This document shows positions 1 through 64,000 of a DNA stretch of 64,000 nucleotides, one piece after another; the stretch's first letter is position 1, and the number at the start of each line of letters is the position of its first letter. The stretch is taken from the NCBI GenBank assembly GCA_025449115.1, contig JAHLKC010000101.1:81600-145599 (forward strand). The letters are read 5' to 3'. The translations under genes were made by a program, and so were the position numbers. The DNA comes from Chytridium lagenaria. Its lineage: Eukaryota > Chytridiomycota > Chytridiomycetes > Chytridiales > Chytridiaceae. The notes under the pieces were generated by a model, which was not told the origin of the DNA, did not search any database, and saw only the letters and a list, made by a program, of their open reading frames with translations.

Positions 1-312
1 TTTGCATCTCTCTGCTCTTGATGGCTTTCGTTTTTGAATTTTGCCTTATGCATTCGTTATATGAACTTGTTGTTCAGCGTCCTTTCCTTGCATAGTTTAA
101 AATTTTTATGTCCCTTCCTCCTCCACATTACCTCTCAATCTCACTCTAAAAAAGACTCCGCTGGCGTTCCTTTCTAATAATAAATAACGTGCCACCTCTG
201 ACACTAACCGTCTGTACTGAGTCCAGAAATCAGCTGTTGCGCCTCGCGATTGGGAACAGCCCAAAAAAATAATTTTTGAAAGGGATAACGATTCAACCAC
301 CATGCCGACACA
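1..312. other. 5' flank, no gene recognised
   Basis: No convincing coding sequence is visible. The segment is probably the promoter region of the acidic repeat-protein gene that follows. Two start codons, at 302 and 313, lie in different frames at its right edge. Confidence 0.4.
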
Positions 313-3112
313 ATGGTCATCGCAAGCCTGGAGATACGCCTGGAGATACGCCGAGGGAAGCCTGATGACAGCAACGGTTACTTCACGTCAGAATCCCTTG
401 AAAACCCCTTCCCCGAGCCCACCCGTACTCCCAGAAGCACATTTTGGGCAGACCCTCGCACTGCCGACCCCAACGCATTTACCCTGTTCCCACACCTCTT
501 CAACCCCTACCTTTCTCGAACCATCATCAAGACCACCTCAATCGCTGCTCCCTCTGCGGAGGTCGAAATCACTCCACACCATGCGTCATCACAGCGACAG
601 ATGGATCGCTCAAGTACTTGAAACTTCTTCGCGCCTTTCGAATCGCACAGGAGAATATGGGAATGGAAGAGCGGGAATGGGAGGAGAATGATAGGGCTGT
701 GGAATTTAGGATCAGGTTCTTTGAAACTGCGTTGAGTAATTTGGGGGTTTGTGTGGGAGGCGGGAGGGAGGTGGGAGTTTTGACGGGTGTAGAGGTAGTT
801 GAGGAAGTGGTTGGATTGGATAGGGACGGGGCAAGGGATGGGGGAAGAGAGGGGAGGGGGAAGAGGAGGAGGGAGAAAGATGGATTGTTGCAGGCAGAAT
901 GGAATGATACAGACGTTGACGGATTTGATATTGAGAATGGTATTACTTCAGGCCGTCGGCGTGACGAAGAGCAGCCTCAACTGGATTCCGAACGTCACGA
1001 CGAAGAAGAAGTCCCGGACTCGGAAATGCAAGAACCGTATGAAGAACTCGAAGAACCAGAAAGCCAATCCCATCTCGAGGCAGAGTATCCAGTCCAACAT
1101 CTTCGTCAACCCGAAGAGTTTATTGAAGTTGATGACACTGAAACTATAATGTCATCCTGCGACACAGAGTTTCCGCTTTACAACGGTACCGGTCCCCGTC
1201 TTCGCGACCGTATCTGGATTGAATTGGAGCTTAAAAAGATAGGGAACTGGGCACCTAAGAATTCAGAGTATTTGACTGAGGAAGAGGAGACTCATTACGC
1301 TGCTCTAGCCGAGGCAGAATGCAACTTAAATGCTCTGAAAGCAAACGCCGTACGTCTAAGTCCGGATAACTCAAAACAGGGTCAAGTTTCTGGGTTGGAC
1401 GTGGGATTTCCTCATTACAAGGGTGGACATCCTCGGTTTCGGGATTTGAAGTGGATGCGGAGGGAGGAGGATCGTGTGATGAAATGGCAGCCTGCACTGA
1501 GGGAATATAAAAATATGAGGGGGAATGGAGCTATTCGATTGCACCACATGATAAAGCTTTTGGAGGAGGAGAAGGAAAAGGACGGGGAGTCTTATGAGAT
1601 AAATGACAATGACAGGATTTTGGAATTAGAGAACCAGCAGAATACTTTGGATGATGGGAGGCAGAGGGGATGTCGAGAGCTGGATTCAAGGTTTCCGTTC
1701 TATAACGGTCATCATCCTCGGTTCGACGATGTACATTGGATTGTGAGAGAACTTGACATGGTTCGAGAATGGGAAGTTCCTGGCGATGCTCTTGGTGATT
1801 ATGAGGCTGCGCGTTCCACGGCAGAGGCGCGGCTCATAGAATTGATGAAAACATTTTCACCGGGTGAAGGCTCCTCACTTTTGGAAAATGCATCCGCTCT
1901 CCAATTCCGTGACGACGGTCTTGACGTCGAGTTTCCGTACTACGAGAGGGACGCTCCGCGATTTAGAGACTTGGAATGGGTCTTCGCTGAATTTGAACGC
2001 GTGGAACGGTGGGAGGGTGACGCGACTGATGATGCCGAGATGGAGGCGATGAGGGAGCAGCAGAGTGTTGCTATGAGGCGGTTGAAGAGAAGAATGAAGT
2101 GGTTGGAGGATAGGAGGGATGATGAGGGTCGGAACCGGAACAAGGATGTGTATGACGTCGAGGCGGAGGATTCGGATACAGTGGAGGAAGAGGTGGGGGA
2201 AGAGGAGAATGCGAGACCATATTCACCTGATTATGTGGACTCTCGGAATGATGACGAAAACATCTTCAGAGAAGAGCATGGGACTCACCGAAATTCTCTG
2301 AAACGTCGATTTATCGAAGCCGATGAAGAAGAAGAGGAGTGTTTAACATATGAAACTCAAGATGTTGAAGAAATTCAGCGTCATCGTGAACGTGAAAAAG
2401 ATGCCAGAGAAAGGCGTCAGCGGACGATTCAGACGGAGGAGGGACCATGCAAGGTTTTGGGTTCTGAGGAGGGTTCGGAGTCGTCTAGAAGAAGGCAAAG
2501 GCGGAAGAAGGATTCTTTCTTTCATGATGATGAGATGGCAGGAAGTGAGGTTGATGTGCGTGCTGTTACCCCGGACGTGAGGGAGGCGAAGAGGCAATTG
2601 ATGGCGCAGAGGGAGCTTGAGGTGAGATTTGGCCTCACGACATTCTGTCTTCTTTTTACCGTACTTTCTTCTTTATTCTCACGCTGAAGCCACTTTAGTC
2701 ACATCCTTTTATGCAAGATATTAGCCCTTACCAAGAACACATTACTCAATTCTCCTCCCCCCATTACCAGCCCCCCACGCACCGCTCCCACCGCACATCT
2801 TACCGTCATAACGTTATCAATCACGATGACATTGAAGACGACGAAGAAAACCTCACCGTCGGTCCCTCCCCAGGTCCCGCTGGACAATCTACGTCATACC
2901 CCTTATGCCATGGTACCGTTTCTACGCGTTCGACCCCAAAGAAGCCACAAAAACTTGTCCGGGTCGAGTATGAGGATGAGATGAGGATGATTTGGATGCT
3001 GAGGATGAGGGAGAGGTTAGGAGAAAGAGTTCGAGAAGCGGATCGGATTCAACAAAGATGGAGTATGTTGGGATTTGGGTTCGAAGTTTGCCGCCTACTT
3101 CACAGTTTTTGA
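313..3112 (+). CDS. acidic, charged protein with four FP-Y-G-PRFRDL-W motifs, unknown function
   Basis: I do not recognise this gene. The main open frame runs 444-2621 and continues after a phase-0 intron at 2622-2698 (GTGAGA...TTTAG) into a second exon. The frame starting at 313 looks protein-like (RSTFWADPRTADPNAF). It passes to the main frame near 530 if one base is missing, so I chose 313 over 302 or 444. Near the N-terminus is a zinc-knuckle-like CSLCGGRNHSTPC (Cx2Cx4Hx3C). Four copies of a roughly 30-residue motif, spaced 80-95 residues apart, begin near nucleotides 1166, 1404, 1687 and 1928. Their shared core is FP-x-Y-x(4)-PRFRDL-x-W, followed by an acidic/basic helix ending in W. Between and after the copies the chain is Glu/Arg-rich and probably coiled coil. 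A nuclear role is a guess from the charge. The 3' end is uncertain, because another frame from about 2975 also stays open. Confidence 0.6.
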
Positions 3113-3330
3113 CCCTGTAACTGCAATGTCGTCTTTTGCGCATGTTTTTTTTTCTTTAGTCTTGCGCTTCAAACAGCTTTTTTTTGTATATTGCAAACCT
3201 TTTTGTTTTATGATGTTTGGTCCATATTCCATCGCAATATATAGTCCGTTCCCGCTTTTCTCCGACCGTATAACCATGAGGATATTAAAACGACAGCAGA
3301 ACCGTGACCATAAAAGAGCGAGCTTGAACC

Positions 3331-3356
3331 AAAAAAAAAAAAAAAAAAAAAAAAAA
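3331..3356. repeat. 26-base poly-A run
   Basis: This uninterrupted run of 26 A marks the change from AT-rich host sequence to the GC-rich DIRS-like element. On the minus strand it is a poly-T run just beyond the element's presumed 3' end. It may be the integration site or a simple repeat. Confidence 0.85.
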
Positions 3357-3564
3357 CCAACAGTTCCCCAACCAACGCGTCCTATAAATGACGCGAGAAA
3401 AACCATGTAGGCAAAGAAACGCGAGAGGCTGATCCCAGAGCCCCGCAGCGCAAACCGCGGCACGCGCCTCCCCTACCCGCACCCGCGTTGCGCCTACCCA
3501 CCCCAACGCGGATGCGAACGCGCCGCACGACACCGCGCCTGACCTCCGACACCCCGGCGCGCAT

Positions 3565-3681
3565 GCAAGCCTGCAGTGCGGCAAAAACATCGGGCGCAAG
3601 CATGCGACGCGGCACCCGGCCAACACGCAAGCATGCGGTGCGGCAAAAACGCGCACAAGCATGCGACGCGACAACCCGGCC
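3565..3681. repeat. two-copy GC-rich tandem repeat
   Basis: A unit of 55-57 bases (3565-3621 and 3627-3681) occurs twice at a 62-base period. Each copy contains the blocks GTGCGGCAAAAAC, AAGCATGCGACGCG and ACCCGGCC. It lies beyond the recombinase C-terminus, where DIRS elements carry non-coding terminal sequence. Confidence 0.75.
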
Positions 3682-3719
3682 CTGCACCTCCTGTGGGCCC
3701 CCGCCCAGACCCGCCAGCG

Positions 3720-5483
3720 TTCCGGCGGTACAGTGACATAGTAAACTCAGGGCGGGTGCGGAGGTACCGGTAGAAAGCCTCCGAAGTCCAGCTGCCCCAA
3801 ATCATCAAGTCATTCAACCCCCACCCCTCGTACAGGTAATGCGTCTGAAACCTAGACTCCCCCGCCACGAATCGCAACCGGCGCTGCAATTGCGCCTTAG
3901 CCCACTGTGAGATTATTAGATAACCTCACCGAGAGGCATGAATGTGTCACTTATATAGACGTTGTGCCCTTATTCTTATTTTGTTGTTCCCGTTCCATTC
4001 TTTTCCCTCTCGGGGTTTTTCATAGTTTTTCCCAATAGATACGAGAGAGGTTTTTATAGAAGGAAGGGCGGTCGACGTGGTATGCCAACTTATGACATGC
4101 TACCACGTTGGTCGAGATGCCTGTTGTTGTTATTTGATTCCCCTTTATGTATAGTTTTATTACTTCTAGAAAGTTGAATAGATTTACGTACACCTCTTTA
4201 GTCCTGGATTAAGCCCTCTGCACATTCAGACCAGCCCTAGTGGGCTGTGCTATCATCTTTCCCCTTTTTTATTCACTATTGTGTGTTAAGTTGTACTAGC
4301 GGGTGCTCTGGTTAGCACGCCGCGGAGGGAGACTGCGATCCGAACCAAGACATTGTCTAAGAAGGTATGAGCCATGGGAATACGCCTCAAGGGCATGATT
4401 CCTTCGAAGGTTTGGTCAGTATAACTACCTCTGTTCTATTCTCGATGGCTATGACAGGCTATCTAGTTGCCTGTGAGTGGGAGAGCGGCATGAGCAGGGC
4501 CTTAGGTAGAAGAGATCAGATGAGAACATGTTAAAACGGCTTATTGCGGCGAATATGAGGCCTGGTACACTCCTTGGAGCGGGATGGAATCCCTTCTCGT
4601 AGACCCCTTTCCTCTAGTCACTTTAGATCTAGTCTCTGGGCATTTCCATTCCTTTTTTCCCTTTATTATTAACGATTAAAACGAAAACCACAGCAACTTA
4701 AATCCCCGCTGTCACTAAAGGCAGAATAGGGCTTGACTCTTGATCTAGGAGTACTTCCTAGACTCTAGTCTCGTCACCTATTATGTGGTTCTCTACCTCT
4801 GTATGCCGGGGCTTAGCAGAGGGGGCCATAGAGAGAACTTCACACCACGCCGTGTCCGCTACCGCCCCTGACGCCAAAGTCCACAAGGAATAATACCAAG
4901 CCCCGGATGGCATTAGCACCAGAAGGACCCGCAGCGCCCCCGTCCCGTCCAACCCTGGAAGCCCCACCGGAAACAACAGGTACTGCGTGAACGCTGTGAC
5001 CGTCTTCTTCCGGGGAAGCCACACCACGTAACCCTCAAACTCCTCGCCCGGGGATGACTGCGCGGTAACATGGCGGCGGCGCAGCACCTTCCCGTCCTCC
5101 ACCCCGGAGCAGACGACCTACGACAATCGAGCACACGAGTAAAACGCCAACGTCACCATGGCCCATAACACAGCATCACCGTGCGAGGACACCGCCAGAT
5201 CTGCCCGCAGCAAGGCCAAATGGTTGAGGGTAAACATCGCCTGCTGGTTGGGAGCGGGTGGCTGCACAAACGACCGGACGTTAGCCAGCGCCTGTCTGAC
5301 TGACTCATGATTCCGGATCCCGGACCAGTCCCAACCCGAAGCACGGTGATGAGAGCCCAACGCTGACAGGTACTGCAGCAACGTGCCACCACGGACGACG
5401 CGGCCGCGGGAGAAAGAAGTGGTCATTGCGACCGGCGGGGCAAAGCGACCACGCTTGCATGAAAATGGGCTAAGCCCACACAA
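3720..5483 (-). pseudogene. DIRS-type tyrosine recombinase, split by a 911-bp insertion
   Basis: The N-terminal part (5483-4812) includes FYSCARLS followed, one frame over, by EVVCSGVEDGK. This matches the first catalytic Arg box of tyrosine recombinases (R-x-x-E). LPRKKT follows at the expected place of the beta-hairpin Lys. The chain reads MAPSAK at 4812 and then runs into the insertion. On the far side (3900 down) it resumes in the same frame as AQLQRRLRF and reaches GSWTSEAFYRYLR, a typical C-terminal W-x-S...Y box carrying the candidate nucleophile Tyr. The usual HxxR box is not discernible between them, only ESRFQTHYL. With one frame break, an insertion and a lost box, this copy is almost certainly inactive. 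Confidence 0.7.
3901..4811. mobile_element. 911-bp non-coding insertion with CTTAG target duplication
   Basis: CTTAG at 3896-3900 and again at 4812-4816 flanks the segment. Removing the segment and one CTTAG joins the two recombinase halves in frame (minus strand, SAK then AQLQ). Inside is a TATA-like CTTATATAGAC at 3949-3959 and a hairpin near 4070-4115 with arms around ACGTGGTA and TACCACGT. The 3' part has a palindromic CTAGGAGTACTTCCTAG near 4745-4761. No coding sequence is visible. The 5-bp duplication and TATA box would suit a solo LTR, but the ends (CCCAC... and ...CGGGG) are not the canonical TG...CA. A MITE or another non-autonomous element is possible. Confidence 0.65.
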
Positions 5484-5527
5484 CCCTCCCCCACCGCAAC
5501 CGGCGATCCAGGCAACACCACCTCGCG

Positions 5528-7380
5528 CTAGCGCTTTCCTGGGTACAGGGCCAGGAAACCCGCGACATTCCCCCGCGACAACCGGTCACACCCGTCCACA
5601 TTCACGCGGCCGACGTGAACCATCCGCAACTGAAACTGAAAACGAATGGCGGCCCCAACCATCCCTCTAATCAGACCCCACAGGATTGGAGTAGACCCGC
5701 GCCTATACAGTGCACGCACCAACGCACCGACCAAAAATGATCCCGCGCGCAAAACCCCCCTCCGGTCAAAGAGCTGTCGCTCACCACCCTACGTGAGACG
5801 ACACGCGCCATACCTGCTCGCGAATAAACTCAAACCCGCCCACTCCAACAACGTATCTGCAAACCACTCCAAATCTTCCCGCACCGCCAAAGGAACCACA
5901 ACCCGCCGCTGGAGATCCACACTTCCCAACAACCCATACACGTTACTCAAATACACCCTACCCTGCGGCAAAATCTGGCACACCCACGTCAACGTCCCCG
6001 CAATCACTGACACCCTCGGAGCCGTTAAGAACTTGGATCCCGCAGCCTCCAGGAGCAATTTGCAGATTTCCGGGCGACGAGAGAGCTCGAGCGATACCGT
6101 CATGGCCTGCGTGTTCACCAAGAACCCAACACGCGGATCGCCGTCCCGAACAACACCTCCAGCTTCAAGTGGTACCCCACTAACCCGAAAACGCGGTGCA
6201 CCTGCGCAATGGTACGGTCCTCCATGCCTCTGCGACTGCACCAAAGAAATTATCACTATAACTAACGCAGTTGACCCCCCTTTAACCCACAAGATCCAAC
6301 ACATGCAATTGCCAAAATAACAGCAATAAAAACCAGCGTCCCGCATCCCAAACATCAACGCATGATCCACAAACAACACCCCCTCCAACAACACACCCTG
6401 GTACAGCTGGTCCACTTCTCCGCGCGTAAATTGCCGGTACGCCGCCTTGGCATCGACCATCCACAGATACAACCAACCGGCAACGCCGCCACCATCTGAA
6501 GGAGGGCATCTACCCTGTCCAGGAGACACGGTCCCAAGTAATCCCTTGACGTCAGGGCGTTCACGCTCAATATCGAACCCCTGCGAGGAAACAAAAATTC
6601 ATGAACGAATCGCACCGTACCCTCCGGTGCCCCCTCCTTTTGAACCGCAACCCACCGGTACGTTGGAAAACACTGGAAACTGCTGAACCTCCCCCCTGTG
6701 AACGGACCCCAACGCCTGCCGAGCGCGACCCTCCTGAGCACAGTTCACTCGTAACTGATTGGCCTCTGTGGGGTGGAAGGACACAGCGGACGCGTGGTTC
6801 GAAACCACAACATGGCGTTCCGCCAGAAAAAAAAGCCGGCAACGCAAACCACTCGAGGAAATTTCAAAGGGGTTGGTTCGGAAAACCAACCGTCAAATCA
6901 GCAAACATGTCCCCCCGAATAGGAGTGACCAGCTTGGTCAAACCTTCTCAATACAATAGGTACCGCGCCACCTTGCGGTGCGACGCAGTGAATGGAAGCT
7001 CAGCTAGAGACGGGATGCCCAACACCTTCACCCTCGCGGGCACCAACTTTTGTTAGCGGTAAGACCATGCGAGGCAAAACGTGCGCCCCCGCCACCCCAG
7101 CCTGGTCCGCTGGCAACGGTTGAACGGTCACCATCGACACCACCCCGCTCACCCCCTCACGGGCGACAACCCCGGTTAGCGTCCCCGCTAATCCCGCACC
7201 CCCGACGAGATGCGTCCCCTCCAGACGCACCTCTTCTTGCGCCTTAGCGCCGACTTGGTCCTTATCCGCGGCCACGGTTCCGCCGGCCGGGCGCCTGGGA
7301 CCCTTCCCCACTCCTCGAACCACGCTCCCCACCGGAGCTGCGCTGGTCACCCTTGTCACCAGCCCAAGAGCGACCGGCAT
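5528..7380 (-). pseudogene. DIRS-type reverse transcriptase / RNase H, frame-shifted
   Basis: In order along the minus strand these pieces appear: ALGPFTGGRFSSF (entry to the RT fingers), RFVHEFLFPRRGSILSVNAL, then the palm WMVDAKAAYRQFTRGE with its first catalytic Asp. Next come LMFGMRDAG, the position of the second catalytic box, and the connection LTWVCQILPQGRVYLSN. The end is RNase-H-like, with VNVDGCDRLSRG corresponding to the ADxLSR end of DIRS RNase H. At the YxDD box, near 6259-6270, the recoverable frame reads YSDN, so the second Asp is Asn. At least three frame changes separate the pieces. It should be non-functional. Confidence 0.7.
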
Positions 7381-7393
7381 CTCCCGTGGAATG

Positions 7394-8910
7394 TCACCAT
7401 GGATGTTCCGTTATCGGATGGCCGCGCCCGCACTCATGGCACTCATGAGCGAAAACGCAATCGCGGAACCGACACCCTCGAGATGAGTTAAAGTTAAAAC
7501 AATACTCGGTACCCTCCCGTCGCCGGTCCCCTGACAGCAAACTCCCAAACGAACGCTTTGCCGGGCCCTCCCCAGTCTTGAGGGGAGGTCGCCGTGGTGA
7601 TGGCACCACCTCCGCCAGGCCCAAACTGTCCTCACCCCCCCGGCGCATCACGTTGGTCCCCACTGCCAGCATGCGTTTCTGAAACAAATACCGCTCTTTA
7701 AGGAGCGGGATCTCATCAGTCTAGCGGAGCATAGGAAACCGATGCACAAAGGAGCGCTTCTTGATTTCATAGGCAGACGGAGAAGCCCAGCCGTATAAGT
7801 TCGTGGTCTGCAAGACATCATCGTGGAACGTATTGAGCTCCTTCGCCCGATGTGGGTAAAAAACCAAAGCTGCCGTTCGAAACCGACGAAAAGCAGTCAC
7901 CCAGCCCTCGTACCTAACAAATTCTACCCCCGGGTCCACCTCGTCCTCCGACAAACTAAAGCCATTGACATCCAAACCACCTTCTTGAGAGGTTTCACGA
8001 CGACATGCGGGTCGAACTTAATCATGGGAATGTCCAGACCCTGAGCCAAACAATACCAGACTGCCGGAGAATACGAGTTCGCCACCACTACACTGCGGCT
8101 CTGAACAAGCTCCAGGATCTGAGCCTTAGACATGCCGGCCAGCGCACCCCAGATGCCGAGATTGAGCTCCACGTCATATGGCACCCTGACCTGTGACGCC
8201 AACCCCATCCCTGAGGCCCATGCCGGCACCACCCCGCCAAGAGCTGCCCACGGGCCTTCCTCCCGCGCAGCCTGTTGGAAAACCGGCCGCCAAAAAACCT
8301 CAGGCATATTCCCCCCCTCCAGCCAAATACCCACTTGCTGATGCACCAGTTGCTGTCCCCCCCATTTCTGATCCACCCGCGCCACCCGGGCGGTGGGAAA
8401 CAGCCTCGGCACCTAGGCGGGAGACAGCCTTCGCCACCTCCACTGACACCGCCGTGCCTTGCGCCTCTGCGACCAGACGGGGCAGCAAGGTCTCCAGCAG
8501 GCCCTCGAGGCGGCTGGCGTCGATACAGAACCCCGTCGGATGACGGTGCTGCTAAACCCCTCCGTCTCTACGATCTCGTCGCGGTCTCGCACCTCGTTCC
8601 CCGCAATCAAACCCGACCAGTCGGGGTCCTCCAGCCCCACACCCTGCAGCCCTACGGCCGTACGCCGCCTCTTGAAATTCGCCGTCACCTCTTGGGCTGA
8701 CCGCTCTGACGCCTCCACCGTTCGACGGATGTTGGAGACAAACTCCCCCAACCCGTCTTGCCGGCTCTGAACCTGACTTCCTCCACCCGCCGCCTGCTTA
8801 CCTTCAACACCCCCAACGCGCACTTCCAGCAGTTCTTCCACATCATCCTCAGACTCTGAACCACCCCCACCAGACACCGTCGTCACTGGAACGTCCCCTG
8901 GCTGGGACAT
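7394..8910 (-). pseudogene. DIRS-type gag with zinc-finger C-terminus, frame-shifted
   Basis: It begins MSQPGDVPVTT at 8910, continues as a Ser/Glu-rich then coiled region, and changes frame several times (breaks near 8480, 8300, 7960 and 7700). The middle part includes WASPSAYEIKKRSFVHRFP. The end has FNFNSSRGCRFRDC followed by FAHECHECGRGHPITEHPW, the Cys/His pattern (C...C...H-x-C-x2-C...H) found at the end of DIRS/PAT gag proteins. Position upstream of the RT agrees. Start and breaks are approximate. Confidence 0.6.
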
Positions 8911-8990
8911 GACGGCCGACCTACAAAACTTGTGAGCGTGTAATGGAAGCTTAACACCAACCAAGACGGGTTGGAGAAAAAGGGAAAAAA

Positions 8991-9570
8991 GAACTTCGTT
9001 GTACTTCGAACTTCTCCACTCCTAAACACACTGACTATCGTTGGTGAAATTTATTTCTTTAACCCGGAGAGACTGCCAGTGCGTAGACGTTCTTCCGTTT
9101 TGTAAACCCAAAATTTACGTAATAGTGAATTTTGGGCTGACAAGACGGAAGAAATGGCTTCATCCCAAAATTCACTAAGACGCAGCATATGAAGTGACAC
9201 AACAGAGCATCTTCTCTTTTGGGTCTCTTCATTGCGACTTCTGGCCATCGAAATACCACCACCCGACCACCGCCCTACGGCCCACACCGCTGGTGTCATT
9301 CTTTCCTCCTTTCCTTTTTCTTTTCGTTTCTTCTTTTTCGTCTCCTGCTCCCTCGGCAGCTGGTGTCTGTCCCTACCAGTTCCCTTTCCGACTTCACGTG
9401 GGTTCAATCCCCACAGGGAAGAGGGGGCTCACCTACCGTGGTTGCAGCTTCCGCCTGTCCCGTGTCGACGGTCTCGGCCTTGACCAGGTCAGCCGGTTTT
9501 TGTCTCCACTACTGAAGTCTGCGGATTATATGTAGCATTTGGATTTTTCAAGTCAAATAAAGTCTTGAAC
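8991..9570. other. intergenic region with competing stem-loops and pyrimidine tract
   Basis: This lies between the DIRS-like element and the Nup42-like gene. It holds a long imperfect hairpin and an overlapping perfect one at 9090-9177, then a pyrimidine-rich stretch around 9295-9350. A tRNA-like T-arm sequence (GTGGGTTCAATCCCCAC, 9399-9415) is present, but no complete tRNA folds around it. Confidence 0.5.
9090..9177. repeat. two mutually exclusive hairpins sharing one arm
   Basis: Arm 9090-9115 pairs with 9128-9153 over 26 bases with three mismatches; the arms start TTCTTCCGT and end CCCAAAATT, with a 12-base loop. TAGTGAATTTTGGG at 9123-9136 pairs perfectly over 14 bases with CCCAAAATTCACTA at 9164-9177. 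Both structures use the central GAATTTTGGG, so only one can form at a time. It could be the remnant ends of a small transposon or a regulatory RNA structure. Confidence 0.8.
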
Positions 9571-11790
9571 ATGTTCGGAGGTGGTTCAGGAAACAACCCC
9601 ACAAACTTTACTGGTGCTGCCTTTGGGTCCACCAGCACTCTCGGTGGAGGTGGTGGCAGCGCCTTTGGAACTCCAACACCTCTCGGTGCTCCTGTATTCG
9701 GTGGAGCTTCGCAGCTTGGTGGAGGAGGCCCGACTTTCCCAAATGTTAATGGCGGGTCGGTTTTTGGAGGGAATGCTGCAACTGGAGCTACATCTGGGTT
9801 TGGGGCCTTTGCTGGGAGTGGAACTGGGTTTGGAGGAGGCTCAACAACGTTTGGAGGTGCTAATCCAGTTGGGACTGGGTCTGCGTTTTCGGCAGCGTCG
9901 AGGCCGTCCGCTTTTGGGGGTGGTGGAGGAGGTAATGCATCGGCGTTTGGAGGTGGAGGAGGAGGTGCTGCGTCAGCCTTTGGAGGTGGCGGGAGTAGTG
10001 CATTCGGAGGTAGATCTGGTGCTGGTGCACCAGCTTTTGGAGGTGGAGCGTCTGGAAGTTCGGCTTTTGGAGGAGGTGCATCATCCGCGTTCGGAGGTGG
10101 TGGTAGTGGAGGAGTATCTGCGTTTGGGGAGGTGCTGGACCGAGTGCCGTTGGAGGCGGACCGGCAAGACCACCGTCTGCTTTTGGAGGAGGGGCCGCAA
10201 ATGGTGGGTTTGGCGGGAGTGCGGCATCTGCATTGGGTGGAGGTTTGGGATCCGCTTTGGAAACCCTCCGGCAACCGGCTCTGCATTTGGAGGAACCGCA
10301 CCTGCTTTCGCAAATCCTTCATCAGCCGTACCGTCATTTGGAGGAACCTCAACATCATCAAGCTCAGCTTTCGGACAACCCAGTGGGTTTAGTGCAGCCG
10401 CCTCTGGGTCTGCTTTTGGAGGGGCAGCAAGCAGTGCGTTTGGTGGCGGATCTTCAAAGTCCGCGTTTGGAGGGAGTGGTACCGCCGCTGGAAAGCTTCA
10501 GCAATCTGAGAACCGGTTTGCGGTGCTCAACAATGGCGGTAATGAAGGAGGAAATGCAGAGAGCGAACCACCACGTGGAGGCTCGAGGAGTAGGGCTTTA
10601 ACAATGGCGTCGTAAGTTTCCTTGTTCTTTTATTCTTACCGCCTTGGGAGGAGGCTGACGTCTTCTTAGGAAAGGAGGCTCCGCTACCGGTGAGCTTGTG
10701 ATGAAAGACTTGACACATGTTTCGGAACGACCTATTTGGTTTATGAGTTGCTATGGAATGGGGAAGGATGAGCCGTCGATTATTCAAGGAACGGATATGT
10801 CGCCTGAGGAGGCGAGATTTTTGTTTTGGCGTGAAGCCACGATTAGCGGAAATCCTGCTGGCAATGTAGGTTTCATCAGTTTCTTTTTCAGACAGCATCT
10901 GTTTGCATAAAGGTTTTTGTTTTTGTTTCTGGTTTTTTTGTTTGTTTTTTTTTAGCTTTGCAATATCCATTCATAAAACATTAAACAATCTTAATTTGGA
11001 TGCTCTATATTGTTGTTGTTGTTTTTTCTTTTTTTCTTTTTCCTCTTTACTTTATTCGGACTCTTTAAATTTCAAGTAATCTAACTGTGTTGTAGATCGA
11101 CGACGTTAAAAAGTTTCACACAATCATGAAGCAAGAGACGACTGTTCTTTTAGATGCCATTAAGGGAAAGAATTTTGATCCCAAAACATATGCCAGCAAA
11201 CCCTCACCACTCGCAGCCTTTCTCGTTGAGAAGTATAAGGGATATCCCGGTTCTTCCGAAAACTTCACACCTTTCAACTTGGACCTCCTCCTCAACCTGC
11301 CCCTTCTGCTTTTACGACGGCGTCTGCAGGATCCAACAACATCTCCTCACCCACCCCTCCAATGTTGCCTAATGTTGCTGCCAATATGACACCCTCACCG
11401 ACTCCTCCATCATTCGGTCCATCATCTGCAGGCCCATCCGCCTTCCCCTCGTCATCCACAACTTCAGCCTTCGGCCCATCATCATCCGCCCCTTTAGCTC
11501 CTAAATCCACCGGCTTCTCCTTCCTCCAAAGCGCATCCGCCTCCTCCGCATCTTCATCCTCATCCTCATCCGCCTTTTCATTTCGTAACGCGGGAAAAGC
11601 ACCTGCAGATCCAGCGGACGTGGATAAATTGTCTGCGGAAATGATTGCACTAGCTAGGATATATGATATAACTTTGCCAAGAGAGGTGCCGCTGGAGGAG
11701 GAGGATATGAATGCGTACAAGGCAGATAAGTTTGTTGACAGGGTTCCACTTGTGCCGCCCCCAATGTCGATGAGGAAGAGGGTGCGCTGA
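9571..11790 (+). CDS. Nup42/Amo1-like FG nucleoporin
   Basis: The protein is a likely component of the cytoplasmic side of the nuclear pore that binds Gle1 during mRNA export. It starts MFGGGSGN and carries a long Gly/Ser-rich FG region (SAFGGG repeats) to about 10470. Introns follow at 10612-10669 and 10866-11095. The second exon has PIWFMSCYGMGKDEPSIIQG then TDMSPEEARFLFW, a conserved Nup42-family block. The third has a helical block, DVKKFHTIMKQETTVLLDAI. A short FG tail is followed by LEEEDMNAYKADKFVDRVP and PPPM, which matches the Gle1-binding end of Nup42 proteins. The FG region changes frame at about 10130 and 10260, and the tail at about 11275. Each fits one missing base in a short homopolymer. 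There is no N-terminal CCCH finger, unlike the human protein. Confidence 0.8.
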
Positions 11791-11987
11791 TGAATGTGCC
11801 AGTGTATTTCTAATTAAACCTTTTGCAAATAAAACTCTTTTATTCACTCGTGTATATTTTTGGTGCTTTCACGTAGCGCCTGAGGGTTCAAGATTTTCTT
11901 TTGCACATAAATAGACCGCTCAACGTCTTTCATATAAAACAAAATCACACAATTTTGAATTGGTGAATTTTTCTTTCAAGAACAATA

Positions 11988-14201
11988 ATGACGGACTCTA
12001 GTCCAGAAGGTAACGAGAGGAAGAAAGAACTTGAATTTGCAGACGAGGACGCCCGCTCACGGCCCTCTGTGTCGGGTGTCATTGTGAATGAAGGGGCTAT
12101 CTGCTCAGCTGCCGTCGCGTCCAGCGTTGATGTGGTAGACCCAAATCTGATTTTATCAAAAGAGCCAGCAAGCATGCATTCCATCCATCCAAACATCTCC
12201 TTAGAGGGTAACAAAGAAAATGCATCTACAATGTTCCTCGGACCTACCAAGCTTCCCGCTTCTCGCTGTTGGAACACTGGATTCTATATCGATGTTGCGG
12301 CAGCAGAAATGTATATGCAATATGCTGATGATGAGTTGCGGGCTCTAAGGCTCACCGCATCGAACGACGCGAATTGGGCGTTTAATAGGATCTATTCCCG
12401 GAAATTTAACGAGGCTGAACTTGGAACGAAGTTGATCGATCAATCGCCGCCATTTACATTTACGCCTCAATCCACTACCAAGTATTTTCTAAACCTTCGC
12501 ATACACCTAAAGTTGAGCCTCAGGAGTCAGCGTCCATTGTGAAATGGATGTGTAATATTCCGTCGCCTGTAATTTCTTCAGCCCTCCGCATGCCGACTGG
12601 AGTTGCGGAAGTTCATAGAGTCACAGGAAATACTGGTTTCAACTTTGCACGTGTTTCAAAGGAACCTGAGAGCCCGAAGCCGCTCTTGCAAACAAAAGTT
12701 TCTGCAGAAGAATTATCGACGGGGATGAAGAACGCATCAGTTCTCCGTGCTTATCCCTCTAATGTTTATCTTGGCGCAAAGTCTGTGAAGGGTATGAATT
12801 TTGGAGACCAGAACGGGAATGTAAAAAAGAACGGAACTTTATTTAACCTTGGAGGTATTGTGTTGAGAGAGCGACAGGATCCGAATATTAGGACAGCGAA
12901 ACCTTTGGATTATGGCAAGAGTTGTTCAGACTCGATTAAGCGACCGCCAGTTCCAATAAGGCCACCTTCGAAGACTACCGATTTATTGAACAAGGAGAGC
13001 CAATTGGGACAAGGTGGATATGGCAAGGCTGCTAGCAGCGCCATCTCGGCCGTATGTGAATCCGAAAAACTCGATATTGATGCCTGGTATTTATTTGTAA
13101 GCCAAACTTTTTCTAATGATTTTAGGGCAAGCGTCTTCGAAACCATAGATTATTGCAGCCTGAACTTCCAACTTGGCCATTAAGCTGTTACGGTGATGAT
13201 TCTAAACCCTGCAGTATTTCTGGGACGGACGTGTCGCCAGAGGAGGCTCGATTTTTGTGGTGGAGCGACTCTAATGGAATGACGGGAGAAAACGTTGGTC
13301 ATGTTTGCGTTCTGCTTCAATTTGAATGTTATGAGTAGCTTCTTAATTTTTATTATTGCAGATGGAGAGCTTGAAAATGTTCAAATGGATCGTGATCAAA
13401 TGCTTTGACGACCTCTGTATAAGCTGAGGCCAAACTACGTGGCTACATCCATTTTCAAGATTGATAAACCCTCTATTTCGTCTTTCCTCGTTAGCAAGTA
13501 TCGGCATATGAAAGCGCAAGCTCCTCAGCCAGAAGCCTGTGTTGCAATGGCTTCTCGCTGGAATCATTGTGATGTTGGACAGAGGACTTTGACGGAACTT
13601 TTTTTCCCATCTTCCGTCCATCCCTCCACGCCGAGTGAGCATTTTGTGATCAAGAAGAAGACGCAACGTGAGCCGTTAAAGGTTCATTTGAAGAAGAAGC
13701 CGGACTGTGGATCAACTAGCCCAGGTTATTCTGTGAGGAACGCTTCCACCCCGGTCAAATCTAAATTATTGAACGAGCCGCCTGTTTTTGAAATCCAAAG
13801 AGATGATGAAGAGAATATTCCGGAGACATGTTCGTGTTGCCGTTCTCCCTCAGATGATGGTTCCGTGGACGAAGTTGGGATACACCGTCTACGCTCAACG
13901 CCTTATCCCAATCATATTACAAAAGCAGGAAGGAGAATATGCAGAGTCGTTGTGTAGCTCGTCAAATGCTCCAACGCCAACTCGATTTCGTGGTTTCGGA
14001 TGTAACGGTGAAGACGTTGTATACAGGATACTTCAAAGTATGATGAAAAGTCTTGCGTATAGGCATGCGGTGTTGTCCCCGAGGAAAGAGCTTGAGAATG
14101 TGGTTTTGGAAAAAGAAGATGAAGAAAAAGTGGTGCCGGAGACGTTTTTGTGGAGGTTGGGAAAGTATTTCTGGACGGTATTGAATGGAGTTGATGAGTA
14201 G
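11988..14201 (+). CDS. Nup42-like paralogue with long non-FG N-terminus
   Basis: This is the first of three tandem relatives of the preceding gene. The N-terminal half (MTDSSPEGNERKK..., 11988-12540, then the next frame to 13096) has almost no FG repeats, only NTGFNF and GMNFGDQNG. After a very short intron near 13097-13125 comes ELPTWPLSCYGDDSKPCSIS then GTDVSPEEARFLWW. A second intron near 13295-13362 leads to a helical block containing SISSFLVSKYRHM, the counterpart of AAFLVEKYKGY in the first gene. The C-terminal part has ENIPETCSCCRS and VDEVGIHRLRS, repeated in the fourth gene. Frame changes near 12535, 13420 and 13940 make exact exons uncertain. The FG region is lost, so it may bind the same partner without acting as a permeability barrier (inference). 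Confidence 0.55.
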
Positions 14202-14491
14202 ATGTTTATGGATTCTGTCGTATTGGTTGCGGTGTGGTGACGGAGGAATTATTCTTGAGTTACTGGTGTTATTTCTCTTTAGTTCATCTGCTGTCATAAA
14301 ACAACAGCTTCTTTCATTCACCCTCGTTCTTACCATGTGTTTTCGCATTGGCTTCTTTTTTATGATTGACTTCAAATAAAAGCAAATTAAAATAAGAATG
14401 TCGTGACGTTTATCAGTAACAATAGTGCACTTGAAAGTCGAGTTTGTTCGGACATCATTTTCAGTACAAAAAAAAAAAGACTTAAGTTGGG

Positions 14492-15152
14492 ATGTCAGAG
14501 CCACTCAAAACGCCAACTTCACCGTAAGTGCAAATGATTTGGCATTCGTCTCGAAAACTAATTTGAGCTGATGTAGGCGAGAGGCTTTCTTGACCCATTT
14601 GCACAGAATTCTTCACACCCCCAACGACACTCCGCTCTGGCCGTTTAGCAGCTTCGGAATTCACAACAAAGTATGCCGGATCGAGGGTACAGATATTTCA
14701 CCTGAAGAGCTCCAGTTTCTTCTATGGTATGATGCGAGTGTGTATGGAAAGGCTGAGGAGAAGGTAGGGACACTTTGTTTCTCCTACATTGAAGATATTT
14801 GAAAGATGGCTACGCTGGACTTGTTTCAAACGACGATGGCCAACTCGATCCAAAAGCTAGAGACCGAAATTGCAGAGAAGGGACGCTCGAGAGTTTTGGC
14901 TTCATCTTCTATACGTGACTTGCTTGTGACTAAATATGCCATGATGAAGTTTCCGGGAAAGATGTTGAGTGTGGTTTGGTGAACACAACGGAAGATACGG
15001 CCTTGAATAGAGGGAAAGAAGAGCCGTTACCTGGAGAGCTAGTAGTATCAGAAACTACCAAAGATCAGCGAGAAGTCGCGGAAAGTGACAAAGATTGCAG
15101 GATGGTTTTCGAAAGGGTAAAACTTGTATGGTGGGAGTTTCCTTTCGAATAA
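14492..15152 (+). CDS. compact Nup42 C-terminal-domain protein
   Basis: This is the smallest member of the tandem set. Exon 1 is MSEPLKTPTSP (14492-14523). The intron at 14524-14576 leads to exon 2 (14577-14763) with LWPFSSFGIHNKVCRIEG then TDISPEELQFLLWYDA. After an intron at 14764-14805, MATLDLFQTTMANSIQKLET and LLVTKYAMMKFPG align with the helical block of the other members. The uninterrupted frame stops at 14982. If one base is missing near 14960 it continues with EEPLPGELVVSETTKD to 15152, resembling the tail of the Nup42-like gene. It is essentially the conserved domain alone, without FG repeats. Confidence 0.6.
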
Positions 15153-15204
15153 TATCCTGTGCTTATCGCGTTTATCTAGGTCACATTTTGATCCTAATTC
15201 TCGT

Positions 15205-16616
15205 ATGTCAACGCCAGGAGTGGCGGAAGCTTTCCGCATTCCTCGCAAGGTCTCGACACAACGCAACGACAGTATTCTTGAAAGATTTGATTTAAACGCT
15301 TGGTAATTGACATCAAGATGCCGTATGATATTCAATTTCGTAGGGAAAAAATACTTGTACAGCGCGGTCTATTGGGGCCAGAACTTCCACTTTGGCGCTT
15401 GAGTTGTTATGGTGATGATTTTAAACCTTGCAGTATATCTGGGACCGACGTATCGCCGGAGGAAGCGCGATTTTTGAGGTGGAATGACTGCAAAGCCAAG
15501 AAAGGAGAAAATGTTAGTTAGATGATTGATTTTTTTTTTGTTTTGGCTTTCAATATTTAACAGCCTAACATAATTTTTAATGTTAGATCGGGATTCTAAA
15601 AATGATAAACTGGATCGTGATCAAGTGCTTTGACGATTTTTGCGATAAATTAAGGCCAGACTACGTGGCCACATCCATCTTAAGACTGATCAGCCCTCTA
15701 TTTCATCTTTCCTTGTGGACAAGTATCATTTTATGGGAGCGGCCTCGATCTCACCGAAACCTGTTGTCATGCCTTCCCGATACGAACTTTTTTTTGGAGG
15801 GAAAATCGAACCGCCAGTCCCTTATCTCTTTAGCCCTTCCACCTCGAGTGAGACTTTAATTGTCAACTGGAACATGCATCATGCGACAATGAAGCTGCAC
15901 GTATGGGGAAATCCAGACATTGAAAAAATAGTCGCAGCTGATTTTGTGAGCAATTCTACCGCTCGCATCGAATTTTCATCGCTGAAGGAGCCGCCCGTCT
16001 TTCGAGCTCAACGTAAGGATGACGAAAAAACCTCGAAGATACCTTGTATTTCGACCGCACATAGTGATATTGCGGACAAAGCCGGGAGAGTTATTGAAAA
16101 ACAGGATAACGCTAAATTGGAGAGTTTTCCACCTGCTTCAGCCTTGACTTGTAATCGTGACCCTGCAGGTAATTTGGGTGTGTTGGGATATGCGTCGAAA
16201 AGAAGTTCATGATGAAGCTCTCCGAAATCTAGACGAAAATATTCCGGAGACAATGCTGTCCTGCCGTTCGCGCAGAACCTGTTTTGTGGATGAAGTTGGC
16301 GTGTCTCATTGGCGGCAAGTAGCTTGTCCCCGTCGTACTTTGTTGGGAAAAAAAAGGAGATGATGCGGAGTCTTCGAGGGATTCTTTTCTTGCTTCAACA
16401 TCGACTCGTTTAGGTGGGTTTGAAGGTGACGTGAGTGGAATTAAGGGGCACGGTGAGGAGACTGTGGGTTCTATGCTTGCATCAACACCGAGTCGTTCAG
16501 GTGGTTTTGAAGGTAACGTGAGTGGAAATGAAGAGAACGATGAGGAGAAGTGGCGCCGGAGACGATATTTGGAAAGTTGGGAAAATATTGTGGAGGGTGT
16601 TGGGTGGTGGCGATGA
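15205..16616 (+). CDS. Nup42-like paralogue, fourth tandem member
   Basis: It starts MSTPGVAEAFRIPRKVST, which resembles RMPTGVAEVHR in the second member, so these two are sisters. An intron at 15303-15343 (phase 2) leads to LGPELPLWRLSCYGDDFKP then SISGTDVSPEEARFLRW. The next exon starts near 15588 (IGILKMINWIVIKCFDDF) and corresponds to 13370-13500 of the second member. It changes frame near 15680, where the sister copy has one more T. The C-terminus contains ENIPETMLSCRS and VDEVGVSHWRQ, then a 29-residue tandem repeat. At least three frame changes are present. Confidence 0.5.
16392..16546 (+). repeat. 87-bp imperfect direct repeat in coding sequence
   Basis: The blocks beginning at 16392 and 16479 share ASTxSRxGGFEGxVSG at the protein level. 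The period is 87 bases, exactly 29 codons, so the frame is kept. It lies in the C-terminal part of the fourth Nup42-like paralogue. Confidence 0.7.
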
Positions 16617-17268
16617 GTAGGTGTGTATTGTTTCGTCGAGTTGGTTGGTTGCGGCACGGTTACGTCCATGAGATTCGACATTGTGTTATGGTAGATTCAA
16701 AGTTGTTGATTTCACGTAACTTGTAGTTTATTATCCTTCGTCTCCTTTATGAATTTATTTTCTTGCTCCAATCTGTGGGGGTTTTATATTCCAGCACGAA
16801 CGCCGTGTTCGTCAGAGCTGTTTACATATTTTTTTTTTCATGTTGTTTTCCCTTTTCACATCTCTCATCTTGATGGTGTTGTATAAAAATGCGCATTCCA
16901 TCTAATAAAAAGCAAAGTATCAAAGTTACTTTGAACGCCTTGAAACTGCATAAGGCTGACTTCTTCGTGCTTCTCTAAACCACTAACCTCGTCTTGCCGT
17001 CAATGTATCAAAAAGAGTTACGTGAAATAAATGCGATATACGCAAAAGGGTATATGTAGCCTGATAATAAGGGTTCTCTGAACTTTGTGAAGTAGACGTA
17101 CTCCACGAACGCGGTTCAAAACCTTAATAAATAGATGGATGTAATGATGAAGATAGATAAATGCATTCGAAATCTTTTATTGACTGCGTCACAATATGCG
17201 AGCTTTTGAGGATGTAAGAAAATCTCTTGGGCACCTCCTTTCCAATAACTCCAAAGAAAAAGGCTTCT
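16617..17268. other. intergenic, AT-rich
   Basis: This lies between the end of the Nup42-like cluster and the convergent DJ-1-like gene. It contains poly-T stretches and an AATAAA-like signal at the right edge for the minus-strand gene. No further feature seen. Confidence 0.5.
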
Positions 17269-18382
17269 TCACTTCTTTAACGCCTCCACAATCGCCTCGG
17301 CCAATCCCGAAGAGCTCCCCGGGTTTTGTCCGGTCACAAGCCTCCCGTCCACAACCACGTGCGGTGCAAAGACACTCTCACTCTTTTCATATAACCCCCC
17401 ATTCTCCTTCAACCTTGTCTCAAGCATGAACGGCATGAAAGGCGTTAATTGCACAGCGTCTTCCTCGTCATTTGTAAACCCGGTCACCTTTTTACCCTTG
17501 ACGAGGTATTCGCCTGATGAGAGCTTGACGTTGGCGATGCCGGCGGGGCCGTGGCAGACTGCGGCGACGAGGCCGCCTTGTTCGTAGATTGCTGCGGTGA
17601 CAGAGTGGGAGGTGGCATCGGTGGCGAGATCGTACATGGGGCCTTTTATTTTAAAGAATGAGTACGTTGAATGGAAGGAAAAAGCGTGGATACCTACCGT
17701 GGCCTCCAGGGAACACCACAGCAGCATAGTCCGATGGCTTAATAGTTGATAACAAAAGAGAGTTATTCACTTTTCCAGTGGCAACGGAGTCTGCGAGGAA
17801 AGCAATACACTCGGGGTCCTATTTCACAGACATGTAAGTTCACTTTATCAACAAAAAAAAAGTTAAAACTTCTCACCTCCTTAAATGCCTCGGCGGATCC
17901 AGGGTCAAGCGGAGTCTTGCCACCTTTTGGTGACGCGACGGTGATGTTGAAGCCCGCTTTTGTGAGAATGTTGTAAGGATGGGCGACTTCGGGAAGGTAC
18001 TGTAAATAGACAAAATAGGTTAGAAGTTTGAAGCGAGGGGATGATTAGAGTGAATTAATGCAATCCATCCACAATGAGGAAAATAGCGCCAACATTGCAT
18101 CCACGGGTGCTGATCATTATTCACAAGTTGCTTCATCACTTATCACAATCCAGCCAAAAACTCCTTCCACCGCGTTTTCTTCAGAACATTCAGTCATCCA
18201 TCCACATCTTCACTCGAATAAACTCCCCATCCTCTTCCATCCTTCCAACCCCAAACTGCTTCCCCACTTCACTCCCAGCATCGTCAAGCACCAAAACAGA
18301 CACTCACCCAGCCAGTCTTCTTCCCAGTCGACCCCAACTCATCGTGCGATGTCATGATGAACAGAATGTCCTTGTTGCCCAT
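17269..18382 (-). CDS. DJ-1/PfpI superfamily protein, Hsp31-like (probable glyoxalase III)
   Basis: There are four exons: 18382-18308, 17999-17877, 17818-17698 and 17642-17269. They give about 230 residues, the usual length of fungal Hsp31-like proteins. Exon 1 reads MGNKDILFIMTSHDELGST. Exon 2 carries ASPKGGKTPLDP. The exon 3-4 junction gives VVFPGGHGPMYDLATD, and exon 4 has VAAVCHGPAGI with the nucleophilic Cys next to His. The end VTGFTNDEEDAV...GRLVTGQNPGSSS is typical. The family converts methylglyoxal to D-lactate without glutathione and protects against carbonyl stress; that activity is inferred from the family. No frame breaks are seen. Intron 1 is unusually long here at about 308 bp. 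Confidence 0.88.
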
Positions 18383-19037
18383 GTTGTTGTCGTCGCGGTG
18401 AATGTGGTGGAAATGGAATGCGTTCGATGGATGATGGTAAAACGGAGGGAGCTCCTTTTTATATATTAAATCGATTTACCGAAGTGATGATGCTGACAAT
18501 TTAAGACCGCACCACTGATGCACAGAAACAGCTGGCACAAAGGGATGGTGGGGAAGGTTGAAGGCTGCGCATTTCAAATCATGACGGCGGCGTCGACTGA
18601 CGATTATAAATACGTCGAGGCTAAACCATCGAATGGAGGCGCGTTAATTCATTTCAAGTTGAGCCATCACAATACACAAATGGAGGCAAAAGTCTTAATT
18701 ACTTTGTATTGTTTAGCCATGATCGCACCACAGTTTCACACCTTCATAAGTTACATCGCTAAATCTGCGCATCTCATGATTTCACTTAAATTAAACCGTC
18801 GTTACGAGTAATCATTAACGTCGATGGTTGTTTGTAATAAGACTTTGGGTAGAATATCCCTTCTTAAAGACAATTTTTGGAGTAAACACTAATAATAATT
18901 GATGTTGGTAAAATTGATGTACAATACAAGAACAACAAGAATAAATAATCATTAATAACAAATCCTTATCGGTAGCAAAAAGCGCAAATGCTGTGGAAAC
19001 TCCAGTAAAGCAACCACCATTGCCAAAAAAAATTCCT
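18383..19037. other. intergenic
   Basis: Probably the promoter of the DJ-1-like gene at its left and the 3' flank of the repeat-protein gene at its right. No coding or structured element recognised. Confidence 0.4.
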
Positions 19038-21051
19038 TCATAGACCCCATCTCCTCTTTGCCGCCTCCTCTGCTTTTCGAAGGAGTTCATCATCACCCTC
19101 CGGCCCTTCACCCAAAGTTTCCGACGCGTTTACATCAGAAACGTCAGAGTTTTTCATATGAACACTTGCGGTACGTTCCGCCATACTCAACAACCCGTCA
19201 ATTCCATCATCAGCGAGACGGTCAAGCGGCGGGGGGAGTACCAGCGACACTCAACCTCAAGACATCGTCGTTTATCACCTCCCGTCGTCTGCGTGAAACA
19301 CACTGGCCTTGCGTTCAGCCACGCTCAGGAGTCCGTCTCTCTCCTCATCAATGTGACGGTCTAGTGATGGAGGAGTGTCCATGTCCATGTCAAAATCATC
19401 CAATATACCCCCTTCTTCAGCACTATTTCACGCTGGCTTTTCGTTCGGCCATGCCTAACAACCCATTTTTCCCGTCATCCACGTGACGATCCAGTGACGG
19501 AGGGGTACTATCATCAAATTCCAACTCATTGTTGTTCATATTCTTGCCGATAGCACCCTGGTTCACGCTAGATTTACGTTCGGACATACTCAATAGCCCA
19601 TCTTTCCCCTCGTCTACGTGGCGGTCTAGGGATGGGGGGTTACCGACGTCAATTTCCAAGTCATCGTCATTTGAAATTGGCCTTGTGTCGGCGCGATTGA
19701 CGCTTGCTTTACGTTCGGCCATACTTAATAGCCCATCTCTCCCCTCATCAACATATCGGTTCAGTGACGGAGGAGTGTCGACGTCCAGCTCCGAGTCATT
19801 TTCGTTCATCTTTTCCCCGACGTCGTCGTGAATCTTGCTGGCTTTACCCTCATCTATACTCAACATCCCGTCTGTCCCCTCATCCGTGTACCGGTCTAGG
19901 GACGGTGGAGTGTTGATGTCCACCTTAATGTCATTGTCATTGATGTTCTCCACTACCTTTTCGTGGTTCAGGCTGGCCTTACGTTCGGCCATACTCAACA
20001 AGCCATCTTCTTCATTGATGTGACGATCCAGTGACGGGGGAGTACCGCCGCCTACATCAAAATTATCATCATGTAGCATCCCTCCGACTTCAGCGTGGTT
20101 CACGCTGGCTTTTCGTTCATCCATGCCATCTCTTCCGTCATCAACGTGACGGTCTAAAGACGGTGGAGTACCGTCGTTCCACTCTAACTCGTGGTCAGAC
20201 GTTTCTTCCCCATCTTCAGTACGATTTACGCTAGCCTTTCGTTCGGTCATGCTTAACAACCCATCTCCACCGTCATTGGAATGACGATCCAATGAAGGAG
20301 GTCCCATCCTCTTGGAGTTAATCTCAACAACTCCCCTGAGATCCTTGTTAGCTTTAGTTTCATCCGTGTCTAACAATTTATCCCAGTCGTCAGCATGCCG
20401 GTCAAATGGAGGGAGCACACCATTCCTATCGTTGTTTAAGTGAACGCTTGCCTCCCGTTCTTCCGCTCCCAACAATCCATCGTTGGTGAAGCGGTCTAAC
20501 GATGGAGGGACTTCAAGATCAAAAGCAAGGTCATTGCTTCGCCACATATCACCTTGATCGTTGTCACTAGAGAGATGAACACTGGCTTCGCGTTCATCCA
20601 TACTCGGCATCCCATCTCCAGAGTTCCCAAGCCGTGTGAGACTCTCATCTCTATCTATAGTTGCATCCAACCTTTCATGAATGGTTCTTGAGACCCCTTT
20701 GTTGAACGCTTCCTCAAGCTCCGTTGATCCAGGTGGCGGTGGCTGCAACCGATGATGGGACAAAGGCGGCGTGCCAGGAGCTTGCATCCACGGACGAAGG
20801 TTAACTATGATCGTAAGCAAGTATAATGGGAGGTGAAGGATTACCTTCATCACTCGGTGGATCCATAGACGGCCACAACTCATCCTTACTACAGATCCGT
20901 TCATTTTGCAGGGCAGAGGGAACCCACAATCCCTATCAGTAGGAGGGTGTTGATTCCTTATGCGATCTCCAGAGGATGGCGGTATGACATACGCTTGATG
21001 TAAGGGGATGGTGATAGCGAGGAGTGTGAGGAGGAGTGATGGATGGAGCAT
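19038..21051 (-). CDS. secreted acidic protein with about twelve 45-residue PPSLDRH repeats
   Basis: Not a family I recognise. I chose the Met at 21051 because it gives a clean signal peptide (MLHPSLLLTLLAITIPLHQA). A Pro-rich segment follows, then a tandem array. The core unit is TPPSLDRHVDDGxDGLLSM followed by AERKASVN and an acidic Asn/Asp linker, about 45 residues in all. Ten units lie in one frame down to a stop at 19423. Two more (DRHIDEERDGLLSVAERKAS and LDRLADDGIDGLLSMAERTA) continue in other frames to a natural C-terminus at 19038. Linkers differ more than cores. An intron may lie in the N-terminal Pro-rich part. A cell-surface or secreted role is inferred from the signal peptide. 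Confidence 0.65.
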
Positions 21052-21574
21052 CTTTTTTGTTTGCTGTCGGACTTTGAAATTATTGGTCGAAGTCTTGATG
21101 GTTGAAGGCATTTGAGTATGCAATACTGGTATCGTAAAAGAGGCGCAGAGGTAGCATTTCTCAGACATGAAAAGATACAGAAAAACCTCTCGCGAAAAAG
21201 TACATTACATTAAGGGATTTCAATCGCAAGTTTGGCGAGAGGTTGAATTAATTGGTAAGAGGATCATGCTGCAGGGGCTCCTGTGCGAGGCGTAGGCCAG
21301 CATGACGGCCTCAATTTCTCAGAGTCAAGCTTGATGATAGTTGCACCCGCAACGGTGCAACGGCACCTATCCTCCTCCACCGATACCACTTCCCACCACA
21401 AGGCCTAGGCTCTGCATAAATCCTATTTGAATGCGTGAAGGAATATCGCAAGGAACACAAAAAACCGTTAAGGACACAAGGAACACAACAGACCATGAAG
21501 GATCACAAGGGACACAGCAAAGCCAAAGTGATGTCTGAGTTTCATAGCCTGGCTTCAATACCAAGCTGATAATC

Positions 21575-22258
21575 ATGTCCACCCCCCAACCGCAAACCCT
21601 CGACATCGATCTGCAACTTCATCACTTCTCTGTAAGCTGCAACTAGTTGCCATCTGTTCTTTCCTATCTAATCCATTTCATCGCTGTACCTGCACCCATT
21701 AGAGCATTCTCCCTCGCCTCCATCACTGTCGTTCTTGTGATCCTCGCAGAATTCTACCCATCAAACCTCTCGAATAGAGGGAAGGGAGGGCCATGCGAAG
21801 CAAATATCGTAACGTTTTTACTGGGTTGTTTGAGTATATCGGTGCTATACGGGTTACCGACAAAGTCGCTGGAGTTTTATCTTGATCGCCGGCCAGAATG
21901 GAAGAATCATTTGGTCGGGAAACTCCAGCCGTTCTCTAGAATTGTTTCATTGTTTGCATTGTGAGTACTTCTCTCTCGCTTTGCTTTGACGACGAGTGGG
22001 GAGAATTTGATGGAGCATGTTGGGCTTTACCGGGATGTTTGCTAATATAGAGATGATCTAGTATATGGATTATTCTCGGTCAAGTGTGGCTATTCCGCAG
22101 CACGGAGTGTCGTTCAAACAACCCGCCCATCTACTGGCTCGCCATGTATTACATCAGTAAGCCAAATCATCCGTTTTCACAATCATTTTACTAACCTATG
22201 TTTTATCTAGTCATCACTTACATTACCTTATTCTTTACCTGTCTTTGTTCATAAGGAA
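21575..22258 (+). pseudogene. partial paralogue of the RING membrane protein N-terminus
   Basis: It starts MSTPQPQTLDIDLQLHHFS (21575-21631), followed by GTAAGC and a probable intron. The next segment, [16 protein letters not shown], then YLDRRPEWKNH, matches [15 protein letters not shown] and YRPEWKS in the RING gene at 55.7-58.1 kb. After an intron from about 21961, IWIILGQVWLFRSTECRSNN plus PPIYWLAMYYI matches the next RING-gene exon. The RING domain itself is absent, and the frame ends after IITYITLFFTCLCS near 22258. This is a truncated duplicate, or a RING-less membrane protein if expressed. Confidence 0.55.
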
Positions 22259-22654
22259 ATGGTTGGGAATCCGCCGTGGACTTTCGAATGAAGTGACATG
22301 TTTTTGTTGATACTTTGAATTCAATTGGCGCGCTTTTACTTGATCTCGAGCTGTAACGTGAGCTTGATTTTAGGAAGTCTCATGTTTCATGCGCATGAGG
22401 ATCCCTATACAACGGGGTATTTCACCAAAGCCTTCACTCCATTCTTCATTTCACAACGTTTCTTTTTGGTTTCGATAATGGCGGAGCCTATTGAATACCG
22501 ACGCCCTCAAACTTCTATTAGTAACGGCACAGCTTTCACGATAAAGCGTCTTTTCAATATGAATACAAAAATAAATAACGCGCCACAGAGTTACAACCAA
22601 TAACTATATTTTAACTAATCATCCGCTCTAAAAAAACCACCGCAACATAGTTTT
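22259..22654. other. intergenic between convergent genes
   Basis: It contains a 92-codon open frame (22325-22603) that has no recognisable domain and no sign of conservation. Otherwise nothing seen. Confidence 0.4.
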
Positions 22655-24875
22655 CTACTTCTTGAACCTCATTACCAACGCAATCCGACGAAGCTCCTCC
22701 TGCGAAGGGGGTTGCCTAGCATTCCTCGAACCTTTGCAACCATTCCCGCGTCTCGAGCGACCGTGGAGCGCGAATCTCTCTGCAAGCATCTATAAAAAAG
22801 ATTAGACATACGACAACAGTATTAGCAAAGAGACTTACAATAAAATGACCAACATCCTCCTCTTCTTGAGTAATAGTGCCCGGATTTTTCTTGATAGTTT
22901 CAGTGACGGCTACGTTGATGGCAGGAGAAGTCGCGAGAGTTGGTTCAGGGACGCGTTGACCAAGTTGCTAACGGATTATCGAAATCAGCATCGCTGCTAA
23001 GAACAAAATTACGTAGAATGTAGAAAAACTAACCATAGAGTCATCACCGCCTTCCTCAAGGTACACGGGAACATTCGCAGTGGCCACGAGCTCAGTGTCG
23101 GCTTCCACAGTGCCCTCCGTTTGCACAACATCCACACCGTCCTCATGGCCGACGTGAGCGTCTGACGCGTTCACCAGATCTTCGACAAGCGACTAAATAA
23201 AAAAAAAAGTGAAAAAAAAAAAAATGAGTCGCGCATTTAAACATTTATTTTATAACAAAGGAAGAAGTGGAAGAATGATCTGGAAGAGAAAAGCTTACCA
23301 TAACCTCCTCGCCGGCATCCGCGGCCACCTCCGCAGTCGTCTCGATTCTGTCTTTGGGGACATCAACATCGGCCTCCATGAGATTAAGAGAACTATTGTT
23401 GGAATCGATTGCAGCCAAAATGGGAAGATCGAAGTCTAGAGGCGCCATCGTTGTCCGCCAGAACACATTGTCAAAAAAGGCATCAGGGACGGCATCGATC
23501 GTAGACGGGGTGTTGTAATCAATAGGAGACGCAAAATCGGTAACTGCGGAATGTCCAACTGCAGCCTTTATGAAAAACAGAATTAAAAAAAAGAAACAAA
23601 CGACCAAGCGCGTAAATGAAACTACGTACATTTAAGTTAAGCGGAAGCGACCCCAAATCGTACATTTCGTCTGAATCTTCATCAATGGTCTCCATTGGGC
23701 CTTGCTTCTCCGCACCAACATCGAGATTAGTGTCCTCACTGTTGTCACGCCCATTTCCATCATCCTCCAGCTCGTACTCCTCGTGATTTTCACAACCTTG
23801 CTGAGTCTCAAGTACCGGCTGCAATTGATCAGGACAAAGACTCTGATTTATATGATAATGTAAGAACTGTGTAGACGATATGTAGAAGGACAGAACAGAA
23901 AATGCTTCAATGTCATCTTTACTTACAATTATGTCATCATCATCGTCAATTGATGCGAACCGGTCGTTCTTGTTAAAACGGTCGGCAATACTGTGGGAGG
24001 TCATGGCGCTTATATCGGGACAGCGAACGTCAGACTCCTCAGTAGCGTTTACCAATAAGCCATTCTCGGCGGGCTTCCCGTGAGCCTGGAAGGCTGCCGC
24101 AGCGGTGCAAGGGGGTTCCGACGTCTATTACATACAAGGAGGAAAGCCATTATAAGTGAGAAATGTAAAACACAGAAACGAGGCAAGAAAGATACACAAT
24201 AAACGTAAAGCTTACCGCAATGGATGCTTCATGAGTCGGGACAACAGCAGGAGCTTCAGAAGCCATAACCTCAGCCTCTGAAGGACGACCGGATACCTCT
24301 CTCGCGCTGTATGTCGCATTCTGTATCAACGAAAATGGTAAGTTGACCACACTCCAAAGACCATTTGGTCTTACCGAACACCTCAAAGCTTCGTCCACCA
24401 GGGTTTCTGCGCTCGCGTCACATCCGTCGTTGATCTAGAGGCCGTCGTTAGGTAAGCAATAAAGAATATGAGAAGGCCAAGTTTACCTGTGAGCTTAGCT
24501 TGGAGGCATCAGCTGGAGCCCCGTCAGTTAAATTAAACGCAAAGTATTGAATAGCGGCCACGATGCCTTTGTCGCGTGTCTTTGCCAAATCACCAGCGCA
24601 CATTCCCAGACGTTTCAAAGCGTCAGCGGCTTGGAGACAGCCCACTTTGTGCTAGACACCGGCAAGAGGAGGTAAGTGACATGGAAAAAGGAGTGGAAGA
24701 GCATGGAAGTCAAAAAGGATCTTACGGTCTCTGGCTTCATCGTCTCCTTTCCAATAATCACCATCGAGTTCAGGATGTTGCAATCTAGGATAATCGCCAT
24801 CATAGACTCAGAGTTATCGGTCGAGGGCGTCATCCCGTCGTTGCAAAGGTTTGCCAGCATGTCGAGAGGCATCAT
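22655..24875 (-). CDS. ten-exon lineage-specific family protein, member G1
   Basis: Best-preserved member of a five-copy family of unknown function. Ten exons can be read by splice sites: 24875-24726, 24651-24487, 24434-24375, 24320-24216, 24124-23927, 23818-23630, 23565-23299, 23192-23034, 22967-22840 and 22789-22655. They encode about 518 residues, and every intron is phase 0. Recognisable blocks are MMPLDMLANLCNDGMTP, GCLQAADALKRLGMCAGDLA, CDASAETLVDEALRCS, ADRFNKNDRFASIDDDDD, FFDNVFWRTTMAPLDFDLP, and the basic C-terminus LHGRSRRGNG...PPSQEELRRIAL. The middle is acidic. There is no signal peptide or membrane segment. Exon 9 lacks one base relative to its siblings. The gene sits in a 3.2-kb segment that recurs inverted at 44.6-47.7 kb. 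Confidence 0.65.
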
Positions 24876-24981
24876 GGTAGAAAGAGTGAAGAGCGAAGGG
24901 AAGGATGTGGTTCAATATCTCTAACGCTGTCGTTTTTGAGAAAGAATGTATGAAGAGCTTCGCAGTAGAGAGAGTGACCCT

Positions 24982-25274
24982 CCTTTTATCCTCACAGGTC
25001 CGATTCGGAGCTGAATCATGGCTGCTGAATCACGAAATCTTCTGCGAGCCTTTGTGGTTGGAGAGAGACGGTGAGCCATCCCATCAATGCAAATCGTCTT
25101 GCTGAGGGTTGATCCTTCTTTCCTGCATTTTGATGGGTAGGACGCTCTGGATCATGGGTCTTCGATCTCTCCTTTCAAAGCCGCTCGCTTGCGAATCTTT
25201 AGGAAAGCGAGGAGATTTATTGGTGATGCGTGTTCCTAGAAGACTGACAGCGCATATCCACCCATCATATTGCA
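24982..25274 (-). promoter_or_regulatory. shared promoter module of G1
   Basis: In gene orientation these appear: an inverted outer element (plus strand CCCATCATATTGCA at 25261-25274), the main element CCCATCAAAATGCA (25137-25124), a block with GATTCAGCTCCGAATCGG, and a TATA-like GATAAAAGG at 24990-24982. The main element is 262 bp and the TATA-like box 115 bp upstream of the ATG. The same arrangement is present before the other four family members. Confidence 0.6.
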
Positions 25275-25850
25275 GCATCCCTGCTCTGTGCTCATTGTAG
25301 CATCGATCACCTGGATGCGAGGAGGGTTGAAGACGATCCTCTTTGCAGAAGAAAGCGCATGGCAAAACATTGGAAAAAGATTGTGTCCGAAACTCAGTGG
25401 CCTTCACCAGTACCCTGAACACGTCGCGTAGAACGTGATGATGGAAAAATATGAGCACGGCCTTTCCGATGAATTTAATTCCAGGTATGCCACAAGACGG
25501 TGTAATGACGGTCTTATTATCCGTCTGGAAGCTTTTTCAGCACTCGACGTCGATCCCAAAAACAATTGCAGCATGCATATTTCCATGGACCCACTGATCA
25601 TGCCCCGTCATAAAGCATGTTACTCGTTTCAATAACTCGTTTAAGAACTTTGTCCTTAAAAATCAGCGCGTATTTATGAACCAAAAGATCTGGCGTTTTA
25701 TGTGAAGAGGGCTGTTGGAAGAAACGCCGTCAAAAAGGAAGCCGTTAATTACCGTATTTTCAGAGTACGCACGACGTCATGGGGGGGGGGAGATGATTTC
25801 GAGCTGCTGTCATAACGGACACGAGCCAGAGTTGTTTTATCAACCCTAAG

Positions 25851-27062
25851 TAGCTATGAAGATAAATATGGGATTAAGCCTAGTCAATGCTGCAGGCATT
25901 TTTGCGACACATAATAATATGCTATCGTGCCCAAGAAGAGTCAACGCACGAAGACTCATATATTTATAATTATGTAAAAAAACAAATAAAGTCACTCATC
26001 CGAAATACCACCCATAATTCCTTCCCACATCGACGTCAGTAAGAATATTCACTACAAGCAACGCATCAAACTACCCACCCTACCTTTACACCCATCATTA
26101 TAACCTGATCAGCACAAGAAACGTTTCACTCCGTCTTCTAAAATAATCCCATTCCTTCCCACGATGTCTTTAAAATTACATTCACTAAAGTCGACATTAC
26201 CAGCAGCCATCGAGCTACCTAAGCCCCGTTCATATCAGTCATCTGAATTCTCGTTCCTGGTGACCTCAACGTTTCTTCCAAACGTTATCCACTAAATCCA
26301 CGTTCCACCGTATTCCTCCCCATATCATCTCAATAACTACATTGACTGTCCTTTCAAACTACGAGTCGATCTACGCTAGATATCCGTCATACACATTATC
26401 CAAGCCTGAAGAACACTAGACACGATCCCCACGTCCCATACATCTCTTCCAGACGTCACGCGCCACGATATTCCGTCTCCACCGATTTTCTTTCTCTAGA
26501 TCATTCTCTCCTATCTACACGTCTTCCGGCTTAGCCCGAATCCGGGGAGTCTTATGCTTTTTCCCGCAATCTCCAGTTATATGGAATGCGTGTGATGGCA
26601 AGTGCCGTTGATGATTTAGCCTGAACTTACTGTGTTCATTAATAAGGAATTTTTGATGCGCCGGATGATGCGGAGTCCATGTTAGGATCGGTAAAGGAGA
26701 GGTTGGACATAGAATAATGACGAGCCGCAAGGCTTCATACTTTCCTTGCAAAGGCTCGCTACTCAACGGAAAAAATAATAAATAGACCCAAGTTAATGTA
26801 AAAAAGGAAAAAAAAAAAAAGTTTACCGTAAAAGTACTGGTATTTCATCGTCCTCTAGATAAAAGCAACAGGAGCAGCGAAATATTCCAAATTGATTAAA
26901 ACAACGATTAAAACAAAACAAGGAATGAGCAACCTTTCGTAAACCTAATATATTGACATGTGCATCAAAATAAACCTCCAAACAGCCACTCCCCATCCCG
27001 ATCCGACCACCATCAAAAACACTAACATCATCGTTTTCTATCCTTAAGCATGAACAGGTAGT
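25851..27062. other. intergenic, 1.2 kb
   Basis: AT-rich sequence with scattered pyrimidine runs. An 83-codon minus-strand open frame at 26515-26766 shows no domain. A poly-G run occurs just left, at 25783-25792. Nothing else recognised. Confidence 0.4.
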
Positions 27063-28054
27063 TTAGAGCTTAGCCTTCTTTCCACCCTTGGCAACAGGGA
27101 TGTTGTGGTCCTTGATAAAACGAAGTGTCTTTTCGACTCCACCAGCCTTGACAAAGACCTTGCAGAAAACGGAATAAGTTAGAATAGTTATTCATTTGGT
27201 GTAAGGTAGTCTAACTGTTTAAATACGAAATACGATGATAAACGTAATCACCACAAAAGACGAGGACAGAAGATAAACACAGAAAATACAACCAAATATC
27301 CCCTAAAGCAAAGATATTCTTACCTCCTCCAACTGAAAAGCGGCCTGCATGTCACCGACGACCCTGATTCTTCCACTGACAAAAGCCTTGACGGCACTCA
27401 AACCTCCAGTGACAAAGTTCAAGATATCATGATCCTCAATCTCCATGACTACAACAGGGATCTGTTCGGTCGACTTTGTGGCGCCCTTAGAGGGGGAGGG
27501 AGGTGAGGGCGGGTTTGAGATACGATAGCGGGACCATCACGGCCTTGGAAGAGAAGGTACCTTCAAACGTGATCAATCGTTAATTAAAACATGGTGTATG
27601 TATTGTGCAGTAATAATAGTCGGTCTAGTAATTAAAGCGATAGCAGAAGCCCCATATCAAGTTGTTGCTCCGCAGCTCTCACAACCAGTCGAATTACAAG
27701 TCATGTGTTTAGCACAGCTGCTCCATCCTGCCTTAGCCAAAATAAGCCGCTTCTTCGGCATTATCCCTGCTCCTCGCCATAGCACTTTTCGCAGCGCGAT
27801 GATTCCTCGACCAACAGTGAATCTTGCCAAAGTAATGACTCACCACTCATCCACAGCATTACCCTTCTTCAAGACGGTCACAATGAACAATCCCTTCAAA
27901 TTGGCAGTAGAGACGGGTCAGCGTTAATCTCCTTTGCAAGTTCTGGAAAGAGGATGGAAGAGTGAAGAGGTGCTGGTGTTGCTGATGATGTGGATGAGGA
28001 AGAAGCAGCAACGCCCTTGAAGGAAGCGAGTTTCTCCTTTGCGGCGTCAGACAT
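27063..28054 (-). CDS. SCP2 sterol/lipid-transfer domain protein
   Basis: It starts MSDAAKEKLASFKGVAA at 28054. Exon 1 continues through LFPELAKEINADPSL and TANLKGLFIVTVLKKG to DEW at the first donor (about 27844). After an intron of about 280 bp, exon 2 reads YLLFQGRDGPAIVS then the core IPVVVMEIEDHDILNFVTGG and AVKAFVSGRIRVVGDM. Exon 3 gives the C-terminus VFVKAGGVEKTLRFI...KKAKL. This is a stand-alone SCP2 domain of about 180 residues, which binds sterols or acyl lipids, commonly in peroxisomes. The C-terminal tripeptide AKL is close to a PTS1 peroxisomal signal. Two frame changes (near 27900 and 27525) each fit one missing T. Confidence 0.75.
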
Positions 28055-28220
28055 ATCGAAGGTAGTGATCGTTTGGGATCAAAGCTGGTGTTGCTGGAAG
28101 GTAAGCCCTAGGCTTGACGATAATCTGGAGTCGAGACGGAGGAGTGCGCGAGGGATGGATGCCGTGTGCTTGCTTGTATGACTCAAGGAGCAGCAAATTG
28201 ATCTCACAAAAAGTGATTAT

Positions 28221-28289
28221 CAGTCACATGACCTCACATAGATAATCACGTGACGGCTGACGAGGCAGAGACGGCCTCACCTCTGCCTC
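28221..28289. promoter_or_regulatory. palindromic elements upstream of the SCP2 gene
   Basis: About 170-235 bp upstream of the SCP2 start are CAGTCACATGAC (28221-28232), TCACGTGAC (28246-28254, an E-box/CACGTG core) and a perfect 9-bp inverted repeat, GAGGCAGAG at 28262-28270 with CTCTGCCTC at 28281-28289. They are plausible transcription-factor sites for the divergent interval. Confidence 0.45.
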
Positions 28290-28770
28290 CTCGGAGACGC
28301 GCGTATGTAGGTACGTAAGTACAGATTGGTGATTCCAATTAAATAGCGCAACGGAGTCTGGTGATGGTCGGCCGTCCTCATCCGGACTATTCTTACTTTA
28401 CCCAATATCCTGACTTCCACAATAATCTGCCTTTCGAAAACCACAAGGAGAGGCTAGATATTCGCAAATAAGTCGCGTTATCATCCATCAGTCGTCCAGA
28501 TACTAAAGGTAATAGCCTTTCGGCATAGAAAGAAATGAAATTGATGGTGTTGATGTGACGGCGTTGTCCAATAGGTCCGGACACGTTATCTTAACAATCC
28601 CCCATAACCTTCACCTTCATAACCAGCCGGTTCGTTCATGCTGAGCAGACCCGGTAATACGCTCATCTAGAAGCACGCATGGGATTCATCCACTTGCTTC
28701 AATCGCTATTGGCCGCATCGTTGCAAGCAAGCGGGTATCTGATATGCTGCTCCCTGCGATCACTTTTCTA

Positions 28771-28924
28771 CCCATCAGAATGCAGAGCGCTGGTTCTGAT
28801 AACAGTGATAGAGTGCCGAACGAGATGAAAGGTTCGCCTGGACATTGACGAATAATTCCATGGCAGGCCATGATTCAGGAGGGCCATGATCCAGCTCTGA
28901 ATCTGGACTTTGACGAATAAAACG
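28771..28924 (+). promoter_or_regulatory. shared promoter module of G4
   Basis: CCCATCAGAATGCA (28771-28784) lies 259 bp and GAATAAAACG (28915-28924) 115 bp before the ATG at 29030. The CATGATTCAG...CTCTGAATCTGGAC block lies between them. An extra partial copy, GGACATTGACGAATAA, sits about 70 bp upstream of the TATA-like box, so part of the module is duplicated here. Confidence 0.55.
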
Positions 28925-29029
28925 TCTGCTCGTTTCCCCTGTGCTTATCGCTTTCACTTATCGAAACAACTATAACAAGAACAAAGGACAGCGAGCTATT
29001 TTCTGCTTCTGCATGTACAATAGTACGCA

Positions 29030-31440
29030 ATGCTTCCATCGGCAACATTAGACATATGCAGCGAAACGATGACGACATCAAACGAGATATTGGAGTCAAT
29101 GATGGTGGCCACATGGAGGATGACTTTATTACAGACCATGGTGACCGTGGGGAAAGGCTCGATGAAGCCAGAAAAGTAAGTTTCTTCGCATGGCTCCACC
29201 GCTCTCCCACCGCATTTTCTTACAACGTCAACTGCTCGTCCCCTGCTACCAGCACAAGCTCGGCTGCCATAAAGCCGCCGTCGCTCTCCAACGCCTGATA
29301 ACTAATAACGGCAATGAAATTGTAGCCGTGATCAAGGACTTTGGAGTGAACCTCTTGGAAAGCTTTGTGTGCGAGGAGTCGAAGCCTGAGAAGGCAGGTT
29401 CATGTAAGACTTTTCGCTGTTTTAACAACGGCGTTAGGTAAAAGTTGAGTGCGCTGAGAGTAACGATACTCTAACAGACGAGACTTTACGGCTCTCGGTA
29501 AGACCATATTTTGTGTTGGACGACGAACTCAAGTTAATTTCATACGAGTAGAACGCGACATACACTGGAGAAAACTGAGACTAGTCGTCCGTCGAGCATC
29601 AAGAATCCAGATTCCAACGTGCCTGCACCTTTACGCCAATACAGCTTCTTTGACGTAAGTGAAATCTACTGCACACATGCTTCTTTCTTCTTGGCATTTC
29701 TACGTCACGAAGTAATTCTTTTCTTGTTTTTGTCAATAGACTCCTCGGCAGAGTATTCCTGATCTTGCTTGCAATACCTCGTCTTCTCACGAAGTCAGCA
29801 CCGATATTTCAGATTTAAAATATCAAAAGACTGATGTGGAAGAGCAACACGACCTTCATGCCAGAATGTTGATATGAATGTGAGTTTTCTACGAATCTTT
29901 ACCCTTTGCTATTATCGGGTACTCATTTTTGCGGTGTTCAAGGCTACTGCGGACGCCTCCACCCCCTCTAATTCCCACAATTATAAGAATGGCGCTATTC
30001 ATCGCGAATTTAAGAATGAGGACAATTGTATTACAGAGGATATGAGTGCCATGGAACAGCTTGATGCGCTTGCGGCTCTTTTAAAGGTACGTGATCTCTT
30101 TCCGTGTCATTTTAATGTTTTATATATATCTCTCTTTTTTTAACGTGGTTTTGAAGGCTGCTATCGATGAATTCAGGACGGCCGAATGCGATTCTTCTTC
30201 TGGGGAAGATAGTTGTTTGCGATTTAATGGGCCTGGGGGTGACCCACGTGATTTTCCGGACAGCAACTCTGTGCCGGGCTTGGTGATGGGATGGTGGCCA
30301 GCGATGCTACTTCTACTCTTAAAGTGTCTTCCGATATTATTTTCTCGGCCTTTGATCTCAACAATGAAGTCAACGACCGCAACGACGTCCCTGCAGAATT
30401 CAGGGATCCGATCTTTTGGCGGCTTCCCTTTAAAGTCGTTGACTTTGCGGATGTTGTGGGTAATGAGTCTGGTGTGAGATGTGGAGGTGGGTTGGAGAAT
30501 GGAATTGGGGTAGGGATGGAGAAGAAGGCTTGGTTGGACCATGAGATCAGGGAAGATTTTACTATGAGAGGTGGCGAAGGAGATGGTCGCGGGATGCTAG
30601 GGCAGGGGCTGAATCAACGATAATGAAGGTTCTGTTTGAGGACGGTTCATCTATCGCATCGGCGGATTTACGTGATAGCTTGAACTTTGGGCAGGTTTTG
30701 GACCAGTTTCCAACCTCCGCTTTCACAAATGACGAATACACATCTCACGACGTCGTCAGTGATGGTGCTGGGCGAGATGTCCTCCAGGAGGGCTTTAACA
30801 ATGTAGTTGAAACTGAGTATAACATGACACGTTTCGCACACGCTGGTGATCACGTTGTTGAGCGAATCGCTTGTATCATAGAAGTGTGGCAAGGCTGGAG
30901 ACGCTATTGTAAGTTGCCGATGCGCTTTTTGTGTCAGCGAATTCCTTTTTTTTTTTTTCTTCATTAACTTCGCGCGTGCTTTGCCTGCTCACCTGAATTA
31001 CCTTCCTGTACTATCCCTCAGTCAAATACCTTTCCTCCTATGATTCATTCCAACTTTCTGACCCGGCACCACAAGGTCTCACGAGGCTGGCGTGGTTAAT
31101 GCCCTCGATAACTGCACCAAAAGTCTGCGCATGAACATGAACGTTGATGCTCCTTGGACGGATACGTACTCTGAGCTTGATGATCGGTTGGCCAGGACGC
31201 TTAAATACCGTAACGATGCTGTAACCGCGGAAATGTAGGAGCCTTCCTTTTTAAAACGTGTATTAATGAGGTTTTTTTTTTGAGTAGGTCAAAGGCGGAG
31301 AGTGCTTTGGTGAAGCCAGGAAGTGTGGGAGTCTTGAATCTTGGGTTGTGGAAATTTGATAGTAGGGGTATTATGGCTTTTAAGATTTGCTTTAATCATG
31401 TACTCGATGCTGGTGTGTTATCGTGGTCTTTTTCCTTAAT
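29030..31440 (+). CDS. diverged family member G4 (possibly decaying)
   Basis: It follows the exon plan of G1 with strong divergence. Exon 1 has MLPSATLDICSETMTTSNE...VTVGKGSMKPE. Exon 2 is HKLGCHKAAVALQRLITNN. Exon 3 is VKVECAESNDTLTDETLRLS (compare CDASAETLVDEALRCS in G1). Exon 4 begins NATYTGEN. Later exons include STPSNSHNYKNGA, AAIDEFRTAECDSSSGED and the block NDRNDVPAEFRDPIFWRLPF. The 3' part (about 31070-31440) contains SHEAGVVNALDNCTKSLRM and has no clear match to G1. Frame changes near 29175, 29560 and 30290 prevent a clean model, and the end is uncertain. It may be a functional fast-evolving copy or a pseudogene. Confidence 0.45.
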
Positions 31441-31703
31441 ATAAACCAGTATACAATATTTTAATTTTATACGCCGATTCGGATTTCAATTTAAACCAGC
31501 AGCAGAGAAACCTTTTCTCATCGCGCAGTATTTATTCCTTACAGATATCAGCAGATAACAACAGGCCAAAGTGACAAAGTCAATGAGCGACTATAAGGTC
31601 ACGTGCCCGACTTGTCGCTCTTGATCTCGTCCAACACACGGACGCGACTTTTCTCCATCCTCAAGACCGTTCCATTGAGGAGTTGGTACAATTGTAGGGG
31701 AGC

Positions 31704-31987
31704 TGCATCTGATGGGTAGAACGGTGGTTGCTCCAGATAGAAGCACGAATCCGATGAACCCTCTCGCTAGACGATTGGTTGCCTGACCAGAGTGATGGGC
31801 ACGAATACGCTGTTTTAGAAGACTCATCCGTTCCTCCCATCAGAATGCAAGACAAGGGTTTACTATTCATGGTTGAAGCGGTTCGTCCATTCACGAAGCT
31901 GTCGTTTTATTTAGCGAACAAGGCTTCAGGATTCTTTGATTCAGAGGTCATGATTCAGGCTCAGATTTGGCACTGACGAATAAAAGG
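31704..31987 (+). promoter_or_regulatory. shared promoter module of G5
   Basis: An inverted outer element, TGCATCTGATGGG (31704-31716), lies 132 bp before the main element CCCATCAGAATGCA (31836-31849). The block CATGATTCAGGCTCAGATT and the TATA-like GAATAAAAGG (31978-31987) follow. Distances to the ATG at 32084 are 248 and 106 bp. Confidence 0.55.
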
Positions 31988-32083
31988 CGGACACCCTCTT
32001 CCTTATGAAGACCTCTTTTCAACTGTTCTGGTTAGACATTAAGGCTTTAGATAAACCTTCTTCATTCAACTTCTCTACACACC

Positions 32084-33464
32084 ATGCCTTTCTCAAGCCT
32101 CGCAAACTTGTGCGAAGACGGGATAATGCCATCAAATTTAAGAGTATGATGGCGACTACATGGAAGACTACCTTGTTAATTCAATGATCATAGTGGGAAA
32201 AGAGACTATGAGTCCGGAGAGCGTAAGATAGTTTCCATCGTTTTTATTTTAATCTTTTTTTTTTGATATTAAATACCGTCCACGCTTGTAAATAGTATAA
32301 GCTGGGCTGCGAGAAGGCCTGTGTCGCTCTTCGACGTTTGACGAAAACTCTCGACAAATGGCAAGCACATGCGATAATGATCTTGAGGACGCTATCAAAT
32401 ACTTTGCGGCAAATCTAACGGATGGTGTTCAGCTTGTTGAAAAGGTAGGCTTACATTCTTCAAATTGTTTATCTAAATCAGATATAGTCCGACGATGAGT
32501 GTGTTGGGAGCGCCGAGACTTTGACCGACGAAGCCCTTCGTTTTTCGGTAAGATATACGATTTATCGTGAGCTGTATATTCACATATTTGGTATATAGAA
32601 TGCGACTTGTAACATAGGAGTGATATCAGGGCGTCCTTCGGGAATCGGCGGTACGGGCTCCGATGCAGGTGGTTATGCCTCCGGTCAGGACTCCTTTGTA
32701 AACGAGGGCAGCAGTGATGTCGAGGAAACGAATTATATAATGGCAACCGAGGTTGCCCCTTCCACCGCTGCCGTCGACAGCCTTCTCTGCAATCATTTTG
32801 GAGTCTGAACTTTTTGATCTCGAAACGGAGGTCCCCGGCAATTCCATCAACGATGCCGACGTCCCTGCCGAATTTAAGGACCGTTCTTTTGGGCGAACTC
32901 CCTGCCGAACATTGATTTTGAGGAGGTTATTGCTACCACTCTAGGTTATTGGGAGAAACTAGGGATAACTCAGAGTTGACGTCTCTATTCCCACGTTCCT
33001 TCGTACCTAAACTTCACCGCCGATATTCCTCGTATGGCAATTCCACGCAGAGCTGAATGCAGCGAGGTTGACTATGGCGCTTAGAAATGGCAACGAGGCT
33101 GAGGCCGCTGCTATGAAACGTGAGGGCTTCTTGTTGATTTCCGTTGTTTTCTTTTTTTATATTTTAACCATATTACGACTCTTCCCACACATAGGTTCAC
33201 GAAGAAGGCCTTGATGATGAATCTAAAGTAGCTATACAGCTCGTCGCAAACCCTTACATGAACTTGGATGCTGTTGTTCCTCAAGCGGTTATTGACGCGG
33301 AGGTTGACGTCGCGACACTGTTGATGGCGGTTCAGTTGGGCAACGATGCGGAAACCCTTTTCTTGAAGTTTTCTCAGTCAAAGCGGATGGATTGTTCTGA
33401 GGAGCCAAGATATTTGAGGAAGGCGCCTTCTCAGGAGGCGTTTCGGTGTAAATCATTTGTGTGA
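32084..33464 (+). pseudogene. family member G5, probably degenerate
   Basis: Exon 1 begins MPFSSLANLCEDGIMPSN and then needs two frame changes to reach SMIIVGKETMSPES. Exon 2 is YKLGCEKACVALRRLTKTLD and then, in another frame, DAIKYFAANLTDGVQLVEK. Exon 3 is SDDECVGSAETLTDEALRFS. Exon 4 begins NATCNIGVISGRPSG. A later block contains DVPAEFKDRSF. The 3' exon reads VHEEGLDDESKVAIQLVANP and ends at 33464. Splice sites are kept between blocks although frames are broken inside them. It is the most damaged of the five copies, even allowing for sequencing error. Confidence 0.5.
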
Positions 33465-34613
33465 CGGTTTATAAGGCGCAGTCGGCATTGTTTGAGGAGC
33501 GCCTACTGGATTTTTCTGTTTGAATACACTACACTTTTAGCGCAAAATTGTGAGTGCGGTTTTCTCTATGTGTGGGGGTTTGTGTAAAGGCACACCGTAT
33601 ATTCCCTAACATTAGTGAAACTAAATTTAGTGTAAATCCGCGGATATGGATGATTTTAGAGTATTTTCACTAGCCTCTGTTACGCCACTAGTCAACAATA
33701 GGAATTTATACTTGACATCAATGCGAATTAGGCGTAGTTTTTAGTAAGCGCCAACTTCGGTGTATTCAGTAGTGTCTATCTTCACGACTCAGAGTAATTT
33801 TGTAAACTTCAGCAATTGTATTATTTACATTTCATATGTTTAACACAAAGATTGCATAACAGTGTCTACCGTGAGTCGTTTTTACACCACCGTTGTTGCG
33901 AAACTTTGTGTGAGTTTACAACTTTCAGCATGGATTTTACACTGACCTCCTTAGTCACTTTAGTGTAAAATAGCACTAGTCTCGGTATTCGACTTCACTT
34001 TAAGATTTATAACGAGGTGAGGTTAGTGGGGGAAAATAGAACTATTGTGTTTTCATACCAACCTGTGTCCAGGATCGATCCAAAACATATGTGAGTCGAA
34101 TATGCTTCCTCCTCGCAGGCCTTCATTGGGAAGATTCCTTCAGAGTTCGTGATTGATTTTTCGCGTTAACATGGCCCGTGTGAAGGCATGATTGCAGACT
34201 AACTGTACATTCAAACTAAAAAACGTTTAGGTCTAGAAATGCATGGTCAACACCGACATCAGGAAGGTCTGCAACGAAGATCAATTTTAAGGTTAGAACA
34301 GTCAGCATTTCGTCCCTACACACAACTATATTCAAAGAGGGATTGAAAATCTCCCGATTGCGCTCCATGGCTACGTGGCAATCATTTACAGTCGAGTCCA
34401 ACAGGGCTTTGAGGAGTAAATTATAGAGCGCGTCGATCTTTAGCGCAATTTTCATAAGGTTTCCAGACGGTTATTCCAAAGGTCTCAGAGAATCTCTAGA
34501 TCTTAGTGCGCAGCTCCCGCTTAAGTTTCAGCTACCCTTCATCCTTACGTCGTGTTAATCATTCTGCGGTTAGCTGGCTTGCTTTGTAAAAACATCACCC
34601 GCCCTGCACAGTC
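33465..34613. other. intergenic, 1.1 kb
   Basis: No coding sequence recognised. Several TTAGTGTAAA/TTTACACT-type words recur between 33620 and 33975, including one perfect inverted repeat. The right part is the promoter region of the multidomain peroxidase gene. Confidence 0.45.
33934..33971. repeat. 10-bp perfect inverted repeat
   Basis: ATTTTACACT at 33934-33943 and AGTGTAAAAT at 33962-33971 are separated by 18 bases. Related words occur nearby (AGTGTAAATCC near 33628). It could be an eroded MITE end. Confidence 0.55.
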
Positions 34614-37600
34614 ATGACAACGAGGCACTATGAGAGGGGACAAGGGTCACACGTGCCGACATCACACGTAGCCGTCTCGACGTCTCTCGTTCTCCTTCTA
34701 GTTCTCATCGGCTTTTCTTCAGCTCAAACAAACGTCACCGAAGTCCAGAGCTACAATGGCTACGGTAACAACAGGATGAACCCTACCTGGGGTGCGGTTG
34801 GTACACCTTACATAAGGATGGTCCCACCGACCTATGGACCAAATCAATGTAGGTTCAGAAGTACCTTGCAATTATTATTTAGACGAACTTTTTTTGCAGC
34901 TCCAGGAGGTTCAACCAGACCGAACGCGCGACTTATTTCAAACCAGCTCTTTTCGAAGAGTCCATTTCTTTACTCAAACAAAAACGTGACGGACTTTTTG
35001 CCGAATTGGGGGCTCCTTCTTCATATGGACGTCATGGTGACTGAGCGAAACCAATGTAAGCCCACTTTTAGCAATCGAAGGGCACTAATAGTATGTGTAG
35101 CCGATCCTTTCCACATCCCCGTAACCTCACCCGACCCTTTTTTCAATCCCGCCGGTCTCAGCAACATCAGCATCAGCATGAATCGATCTGTACACATTGC
35201 TGTAGACGCGACGAGAAATCTTCGAGTTCATGTTAATTCTGTGTCCAGTTTTATTGATGGCAGTAGCCTCTATGGACTTACTAACGAAACTGCAATGAGT
35301 ATGAGGAGTTTTAGAGATGGGCTGCTGAAAAGTCAGAATTTCTCGACGGGAGAGTTTCCAGTAAAGACTACTGGAGGCATGTTCTTATTTCCTTTAATGG
35401 ATGCCAATAGGACTCCTGTAAGTATCTTGTGTTATCTTTTTTCTTTTCGTAGTCATCACTTATTGAATTCCCATTTTTTCTACAATAGCAAATCCTTGCT
35501 ATTCACATCGTATTGCTCAGAGAGCATCAGCGTCGAGCACGAGAAATCAAGGCTGTTTACCCGAATTGGTCTGATGAGCAGATTTATCAAAGAGCTAGAA
35601 GATGGGTCATCGCTATTATCCAAAAAATTACCTATGAACAAGTAAGTTTTTATCGCCCTTCTTCCATCTCACATACATAGTACCTCCCGGTTGTTCTTGG
35701 CGAGCCTCTTGCTCGCTATACCGCCTACAACGATACTATCAACCCACAAGCCGACATATTCTTCACAAATGTTGCCATGCGCTACGGTCACAGCGCAATC
35801 GCGCAGCTCGTAATGCGGTACGAGGAGAACGGTCAAGTCTCTGATGTGGGACATCAGTTAATCCGGAACTGTATTTTTGGATCAAATCCTTGGGATGTGC
35901 AGACGCATGGGGTCGAATCTTTGCTTAGGGGCATGGCCATACAGAAGGAACAGCTGGTAGATGTGAGCGTTGTGGACGATATGAGGGATCATTTTGTTGT
36001 TAGGGGGGTTAAATTAGATTTGCCGGCCATTGATGTGCAGAGGTGAGAAGGTTATACACTTTGGGAATTGCTTTTCAATTCCATATTAAAGAGGCCGAGA
36101 CACTGGGATTCCTGACTACAACACTTGTCGCGAATCGTTTGGTCTTCATCGAGTGTTCCTGTGGTCCGAGATCACGTCGGATATTGACGTACAAATTCGA
36201 TTGAGGCAACTTTACAATGACGATATCAATAGTGTTGATGCCATCGTTGGTAAGTCTTTTCCTTGGAACTGCGTATATACGTAAATTCGATCAACTAAAT
36301 TTGAACTATCAGGTGCAATGGCCGAAAATCATCAGGGATCTGGAGTGCTTGGAGAGCTTTTCGGGGTTTCTATACGGGAGCAGTTTACAAGGTTGCGCGA
36401 TGGAGACAGGTGTGTACAGTTTTGAATTCACCGCACTTCCCAGTTGAAACTTTCGCATAATCTCTGTTACTTGCTTATTATAACATCAAAAATCTCACAC
36501 GTATTTAATGAAGGTTTTGGTACGAGTCTCCGGGCATTCTTACCGACGATGAAAAACTGGCATTATCGAGAATATCTCTTGGCGACATTATCAAGCTCAA
36601 CTCAAGGATCATCGCATACCCAGCAAACCCTTTTCGCACTAGCACCGGCAGCTCCCCCTTATCGCAATCAGCCCCCTCCTCTCCGACAACTTCATCAGAT
36701 TCTTCCCTGATTGAGATGCTGGGTACTCTTAGGTTGACGTGGACGGTGAGGGCTAGTGACGGGATGGTGGATTTTTTGTTTCAGAGCAATGCGTCAGGGT
36801 GGTTTGGATTTGGGATTGGATCGAATATGGTGAACGCAGATATATATTTCGCAACAAAAAGTAGCAACGGGAGTCTCACCGTTATTGATAGTTGGAGGTA
36901 GGACCTGCCCGAGTGTTTCTACGCGAATTAATACCGTTGCTTTTCAGCTCTTCTTCAGGTGCTCCCCAACCCGATACCTCCGTCGGCGGCCAAAACAGCA
37001 TTCAACGAATACAAGACGTAACCTCTTTATACCCAACGTCCCGTCAATCCGTCCAATTTTCGCGGGCTCTCACCACCTCTGACTCCCGTGACGCTGACAT
37101 TCCCAACGGCCCCATCCGTCTCATCTTCGCCTTCCACCCCTCCTCCCATGATTATAGGTACCATGAATCCAACCGTGGTGTAGTAGACGTCAATCTTTAC
37201 GCAAAGGGAGTCAGCCTCTCGGCGTCTGGATCTCCTATGGTGCCCATGAGTTTGAAAATTCTGCATGGGTTTTCCATGTTTTTGGCGTTTGCGGTGATTT
37301 ATCCGGTGGGCATTTTTGTGGCAAGGTATTATACGGATTTAAATAAGTGGGTTGAACTTCATGCAACGTTGATGGCAACGGCGACGTCCGATGTAAGTAT
37401 ACTTTGTAAAGATGCACTTTGCTTTTGGAAAAGATGATGCTTTTTGGCGGAATACCTAGTTTCAATCTTGACTTTGTCGAACTTTTTTTTATTCCCCCCT
37501 GTTTAAAAAAAAAATAACGTGTTATGCCCCACTAACAAATCGTTTTTGAATCTATAGGTTCTTATCACTGCTCTTACCGCCATCATTGGTAGTTACAGCG

Positions 37601-40031
37601 ATTCTGACCATCTTCACGTCCGTCTCGGTATTATCATCGTCGGTCTCGTCTTCACCACCATGTTCACTGGTACGTTGCTTCCAAAATCACCGTTAAATTC
37701 CTTCAGCCTTATATCACCTACATCCGCCTCCTACACCGTATTCTCGGTTTCGGCACCTACGCCTTTGGCCTCGTCACTGGATATTTTGGCGCTGTGGCTA
37801 TTCAGTATGGAGATGAACAAAGTGGTGGATTGCAAAAGCCTATATAGGGTTGGTTGGGTTCATGCCGATCTTGTTGTTTATTTATGGAGAGTTTTATAAA
37901 AGGACGGGGATGGGAGGTATTAAGAATTCCAATTTGCAAAAGGCTATGGCGGGTGATGATAAGAATGAAAAGCTACCGCTTTTTATGTGGGAGGATGTGA
38001 ATCAGAGGGTGTCTTTGGGGCAAAATGGATTATTATTGAAGATACTATATGTAAGTTCATTATTCATATATTAGGATTTTTTTTCACCACTTTTTGTTTT
38101 AAAAAGCTCTTACTTTAGCTCGTTGTCTTGTAATTTTTATCGCCTTGTTATGTTCATAAGGATCTTTGACTAAAAGTTAATTTTCTCAATTTCTCTCTCC
38201 AGATGATATCGAGTCGTTCATTGATAGGCACCCAGGTGGCTCTGCCATTATCCGCAACTACATTGGTTTGGACGCAACCAATATCTTCAAAGGCAATACG
38301 CGAAGCACCATGGAGAGATCCCGTAGTAAAAAGAAGAGCCAAGCCGACAAGTCCGCTTTTCGAGGTTCGAGCCACAAACACTCACGTTCGCTGTATATCT
38401 TCTCGGATCTATGGCCGTTGGACGACTTCGTAAAAGCGAAGACGACGATCACTCAGAGGTCTCTCACGAGAAAGCAGCGTAGTATCGAAAATCAACGTGA
38501 CTCAACGTCCTCAAAGTATCTTAATGAGAACCCGAAGTTGGAAGGACAACGAGGACACTCTTCCTCAAAGTCCTCAACGTACCGCAGACCCGCTATTTCT
38601 GCAAACCAATTCCGTACATATACCGTGTCTACGAAAGCACAAATTACTGGCGCTGGCGCAAAGTACCCCGTATATCATCTTCGGTACGACTTTGAACGTG
38701 TGGATGACAAATTCACGGTGAAGCCGGGACAGTCAGTGTCGTTCCAGCATGTGGATGAGGACGGGAAGATTGTTACTAGGTCTTATACTCCGCTAAGATG
38801 TGATAATGAGGGGGGTATTGACTTTTTTGTTAAAATGTACGGAGGGGAGATGACCAAACATCTCTTGGTGACTAGATCGATTAGAATCAGAGGACCGGTG
38901 CAATCAATGGAAGTATGAATCGAAATGGAATTAATGGTTGCTGGAAGGTGCTCGGACTTATTGCTGGAGGAACAGGTTTGTACCATTTTCTTCCATGTGA
39001 CTGTCAACATTCTATAAGAAGTCGCAAAGATCCCTTCCCCCATTTTCTTCTTCTACTTACTTATAATTTCATTATTTCGCAGGCCTTAGTCCCATGCTAC
39101 TCATGATCGACTATCATCTCAAATATGGCTCTCGCGATCCCGTCAGTAATCGTCCTACATTCAAGATCCACCTACTCATTATAAACCATTCGGACAGCGA
39201 CATTTTTGCCGCCAAAATCGTCGAAGACATAGAAAAAGCTTGTGAAGGCGCCCTTACTGTCAATTACATGATCAGTACTCCTTCTCAGCAATATTTGCCG
39301 AAACCTGGAATCATCATTGGAAAACTTTCCCAAGAGGTTATTGTGTCGACTATGCCTAGGCTACCCGTGGATAACAAGTCTCCTACTCGAACACCTTCCG
39401 TTATTCCCACTCAAAGACAGGGAGTAGGCCATCCGAGCGTTTTGACTCATCGTAAAAGCTTCACTTTCAGTCCCAACCTTTCCGATAAAGGTAATATACT
39501 CAATATGATTTTATTTTAATCAACTTAAGGCATCATTGAAGCCGGAGAAAACGGAAGTATAGACGCTGAGATCCCAGCTCTATCTACTAAAAATCCCAGT
39601 AGCCCCGCTTATCGCAGTAATACTCGTGATGACGCTGCCATTCGCTTCAATATCCGCGAATCTGGTGGTGCCACTGGTATGCCAATGTTGATGCGTGAGG
39701 ATTCGTCGTATAAACGCAGAAGCTATGAAGACAATAACAGAATGACTCAAGCACGGTCTAGAACGTTTAGCATACAACAGTCGGTCCTCGGGAATGACGT
39801 GGGGCTGCCATCACCCGCAGCACAGGAAGTAGATCTTGACTTGGATATGTGTCGAAATATGGCTATGATGGTTTGCGGGTGAGTTTAAAATATCCTTGTT
39901 CCTTTTCGTCGATATTCGCGGACTTCAGATGCTAATATTTTCTTCCCTCAAGACCCACCATGATGAACAACGCAGTGAGCGATCTCCTTCAGGACATGGG
40001 CTACCCAGCAGATATGATCTACACAATGTAA
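34614..40031 (+). CDS. haem peroxidase-DOMON-cytochrome b561-cytochrome b5-FAD/NAD(P)H reductase fusion
   Basis: A 14-exon model (34614-34848, 34900-35055, 35101-35417, 35489-35641, 35681-36042, 36092-36249, 36313-36409, 36514-36897, 36948-37392, 37558-38050, 38203-38975, 39083-39490, 39530-39878, 39953-40031) gives about 1470 residues. A hydrophobic N-terminal segment is followed by an animal-type peroxidase (residues ~45-545: NPTWGAVGTPYIRMVPPTYG, FIDGSSLYG, ARRWVIAIIQKITYEQYLP, proximal RYGHS, QRGRDTGIPDYN). Then a DOMON domain (~560-690: GWFGFGIGSNM and YHESNRG as Met/His ligands). Then cytochrome b561 with four His (LHGF, ELHA, HLHV, LLHR). Then cytochrome b5 (DRHPGGSA, HKHS). Then a reductase with IVTRSYTPL, LIAGGTGLSPM and CGPTMMNNAVSDLL. 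Four single missing bases (about 37683, 37845, 38050, 38915) are needed. Inferred role: passing electrons from cytosolic NAD(P)H across a membrane to an outer haem peroxidase. Confidence 0.8.
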
Positions 40032-40376
40032 ATTCGACGTGAACATTGCAAATACCAAAAAGTGTAATAAATGTCCGGATAAGACTACCTAGCGCGGTCT
40101 CTTCGCAGTAACGTTCTAATCCATGCGTTGTCAGAGTAGCGACGTCCGAAACAGTTTGTGTTTTGACACCATTTTTCGAGATGCTTCCCTCTCCACCCAT
40201 CTTCAATCCATCTCTCGAGCACCCAGCTGATGAATGCATTGACGCTGAGCAAAGAGGCTGGCTGTCATCGGATGCGTGAAAAGGTTGATGACGTTCCTAT
40301 AGGTACACTCATCCAGTAAATCTGCTTGCAGACAGCTCCGCAAACGAGTGGGATCGAATGCCCGAAATACTCACCA
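40032..40376. other. intergenic between the multidomain peroxidase and G2
   Basis: Includes the 3' flank of the peroxidase gene. The duplicated G-family upstream sequence begins at about 40375. Nothing else recognised. Confidence 0.4.
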
Positions 40377-40534
40377 CCCATCAAAATGCAGGAAGAGAAG
40401 GATCGACCCTCAGCAAGAAGATTTGCTCGTTGATGGGATGGCTCACCATCTCTCTCCAACCACAAAGGCTCGCAGAAGATTTCGTGATTCAGCAGCCATG
40501 ATTCAGCTCCGAATCGGACCTGTGAGGATAAGAG
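40377..40534 (+). promoter_or_regulatory. shared promoter module of G2
   Basis: CCCATCAAAATGCA (40377-40390) lies 264 bp and GGATAAGAG (40526-40534) 115 bp before the ATG at 40641. The duplicated segment starts right at this element, so the outer inverted element seen for G1 and G3 is missing here. Confidence 0.55.
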
Positions 40535-40640
40535 AGGGTCACTCTCTCTACTGCGAAGCTCTTCATACATTCTTTCTCAAAAACGACAGCGTTAGAGATA
40601 TTGAACCACATCCTTCCCTTCGCTCTTCACTCTTTCTACC

Positions 40641-42821
40641 ATGATGCCTCTCGACATGCTGGCAAACCTTTGCAACGACGGGATGACGCCCTTGACCGAA
40701 ACTCAGTCTATGATGGCGACTATCCTAGATTGCAACATCCTGAACTCGATGGTGATTATTGGAAAGGAGACGATGAGCCAGAGACCGTAAGATCCTTGCT
40801 TACTTCATGTTCTTCCACTCCTTTTCCCAGTCTCTTACCTCCTCTTGCCGGTGTCTAGCACAAAGTGGGCTGTCTCCAGGCCGCTGACGCTTTGAAACGT
40901 CTGGGAATGTGCGCTGGTGATTTGGAAAGACACGCGACAAAGGCATCGTGGCCGCTATTCAATACTTTGCGTTTAATTTAACTGACGGGGCTCCATCTGC
41001 TGCCTCCAAGGTAGGCTCACAGGTAAACTTGGCTTTTCACATCTTTATTGCTTATCTAACGACGGCCTTTAGATTGACGATGGATGTGACGCGAGCGCAG
41101 AAACCCTGGTGGACGAAGCTTTGAGGTGTTCGGTAAGACCAATTGGTCTTTGGAGTGTGGTCAACTTACCATTTTCGTTGATATAGAATGCGACATACAG
41201 CGCGGGAGAGGTATCCGGTCGTCCTTCAGAGGCTGAGGTTTTGGCTTCTGATGCTCCTACTGTTGTCCCGACTCATGAAGTATCCATTGCGGTAAGCTTT
41301 ACGTTTATTTTTGTATCTTTCTTGCCTCGTTTCTGTGTTTTTACATTCTCACTTCTAATGTTTCCTCCTTGTACGTAATAGACGTCGGAACCTCCTTGCA
41401 CTGCTTCGTCAGCCTTCGAGGCTCACGGAGAGCCCGCCGAGAATGGCTTATTGGGAATCGCTACGAGGAGTCAGAAAGTCGCTGTCCCGAGGTTGGCGAA
41501 ATGGCCTCCACAGTATTGCCGACCGTTTCAACATGAACGACCGGTTCGCATCAATTGACGATGATGATGACTAATTGTAAGTAAAGATGACATTGAAGCA
41601 TTTTCTGTTCCGTCCTTCTACATAGTTACACAGTTCTTACATTATCATATAAATCAGAGTTTTTGTCGTGATCAATTGCAGCCGGCTCTTGAGACCCATC
41701 AGGTTGGAAATCACGATGTACAAGCAGGAGGATGATGGAAACGGGCGTGACAACAGTGAGGACACTAACCGATGTTGGTGCGGAGGGCCCTATGGAGACC
41801 ATTGATGAAGATTCAGACGAAATGTACGATTTGGGTCGCTTCCGCTTAACTTAAATGTACGTAGTTTCATTTACGCGCCTGGTCGTTTGTTCCTTTTTTT
41901 TTAATGCTTGGTTTTCATAAAGGCTGCTGCTGGACATTCCGCAGTTACCGATTTTGCGTCTCCTATTGATTACAACACCCCGTCTGCTACCGATACCGTC
42001 CCTGATGCCTTTTTTGACAATGTGTTCTGGCGGACAACGATGGCACCTCTAGACGTCGATCTTCCCATTTTGGCCCCTATCGATTCCAACAACAGTTCTC
42101 TCAATCTCATGGAGGCCGACGTCGATGTCCCCAATGGCAAACGCGAGACGATTGAGGAAATAGACGCGGATGTCGACGAGGAGGCTATGGTAAGCTCTTC
42201 TTTTCCACATGATTGTTATTCTTCTTCTTCCTTTGCTTTAAATTAACGTTTGAATGCGCGACTCATTTTTTTTTTTTTTTTTTTCACATAATTTTTATTT
42301 TCTCAGAACGCGACAGACCCACGTCGGCCATGAGGGCGGTGTGGATGTTGTGGAAACGGAGGGCGCGGTGGAAGCCGACGGTGACTTGGTGCCACTGCGA
42401 ATGTTCCCGTGTATCTGGAGGAAGGCGGTGATGACTTTATGGTTAGTTTTTCTATATTCTGCGTAATTTTATTCTTAGCAGTGATGCTGATTTTATAATC
42501 CTTTAGCCACTTGTCAACGCGTCCATGAACCAACTCCCGCGACTTCTCCTGCTAGTAACGTAGACATCACTGAGCCTGTCAAGAACGATGCTATCCCTAT
42601 TCAGGAACAATCCGAGGATATTGGTCATATGATTGTAAGTTCCGTTTGCAAAAACCGTTCTCGCATGTCTAACTTTGATTTTTCAGATGCTTGCTGAGAG
42701 ATTCGCGCTCCACGGTCGCTCGCGACGGGGGAATGGCTGCAGAGGCTCTAGGAATGGCAGGCAACCCCCTTCGCAGGAGGAGCTCCGTCGCATTGCGTTG
42801 GTAACGAGGTTCAAGAAGTAG
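40641..42821 (+). CDS. family member G2 (frame-damaged copy of G1)
   Basis: Nearly identical to G1 in exons and introns: MMPLDMLANLCNDGMTP, GCLQAADALKRLGMCAGDL, CDASAETLVDEALRCS, then FFDNVFWRTTMAPLDVDLP and MEADVDVPNGKRETIEEI, ending PPSQEELRRIAL. Single-base losses relative to G1 and G3 occur in exon 1 (just before the donor) and exon 2 (after CAGDL), with further changes in exon 5, where the donor region is altered. Either this copy is inactive or the assembly has errors. It lies directly upstream of an F-box-like/ankyrin gene, as G3 does. Confidence 0.5.
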
Positions 42822-42932
42822 AGATTAAGTTGCAGCTGTTCTTAGAAGCGTGGACTTTTAAAGCAAATAAAGGTTTTTTTTAACATTGATTGATGTAGAC
42901 CAAAATTTTCTTTTGTTTGGGCTTCTTCTGAG

Positions 42933-44354
42933 ATGCAAGGGAGGCCGTCGTCTCGGGTTCAACCACCCCTTTCCATCTTACCTCTAGAGTTACGGCACAA
43001 GATCCTTCGACTCACAGAGGATGTTGAACTCAACGTTACCATAAAGCTTGAATGCCTTTGGCTGGATTTGCCCAGACTTCACCCTTCCGACCCAACAACG
43101 GCATTTGACCGTCTCCATCCAGCTTCACAATACTTTCCCATCTCCGTGGAGATTGCTGAAAAACTTGATAATGAACCTATCAACATCACAGACGAAAGTA
43201 CTGCCATCATTGGTTGGCACATCCGATATCAACAACGCAGGTTCTACATCTATTTGCACGAGGTGGCAGAACATGGCCGGTTAAAAGTCATCCAAATGTT
43301 TCATCGTTTCCGGTCAACTCTGTTCACTTCCAATGTCATGGATGGAGCTTGTAGGAATGGTCACATTGATATCGTTAGATTTCTTCACACCTACCGCTCG
43401 GAAGGGTGCTCTACGGCCGCGATGGACGAAGCGGCAGAGAATGGTCATTTGGAGGTGGTGCAATTTCTGCACGAGAATCGAACGGAAGGCTGTACAGTAG
43501 CTGCCATGGATGGAGCAGCGGCCTACGGGTATTTGAATGTGGTTATATTCTTGCATGAAAATCGAGACGAGGGTTGCTCCAAAATGGCAATGTGTCGTGC
43601 TGCAAGATCTGGGTGTTTGGATGTCGTTCAATTCTTACACGAAAACAGGACGGAAGGATGTACCAGAAAAGCAATGGAGTGGGCGGCCGCCAGTGGGCAT
43701 CTTGATGTCGTCAAGTTTCTTCATGAGAATAGGACGGAAGGAGGCGGGACGGGTGCGATGGATTGGGCAGCTCATAACGGGCAACTGGAGGTCTTGTGTT
43801 TTCTTCATGAAAACAGAGGAGAAGGTTGTACTGTTAATGCAATGAATTGGGCGGCCTTGCGTGGACATTTGGAGGTCGTGGAGTTTTTGCATAATAATCG
43901 AAGTGAGGGCTGCACGACTGCTGCGATGGATGGGGCAGCCAAGAAGGGGCATTTGGATGTTGTAAGGTTTCTGCACGAAGAACGAACAGAGGGCTGTACG
44001 ACTGCTGCTATGGATGGGGCGGCTAAAAACAGACATTTGGAGGTTGTTATATTCTTACATGAGAACAGGAAAGAAGGCTGCACGAAAGGTGCGATGAATT
44101 TCGCTGCAGAGAATGGATGGTTGGCTGTGGTTCGATGGTTGCATGAAAACCGAACAGAAGGTTGCACGGCTTGGGCCATGGACAGCGCAGCTTCGTATGG
44201 AGACTTGGAGATGGTTCGGTTCCTAGTTGAAAATCGAACAGAGGGATGTGTCAAGGATGCTCTTGCTAGGGCTGCTGAGAATGGACATGATGAGATAGTG
44301 GTGTTTTTAAGGAGCAATCTCAGAAAGTGCCCGCAGGCCTGGGAAACATTTTAG
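42933..44354 (+). CDS. ankyrin-repeat protein with F-box-like N-terminus
   Basis: One uninterrupted 473-residue frame. The N-terminus LSILPLELRHKILRLTED has the LP-E-I-L spacing of F-box-like motifs. From about residue 125 to the end, ankyrin repeats of 33 residues have the consensus AMDGAAKNGHLEVVRFLHEN followed by RTEGCT. This Cys-containing style is frequent in chytrid ankyrin families. Such proteins are often substrate adaptors of ubiquitin ligases or interaction scaffolds; the target is unknown. No intron. A second, related gene lies at 48160 in the same orientation. Confidence 0.85.
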   Translation: MQGRPSSRVQPPLSILPLELRHKILRLTEDVELNVTIKLECLWLDLPRLHPSDPTTAFDRLHPASQYFPISVEIAEKLDNEPINITDESTAIIGWHIRYQQRRFYIYLHEVAEHGRLKVIQMFHRFRSTLFTSNVMDGACRNGHIDIVRFLHTYRSEGCSTAAMDEAAENGHLEVVQFLHENRTEGCTVAAMDGAAAYGYLNVVIFLHENRDEGCSKMAMCRAARSGCLDVVQFLHENRTEGCTRKAMEWAAASGHLDVVKFLHENRTEGGGTGAMDWAAHNGQLEVLCFLHENRGEGCTVNAMNWAALRGHLEVVEFLHNNRSEGCTTAAMDGAAKKGHLDVVRFLHEERTEGCTTAAMDGAAKNRHLEVVIFLHENRKEGCTKGAMNFAAENGWLAVVRWLHENRTEGCTAWAMDSAASYGDLEMVRFLVENRTEGCVKDALARAAENGHDEIVVFLRSNLRKCPQAWETF

Positions 44355-45144
44355 GTGGTTATTCGGTTTTAAATACTTTTGGATGTGTTCATTTATTTGT
44401 TTAGAAAGCGACTGGTATTGCTTTAGTTTTTTTTTCCCCCAAAGTTGCAAATAAATGAGTGTTGGTGCATGAGTATTCTTGGGCACGACTTTATATTATA
44501 ATACCGTCGCGTGTATGTCTACATGGACTATGCTTAACCCCATAATTATTTTTATAGCTGCTTACGAACAGGGCTGTTGGTAAAAGCGCTCTGGCTCGTG
44601 TCCGTTATGACAGCAGCTTGAGATCGCCTCCCCCACGTTGTCCAGTACTCTGAAAATACGATTAGTTACGGCTTCCGATTGACGGCATTTCTTCTCAACA
44701 GCCTTCTTCACATACAACGCGCGCCAGATCTTTTGGTTCATAAATGCGCGCTGATTTCTAAGGACAAAAACTCTTGGACGAGTTTATTGGAACGAGTAAC
44801 ATGCTTTATGACGGGGCATGATCAGTGGGTCCATGGAAATATGCATGCTGCAATTGTTTTGGGATCGACGTCGAGTGCTGAAAAAGCTTCCAGACGGATA
44901 ATAAGACCGTCATTACACCGTCTTGTGGCATACCTGGAATTAAATTCATCGAAAGGCCGTGCTCATATTTTTCCATCATCACGTTCTACGCGACGTGTTC
45001 AGGGTACGGGTGAAGGCCACTGAGTTTCGGACACAATCTTTTTCCCAATGTTTTGCTCTGCGCTTTCTTCTGCAAAGAGGGATCGTCTTCAACCTTCCTC
45101 GCATCCAGGTGATCCATGCTACAATGAGCACAGAGCAGGGATGC

Positions 45145-45437
45145 TGCAATCTGATGGGTGGATATGCGCTGTCAGTCTTCTAGGAACACGCATTACCAAT
45201 AAACCTTCTCGCTTTCCTAAAGATTCGCAAGCGGGTTTGAAAGGAGGGGGATTGAAGACCCATGATCCAGAGCGTTCCACCCATCAAAATGCAGGAGAGA
45301 AGGATCGACCCTCAGCAAGAAGATTTGCTCGTTGATGGGATGGCTCACCATCTCTCTCCAACCACAAAGGCTCGCGGAAGATTTCGTGATTCAGCAGCCA
45401 TGATTCAGCTCCGAATCGGACCTGTGAGGATAAAGAG
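45145..45437 (+). promoter_or_regulatory. shared promoter module of G3
   Basis: An inverted outer element, TGCAATCTGATGGG (45145-45158), is followed by the main element CCCATCAAAATGCA (45281-45294), GATTCAGCTCCGAATCGG, and a TATA-like GGATAAAGAG (45428-45437). Distances to the ATG at 45543 are 262 and 115 bp. Confidence 0.6.
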
Positions 45438-45542
45438 AGGGTCACTCTCTCTACTGCGAAGCTCTTCATACATTCTTTCTCAAAAACGACAGCGTTAGAG
45501 ATATTGAACCACATCCTTCCTCCGCTTTCCACTCTTTCTACC

Positions 45543-47731
45543 ATGATGCCCCTCGACATGCTGGCAAACCTTTGCAACGACGAGATGACGCCCTTGAACG
45601 AAAACACGGAGTCTATGATAGCGACTATCCTAGATTGTAACATCCTGAACTCGATGGTGATTATTGGAAAGGAGACGATGAGACCAGAGACCGTAAGATC
45701 CTTGCTTCTATGTTCTTCCACTCCTTTTCCCACGTCTCTTACCTCCTCTTGCCCCTGTCTAGCACATGGTGGGCTGTCTCCAAGCCGCTGACGCTTTGAA
45801 ACGTCTGGGAATGTGCGCTGGTGATTTGGCAAAGACACGCGACAAAGGCATCGTGGCCGCTATTAAATTCTTTGCATCGAACTTAACCGACGGGGTTCCA
45901 TCTGATGCCTCCAAGCTAAGCTCACAGGTAAAGTTGGCTTTCTCATATTCTTTATTGCTTATCTAACGACTGCTTTTTAGATCGACGATGGATGTGACGC
46001 GAGCGCAGAAACCCTGGCGGGCGAAGCTTTGAGGTGTTCGGTAAGACCAATTGGTCTTTGGAGTGTGGTCAACTTACCATTTTCGTTGATCCAGAATGCG
46101 ACATACAGCGCGGGAGAGGTATCCGGTCGTCCTTCAGAGGCTGAGGTTTTGGCTTCTGATGCTCCTACTGTTGTCCCGACTCATGAAGTATCCATTGCGG
46201 TAAGCTTTACGTTTATTTTTGTATCTTTCTTGCCTCGTTTCTGTGTTTTTACATTCTCACTTCTAATGTCTTCCTCCTTGTATGTAATAGACTTCCGAGC
46301 CCTCTTGCACCGCTTCGGCAGCCTTCGAGGCTCACAGGAATTCTGCAGAGAATGGATTATTGGGGAATCGCTATCGAGGAGTCTGAAAGTCGCTGTCCCG
46401 AGGTTGGCGAAATGGCCTCCCACAGTATTGCCGACCGTTTCAACATGAACGACCGGTTCGCATCAATTGACGATGATGATGACATTGTAAGTAAAGATGA
46501 CATTGACATTTTCTGTTCCGTCCTTCTACATATTGTCTACACAGTTCTTACATTATCATATAAATCAGAGTTTTTGTCGTGATCAATTGCAGTCGGCTCT
46601 TGAGACTCCATCAGGTTGGAATCACGATGAGTACAAGCAGGAGGATGATGGAAACATGCGTGACAACAGTGAGGACACTACCCTCGATGTTGGTGCGGAG
46701 AGCAAGGCCCTATGGAGACCATTTTTGAAGATTCAGACGAAATGTACGATTTGGGGTCGCTTGCGCTTAATTTGAATGTACGTAGTTTCATTTACGCGCC
46801 TGGTCGTTTGTTCCTTTTTTTTTATGTTTTTCATAAAGGCTGCAGTTGGACATTCCGCAGTTACCGATTTTCGTCTCCTATTGATTACAACACCCCGTCT
46901 GCTACCGATACCGTCCTTATGCCTTTTTTGACAATGTGTTCTGGCGGACAACGACACCTCTAGACGTCGATCTTCCCATTTTGGCCCCTATCGATTCCAA
47001 CAACAGTTCTCTCAATCTCATGGAGGCCGACGTCGATGTCCCCAATCACAAAAGCGAGACGACTGCGGAGGTGTCCGGGATGTTGACGAGGAGGTTATGG
47101 TAAGCTCTTCTTTTCCACATATCTTTTTCTTCTTCCCTTGTTAAAAATTAACGTTGAATGCGCGACTTATTTTTTTTATATATGTTTTTTTTCAGTCGCT
47201 TGCCGAAGATCTGGTGAACGCGTCAGATGCTAACGTCGGCCATGAGGGCGGTGTGGATTTTGCAGAAACGGAGGGCGACTGGAAGCCGACGCTGAGCTCA
47301 TGGCCACTGCGAATGTTCCCGTGTACCTGGAGGAAGGCGGTGATGACTTTACGGTTAGTTTTTCTATATTATGCGTAATTTTGTTCTTAGCAGTGATGCT
47401 GATTTTTAATCCATTAGCAACGTGGTCACGCGTCAATGAACCCACTCCCGCGACTTTCCTGCGATCAACGTAGACATCACTGAGCCTGTCAAGAACGAGG
47501 CTGTCACTATTGAGGAACAATCCGAGGATATTGGCCATATGATTGTAAGTCCCGTTTGCTAAAAACCGTTGTCGCATGTCTAACTGTGATTTTTTAGATG
47601 CTTGCTGAGAGATACGCGCTCCACGGTCGCTCGAGACGCGGGAATGGCTGGAAAGGTTCGAGGAATGCTAGGCAACCCCCTTCGCAGGAGGAGCTTCGTC
47701 GCATTGCGTTGGTAACGAGGTTCAAAAGTAG
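45543..47731 (+). CDS. family member G3 (near copy of G1)
   Basis: Same ten-exon plan as G1. Intact blocks are MMPLDMLANLCNDEMTP, GCLQAADALKRLGMCAGDLA, KTRDKGIVAAIKFFASNLTD, CDASAETLAGEALRCS, SAGEVSGRPSEAEVLASDAP and ADRFNMNDRFASIDDDDD. The seventh exon lacks a base after TDF and loses several further bases. The eighth and the last exon (VTRFK then stop) also differ by single bases. Exons 1-5 are clean apart from one break in exon 5 near 46370. Expression would test whether the later breaks are real. Confidence 0.5.
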
Positions 47732-48159
47732 AAAAGTATGTAAGGTGGTTTTTTTTACAGCGGATGATTAGTTAAATAAAATCATTGGTTTTAACTCTGC
47801 GGCCTTCTTTATTTTTCCGTTTGGATTGAAAGAAGCTTTAACGTGAAAGCTGTGCCCTTACTAATAGAAGTTTGCGGGCGTCGGTTTTCAATAATCACCA
47901 TCCAGATACGGCGGCGTTAAAGAAAATTGTAACAGATCAAGAATGAGCGTTGCGGGAATGCGCCAGATCAGATTTACCATATGGCTGTTTTACTTTTTTA
48001 AAACGCTTGATACATGCATGTTGTATCGAGAGAATCTGGTAAACGCGAGCAGCGCGCGTATGGAAATGAAAAGGACCTGTCATCCCTCAATAAATGATGT
48101 CACTCGATAATGATGGTACAACTATCATCAAAACTTGACTGTGAGAAATTGAGGCCGTC
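47732..48159. other. intergenic
   Basis: Includes the G3 3' flank and the promoter region of the second ankyrin gene. No feature recognised. Confidence 0.4.
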
Positions 48160-49451
48160 ATGATGGCTTTGTCTTGCACAGAAGGAGCCTCAGCATCCTC
48201 TACCCGAATTCAACCTCTCGGCATGCTTCCTATTGAAGTCCGTCGCTCCATTCTCGATCTCACAAATGACCTTCACCTTGCCGTTAAGCTTGAAAGCATA
48301 TGGCTCAACATCCCTCACTCAAGCCTCGACATCATAACAGCCTTTGATCCTTTTCAACCACCCTCAACGTTCTTTCCCGTTTCCTACAAGATGGCCAAAG
48401 ATCGTCGTCAAAGATACTGGATTAACATCACTCGGGAGAGCAACGCCATCATTGCCTGGCACAGTCATTCCGGAATTCGAACATGGCACATATCCTTGGC
48501 TGACCTTGTGGAATCTGGCCGTTTAAAAGCTATACAAATCCTTCATCACCATGAGTATTCTCTGTTTACGTCTGAAATCATGGACGATGCCTGCAAGGCT
48601 GGTCATCTTCACATTGTCCGATTCCTTCACACCCATCGCACAGAAGGATGCACCACATTCAGCATGGATGTAGCAGCCGGGAGAGGGGATTTGGAAATGG
48701 TTCGATTCTTGCATGAGAATAGGAATGAGGGTTGTTCCACTTTAGCGCTAAATTGGGCATCGAGTCATGGCCATCTTGACGTCGTTCGGTTTTTACATGA
48801 ACATCGAAAGGAAGGAGCCACGACATACGCAATGGATCAGGCAGCTAGTCATGGTCATTTCGAGGTCGTGAGGTTCCTGCATGAACACCGCTTAGAGGGC
48901 TGCACAACGAAAGCGATGGATTTGGCGGCCAGAAATCGTCATCTGGATATCGTCCGGTTTTTGCATAAGAACCGATCAGAGGGCTGCACGACAGAGGCGA
49001 TGGATTCGCTGCCAAATATGGGGATTTGGAACTCGTGGATATTTACACGATAACCGAACTGAGGGGTGTTCGATAAAAGGCCGTGCTGACGGCGGCCTAT
49101 CATGGACATTTGGACGTGATCAAGTTTTTACATGAAAACAGCTCTGTCACCTGGACCCCCTATGTGATGGATTTAGCGGCCCTGGGTGGGAGCCTAGACG
49201 TTGTCCGGTTTTTGCATGAGAATCGGTCCGAGGGGTGTACAGAAATGGCTATGGATGGAGCTGCTCTTGGTGGGCATTTGGACGTGGTGCGCTTCTTGCA
49301 TGAGAACAGAGCTGAGGGATGCTCATATAAGGCTTGGGATCTGGCTGCTGGTTTTCGGCATTTCAACGTGGTGTCGTTTTTATTAGAAAACCGGAAAGAG
49401 TTTGTTGGATGGGATGATCCAACGTTACCGCCGAGATTTCGGCATTCTTAA
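48160..49451 (+). CDS. second F-box-like/ankyrin-repeat protein, frame-shifted
   Basis: Paralogue of the gene at 42933. The N-terminus has LGMLPIEVRRSILDLTND (F-box-like), then ADLVESGRLKAIQILHHHEY and ankyrin repeats such as AASHGHFEVVRFLHEHRLEG. The first frame stops at 49053. Within 70 bp of the break near 49010 three one-base changes occur (two losses and one gain). They restore repeats DLELV, DNRTEGCSIK and YHGHLDVIKFLHEN, and the array then continues to 49451. Because the array resumes in perfect repeat register, the breaks are recent or artefactual. Confidence 0.7.
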
Positions 49452-50351
49452 CCCGAGCCATTATCTGATTCTTTTCTGATATATTTTACTATATTATTTC
49501 GGTGAGAATGTTTATTATTTCTTTATTTGTACCTAGTTATTTCATATGTATTTTAATAAGTTGTGAACACCATACAACTCCAAAGATCGTCAAATGATGT
49601 CTCGTTATGAGGTGGTTGATCCATTTTAATTTTGTAAAGCAAACAATCGGTTATCAATTTTTTTTTTTTGTTATCCTCCAGATGTACGCTTCAAATATGT
49701 ATGATACAGCGTTCCTTTCTTAAACTTGTATTTTTATCAAGTTTTTACTTATCTCAAAATAGCTAGCAAAAGACTTGGGTCTTTGAGCAGATGGATTTGT
49801 GGAAGATAAAAGACGGCAAATGCGCTCTAATATATTCCCACCTCGAGTTTCCCCTATATTGAAAATAGGGTATTTGTTTATGTTCAAAAAAAAAGTCATT
49901 TTACGACATGAATATTTCTAATTTTAATAAATTTCCGATTTCTGCATCCATCTACGCACATCACCACTAAGTTGACTATGATTTTACCCTCAAAGCGGGG
50001 CTTTGGACGCGCGATCAGCTGGGGTCACGTCTGTTTTCTCAAAAATTATTTAAAGTCCAAATAGATCTGAGTCAGAGTGACATCTCCACATCACTCACAT
50101 CCACCACCATCATCATCACCATCGCCGTCGTCGTCATCATCGTCGTCTCCACAACAACTCACACAGATCGACTCAGATCGACTCGCCTTTGTCAGTAGTT
50201 ACTGCCGGCCAAATTAACCATCCCCCGTGCTTCGTCGTTGATACTTTCACTGTCAATCCATCCGGGCACCTGGACTCTAAACTGTAGTAGCAATGACGCT
50301 CTCCGACGACACTCCACCCCGTCCAGCTCCCTTCAATGCATCCATCGCACC
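49452..50351. other. intergenic with trinucleotide-rich tract
   Basis: AT-rich 3' flank of the ankyrin gene, then the 5' region of the D-lactate dehydrogenase gene. A CAT/CGT-rich simple-repeat tract lies at 50101-50150. Confidence 0.45.
50101..50150. repeat. imperfect CAN/CGT trinucleotide tract
   Basis: A 50-base run of (CCA/CAT)n then (CGT/CAT)n lies about 200 bp upstream of the D-lactate dehydrogenase start. It could be 5' UTR sequence. Confidence 0.7.
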
Positions 50352-52262
50352 ATGTCTGCAAGAGATCCGCGTACCCTGACATCACCTGAATCCTCCGTCT
50401 CCATCGACCAACGTGTTCTTACCAGACGCAGCAAGGATGTCTCTTACCATCCCCCACAGATGCCGCATGCCGTAGTCTCTGTGCATGTGAGAAAGATGTG
50501 GCTATTGTAGTTAGTGCTTGCAACAAGTAAGTCTTGTGTGGTGCTCTTTGCCTTCTTCCTCTCGCGTTCATATCGTTTCGGTATCTTTTCAAATCAATCT
50601 TCTTTCTCATATTCACATCCCTCAACAGATACCGCATCCCTTTAACAGCCCGCGCAGGTGGCACATCTCTCGAAGGCCATATCATTCCACCTCTCAAGGT
50701 GGTATTATTCTCGACGTTTCACCCATGGACGCTATCCTTCAATTCAACCCGCAAGATTTGGATGTCACAGTTCAACCTGGTGTGAATTGGCTGGATCTCA
50801 GAGAATATCTTGAGCCACATGGTCTCTTTTTTCCACCGGATCCAGGAGCTGCGGCGTGTGTGGGTGGAATGTGTGGAACGAATTGTTCTGGGACTTTGGC
50901 GTTTAGGTGAGCTATTCTTACGGTTTTATGGACGCTCAATGACTTTTTTGCTCCTTCTCTTCATCGATTCTCATTCTTTGTTTATATGAATACTAGATAT
51001 GGGACGATGAAGGATAATGTATTGGGCTTGAGAGTCGTGCTCGCGGATGGCACCATCATCAAGACTAGAGGACGTGCTGTAAAATCCAGTGCAGGATATG
51101 ATTTGACTAGATTGTTCATTGGATCCGTAAGCCTTTTTTTATTATTATGTATACTATCCATATTATCATCCTTCATCCCATTCTTACACCCAAAAATTTA
51201 ACAGGAAGGCACCCTTGGAATCGTACCCAAGCCACCCTCCGTCTCCGCGTCCACCCAACACACTCCACCGTATCCCTAGCCCAATTCCCCACCCTCCCCA
51301 CAGCAGCCCACGCCGTCCACCTCCTCGTCCAATCCGGCGCTCCCTTCCATCGTCTCGAAATCCTCGACGACCTCTGCGTTGAAGCCGTCAACCTCGGCAT
51401 CTCGAAGCCCTCGCAGAAATTCGCCCCTCACCACCCTCCTCGCCGAATGTTCAGGATGCTCTGCTCAGGACATGAATGCGCAGTTGGAGGTTTAACAAAA
51501 TATGTAGAGATGCCGGTGGGACGGTCACGGTTGCGACTGACCCAGAGGAGGCGCAGAGGTTATGGGATTTAAGGAAAAAGGCGTTTTTCGCGGCCCCGAA
51601 TCTTCGGCTTTCAGAGTCTCGTAAAAAACTTGGAGTGCTTGTGACTGACGTTGCTGTGCCGCTCTCGCATCTTGTTGATTCTTTATCCCATGCGAAACAG
51701 TTGTTGAAGGATATGCAACTTGTTGGACCTATTGTTGCGCATGCGGGAGATGGGAATTATCATGTGTTGCTTGTGGTTGATACGGGGGATGAGGGGGAGG
51801 TGAAGAGGGCGGAAAAGTTTAGGGATGAGATTGGGAGACGGGCTGTAGCTGTTGGGGAACTTGTACGGGCGAGCATGGAGTTGGAGAGGGGAAAAGGCAT
51901 TTGTTGGAGTTGGTGAGCAATCTTTTTTTCGCCTATTCTTTTTTTTTTTCTTTTGAGGGCTTTCCATTACGTTTTCATTGTTTCTATTCGTTTCATAATC
52001 TTTCAAATATCTTTTTTTCTCTCTCACGCTTCCCTTCTTTTTTCGCTCACACATTCGTTTCTTTTCGTAGGAGGCTGGTCCCGAATCCATTGCTCTCATG
52101 CAAAAACTCAAATCCACGCTTGACCCAAACCATATTCTAAATCCCGGCAAGGTTCTTCTTCCTTTTGGGCCTGGTGTTTCGACCGGCGGACTGCCTGATG
52201 ATAAGGGGGGAATTCCGAAGGGTGCTTTGGGTGCTGCGTTGATGTTGGGAAGGAGAAGGTGA
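50352..52262 (+). CDS. FAD-linked D-lactate dehydrogenase (cytochrome), mitochondrial type
   Basis: Oxidises D-lactate to pyruvate, passing electrons to cytochrome c. Exons are 50352-50526, 50629-50906, 50997-51126, 51205-51912 and 52071-52262. Exon 1 has [19 protein letters not shown]. Exon 2 carries the FAD site [31 protein letters not shown] and [20 protein letters not shown]. Exon 3 has [19 protein letters not shown]. Exon 4 has the C-terminal cap, with [10 protein letters not shown] and TCTGEHGVG...KRHLLEL. Exon 5 has [17 protein letters not shown]. Frame breaks near 50492, 50697, 51228 and 51857 each fit one missing base. The start is uncertain: an open frame extends upstream and may hold a targeting peptide. 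The Hsp31-like gene at 17.3 kb could supply D-lactate (inference). Confidence 0.85.
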
Positions 52263-52695
52263 AGAAGGGGGCGGCGATGTTGATTCTTGTAGATTTTGTC
52301 CATGAATATATATATCGTCATTTCAGTTACATATCGAGTATTGCTTCGTGTTGATGGCGCACGAGATGACTTTACTTTCTTTTACTAGCAATGCTTTTAA
52401 TAAATCAATCTACGTGATCAGCGATAAAAAGTCTGATATTTCCTGTTCCAGACATTTGACCAACAACAGTTGAACCAACTTCATACAATTTCTTTCCACC
52501 ATTAAAGCGCGGTATCTAAATACCCATCAACAACGGAGAGGGGACCTTGCGGCGAAAACATTTAATCGTGTCCCGCTACGCCGTATCGAATCTGTATTTA
52601 CCTCCAGCGTAAATCCTATTGTACAGTCTATTTTCATCATACCGTCACGGACACAACATACATACACCCCCGCTACAGAAACTGCCAAACCATAC

Positions 52696-55236
52696 ATGGA
52701 AGATGGTACACTATCGGATCCAACCCATCAGGGCATCCCCATCACCGACCCCTCTCACCTCAACGACCTCACCCCAGATGAACAATACGAACTCGCCAAT
52801 TCCTACCTCCACGGCAGCAACGGTACCCCCATGAACATTGAGACCGCCTGTTCTTCTTTACCGTAAAGCCGCTGACCGTCGTTACCCTCTCGCTCAAACC
52901 CTTCTCGGACATTGCTACGAAAAAGGGATCGGTGGACTTGAAAAAGATATGTCGCCGCCATCACCCTCTACAAATCGCGTCGGATCAAGGAGAAGCGGGC
53001 GCCATGTATGCGTTGGGGAGTTGTTATAAAGTCGGGATCGGGGTGGAGGGTGGTCAACCTGATATGGGGGCTGCAGCCGAGTTATTCCGGAAAGCCGCTG
53101 AACGTGGAAACGTTGACGCTCAAAACACTCTCGGTGATTGTTTTCGAGATGGGCTTGGATTTCAACAGGACATGATCAAAGCTTTGTCGTTTTATAAAAT
53201 CGCCGCTGAGAAGGGACACCCTGGATCTCAGGCTTCGCTTGCCTTGATCTATGAGAAGGGGATTGTGGGATATCTTGACCCCAACCCAAGTTTAGCGTTT
53301 GAATTGTATCATCATTCGGCGAATCAAGGGAACGCTGCGGGACAGGCTGGGCTTGGATGGTGTTATCAAATGGGGATAGGGACTGTCAAGGAACCCTTGA
53401 TGGCGTTGCAGATGTATCGAAAAGCCGTTGAGCGGAATCATCCAAGAGGACAAACCCTTCTTGGCATTTGTTATGATGTCGGCGTACTCGTGGAGAAGGA
53501 TCATGTGATGGCGAGTAATTTGTTCAAGTGGGCGACGGCGCAAGGCGATGCGGAGGCCATGTGTCATCTTGCGACTTGTTTTACGCAGGGGAAGGGCGTT
53601 GAAAAAGATATGGGGAGAGCGTTGGAGCTTTTTCAAAATGCAGCGGACCACGGGAACCCTGCGGCGTATCTGCAATTAGGGTATTGTCATGAGACAGGGA
53701 CAGGTGGAGTTGAAAAGAACCTAGTGAAATCAGCCGAGTTTTACCGTCTTGCCGCAGAAAAAGGGAACGCGACCGCACGTTGCAATCTCGCGAATTTTTA
53801 TAAAAACGGGATCGGAGGCGTCGCTAAAGACGTGAAAAAGGCGCTAGAGCTGTATCAGGTAGCAGCTGATCAGGGGAATGCGACAGCGTTATATAACCTT
53901 GGAGTTTGGTATCAAAGCGGTGTTCCCGATGCAAACCTCAAAAAAGACCTTATGGAGGCTGTCCTTCTTTTTAGGAGAGCCGCAGAGGCTGGACATGCTG
54001 GGGCGCAGGCCGCCCTTGGGTTTTGTCTGGAAAAGGGGAACGGCGTTGATAAGAATCTTGTGGAAGCTATTGAATGGTACCGTAAAGCTGGCGCGCAGAA
54101 TCATGCGCCTGCGTTGCATCTCTTGGCGGCGAGGTTGTTGGAAAAGTTTAAAGAAAGTCCAACACAGATTGCGTTGGAGAAGGAGGCTTTGGATTCTTTG
54201 GATCGAGCTTCAGCGCAGAATTTTGGACCGGCGATGGTGTTGCTTGGAAACTATTACTGACACGGCGGTCAAAGGATGACAAGGACAAAGTAGAGAATCT
54301 CACAAAGGCGGAGATGGCGTTTCGGAAAGCCGCGGATGCAGGAATCGTTGAAGCGGAAATTATCCTCGCTCAACTGTTAGAGTCAGGAAAGCTTGCAACA
54401 GGGAAAGATTTGAAAGGCGCTGTGGAGCTCTACCAGAAAGCCGGGGATGCCGGAAACACGGTTGCGCTTCGTCGACTTGCGGCCATCCTCACCGTTGGAG
54501 CTAAAGGCGATGGGAAATCCAGCGTTCAGGTTAACGTTGAAAAGGCTGTAGAGTTGTATAAACGCGCCGTGGAGTTGGGGGATATCGAATCTATGCGTAT
54601 TCTAGGCTCCATATACCTCCACGGAAGCCATGGTGTCGATAAGGACGTTCTGCAGGCAGTGACGTTCTACAAGTTGGGTGCTGAAGTGGGTGACGCAGAG
54701 GCGCAAGTCGGGTACGCCTATTGTCTCGAAAACGGGTTAGGTTTAAAATTCCCTGACAAGAAACTTGCGGTGGAATGGTACCGCCGTGCTGCAGAGAAGG
54801 GAAACTTGACGGCACAAAGAAACTTGGCGACGATATTAAAGAATGGGGCGCAGGGGTTCCGAAAGATGAGGCGGAGGCGGTGAAGCTTTATTTGAAGGCG
54901 GCGGAGAAGGGGGATTTGGATGCGATGAATAATTTGGGACATTGTTATGAGAATGGGATTGGAGTTGTGAAGGATGCCGCAAAGGCTGTGGAATGGTATA
55001 TGAGGGCGGCAAGGAAGGGGAATGCGGTTGCTGAGAATAACTTGGGGATATGTTACGAGAAGGGGATTGGTGTTGATAAAGACGTTGAAAAGGCGGTAGA
55101 ATATTACGGATTAGCTGTTGAGCATGGATGGAAGAAAGCAGAGCTTAATCACCGTCGAGCCATAAAGCAGCTTGAGGGCGAAAACGATCTGAAGCAGCCT
55201 GAAAATTCAAAAGCCGTCAAGTTTGTTTCTACATAA
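52696..55236 (+). CDS. Sel1-like repeat protein
   Basis: A solenoid of about 20 Sel1/TPR-like repeats of 36 residues, roughly 845 residues long. It begins MEDGTLSDPTHQGIPITDPS. Repeats follow the pattern A-x-YRKAAExGNxxAQxxLGxCY then E-x-GIGVxKD, for example ERNHPRGQTLLGICYDVGVL and RKGNAVAENNLGICYEKGIG. Sel1 proteins act as scaffolds in signalling, cell-wall stress and ER degradation; the partner here is unknown. There is no signal peptide or membrane segment. Frame changes near 52855, 52955, 54258 and 54855 break the frame, but repeat register continues across each, so I treat it as one gene. Confidence 0.8.
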
Positions 55237-55460
55237 CAAATCGATTGCATGTATATATTTCTTACAGATTTAAATAGTCAAGCTATTGTTTGCGAACATG
55301 TAGAGAAGAGTTTAAGACAGGCTTCTTAATTTATTCACCGCAATGACCCGAACGGATTGCAACAACGGCTAAATAAAGCGTAATAACGGGCGATTTCAAT
55401 AAGAGCAAAAGGATAATACGCGACTTATACAGGGGATGCGGTGATATTGAGGGTTACGAC

Positions 55461-55497
55461 AAAAAAAAAAAAAAAAAGAAAAAAAAAAAGAAAGAGG
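55461..55497. repeat. A-rich simple repeat
   Basis: A(17)GA(11)G-type run between the convergent Sel1-repeat and RING genes. Confidence 0.85.
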
Positions 55498-55680
55498 AAG
55501 ACAAAGAGGTATGTAGTTGAATCCGGTTGTTCAGGGTTTGCGAAACGGATGGCCAGACAAAAAATCACCATAGCAGGGGTGAGTATGCACAACAAGCCAG
55601 TCAAAAATTATAAAGGAGTTGAGTATTATGAAATTGGTAGTGGGAGGGTAAAAAAACATCTCAGGGGTCATAAGACACTA

Positions 55681-58067
55681 TTATCTCTTTTCGTGATTTC
55701 CACTTTCCACCGTTACCTCATCCAACTCTCCCTCTTCTTCGGTAACCTCATCCAAAGACCCAGGAGAGAAACCACCCCACCTCTTTCGTCACCACCCTCA
55801 TCCTGAACAGACGACGCCCGACTCACAGCATCCTCAACCTCCCTCACATGCGCCTCGAGTTCCGCCAAAACCCCCATCCCAATGGCATCCCCACATCCAG
55901 CAACGCGGCATCAATGGCCAGAAGCGCGGTCGCGGTTAACCGAAGCGAGGAGGTATCGGATGCAGATGTGGTGGTTGTAGAGGAAGGGGAAATGATACGG
56001 TTGCGAGCTTGTTCGAGACGTGTTTTCATGGCGGTTAAGCGAGCACGGGTGCTTTGTACTTCGAGTGTGGGATCTAGAGTGAGGTTGTTCGTGGAGGTGG
56101 TGGATGGGGTTTCGGGTGATGGTGGAACTGGGGTTGATGGAACGACGGCAATGGAGGGTGGTGCAGCAAGGGTGGAAAGAGAGGGAGCAGAAGGATGTTG
56201 GTGGTGCGGTTGCATTTCTGGCAGATTGAACGGCCGACGATCTGCTGTGATTAGAGCTTCGTCTTCTGAATATTGCCGACACAGAGGTAAAACTCCTTCC
56301 ACGCTGCTGTGGTTGCGGCGAAGTTACAGTTTGCGGGTGGAACAAGATGTGACGGTGAGCCCCCGGCAGGCGAAGTAGCTGTGTACCCTTCAGATCTCAA
56401 TGAAGTCGGAGACGAATCCTGTGGTGACGGATTCTCAGATCGGCTCCTCCTACTCCTCAAAAAAATCCCACCACCCTGTCGTTCCCCTCCAACACTCCCA
56501 CCTCTCCGTCGTCCATCTCTCCTCTCTCTCGCCTGCTCCGCCTCCAATCGACTCTGTGCCAACACCTGCCATCATCGCCTCTTCTTCCGCTGCTTCCTTC
56601 ATGGCTTGTTCAACAAGTGGATCCCTGAATTCCGGAAGGATGGCTTCGCGAACGCATAGAGGACATGTGCGATGCGCGACTGCGTCTTCAGAGGCTGCGA
56701 TCAGCCAAGGATCCACGCAGTCAACATGGAATATGTGATGACAGGCTAGTTCACGGATCCGGTCTCCTGGCTCGAAATCTGAGAAGCAGATGGCGCAGTT
56801 TGTGGCGGCACCGGGGGGTAGGGGTTCTTCAACCTCTGCAACAGGCGTTTCAGAAGGTGCATCCGTAGGTGAGGAGTCGGTTGCTGCCGGGGAGACAAGA
56901 ATTTGGGGGGGATAGGCGGAAGGAGAAGATGTTGATGGTTTTTTAAGGTCAGCAGTTGGGGAGGTGATGACATCAGTGGAATCGGCGGTAGAAGTGGCAG
57001 GATTGATAGGACCCGAGGTAGCAAGTGTTCCAGATCCACTTCCTTGATCCAATTGCACGCCGTGACGGTCAGTTGCTATTTTCATGGGTTTGACATCGGC
57101 TTCTGCCGCAACATTCACTTTCTTCTCGTCCTCTTCCTCACTGATATGATTAATCCCCTCCTCCAATGGAATTTCCGATACGCTGTCCCCATCTGCGCCT
57201 TCCTCCTCCTCCGCCGTCTTTAACGGTTCACCCAATCCAGACTCCAAATCCGATTTTTCCTCAATAGGCTGCACAGTTACGGCAGGCTTAAACAAGAATG
57301 TTCGTAACGAGTTTAGCTCCACTTTTGATAAACCACCGCGAAGGTGTGCGGCGGGACCGGTTGTGCCGGGCTCTGGTGGAAGGAAACGCTGACGGCGGCG
57401 TGCAATGAAGACCAGGATGATGTAGACCGTTAAGGGAAGGATGGTGGTGAGGTAGAAGAAAACTACACAAAACATGTTAACAAAAGTCCTTGAAAGAAGG
57501 TATTTTAATAAACTTGAACGTACTGATTTCTGAAAGCGCGAGCCAGAAGATAGGCGGATGTTTGGTCGACATTCCGAGCTACGAAACACCCAACTGACCA
57601 GCAATAAACCATGCCTGCAAAGAGATGGAAGCAAAAGTTAGCAAACGTCCTAAATCTCCCAAACCTCCATCAAAACCTCCAATCGGCCCAGACGTTTCCA
57701 AAGTAACAACTATCACATGTCAAACAACGTAATGATACTCCACATCATCCACAGTGTCATACCACCGGATGCTCTTCCATTCTGGCCGATAGTGATCCAG
57801 AAAGTACTGCAGCGGCTTTTGAGTAACGAGTAAAGCAGTGATAAAACCACTTGACCCAGCAAAAACGTTACAATGTTTCCTTCACAACGTCCTCCTTTTC
57901 CTGTGCCCAGAATTGACGGGTATAAATACCAGGATCAAGAGTTGACAGTGATGTAGTGAAATTCCATGCACTAAAGGTAGAGATTCAAGTTAGGTGTATT
58001 AAAAAAAGCCGACGTACAGGTCAATGATGACGGAGCGGACGGTGTGAGGGAGTTTGATTGTGGACAT
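55681..58067 (-). CDS. RING-H2 membrane protein, probable E3 ubiquitin ligase
   Basis: It starts [16 protein letters not shown] at 58067. N-terminal exons (about 58067-57530) encode hydrophobic segments, including [10 protein letters not shown] and [34 protein letters not shown] is a further clear transmembrane helix. An acidic linker leads to the RING-H2 domain near 56790-56630: [32 protein letters not shown] and [12 protein letters not shown], the full C-x2-C...C-H-x2-H-x2-C...C-x2-C set. One frame stops at 56450. Low-complexity sequence continues in other frames through [17 protein letters not shown] and ends acidic ([17 protein letters not shown]) at 55681, so an intron or errors lie between. 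The domain faces the cytosol in such proteins. Its N-terminus is duplicated at 21575. Confidence 0.7.
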
Positions 58068-58648
58068 GTTCCATGGAGTATGAAAGAGGGTATCTTCAAC
58101 TGGAGTTAAGAGTAGCTCGATACTTTCAAAACGGGTGGATTCGATTTGACAATGGATGTCCTCGAAGGCTGGCTCTTCAATTGGAATTCAAGCCGAATCT
58201 GACGGCCGATGACGATGGCAACCTCTTCGTCTCCTCTCCGCAGTGACACTGAGGACCGTCGATGAATGGATTGTCTTTCTTCAATTCTCAATTCTGTGTT
58301 CCTTGCGTCTTTCAGTGATCACGGACAAACAGGTGATGCAGTAAGGGGCAAAGGATGGGTAAGATGCGAGTCGCCTGCGCTCCTCCGAGCATCTGCATGC
58401 GCAAGCAGCTAGATCGGATTGAATCCGATTGGGGTTTGCGGCTTTCTTTTCGTTAACTTATTAATTGAGTATAGCTTGAGATTTACGTGTTAACGTTGCA
58501 GCAATGAGCAGGTGAATCTCGAATTCATTCTGCGACGGTTAATGGATCAGTGGATCCGTGACGTGTAGCCCAAGCCGTCGTCGACGTGAACAGTTTCATC
58601 ACCATCTGCGGCGCACAGAGATTTGAGATTCAAAAGTTGTCATTTGAG
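58068..58648. other. intergenic between divergent genes
   Basis: Shared 5' region of the RING gene and glutamate 5-kinase. It contains a perfect palindrome, ATCGGATT-G-AATCCGAT, at 58413-58429. No coding sequence supported. Confidence 0.45.
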
Positions 58649-60181
58649 ATGGATGCGTTGCCTCCAAAGAACGTCCGGTCTGCTTACCGAGATTGAATCC
58701 AAAGGAGGGACTGACGATCGTGATAAAGTGAGTCCGAACACTATCGTCAAGTTCAACGTAATGCTCAAAACTAGACTGGAACCTCATCCATCTGCGATGA
58801 AAGACCTTCTTCCAAAGCTCTCAAACCTTTCGCTTTTGGTCGAAACAGTCGATAAATTGCGATCTCTTGGCATGCTGTCGTCATTGTCAGTAGTGAGCTG
58901 TGGTGTAGGTTTGAAAAGGCTGAATTTGGATAAAGACGAAACCCTTCCTCAAGTTCAGGTGAGTTAACAAAAAATAATATTACGACGGATGATTCTAAAC
59001 GGAGTAAGCTGTGGCTGCTGTTGGCAAGGACGGTTGATGGCATTATATGACGATCTATTTGGAAGATTTGATATTCCGATCGCTCAATTCTTCTGACGCG
59101 GGACACCATTGCAGAAGTAAGGAAAATCACTGAAGTTAAAACTTACCCTATGTAGAGATCTCAATATTTGAACGCATGTAATACATTCAAGAACTTTTGG
59201 CGATGGACGTTGTTCCTATTGTAAATGAGAATATACGGTGTGCACGCAGAAATCCATTTGGCGATAACGATACGTGAGCGAATCACTGCTGGCATGATAA
59301 GCCGATTATCTCTTTCTATGTAAGATGTGGAATGTTTATTCACAATAACCCGAGAAAAATCCTGATGCGAACCTGTTCGAGTGTGGGAGATATCTAAAAT
59401 GAGGGAGCAAGGTGATTACTTTCGTGTTTTGTTTTTTTTGCGCATGTTCTCACTTTCCGTGCTAGTTACGTTACTCTCCTGGATCCTCACTGGGGACTGG
59501 CGGTATGGTCACAAAGCTGATTGCTGCTGACCTCGCAACGGCTGCGGTTGCTCGACAATTATCACACTCGGCTCAAAACCCCAACTCATCATCTCAATAT
59601 TAGAAGAAATTGCTGCTCACGCAAGTAAAGCCTCCCCAGAAGCATCCCCATCCCTCAAGCCGGAAAATTCAGAAAGATGGCTCAGAGGCAAGCCTGCCGA
59701 TTTTGCGAGAGTGCCATCGTCGAGTTCCGTATTTAAACCTACCATTGCACCATTTCATAGCGAACCCAACCCGATGCTAGACCGAAATGGTGATTTGCAT
59801 GGTCTATCCGTTCAAGGTGTGATTCGAATAGACGCTGGTGCCGTTCGCGCTACTGTAAGAAACCGTAGTTCGTTATTCGCGGCCGGCATCAAAGGCGTTG
59901 AAGGCACCTTTTCCGCACAACAAAGTGTAAAAGTTGTGGCGTCTGTCGCGCATGTGAAGCATGCTGGATTTTTGGATGTCCCAGGTAGCGATAGTGACAA
60001 TATTGAAGTTGGACGAGGAGTCGTGAATTACAGCTCTGCAGAAATTTCGCGAATTGTTGGGTGCAAGAGTCATGAGATTGTGGAGAGGTTGGGGTACATG
60101 GACTCTGATTTTTTGGTGCACAGGGATAACTTTGTTGTGACGTTACAAGGTGTCAATGCAGGGCAGGAAAATGATAAATAA
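58649..60181 (+). CDS. PRO1: glutamate 5-kinase (first step of proline synthesis), damaged in the kinase half
   Basis: Phosphorylates glutamate to gamma-glutamyl phosphate. Kinase-domain signatures in order: GTSSICDE (58782, out of frame with its surroundings), LSNLSLLVETVDKLRSLG, GVGLKRLNLDKDETLPQVQ, an intron, AVAAVGK, LMALYDDLFG, FDIPIAQ, LLTRDTIAE, an intron, SQYLNACNTF, FGDNDT and SAITAGMI pieces, DVECLFT and SLGTGGMVTKLIAADLATAA. The PUA domain is intact from 59711 to 60181: GVIRIDAGAVRATVRN, SLFAAGIKGVEGTF, GRGVVNYSSAEISRIVG and ERLGYMDSDFLVHRDN. The kinase half needs about eight frame changes, more than neighbouring genes. So it is either especially error-prone sequence or a decaying gene. 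The start Met is uncertain. Confidence 0.75.
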
Positions 60182-60271
60182 TTGTGAATTTGAGGCAACG
60201 TCCTCTTCTTATACATTAAATATAAATGAAATGAAAGAGCGATATGAAAGGAAAAGTGAAAAGACTTTAAG

Positions 60272-61687
60272 CTAGCTTGTGGTCTTCAAATTCTTGAAAA
60301 GAGAATCCACATGTTCAACTTTAACCCTCTTTGCCTTTGCCACCGGTCGACCTAATGGAGCACTCATAATGTCACACAGCTCATCCAGACCGTCCCCAGA
60401 CTCTGCAGGCCTCTTGTTGTTTTCGTTTACGGCGGTTCCTGACATATCCACATCTTCATCCATTCTTCGAGCCGCTTTCGTTCTTTCCTTTTTCAAAATT
60501 GTCTCAATCTTCTTTTTCGAGGTTCGTGAGCTACGACGTAACGCGGTTTGTCTTTGTGGCTGCTTCTTTGCCTTTGCCTTTTTCGGCGATGGCTCGGATT
60601 GTAGCGGAATAACGTCCATTGCAGAAGCGGGTGTCCTCAGTTTCAGTACTTCGTAAAAAATACGCTCTTCTTCTCCTACGTCCCGTTAATAACGATTCAG
60701 CGTTGCCAAAACCAACCTTTCAATGCGACGGCAGGCAGCACCTCTCCATGAACTTCAACACCACTAGTCGCATTCAAAAAACCTTCAACTTCAGCAGCAA
60801 TGGGAGTTTTGAACCGGGCATGAAGATCCAGCGACCCTTCCTCAAATACCACCTCCGCTATCGGCCCATAATTTGACAGAATCTTCTCGATTGCTTGCGT
60901 CAGCAAAGACGTTCTCATCCTCATATCTTCCGGAATCGGCCCCACTTTCAAAATTCTATTAAAAGGGTATCCTAGAATTGCCGCCGACTGAACTGCTGCT
61001 TTCCTTCAACTTCAAGGCTCAGTCTTCCTGAAACAGAGTGTAGGAGGGCAGATGATTCCGATGATCTCGAAACTGCAAGTGGGTCTTTATGAACAGCTTA
61101 GATTTCGCTCGTAATCTCAAGAAGTTTCTTCGTAAACGTGAAATCCAGAAAGAGCTTTTACGATTCCTTCCGGGCTTACGAAATCGATCAAAGCAACATG
61201 CTATGGAGGCATTAAAATACAGTGTGAAAGGTGAATAAAGTTACTCGTTCCTCCTTCTCCGCTAACTATTGATACGTCTTTGATAAGGCGCAGGACTCAA
61301 ACATTTCCTTAATCTCAGCTTTGTAACATCCGGCTCAAAGCCTATCACTCCAAAGGAGGCCCAACGAATTGACCTGGTCAATGCCTCAATGCGCTCCTGT
61401 GACGATGGCTGATCGAAAGACACAACTCTACGAATGCAGGAGCCATCATTGCTAATCTCAAAGGCGGATGGCATACATGCTGAATAACGTCGATAAGATC
61501 GTTTGTGAGACTTTGCACTTGACAGTTTAAAAGATGCGATCATGGCCAACGGAACCCTGATAAACATTAGAAAAGGCCAACTTTGGATGAAATCTACAGC
61601 CTGAGACCCATGCACGAAGGATTCTTTTGATCCTGGTAAGGTATACTGTTTTGCTTGTGCCAGATACTCTTCATTTCCTTGTTGCAA
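60272..61687 (-). CDS. La-family RNA-binding protein (La motif, RRM, atypical C-terminal RRM)
   Basis: La proteins bind the UUU-3' ends of new RNA polymerase III transcripts. Going down the minus strand: EEYLAQAKQ, a probable intron ending near 61568, then VPLAMIASFK, SLTNDLIDVIQHV and FEISNDGSCIRRV form the end of a La motif. VIGFEPDVT and then HVALIDFVSPEGIVKALSGF (about 61205-61145) form the first RRM. VGPIPEDMRMRTSL, SNYGPIAEVVFEEGSLDLHA and RFKTPIAAEVEGFLNATSG, followed by EEERIFYEVLKL, form a second, xRRM-like domain. The C-terminus is Lys/Arg-rich (SPKKAKAKKQPQRQ), fitting a nuclear signal. Frame changes occur between blocks, and the N-terminal end is not resolved. Confidence 0.72.
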
Positions 61688-62903
61688 AGTAAAGCTCTAA
61701 AAGGTCGACAATAGTATTCCCTCTCTCAATCCTTGATCGATGGATTCAAAACGATCTAAGGAATCGCCAGCAAGGATCTTAACTCCCGGACAAAGGGCAG
61801 CTGAAAGCCGTCATCCATCATCATGACTTCTTGGTTGACAGAAAAAAAAAGTTTAGAGACAACTTATTTGAATGTCGCAAATCAAGGTGCATGCAATTTT
61901 GCTCGACTCTGACCGGATTCGCCCTTAACAGTATCTAACGCAAAAAGCTCGTCCACGTCGATGTGTGCTCATGGATTCGAGGATGGGGGATTCTCCATCG
62001 ACCAGGTTGGACTCTGTGGCTTGCTTGATGCTTACACTGAACTTACTCGCAGTTAATGGGCTTGCGGTCTCAGCGTCGCTCAACGTGTTGAAGCCTTTCC
62101 TTTACAATCTCATCCAAAAGTATTGTTGTGGCAGGTAAAAGTGATTTTAATACAAGCGTCATCTAATGGACGCGCAAAGGCCCCGTAAGAATTCACGGAT
62201 CATTATCGCAGGAAAAACCTCACCGTGATATAAAGGCAATACGGCGGAGACGCTCTGTCGCAGCAAGGATTTAAAGCATTTTGGGTATTCTCCAAGGATT
62301 GTTTATCCAAACAACCACAGAAGAGTTGTTTATGTATGCAGTTTGTGTGTTGATTCTGTTATCTCACATTAGACAGGTCTTGTTCAGCAATGCAAAAACC
62401 TGCGCATTCGATCGACACGGATCTCGAGGAGGATCTGTTAAATACGTATGACGTTGTGCTAGACGGCATTTCGATTTAGCTTTCTGGAGAGATTCGCCTC
62501 CCTTTGACTCCATCATTTCGGTAGCTCTTCGGCAGAGAAATGTTGAATAATCGTTTGACTTTAAAGAGCTGCAGGTCCCATGCATCAATTGATATCCTTC
62601 TGGATGGATGTTGAGCAGGGTAATTTATTGCGTCAGCTCCAATTAATGTACAAAAAAACAGGCAATTGGCGATGGCTACAACCCGACACACTCATTCACT
62701 GACAGCCCCAAAGCTATGCGCCAAACAATTCCAAAGTCGGAAGCACTTTCTTGGAGCAGGTTTTTCCTCAGATATGGAGAAGGAGCTGTCTGAATCTTCC
62801 GCGGTTTCTGATGGCGACAATGCGTTGAGCTTCCATCGCTTTCGCACTTTTAGAATAAATATATATTGCATTGAACATCAATCTTGCGGTTCCGTCGCGA
62901 GTC
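61688..62903. other. unassigned interval, 1.2 kb
   Basis: The left part probably holds the unresolved 5' exon(s) of the La-family gene. Small open frames on both strands (for example 62364-62588 and 62666-62911) show no domain. No RNA gene recognised. Confidence 0.4.
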
Positions 62904-63216
62904 TTAGGTGATGTTACGGTCCCTCATGTCGTCGATGATTTCCTCAGGAGTTTTCCTGAGATCCGAATAGCATAGAGCCTTTCGTGAACTTTCGCATCGC
63001 TGCCACTTTGCGACCAAGACAAGATGGTTCATCATCGCACGACACCGTCAAACTGCGTTATGTGCAGTCCGAATGCGAGATGCGTGGCCCTTCAGCTCCA
63101 AGATCTCGTCGCAGTTGTCGCACCCGTCTCTCCGAAACTGCTCCTTGCTCTGATTAAGCCGCAAGCAGGCAGGCTTCCATCCTCTCTTGTTGCCGTCAGG
63201 TGGAAAGAACGTCCAT
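62904..63216 (-). CDS. SPT4: transcription elongation factor SPT4 (DSIF small subunit)
   Basis: With Spt5 it forms DSIF, which promotes RNA polymerase II processivity. The minus strand shows PACGLI, then QSKEQFRRDGCDNCDEILEL, then KGHASRI: the Spt4 zinc-finger region with its second Cx2C pair clear. Further on come SFDGV-like and AMMNPSC, VAKWQRCE, and KFTKGLYAIRISGKTPEEII then DDMRDRNIT and a stop at 62904. Frame changes near 63155, 63050 and 62990 split it; one of these may hide the first Cx2C pair. The start at 63216 is tentative. It is head-to-head with the INTS11 gene, under 50 bp apart. Confidence 0.8.
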
Positions 63217-63247
63217 GGTTGGTTTGAAGCTGAGTGAAAAATTCCAG

Positions 63248-64000
63248 AAATGTCGATATCACCATTCGAATCGTCCCTCTTGGTGCTGGACAAGATGTGG
63301 GCAGAAGCTGCCTCATTCTTACCATCGGTGGCCGAAATATCATGCTTGACTGCGGCATGCACATGGGGTTCGGTGACCACAGGCGGTTTCCTGACTTTTC
63401 ATATATATCCAAGACGGGAGATTTCAACGCCAACTTGGACTGCATCATCATTTCACATTTCCACCTCGACCACTGCGGCGCCCTTCCCTACTTCACCGAA
63501 ATCTGTGGCTACGACGGCCCAATATACATGACGTATCCTACACGAGCAATCGCACCCATTCTTTTGGATGACATGCGGAAAGTTGTTGTTGATAAAAGGG
63601 GCGAAACCAACTTTTTTAACGCGGAGGACATACGTAACTGCTTGAAGAAAGTCATCCCTGTATCCCTTCAATCGACTGTCTTTGTTGACGAAGAACTTGA
63701 GATAAGGCCGTACTATGCTGGCCATGTATTGGGAGCTGCCATGTTTCACATTCGCGTGGGATCGCAATCTGTGGTTTACACTGGTGATTACAACATGACC
63801 CCTGACCGGCACCTTGGCGCAGCCTGGATAGACCAATGTCAGCCCGATGTGCTGATTACAGAATCCACTTACGCAACAACAATACGACATTCCAAAAGAG
63901 CTCGAGAGAAAGACTTTCTCTTGCAAGTTCACGAGTGTGTGTCGAAAGGCGGGAAGGTTCTCATCCCGGTTTTTGCATTAGGCAGAGCACAGGAGCTTTA
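63248..64000 (+). CDS. INTS11: Integrator complex subunit 11 (RNA endonuclease), 5' portion
   Basis: Metallo-beta-lactamase/beta-CASP nuclease that cleaves nascent snRNA and other polymerase II transcripts; paralogue of CPSF73. One clean frame from a likely acceptor (TTCCAG ends at 63247) reads [56 protein letters not shown] (the HxHxDH metal site), [35 protein letters not shown] and [11 protein letters not shown], then [15 protein letters not shown] at the window edge. These motifs fit INTS11 better than CPSF73. The start codon is in an upstream exon I could not place, and the 3' part lies outside. No frame breaks. Confidence 0.9.

Follow-up and report, generated by a model that had tools for sequence, protein, structure and literature searches.

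One gene of Chytridium lagenaria, on the forward strand of the 64,000-nucleotide stretch of DNA that we analysed (the window), appears to join a haem peroxidase fold, a DOMON domain, a cytochrome b561 core, a cytochrome b5 domain, and a FAD/NAD(P)H reductase in a single chain, and we lean, with somewhat better than even confidence, towards reading its product as an NAD(P)H-driven transmembrane reductase or oxidase with a nonperoxidatic head, resembling the dual oxidases (DUOX) by convergence. The features legible in the sequence are a signal-like N terminus, the peroxidase fold, the Met and His of DOMON, the four His of b561, both His of b5, and a module of the b5 reductase type. The protein appears to represent a second independent invention of the design known from animal dual oxidases, in which an NAD(P)H-fed electron pump across the membrane is topped by a peroxidase head; here it is built with b561, DOMON, and b5 parts. 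An earlier note on this DNA had proposed the gene, the module order, and the electron chain, all of which find support, as does conservation in other chytrids; its active peroxidase at the end of the chain is not supported for this protein.

An independent exon model gives a 14-exon gene at positions 34614 to 40031 of the window, with exons totaling 4409 bases, 13 introns (all GT-AG, 39 to 165 nt), and a stop codon at 40029-40031, reproducing the exon sum that had been reported before. Exon 1 (34614..34848) carries the start codon, a hydrophobic signal-peptide-like stretch at residues 19 to 37 (hydropathy peak, 2.23), and the start of the peroxidase domain. Exons 1 to 9, covering the peroxidase, DOMON, and the start of b561, form 769 open codons without any frame fix. 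The peroxidase-DOMON join lies inside exon 8 (36514..36897), in which the end of the peroxidase, a Ser/Pro linker, and the start of DOMON share a single open frame, and the DOMON-b561 join lies inside exon 9 (36948..37392), in which the end of DOMON and the first b561 helix do the same. The b561-b5 and b5-FAD joins lie inside exons 10 and 11, respectively, and both are open in a diverged paralog, C228. With every junction inside an exon that is open in the window or in the paralog, the modules appear to belong to one continuous gene, as had been claimed.

Scanned against Pfam with an X placed at each frame break, the protein spliced from the window gave five domain calls, all above the Pfam cut-offs. 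An_peroxidase spans residues 45 to 532 (exons 1 to 8, 34746..36631; 1.1e-116), and DOMON spans 36725..37200 (exons 8 and 9; 2.3e-18), with its ligand Met codon at about 36827 and its His codon at 37162-37164. The cytochrome b5 domain (37980..38435, exons 10 and 11; 1.1e-12) has HPGG at 38229-38240, its second His in HKHS at 38373-38381, and a basic insert between the two haem His. It is followed by FAD_binding_6 of the NADH-cytochrome b5 reductase type (38615..38915; 1e-6; RSYTP at 38778-38792) and by the first part of the NAD(P)H-binding domain (NAD_binding_1, 38945..39290; 2.8e-5), whose AGGTG spans exons 11 and 12. The remainder of the gene (39291..40031) encodes a long insert, rich in Ser, within the NAD(P)H domain, followed by CGP (39871-39878 plus 39953 after splicing) and the C terminus. 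HPGG with a second His, RxYT in the FAD part, GGxG in the NAD part, and CGP together mark a b5-reductase-type module. The b561 core (37246..37910, five helices expected) has its haem His codons at 37264-66, 37360-62, 37615-17, and 37734-36; Pfam did not call Cytochrom_B561 in the window copy, with its broken frame in exon 10, and did call it in the genome's own paralog at 28.1 bits (cut-off, 23). In that paralog, the b5 part matches cytochrome b5 structures in the PDB and the FAD part matches NADH-cytochrome b5 reductase 1 (2e-8), and NAD_binding_1 was not called, the sequence used having been cut short within that domain. The DOMON part found no match among PDB sequences at E up to 1. Exon model, Pfam calls, and b561 His with the paralog match thus bear out the five modules in the order and at the positions first described.

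The haem ligands of the proposed chain are conserved. In the alignment, the DOMON ligand Met is present in 24/24 rows and the ligand His lies nearby in 22/24 (the remaining 2 are gapped), the four b561 His are kept in 22/22, 22/22, 22/23, and 21/21 of the rows covering each, and the first b5 His is kept in all 23 rows covering the site. Modules and ligands together support the NAD(P)H/FAD-b5-b561-DOMON chain. The joined architecture is also kept in other chytrids and so is not absent from relatives: peroxidase and b5 occur together in single predicted proteins in 21 of the 52 listed relatives (19 from 16 chytrid taxa and 2 from a green alga), 16 of the 52 combine peroxidase, DOMON, b5, and FAD_binding_6, and a search with the reductase part only returned nine matches, every one of which also bears a peroxidase domain. 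The chytrid relatives whose peroxidase domain is complete are longer than 1200 residues; the shorter P0011 and P0051 lack parts. We found no description of the full architecture in the open-access literature searched (subscription papers lay outside it), nor any characterised equivalent, in agreement with the earlier note.

The head is altered at the site of peroxide chemistry. Its profile match and its proximal His fit an animal-type haem peroxidase of the peroxidase-cyclooxygenase superfamily; its distal side does not. Its best PDB match is Dictyostelium peroxinectin A (PDB 6erc; 2.4e-85), and the proximal haem His of RYGHS (35789..35791) is present in 18/18 chytrid and 32/32 other rows, as is the calcium Asp in 16/16 chytrid rows. 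Peroxidases need the distal Gln, His, and Arg to cleave H2O2. Among the rows covering each column, chytrids retain the distal Gln in 1/16, the distal His in 1/16, and the distal Arg in 1/18, whereas the other rows retain them in 30/30, 30/30, and 31/31; the window protein and its paralog have Leu, Met, and Asp in these columns. In place of the canonical WGQxxxHD, the window reads WGLLLHMD (35007..35030), with a His at 35022-35024 and, where the distal His would stand, a Met (35025-35027). A His one residue ahead of the distal His position occurs in 13/16 chytrid rows versus 0/30 others, at what we take to be the site of the haem-ester Asp (Asp94 of MPO), and the 15 rows of this shifted-His group, 2 of which do not cover the motif, are set apart from the remaining rows by a single branch with support of 100/99. 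Distal-side Met ligation of the haem fails as a general rule, the distal His position holding Met in some shifted-His rows and Leu or Phe in others. The distal residues are intact in a Cladochytrium relative (P0017), which combines peroxidase, DOMON, b5, and FAD_binding_6 with canonical WGQxxxHD and the distal Arg and Asn, and in the alga Cymbomonas (P0020), which has the Gln, His, and Arg without the Asn; EukProt relatives retain Gln, His, and Arg, and P0045 (896 aa) has a canonical distal site. The head thus seems, as judged from its residues, to be a peroxidase fold minus those that peroxidases use to split H2O2. A distal side with a shifted residue could in principle allow other peroxide chemistry.

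The b5 and reductase modules are predicted to be cytosolic and the peroxidase and DOMON domains to lie outside, a topology drawn from the five helices and the greater number of Lys plus Arg residues in the cytosolic loops; the signal-like stretch and the helix count likewise suggest an extracellular head. By hydropathy, four of the five helices in the window copy exceed the threshold; the fifth scores only marginally in the paralog (1.42). Acidic and basic residues are equal in number, two each, in the first loop predicted to be cytosolic. The gene would then yield a single plasma-membrane protein in which electrons would pass from NAD(P)H through FAD, haem b5, the inner b561 haem, and the outer b561 haem to the DOMON haem, the NAD(P)H/b5 route replacing the cytosolic ascorbate that drives the plant DOMON-b561 protein. 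The outermost domain would be a former peroxidase. Since the fold, the calcium Asp, and the proximal His are retained, it may still hold haem, and since the distal Gln, His, and Arg are lost, we propose that the protein works as an NAD(P)H-driven reductase or oxidase: O2 (to superoxide or H2O2) or ferric or cupric ions would be reduced at or near DOMON, and the head, as in dual oxidases, would cap the protein, offer an acceptor site, or act in docking. An ancestor with an intact distal site probably wired electrons into its own peroxidase or supplied peroxide to it, a form that may still be visible in Cladochytrium and Cymbomonas. These two pair at 93/92 in the peroxidase-half tree and are unpaired in the reductase-half tree; because the latter lacks an outgroup and its branches are very long, it was not used to judge a single origin of the Cymbomonas and chytrid fusions. 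The genome also encodes NOX/FRE-type ferric-reductase domains (eight matches, seven over the cut-off), so the function could reside in other proteins instead.

DUOX, which forms Family 7 of the peroxidase-cyclooxygenase superfamily, shares with the chytrid protein an N-terminal peroxidase-like domain, a transmembrane haem core, a FAD/NAD(P)H module, and an altered peroxidase active site; in DUOX the head is extracellular and the FAD/NAD(P)H module cytosolic, locations that are predicted for the chytrid protein. In the sections of the sources cited here, DUOX peroxidase domains are described as having lost activity, with an obscure role for the modified domain (PMC4420034), and as lacking critical residues (PMC6411640), and the earlier phrase "dual-oxidase-like device assembled from unrelated parts" agrees well with these descriptions. 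The parts differ: the chytrid protein has b561, DOMON, and b5 instead of a ferric-reductase/NOX core and EF-hands (a Pfam scan found Ferric_reduct in neither the window protein nor the paralog, and no EF-hand family), and it keeps the proximal His and has lost the distal side, whereas DUOX is described, in the part of the source cited, as having no proximal His (PMC4420034). Like the plant CYBDOM proteins HYP1 and CRR, the chytrid protein combines a DOMON Met/His pair with four b561 His (the b561 profile being matched through the paralog), and one-electron export is expected of it. In the portion of PMC10784544 cited here, HYP1 takes electrons from ascorbate, passes them through the plasma membrane, and can reduce both Fe(III) and Cu(II); its His pairs are modelled as 1-3 and 2-4. 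To this plan the chytrid protein adds the N-terminal peroxidase fold and a C-terminal b5/NAD(P)H reductase, so it may do without ascorbate as its donor. Its C-terminal half follows the order b5, FAD_binding_6, NAD_binding_1 of b5/b5-reductase fusions, which are Ncb5or- and nitrate-reductase-like, and differs in being joined to a transmembrane b561 and in having inserts between the b5 haem His and, a long one, in the NAD domain. Peroxinectin A, the nearest solved structure by sequence, is a peroxidase domain only (511 residues in the solved chain), with a WGQFxxH distal motif in the alignment. The cytochrome domain of cellobiose dehydrogenase has a DOMON-fold haem b with Met/His ligands; the chytrid protein differs in being membrane anchored and in having no flavin dehydrogenase of that type.

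Alternatives turn mainly on the head. It might be haem-free and inert, serving in folding, adhesion, or docking on a metalloreductase of the CYBDOM type that carries its own NAD(P)H reductase, for which the ferric/cupric reductase HYP1 (PMC10784544, in part) and the inactive peroxidase domain of DUOX (PMC4420034 and PMC6411640, in part) offer precedents; a proximal His invariant in the chytrid rows goes beyond what a mere scaffold needs, and we consider this reading unlikely, though the least so of the alternatives. It is rather doubtful that the fold has become a haem electron-transfer or O2-reducing domain at which the wire would end, with the proximal His kept, the shifted His at the haem-ester Asp position, and Met, Leu, or Phe at the distal His position. 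The chytrid-specific His shift, its well-supported branch, and a low dN/dS in the peroxidase part (0.064 against the paralog over 366 codons, with dS near saturation) are consistent with such a terminus, but the variable distal position leaves no conserved ligand. Similarly doubtful is its extension to an oxidase that holds one flavin and five haems in a single chain, in which a peroxidase captured at the end of the wire and rebuilt, through loss of the distal acid-base residues and gain of the shifted His, would receive NAD(P)H electrons by way of FAD and four other haems and hand them to O2 or an extracellular acceptor, convergent with DUOX, free of NOX parts, and with living relatives (Cladochytrium and Cymbomonas) that keep the intact site. 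The earlier proposal, in which a working extracytoplasmic peroxidase draws on cytosolic NAD(P)H through its own chain, we judge improbable and, having compared the distal sites, have dropped for this protein. The retained proximal His and calcium Asp and the canonical or near-complete sites of P0017 and P0020 would suit it, but Gln and His are gone in the window, the paralog, and 13 of the other 14 chytrid rows that cover the site, Arg is gone in 17/18, and nonchytrid rows keep all three. The earlier note had cited the proximal peroxidase motif only. One family with intact, shifted, and wholly lost distal sites makes a nonperoxidase role of the head testable by comparing homologues.

Frame breaks complicate the window assembly in exon 10 (three) and exon 11 (one), the four that had previously been bridged with single joining bases. 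These are real breaks in this assembly; comparison with a twin contig and the paralog revealed three more in exon 11 that jointly keep the frame, so the linker sequence first read there was probably out of frame. The near-identical copy on the twin contig reads through three of the four and has breaks of its own, and paralog C228 keeps an open frame across b561, b5, and the FAD part; the breaks therefore look like assembly indels. That neighbouring genes or a decaying pseudogene were taken as one is very improbable, and although the exon 10 and 11 breaks, one of them common to both copies, would favour it, we reject it on the open junction exons, the twin contig, the excess of gap openings over mismatches between the copies (86 versus 61 in 9645 aligned columns), a dN/dS of 0.088 against the paralog (839 codons, dS near saturation), and the joined relatives in 16 chytrid taxa. 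A DNA search over a longer stretch, aimed at showing the twin contig to be the other haplotype, used a probe that proved to be repeated, with 14 matches, including matches on C56 at 86 and 92%.

When the gene at 34614..40031 on the forward strand was rebuilt independently of the exon list in an earlier, sequence-only note, it again comprised 14 exons totaling 4409 bases, separated by introns of 39 to 165 nt that are all GT-AG (13/13). A Pfam scan of the window protein, with X placed at frame breaks, called An_peroxidase (residues 45-532), DOMON (564-684), Cyt-b5 (914-968), FAD_binding_6 (1097-1172), and NAD_binding_1 (1190-1279), all over the curated cut-offs. In the window copy Pfam did not call Cytochrom_B561, which was over its cut-off in the diverged paralog on contig C228, so that the b561 assignment in the window copy rests on the paralog call, the four haem His residues, and the alignment. 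The b5/FAD part of the paralog matches structures of cytochrome b5 and NADH-cytochrome b5 reductase. Each module join falls within a single exon: those between peroxidase and DOMON (exon 8) and between DOMON and b561 (exon 9) are open in the window gene, and those between b561 and b5 and between b5 and the FAD domain (exons 10 and 11) are open in the paralog. The Pfam calls, the paralog b561 call, and the 14-exon model thus bear out the five-module order, with splice sites, that the earlier note had proposed, and its exon total was reproduced.

Exons 1 to 9 splice to 2307 bases and encode 769 residues without a stop or a change of frame, running from the hydrophobic N-terminus through the peroxidase and DOMON domains to the second of the b561 haem His residues. 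Frame breaks occur in exon 10 (three) and, by comparison with the other copies, in exon 11 (four, three of which jointly preserve the frame). The four breaks noted earlier are real in this assembly, but there are seven in all, the three frame-keeping ones in exon 11 having gone uncounted. A search of the genome (41.9 Mb, 356 contigs) gave 12 An_peroxidase matches at three loci, namely, the window gene, a near copy on contig C56, and the paralog. The near copy is 97.9% identical to the window sequence (9645 aligned columns), and its gap openings (86) outnumber its mismatches (61); because this excess of gap openings would fit uncorrected long reads, the frame breaks of the window gene look like assembly indels. 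The C56 copy is open at three of the four breaks noted earlier and carries breaks of its own; the fourth, in exon 10, is common to both copies and was judged from the paralog alone. The C228 copy is a true paralog (78% identity to the window gene in the peroxidase domain) that is interrupted by separate breaks in its first half but reads open throughout exon 10, from b561 to b5, and exon 11, from b5 to the FAD domain, and its exon borders, where they could be followed by eye, match those of the window gene. Over 839 aligned codons, window gene and paralog differ with dN of 0.115 and dS of 1.31 (near saturation), giving a dN/dS of 0.088; the value was 0.064 in the peroxidase blocks (366 codons) and highest, 0.159, in b561, and b5 gave none because its dS was saturated. 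The indel-rich near copy corresponds to 32686-42274 and is possibly the other haplotype, and genes elsewhere in the assembly can be expected to contain frame breaks.

Protein searches, each confined to a length window and scoring about 8000 top candidates, listed 52 different relatives with precomputed domains. Peroxidase and b5 occur together in 21 of these, two from the green alga Cymbomonas tetramitiformis and 19 from 16 named chytrid taxa (Dinochytrium, two Phlyctochytrium, Blyttiomyces, Chytridiales sp., Obelidium, Entophlyctis, Rhizoclosmatium, Geranomyces, Lobulomyces, Cladochytrium, Rhizophlyctis, Nowakowskiella, Chytriomyces, Physocladia, and Quaeritorhiza), so the joined architecture does recur in chytrid genomes, where the earlier note had suggested looking for it. 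We assigned the 16 taxa to Chytridiomycota, six from a taxonomy look-up and the others presumptively. Peroxidase, DOMON, b5, and FAD_binding_6 were found together in 16/52 and NAD_binding_1 as well in 10/52; several of the gene models are partial. P0045, an 896-aa EukProt protein from a Trinity transcript assembly, has peroxidase-DOMON-b561 only; the other 30 have a peroxidase domain without b5, and most are unnamed, the named ones being mainly bacterial metagenome bins plus three animals. With the Obelidium reductase half as the query, all nine proteins returned had a peroxidase domain. The Cymbomonas protein P0020 also has a PF16010 call, which we take to denote a cellobiose-dehydrogenase-type cytochrome, and, judged by eye, two DOMON-like stretches. 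The Rhizophlyctis and Nowakowskiella proteins (P0021 and P0027) have no DOMON among their precomputed domains. Nowakowskiella and Cladochytrium belong to one taxonomic order but have very different versions of the protein, so that paralogs or losses are likely.

The peroxidase domains of 50 of 54 sequences were aligned (P0011, P0019, P0044, and P0052, at <330 residues, were dropped), and active-site columns were placed using alignments to myeloperoxidase, with its textbook numbering and residue roles, and peroxinectin A. Chytrid rows retain the proximal His (18/18) and the calcium Asp (16/16) and have the distal Gln in 1/16, the distal His in 1/16, the distal Arg in 1/18, and the Asn that pairs with the proximal His in 1/18. 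The 32 other rows, which include near-duplicates, have the proximal His in 32/32, the calcium Asp in 28/30, the distal Gln and His each in 30/30, the distal Arg in 31/31, and the Asn partner in 26/32; among them, Cymbomonas (P0020) and P0045 are canonical at distal Gln, His, and Arg. The sole chytrid row to retain the distal residues and the Asn is that of Cladochytrium (P0017). A His one residue ahead of the distal position (WGxxxHxD) is present in 13 of 16 chytrid rows versus 0 of 30 others, and Rhizophlyctis and Nowakowskiella have neither the distal nor the shifted His. In these two the distal site was lost differently, with Glu for Gln and Met or Gln for His. Our main departure from the earlier note is here: it had the chain feed an extracytoplasmic peroxidase, but the distal Gln, His, and Arg are missing in nearly all chytrid rows.

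In a peroxidase tree of 46 of these rows (IQ-TREE with a profile mixture; P0014, P0032, P0037, and P0043 were left out), the window protein was nearest its paralog, followed by Dinochytrium and Phlyctochytrium planicorne, which makes a chytrid of that group the most likely source. The 26 rows outside the family fell on one side of a branch (100/98), and the 20 included family rows therefore group together. Further branches set apart the 17 chytrid rows besides Cladochytrium (99/95) and 15 rows of the shifted group (100/99), two of which (P0001 and P0002) lack coverage of the distal motif and were assigned by kinship. With a root among the outside rows, the fusion would have begun with its distal site intact, and a single loss would have preceded the remodelling. 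When each half was analysed in its own tree of 18 rows, the 14 shifted-group rows tested again fell on one side of a branch (96/94 and 99/99), which would follow if the halves are inherited as a unit; branches in the reductase-half tree are very long.

The remaining cofactor ligands were counted in a 24-row family alignment, over the rows covering each site. The DOMON Met is kept in 24/24, with a His within a few columns in 22/24 (the other two are gapped there). The four b561 His residues are kept in 22/22, 22/22, 22/23, and 21/21, the single miss being P0045; the b5 HPGG His is kept in 23/23 and the second b5 His in 21/23, the misses being the two Cymbomonas rows. Conservation extends to the FAD Arg (22/22) and Tyr (21/22), the first and second NAD Gly (17/21 and 21/21), and the CGP Cys (17/20). 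The window protein has a hydrophobic stretch at residues 19-37, and the b561 helices number five in the paralog and four over threshold in the window copy. Predicted cytosolic loops carry 2, 4, and 6 Lys+Arg and 2, 0, and 4 Asp+Glu, and predicted outer loops carry 0, 1, and 1 and 0, 2, and 2, respectively. From these features we infer that peroxidase and DOMON lie outside and b5/reductase inside, in which case b561 His 1 and 3 would sit toward the exterior and His 2 and 4 toward the cytosol, matching the 1-3/2-4 pairing modelled for HYP1 (PMC10784544).

Judged from sequence, the window protein is most likely an NAD(P)H-driven transmembrane reductase/oxidase with a former peroxidase as its outer head. 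With a reductase attached, the DOMON-b561 unit would no longer depend on ascorbate, which serves as the donor in HYP1; HYP1 also offers a precedent for metal reduction (PMC10784544). Candidate final acceptors would be O2, Fe(III), Cu(II), or haem in the head, among which the sequence does not choose. DUOX offers a precedent for a peroxide-producing oxidase whose peroxidase-like head is inactive (PMC4420034, PMC6411640). DUOX is described as lacking the proximal His (PMC4420034), whereas the window protein has lost the opposite, distal side of the haem; the outcome is thus convergent, though the details differ, and the chytrid protein appears to be a separate instance of the dual-oxidase design.

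The fusion proteins are already public, mostly as "hypothetical protein" and three as "heme peroxidase". In line with the earlier note, which knew of no characterised protein with the full order, the open-access literature searched offered no description of a peroxidase-DOMON-b561-b5-reductase architecture. A review of heme peroxidase superfamilies contains no occurrence of "DOMON", "cytochrome b", or "chytrid" (PMC4420034). A NOX-family study reports an unclassified NOX in Chytridiomycota and no such fusion in its text as examined (PMC9421330), and a study of the ferric-reductase superfamily names, in the sections available, FRE/NOX cores rather than b561 as carriers of DOMON or peroxidase-like modules (PMC3591440).

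Around the gene, a segment of ~2.5 to 3.5 kb occurs three times in the window at 88.7 to 91.6% identity (22489-25965, inverted; 40374-42822; and 44449-47893), one copy lying directly downstream of the studied gene; a translated piece of it (45981-46445) matched no Pfam family. Adjoining the repeated segments are two open reading frames (ORFs; 42894-44351 and 48145-49050) that encode ankyrin repeats and share a similar N-terminus. Another ORF (52842-54257) encodes nine Sel1 repeats, and one at the window end (63234-63998) has a metallo-beta-lactamase fold (Pfam Lactamase_B_6) and is presumably an Integrator 11/CPSF73-type nuclease.
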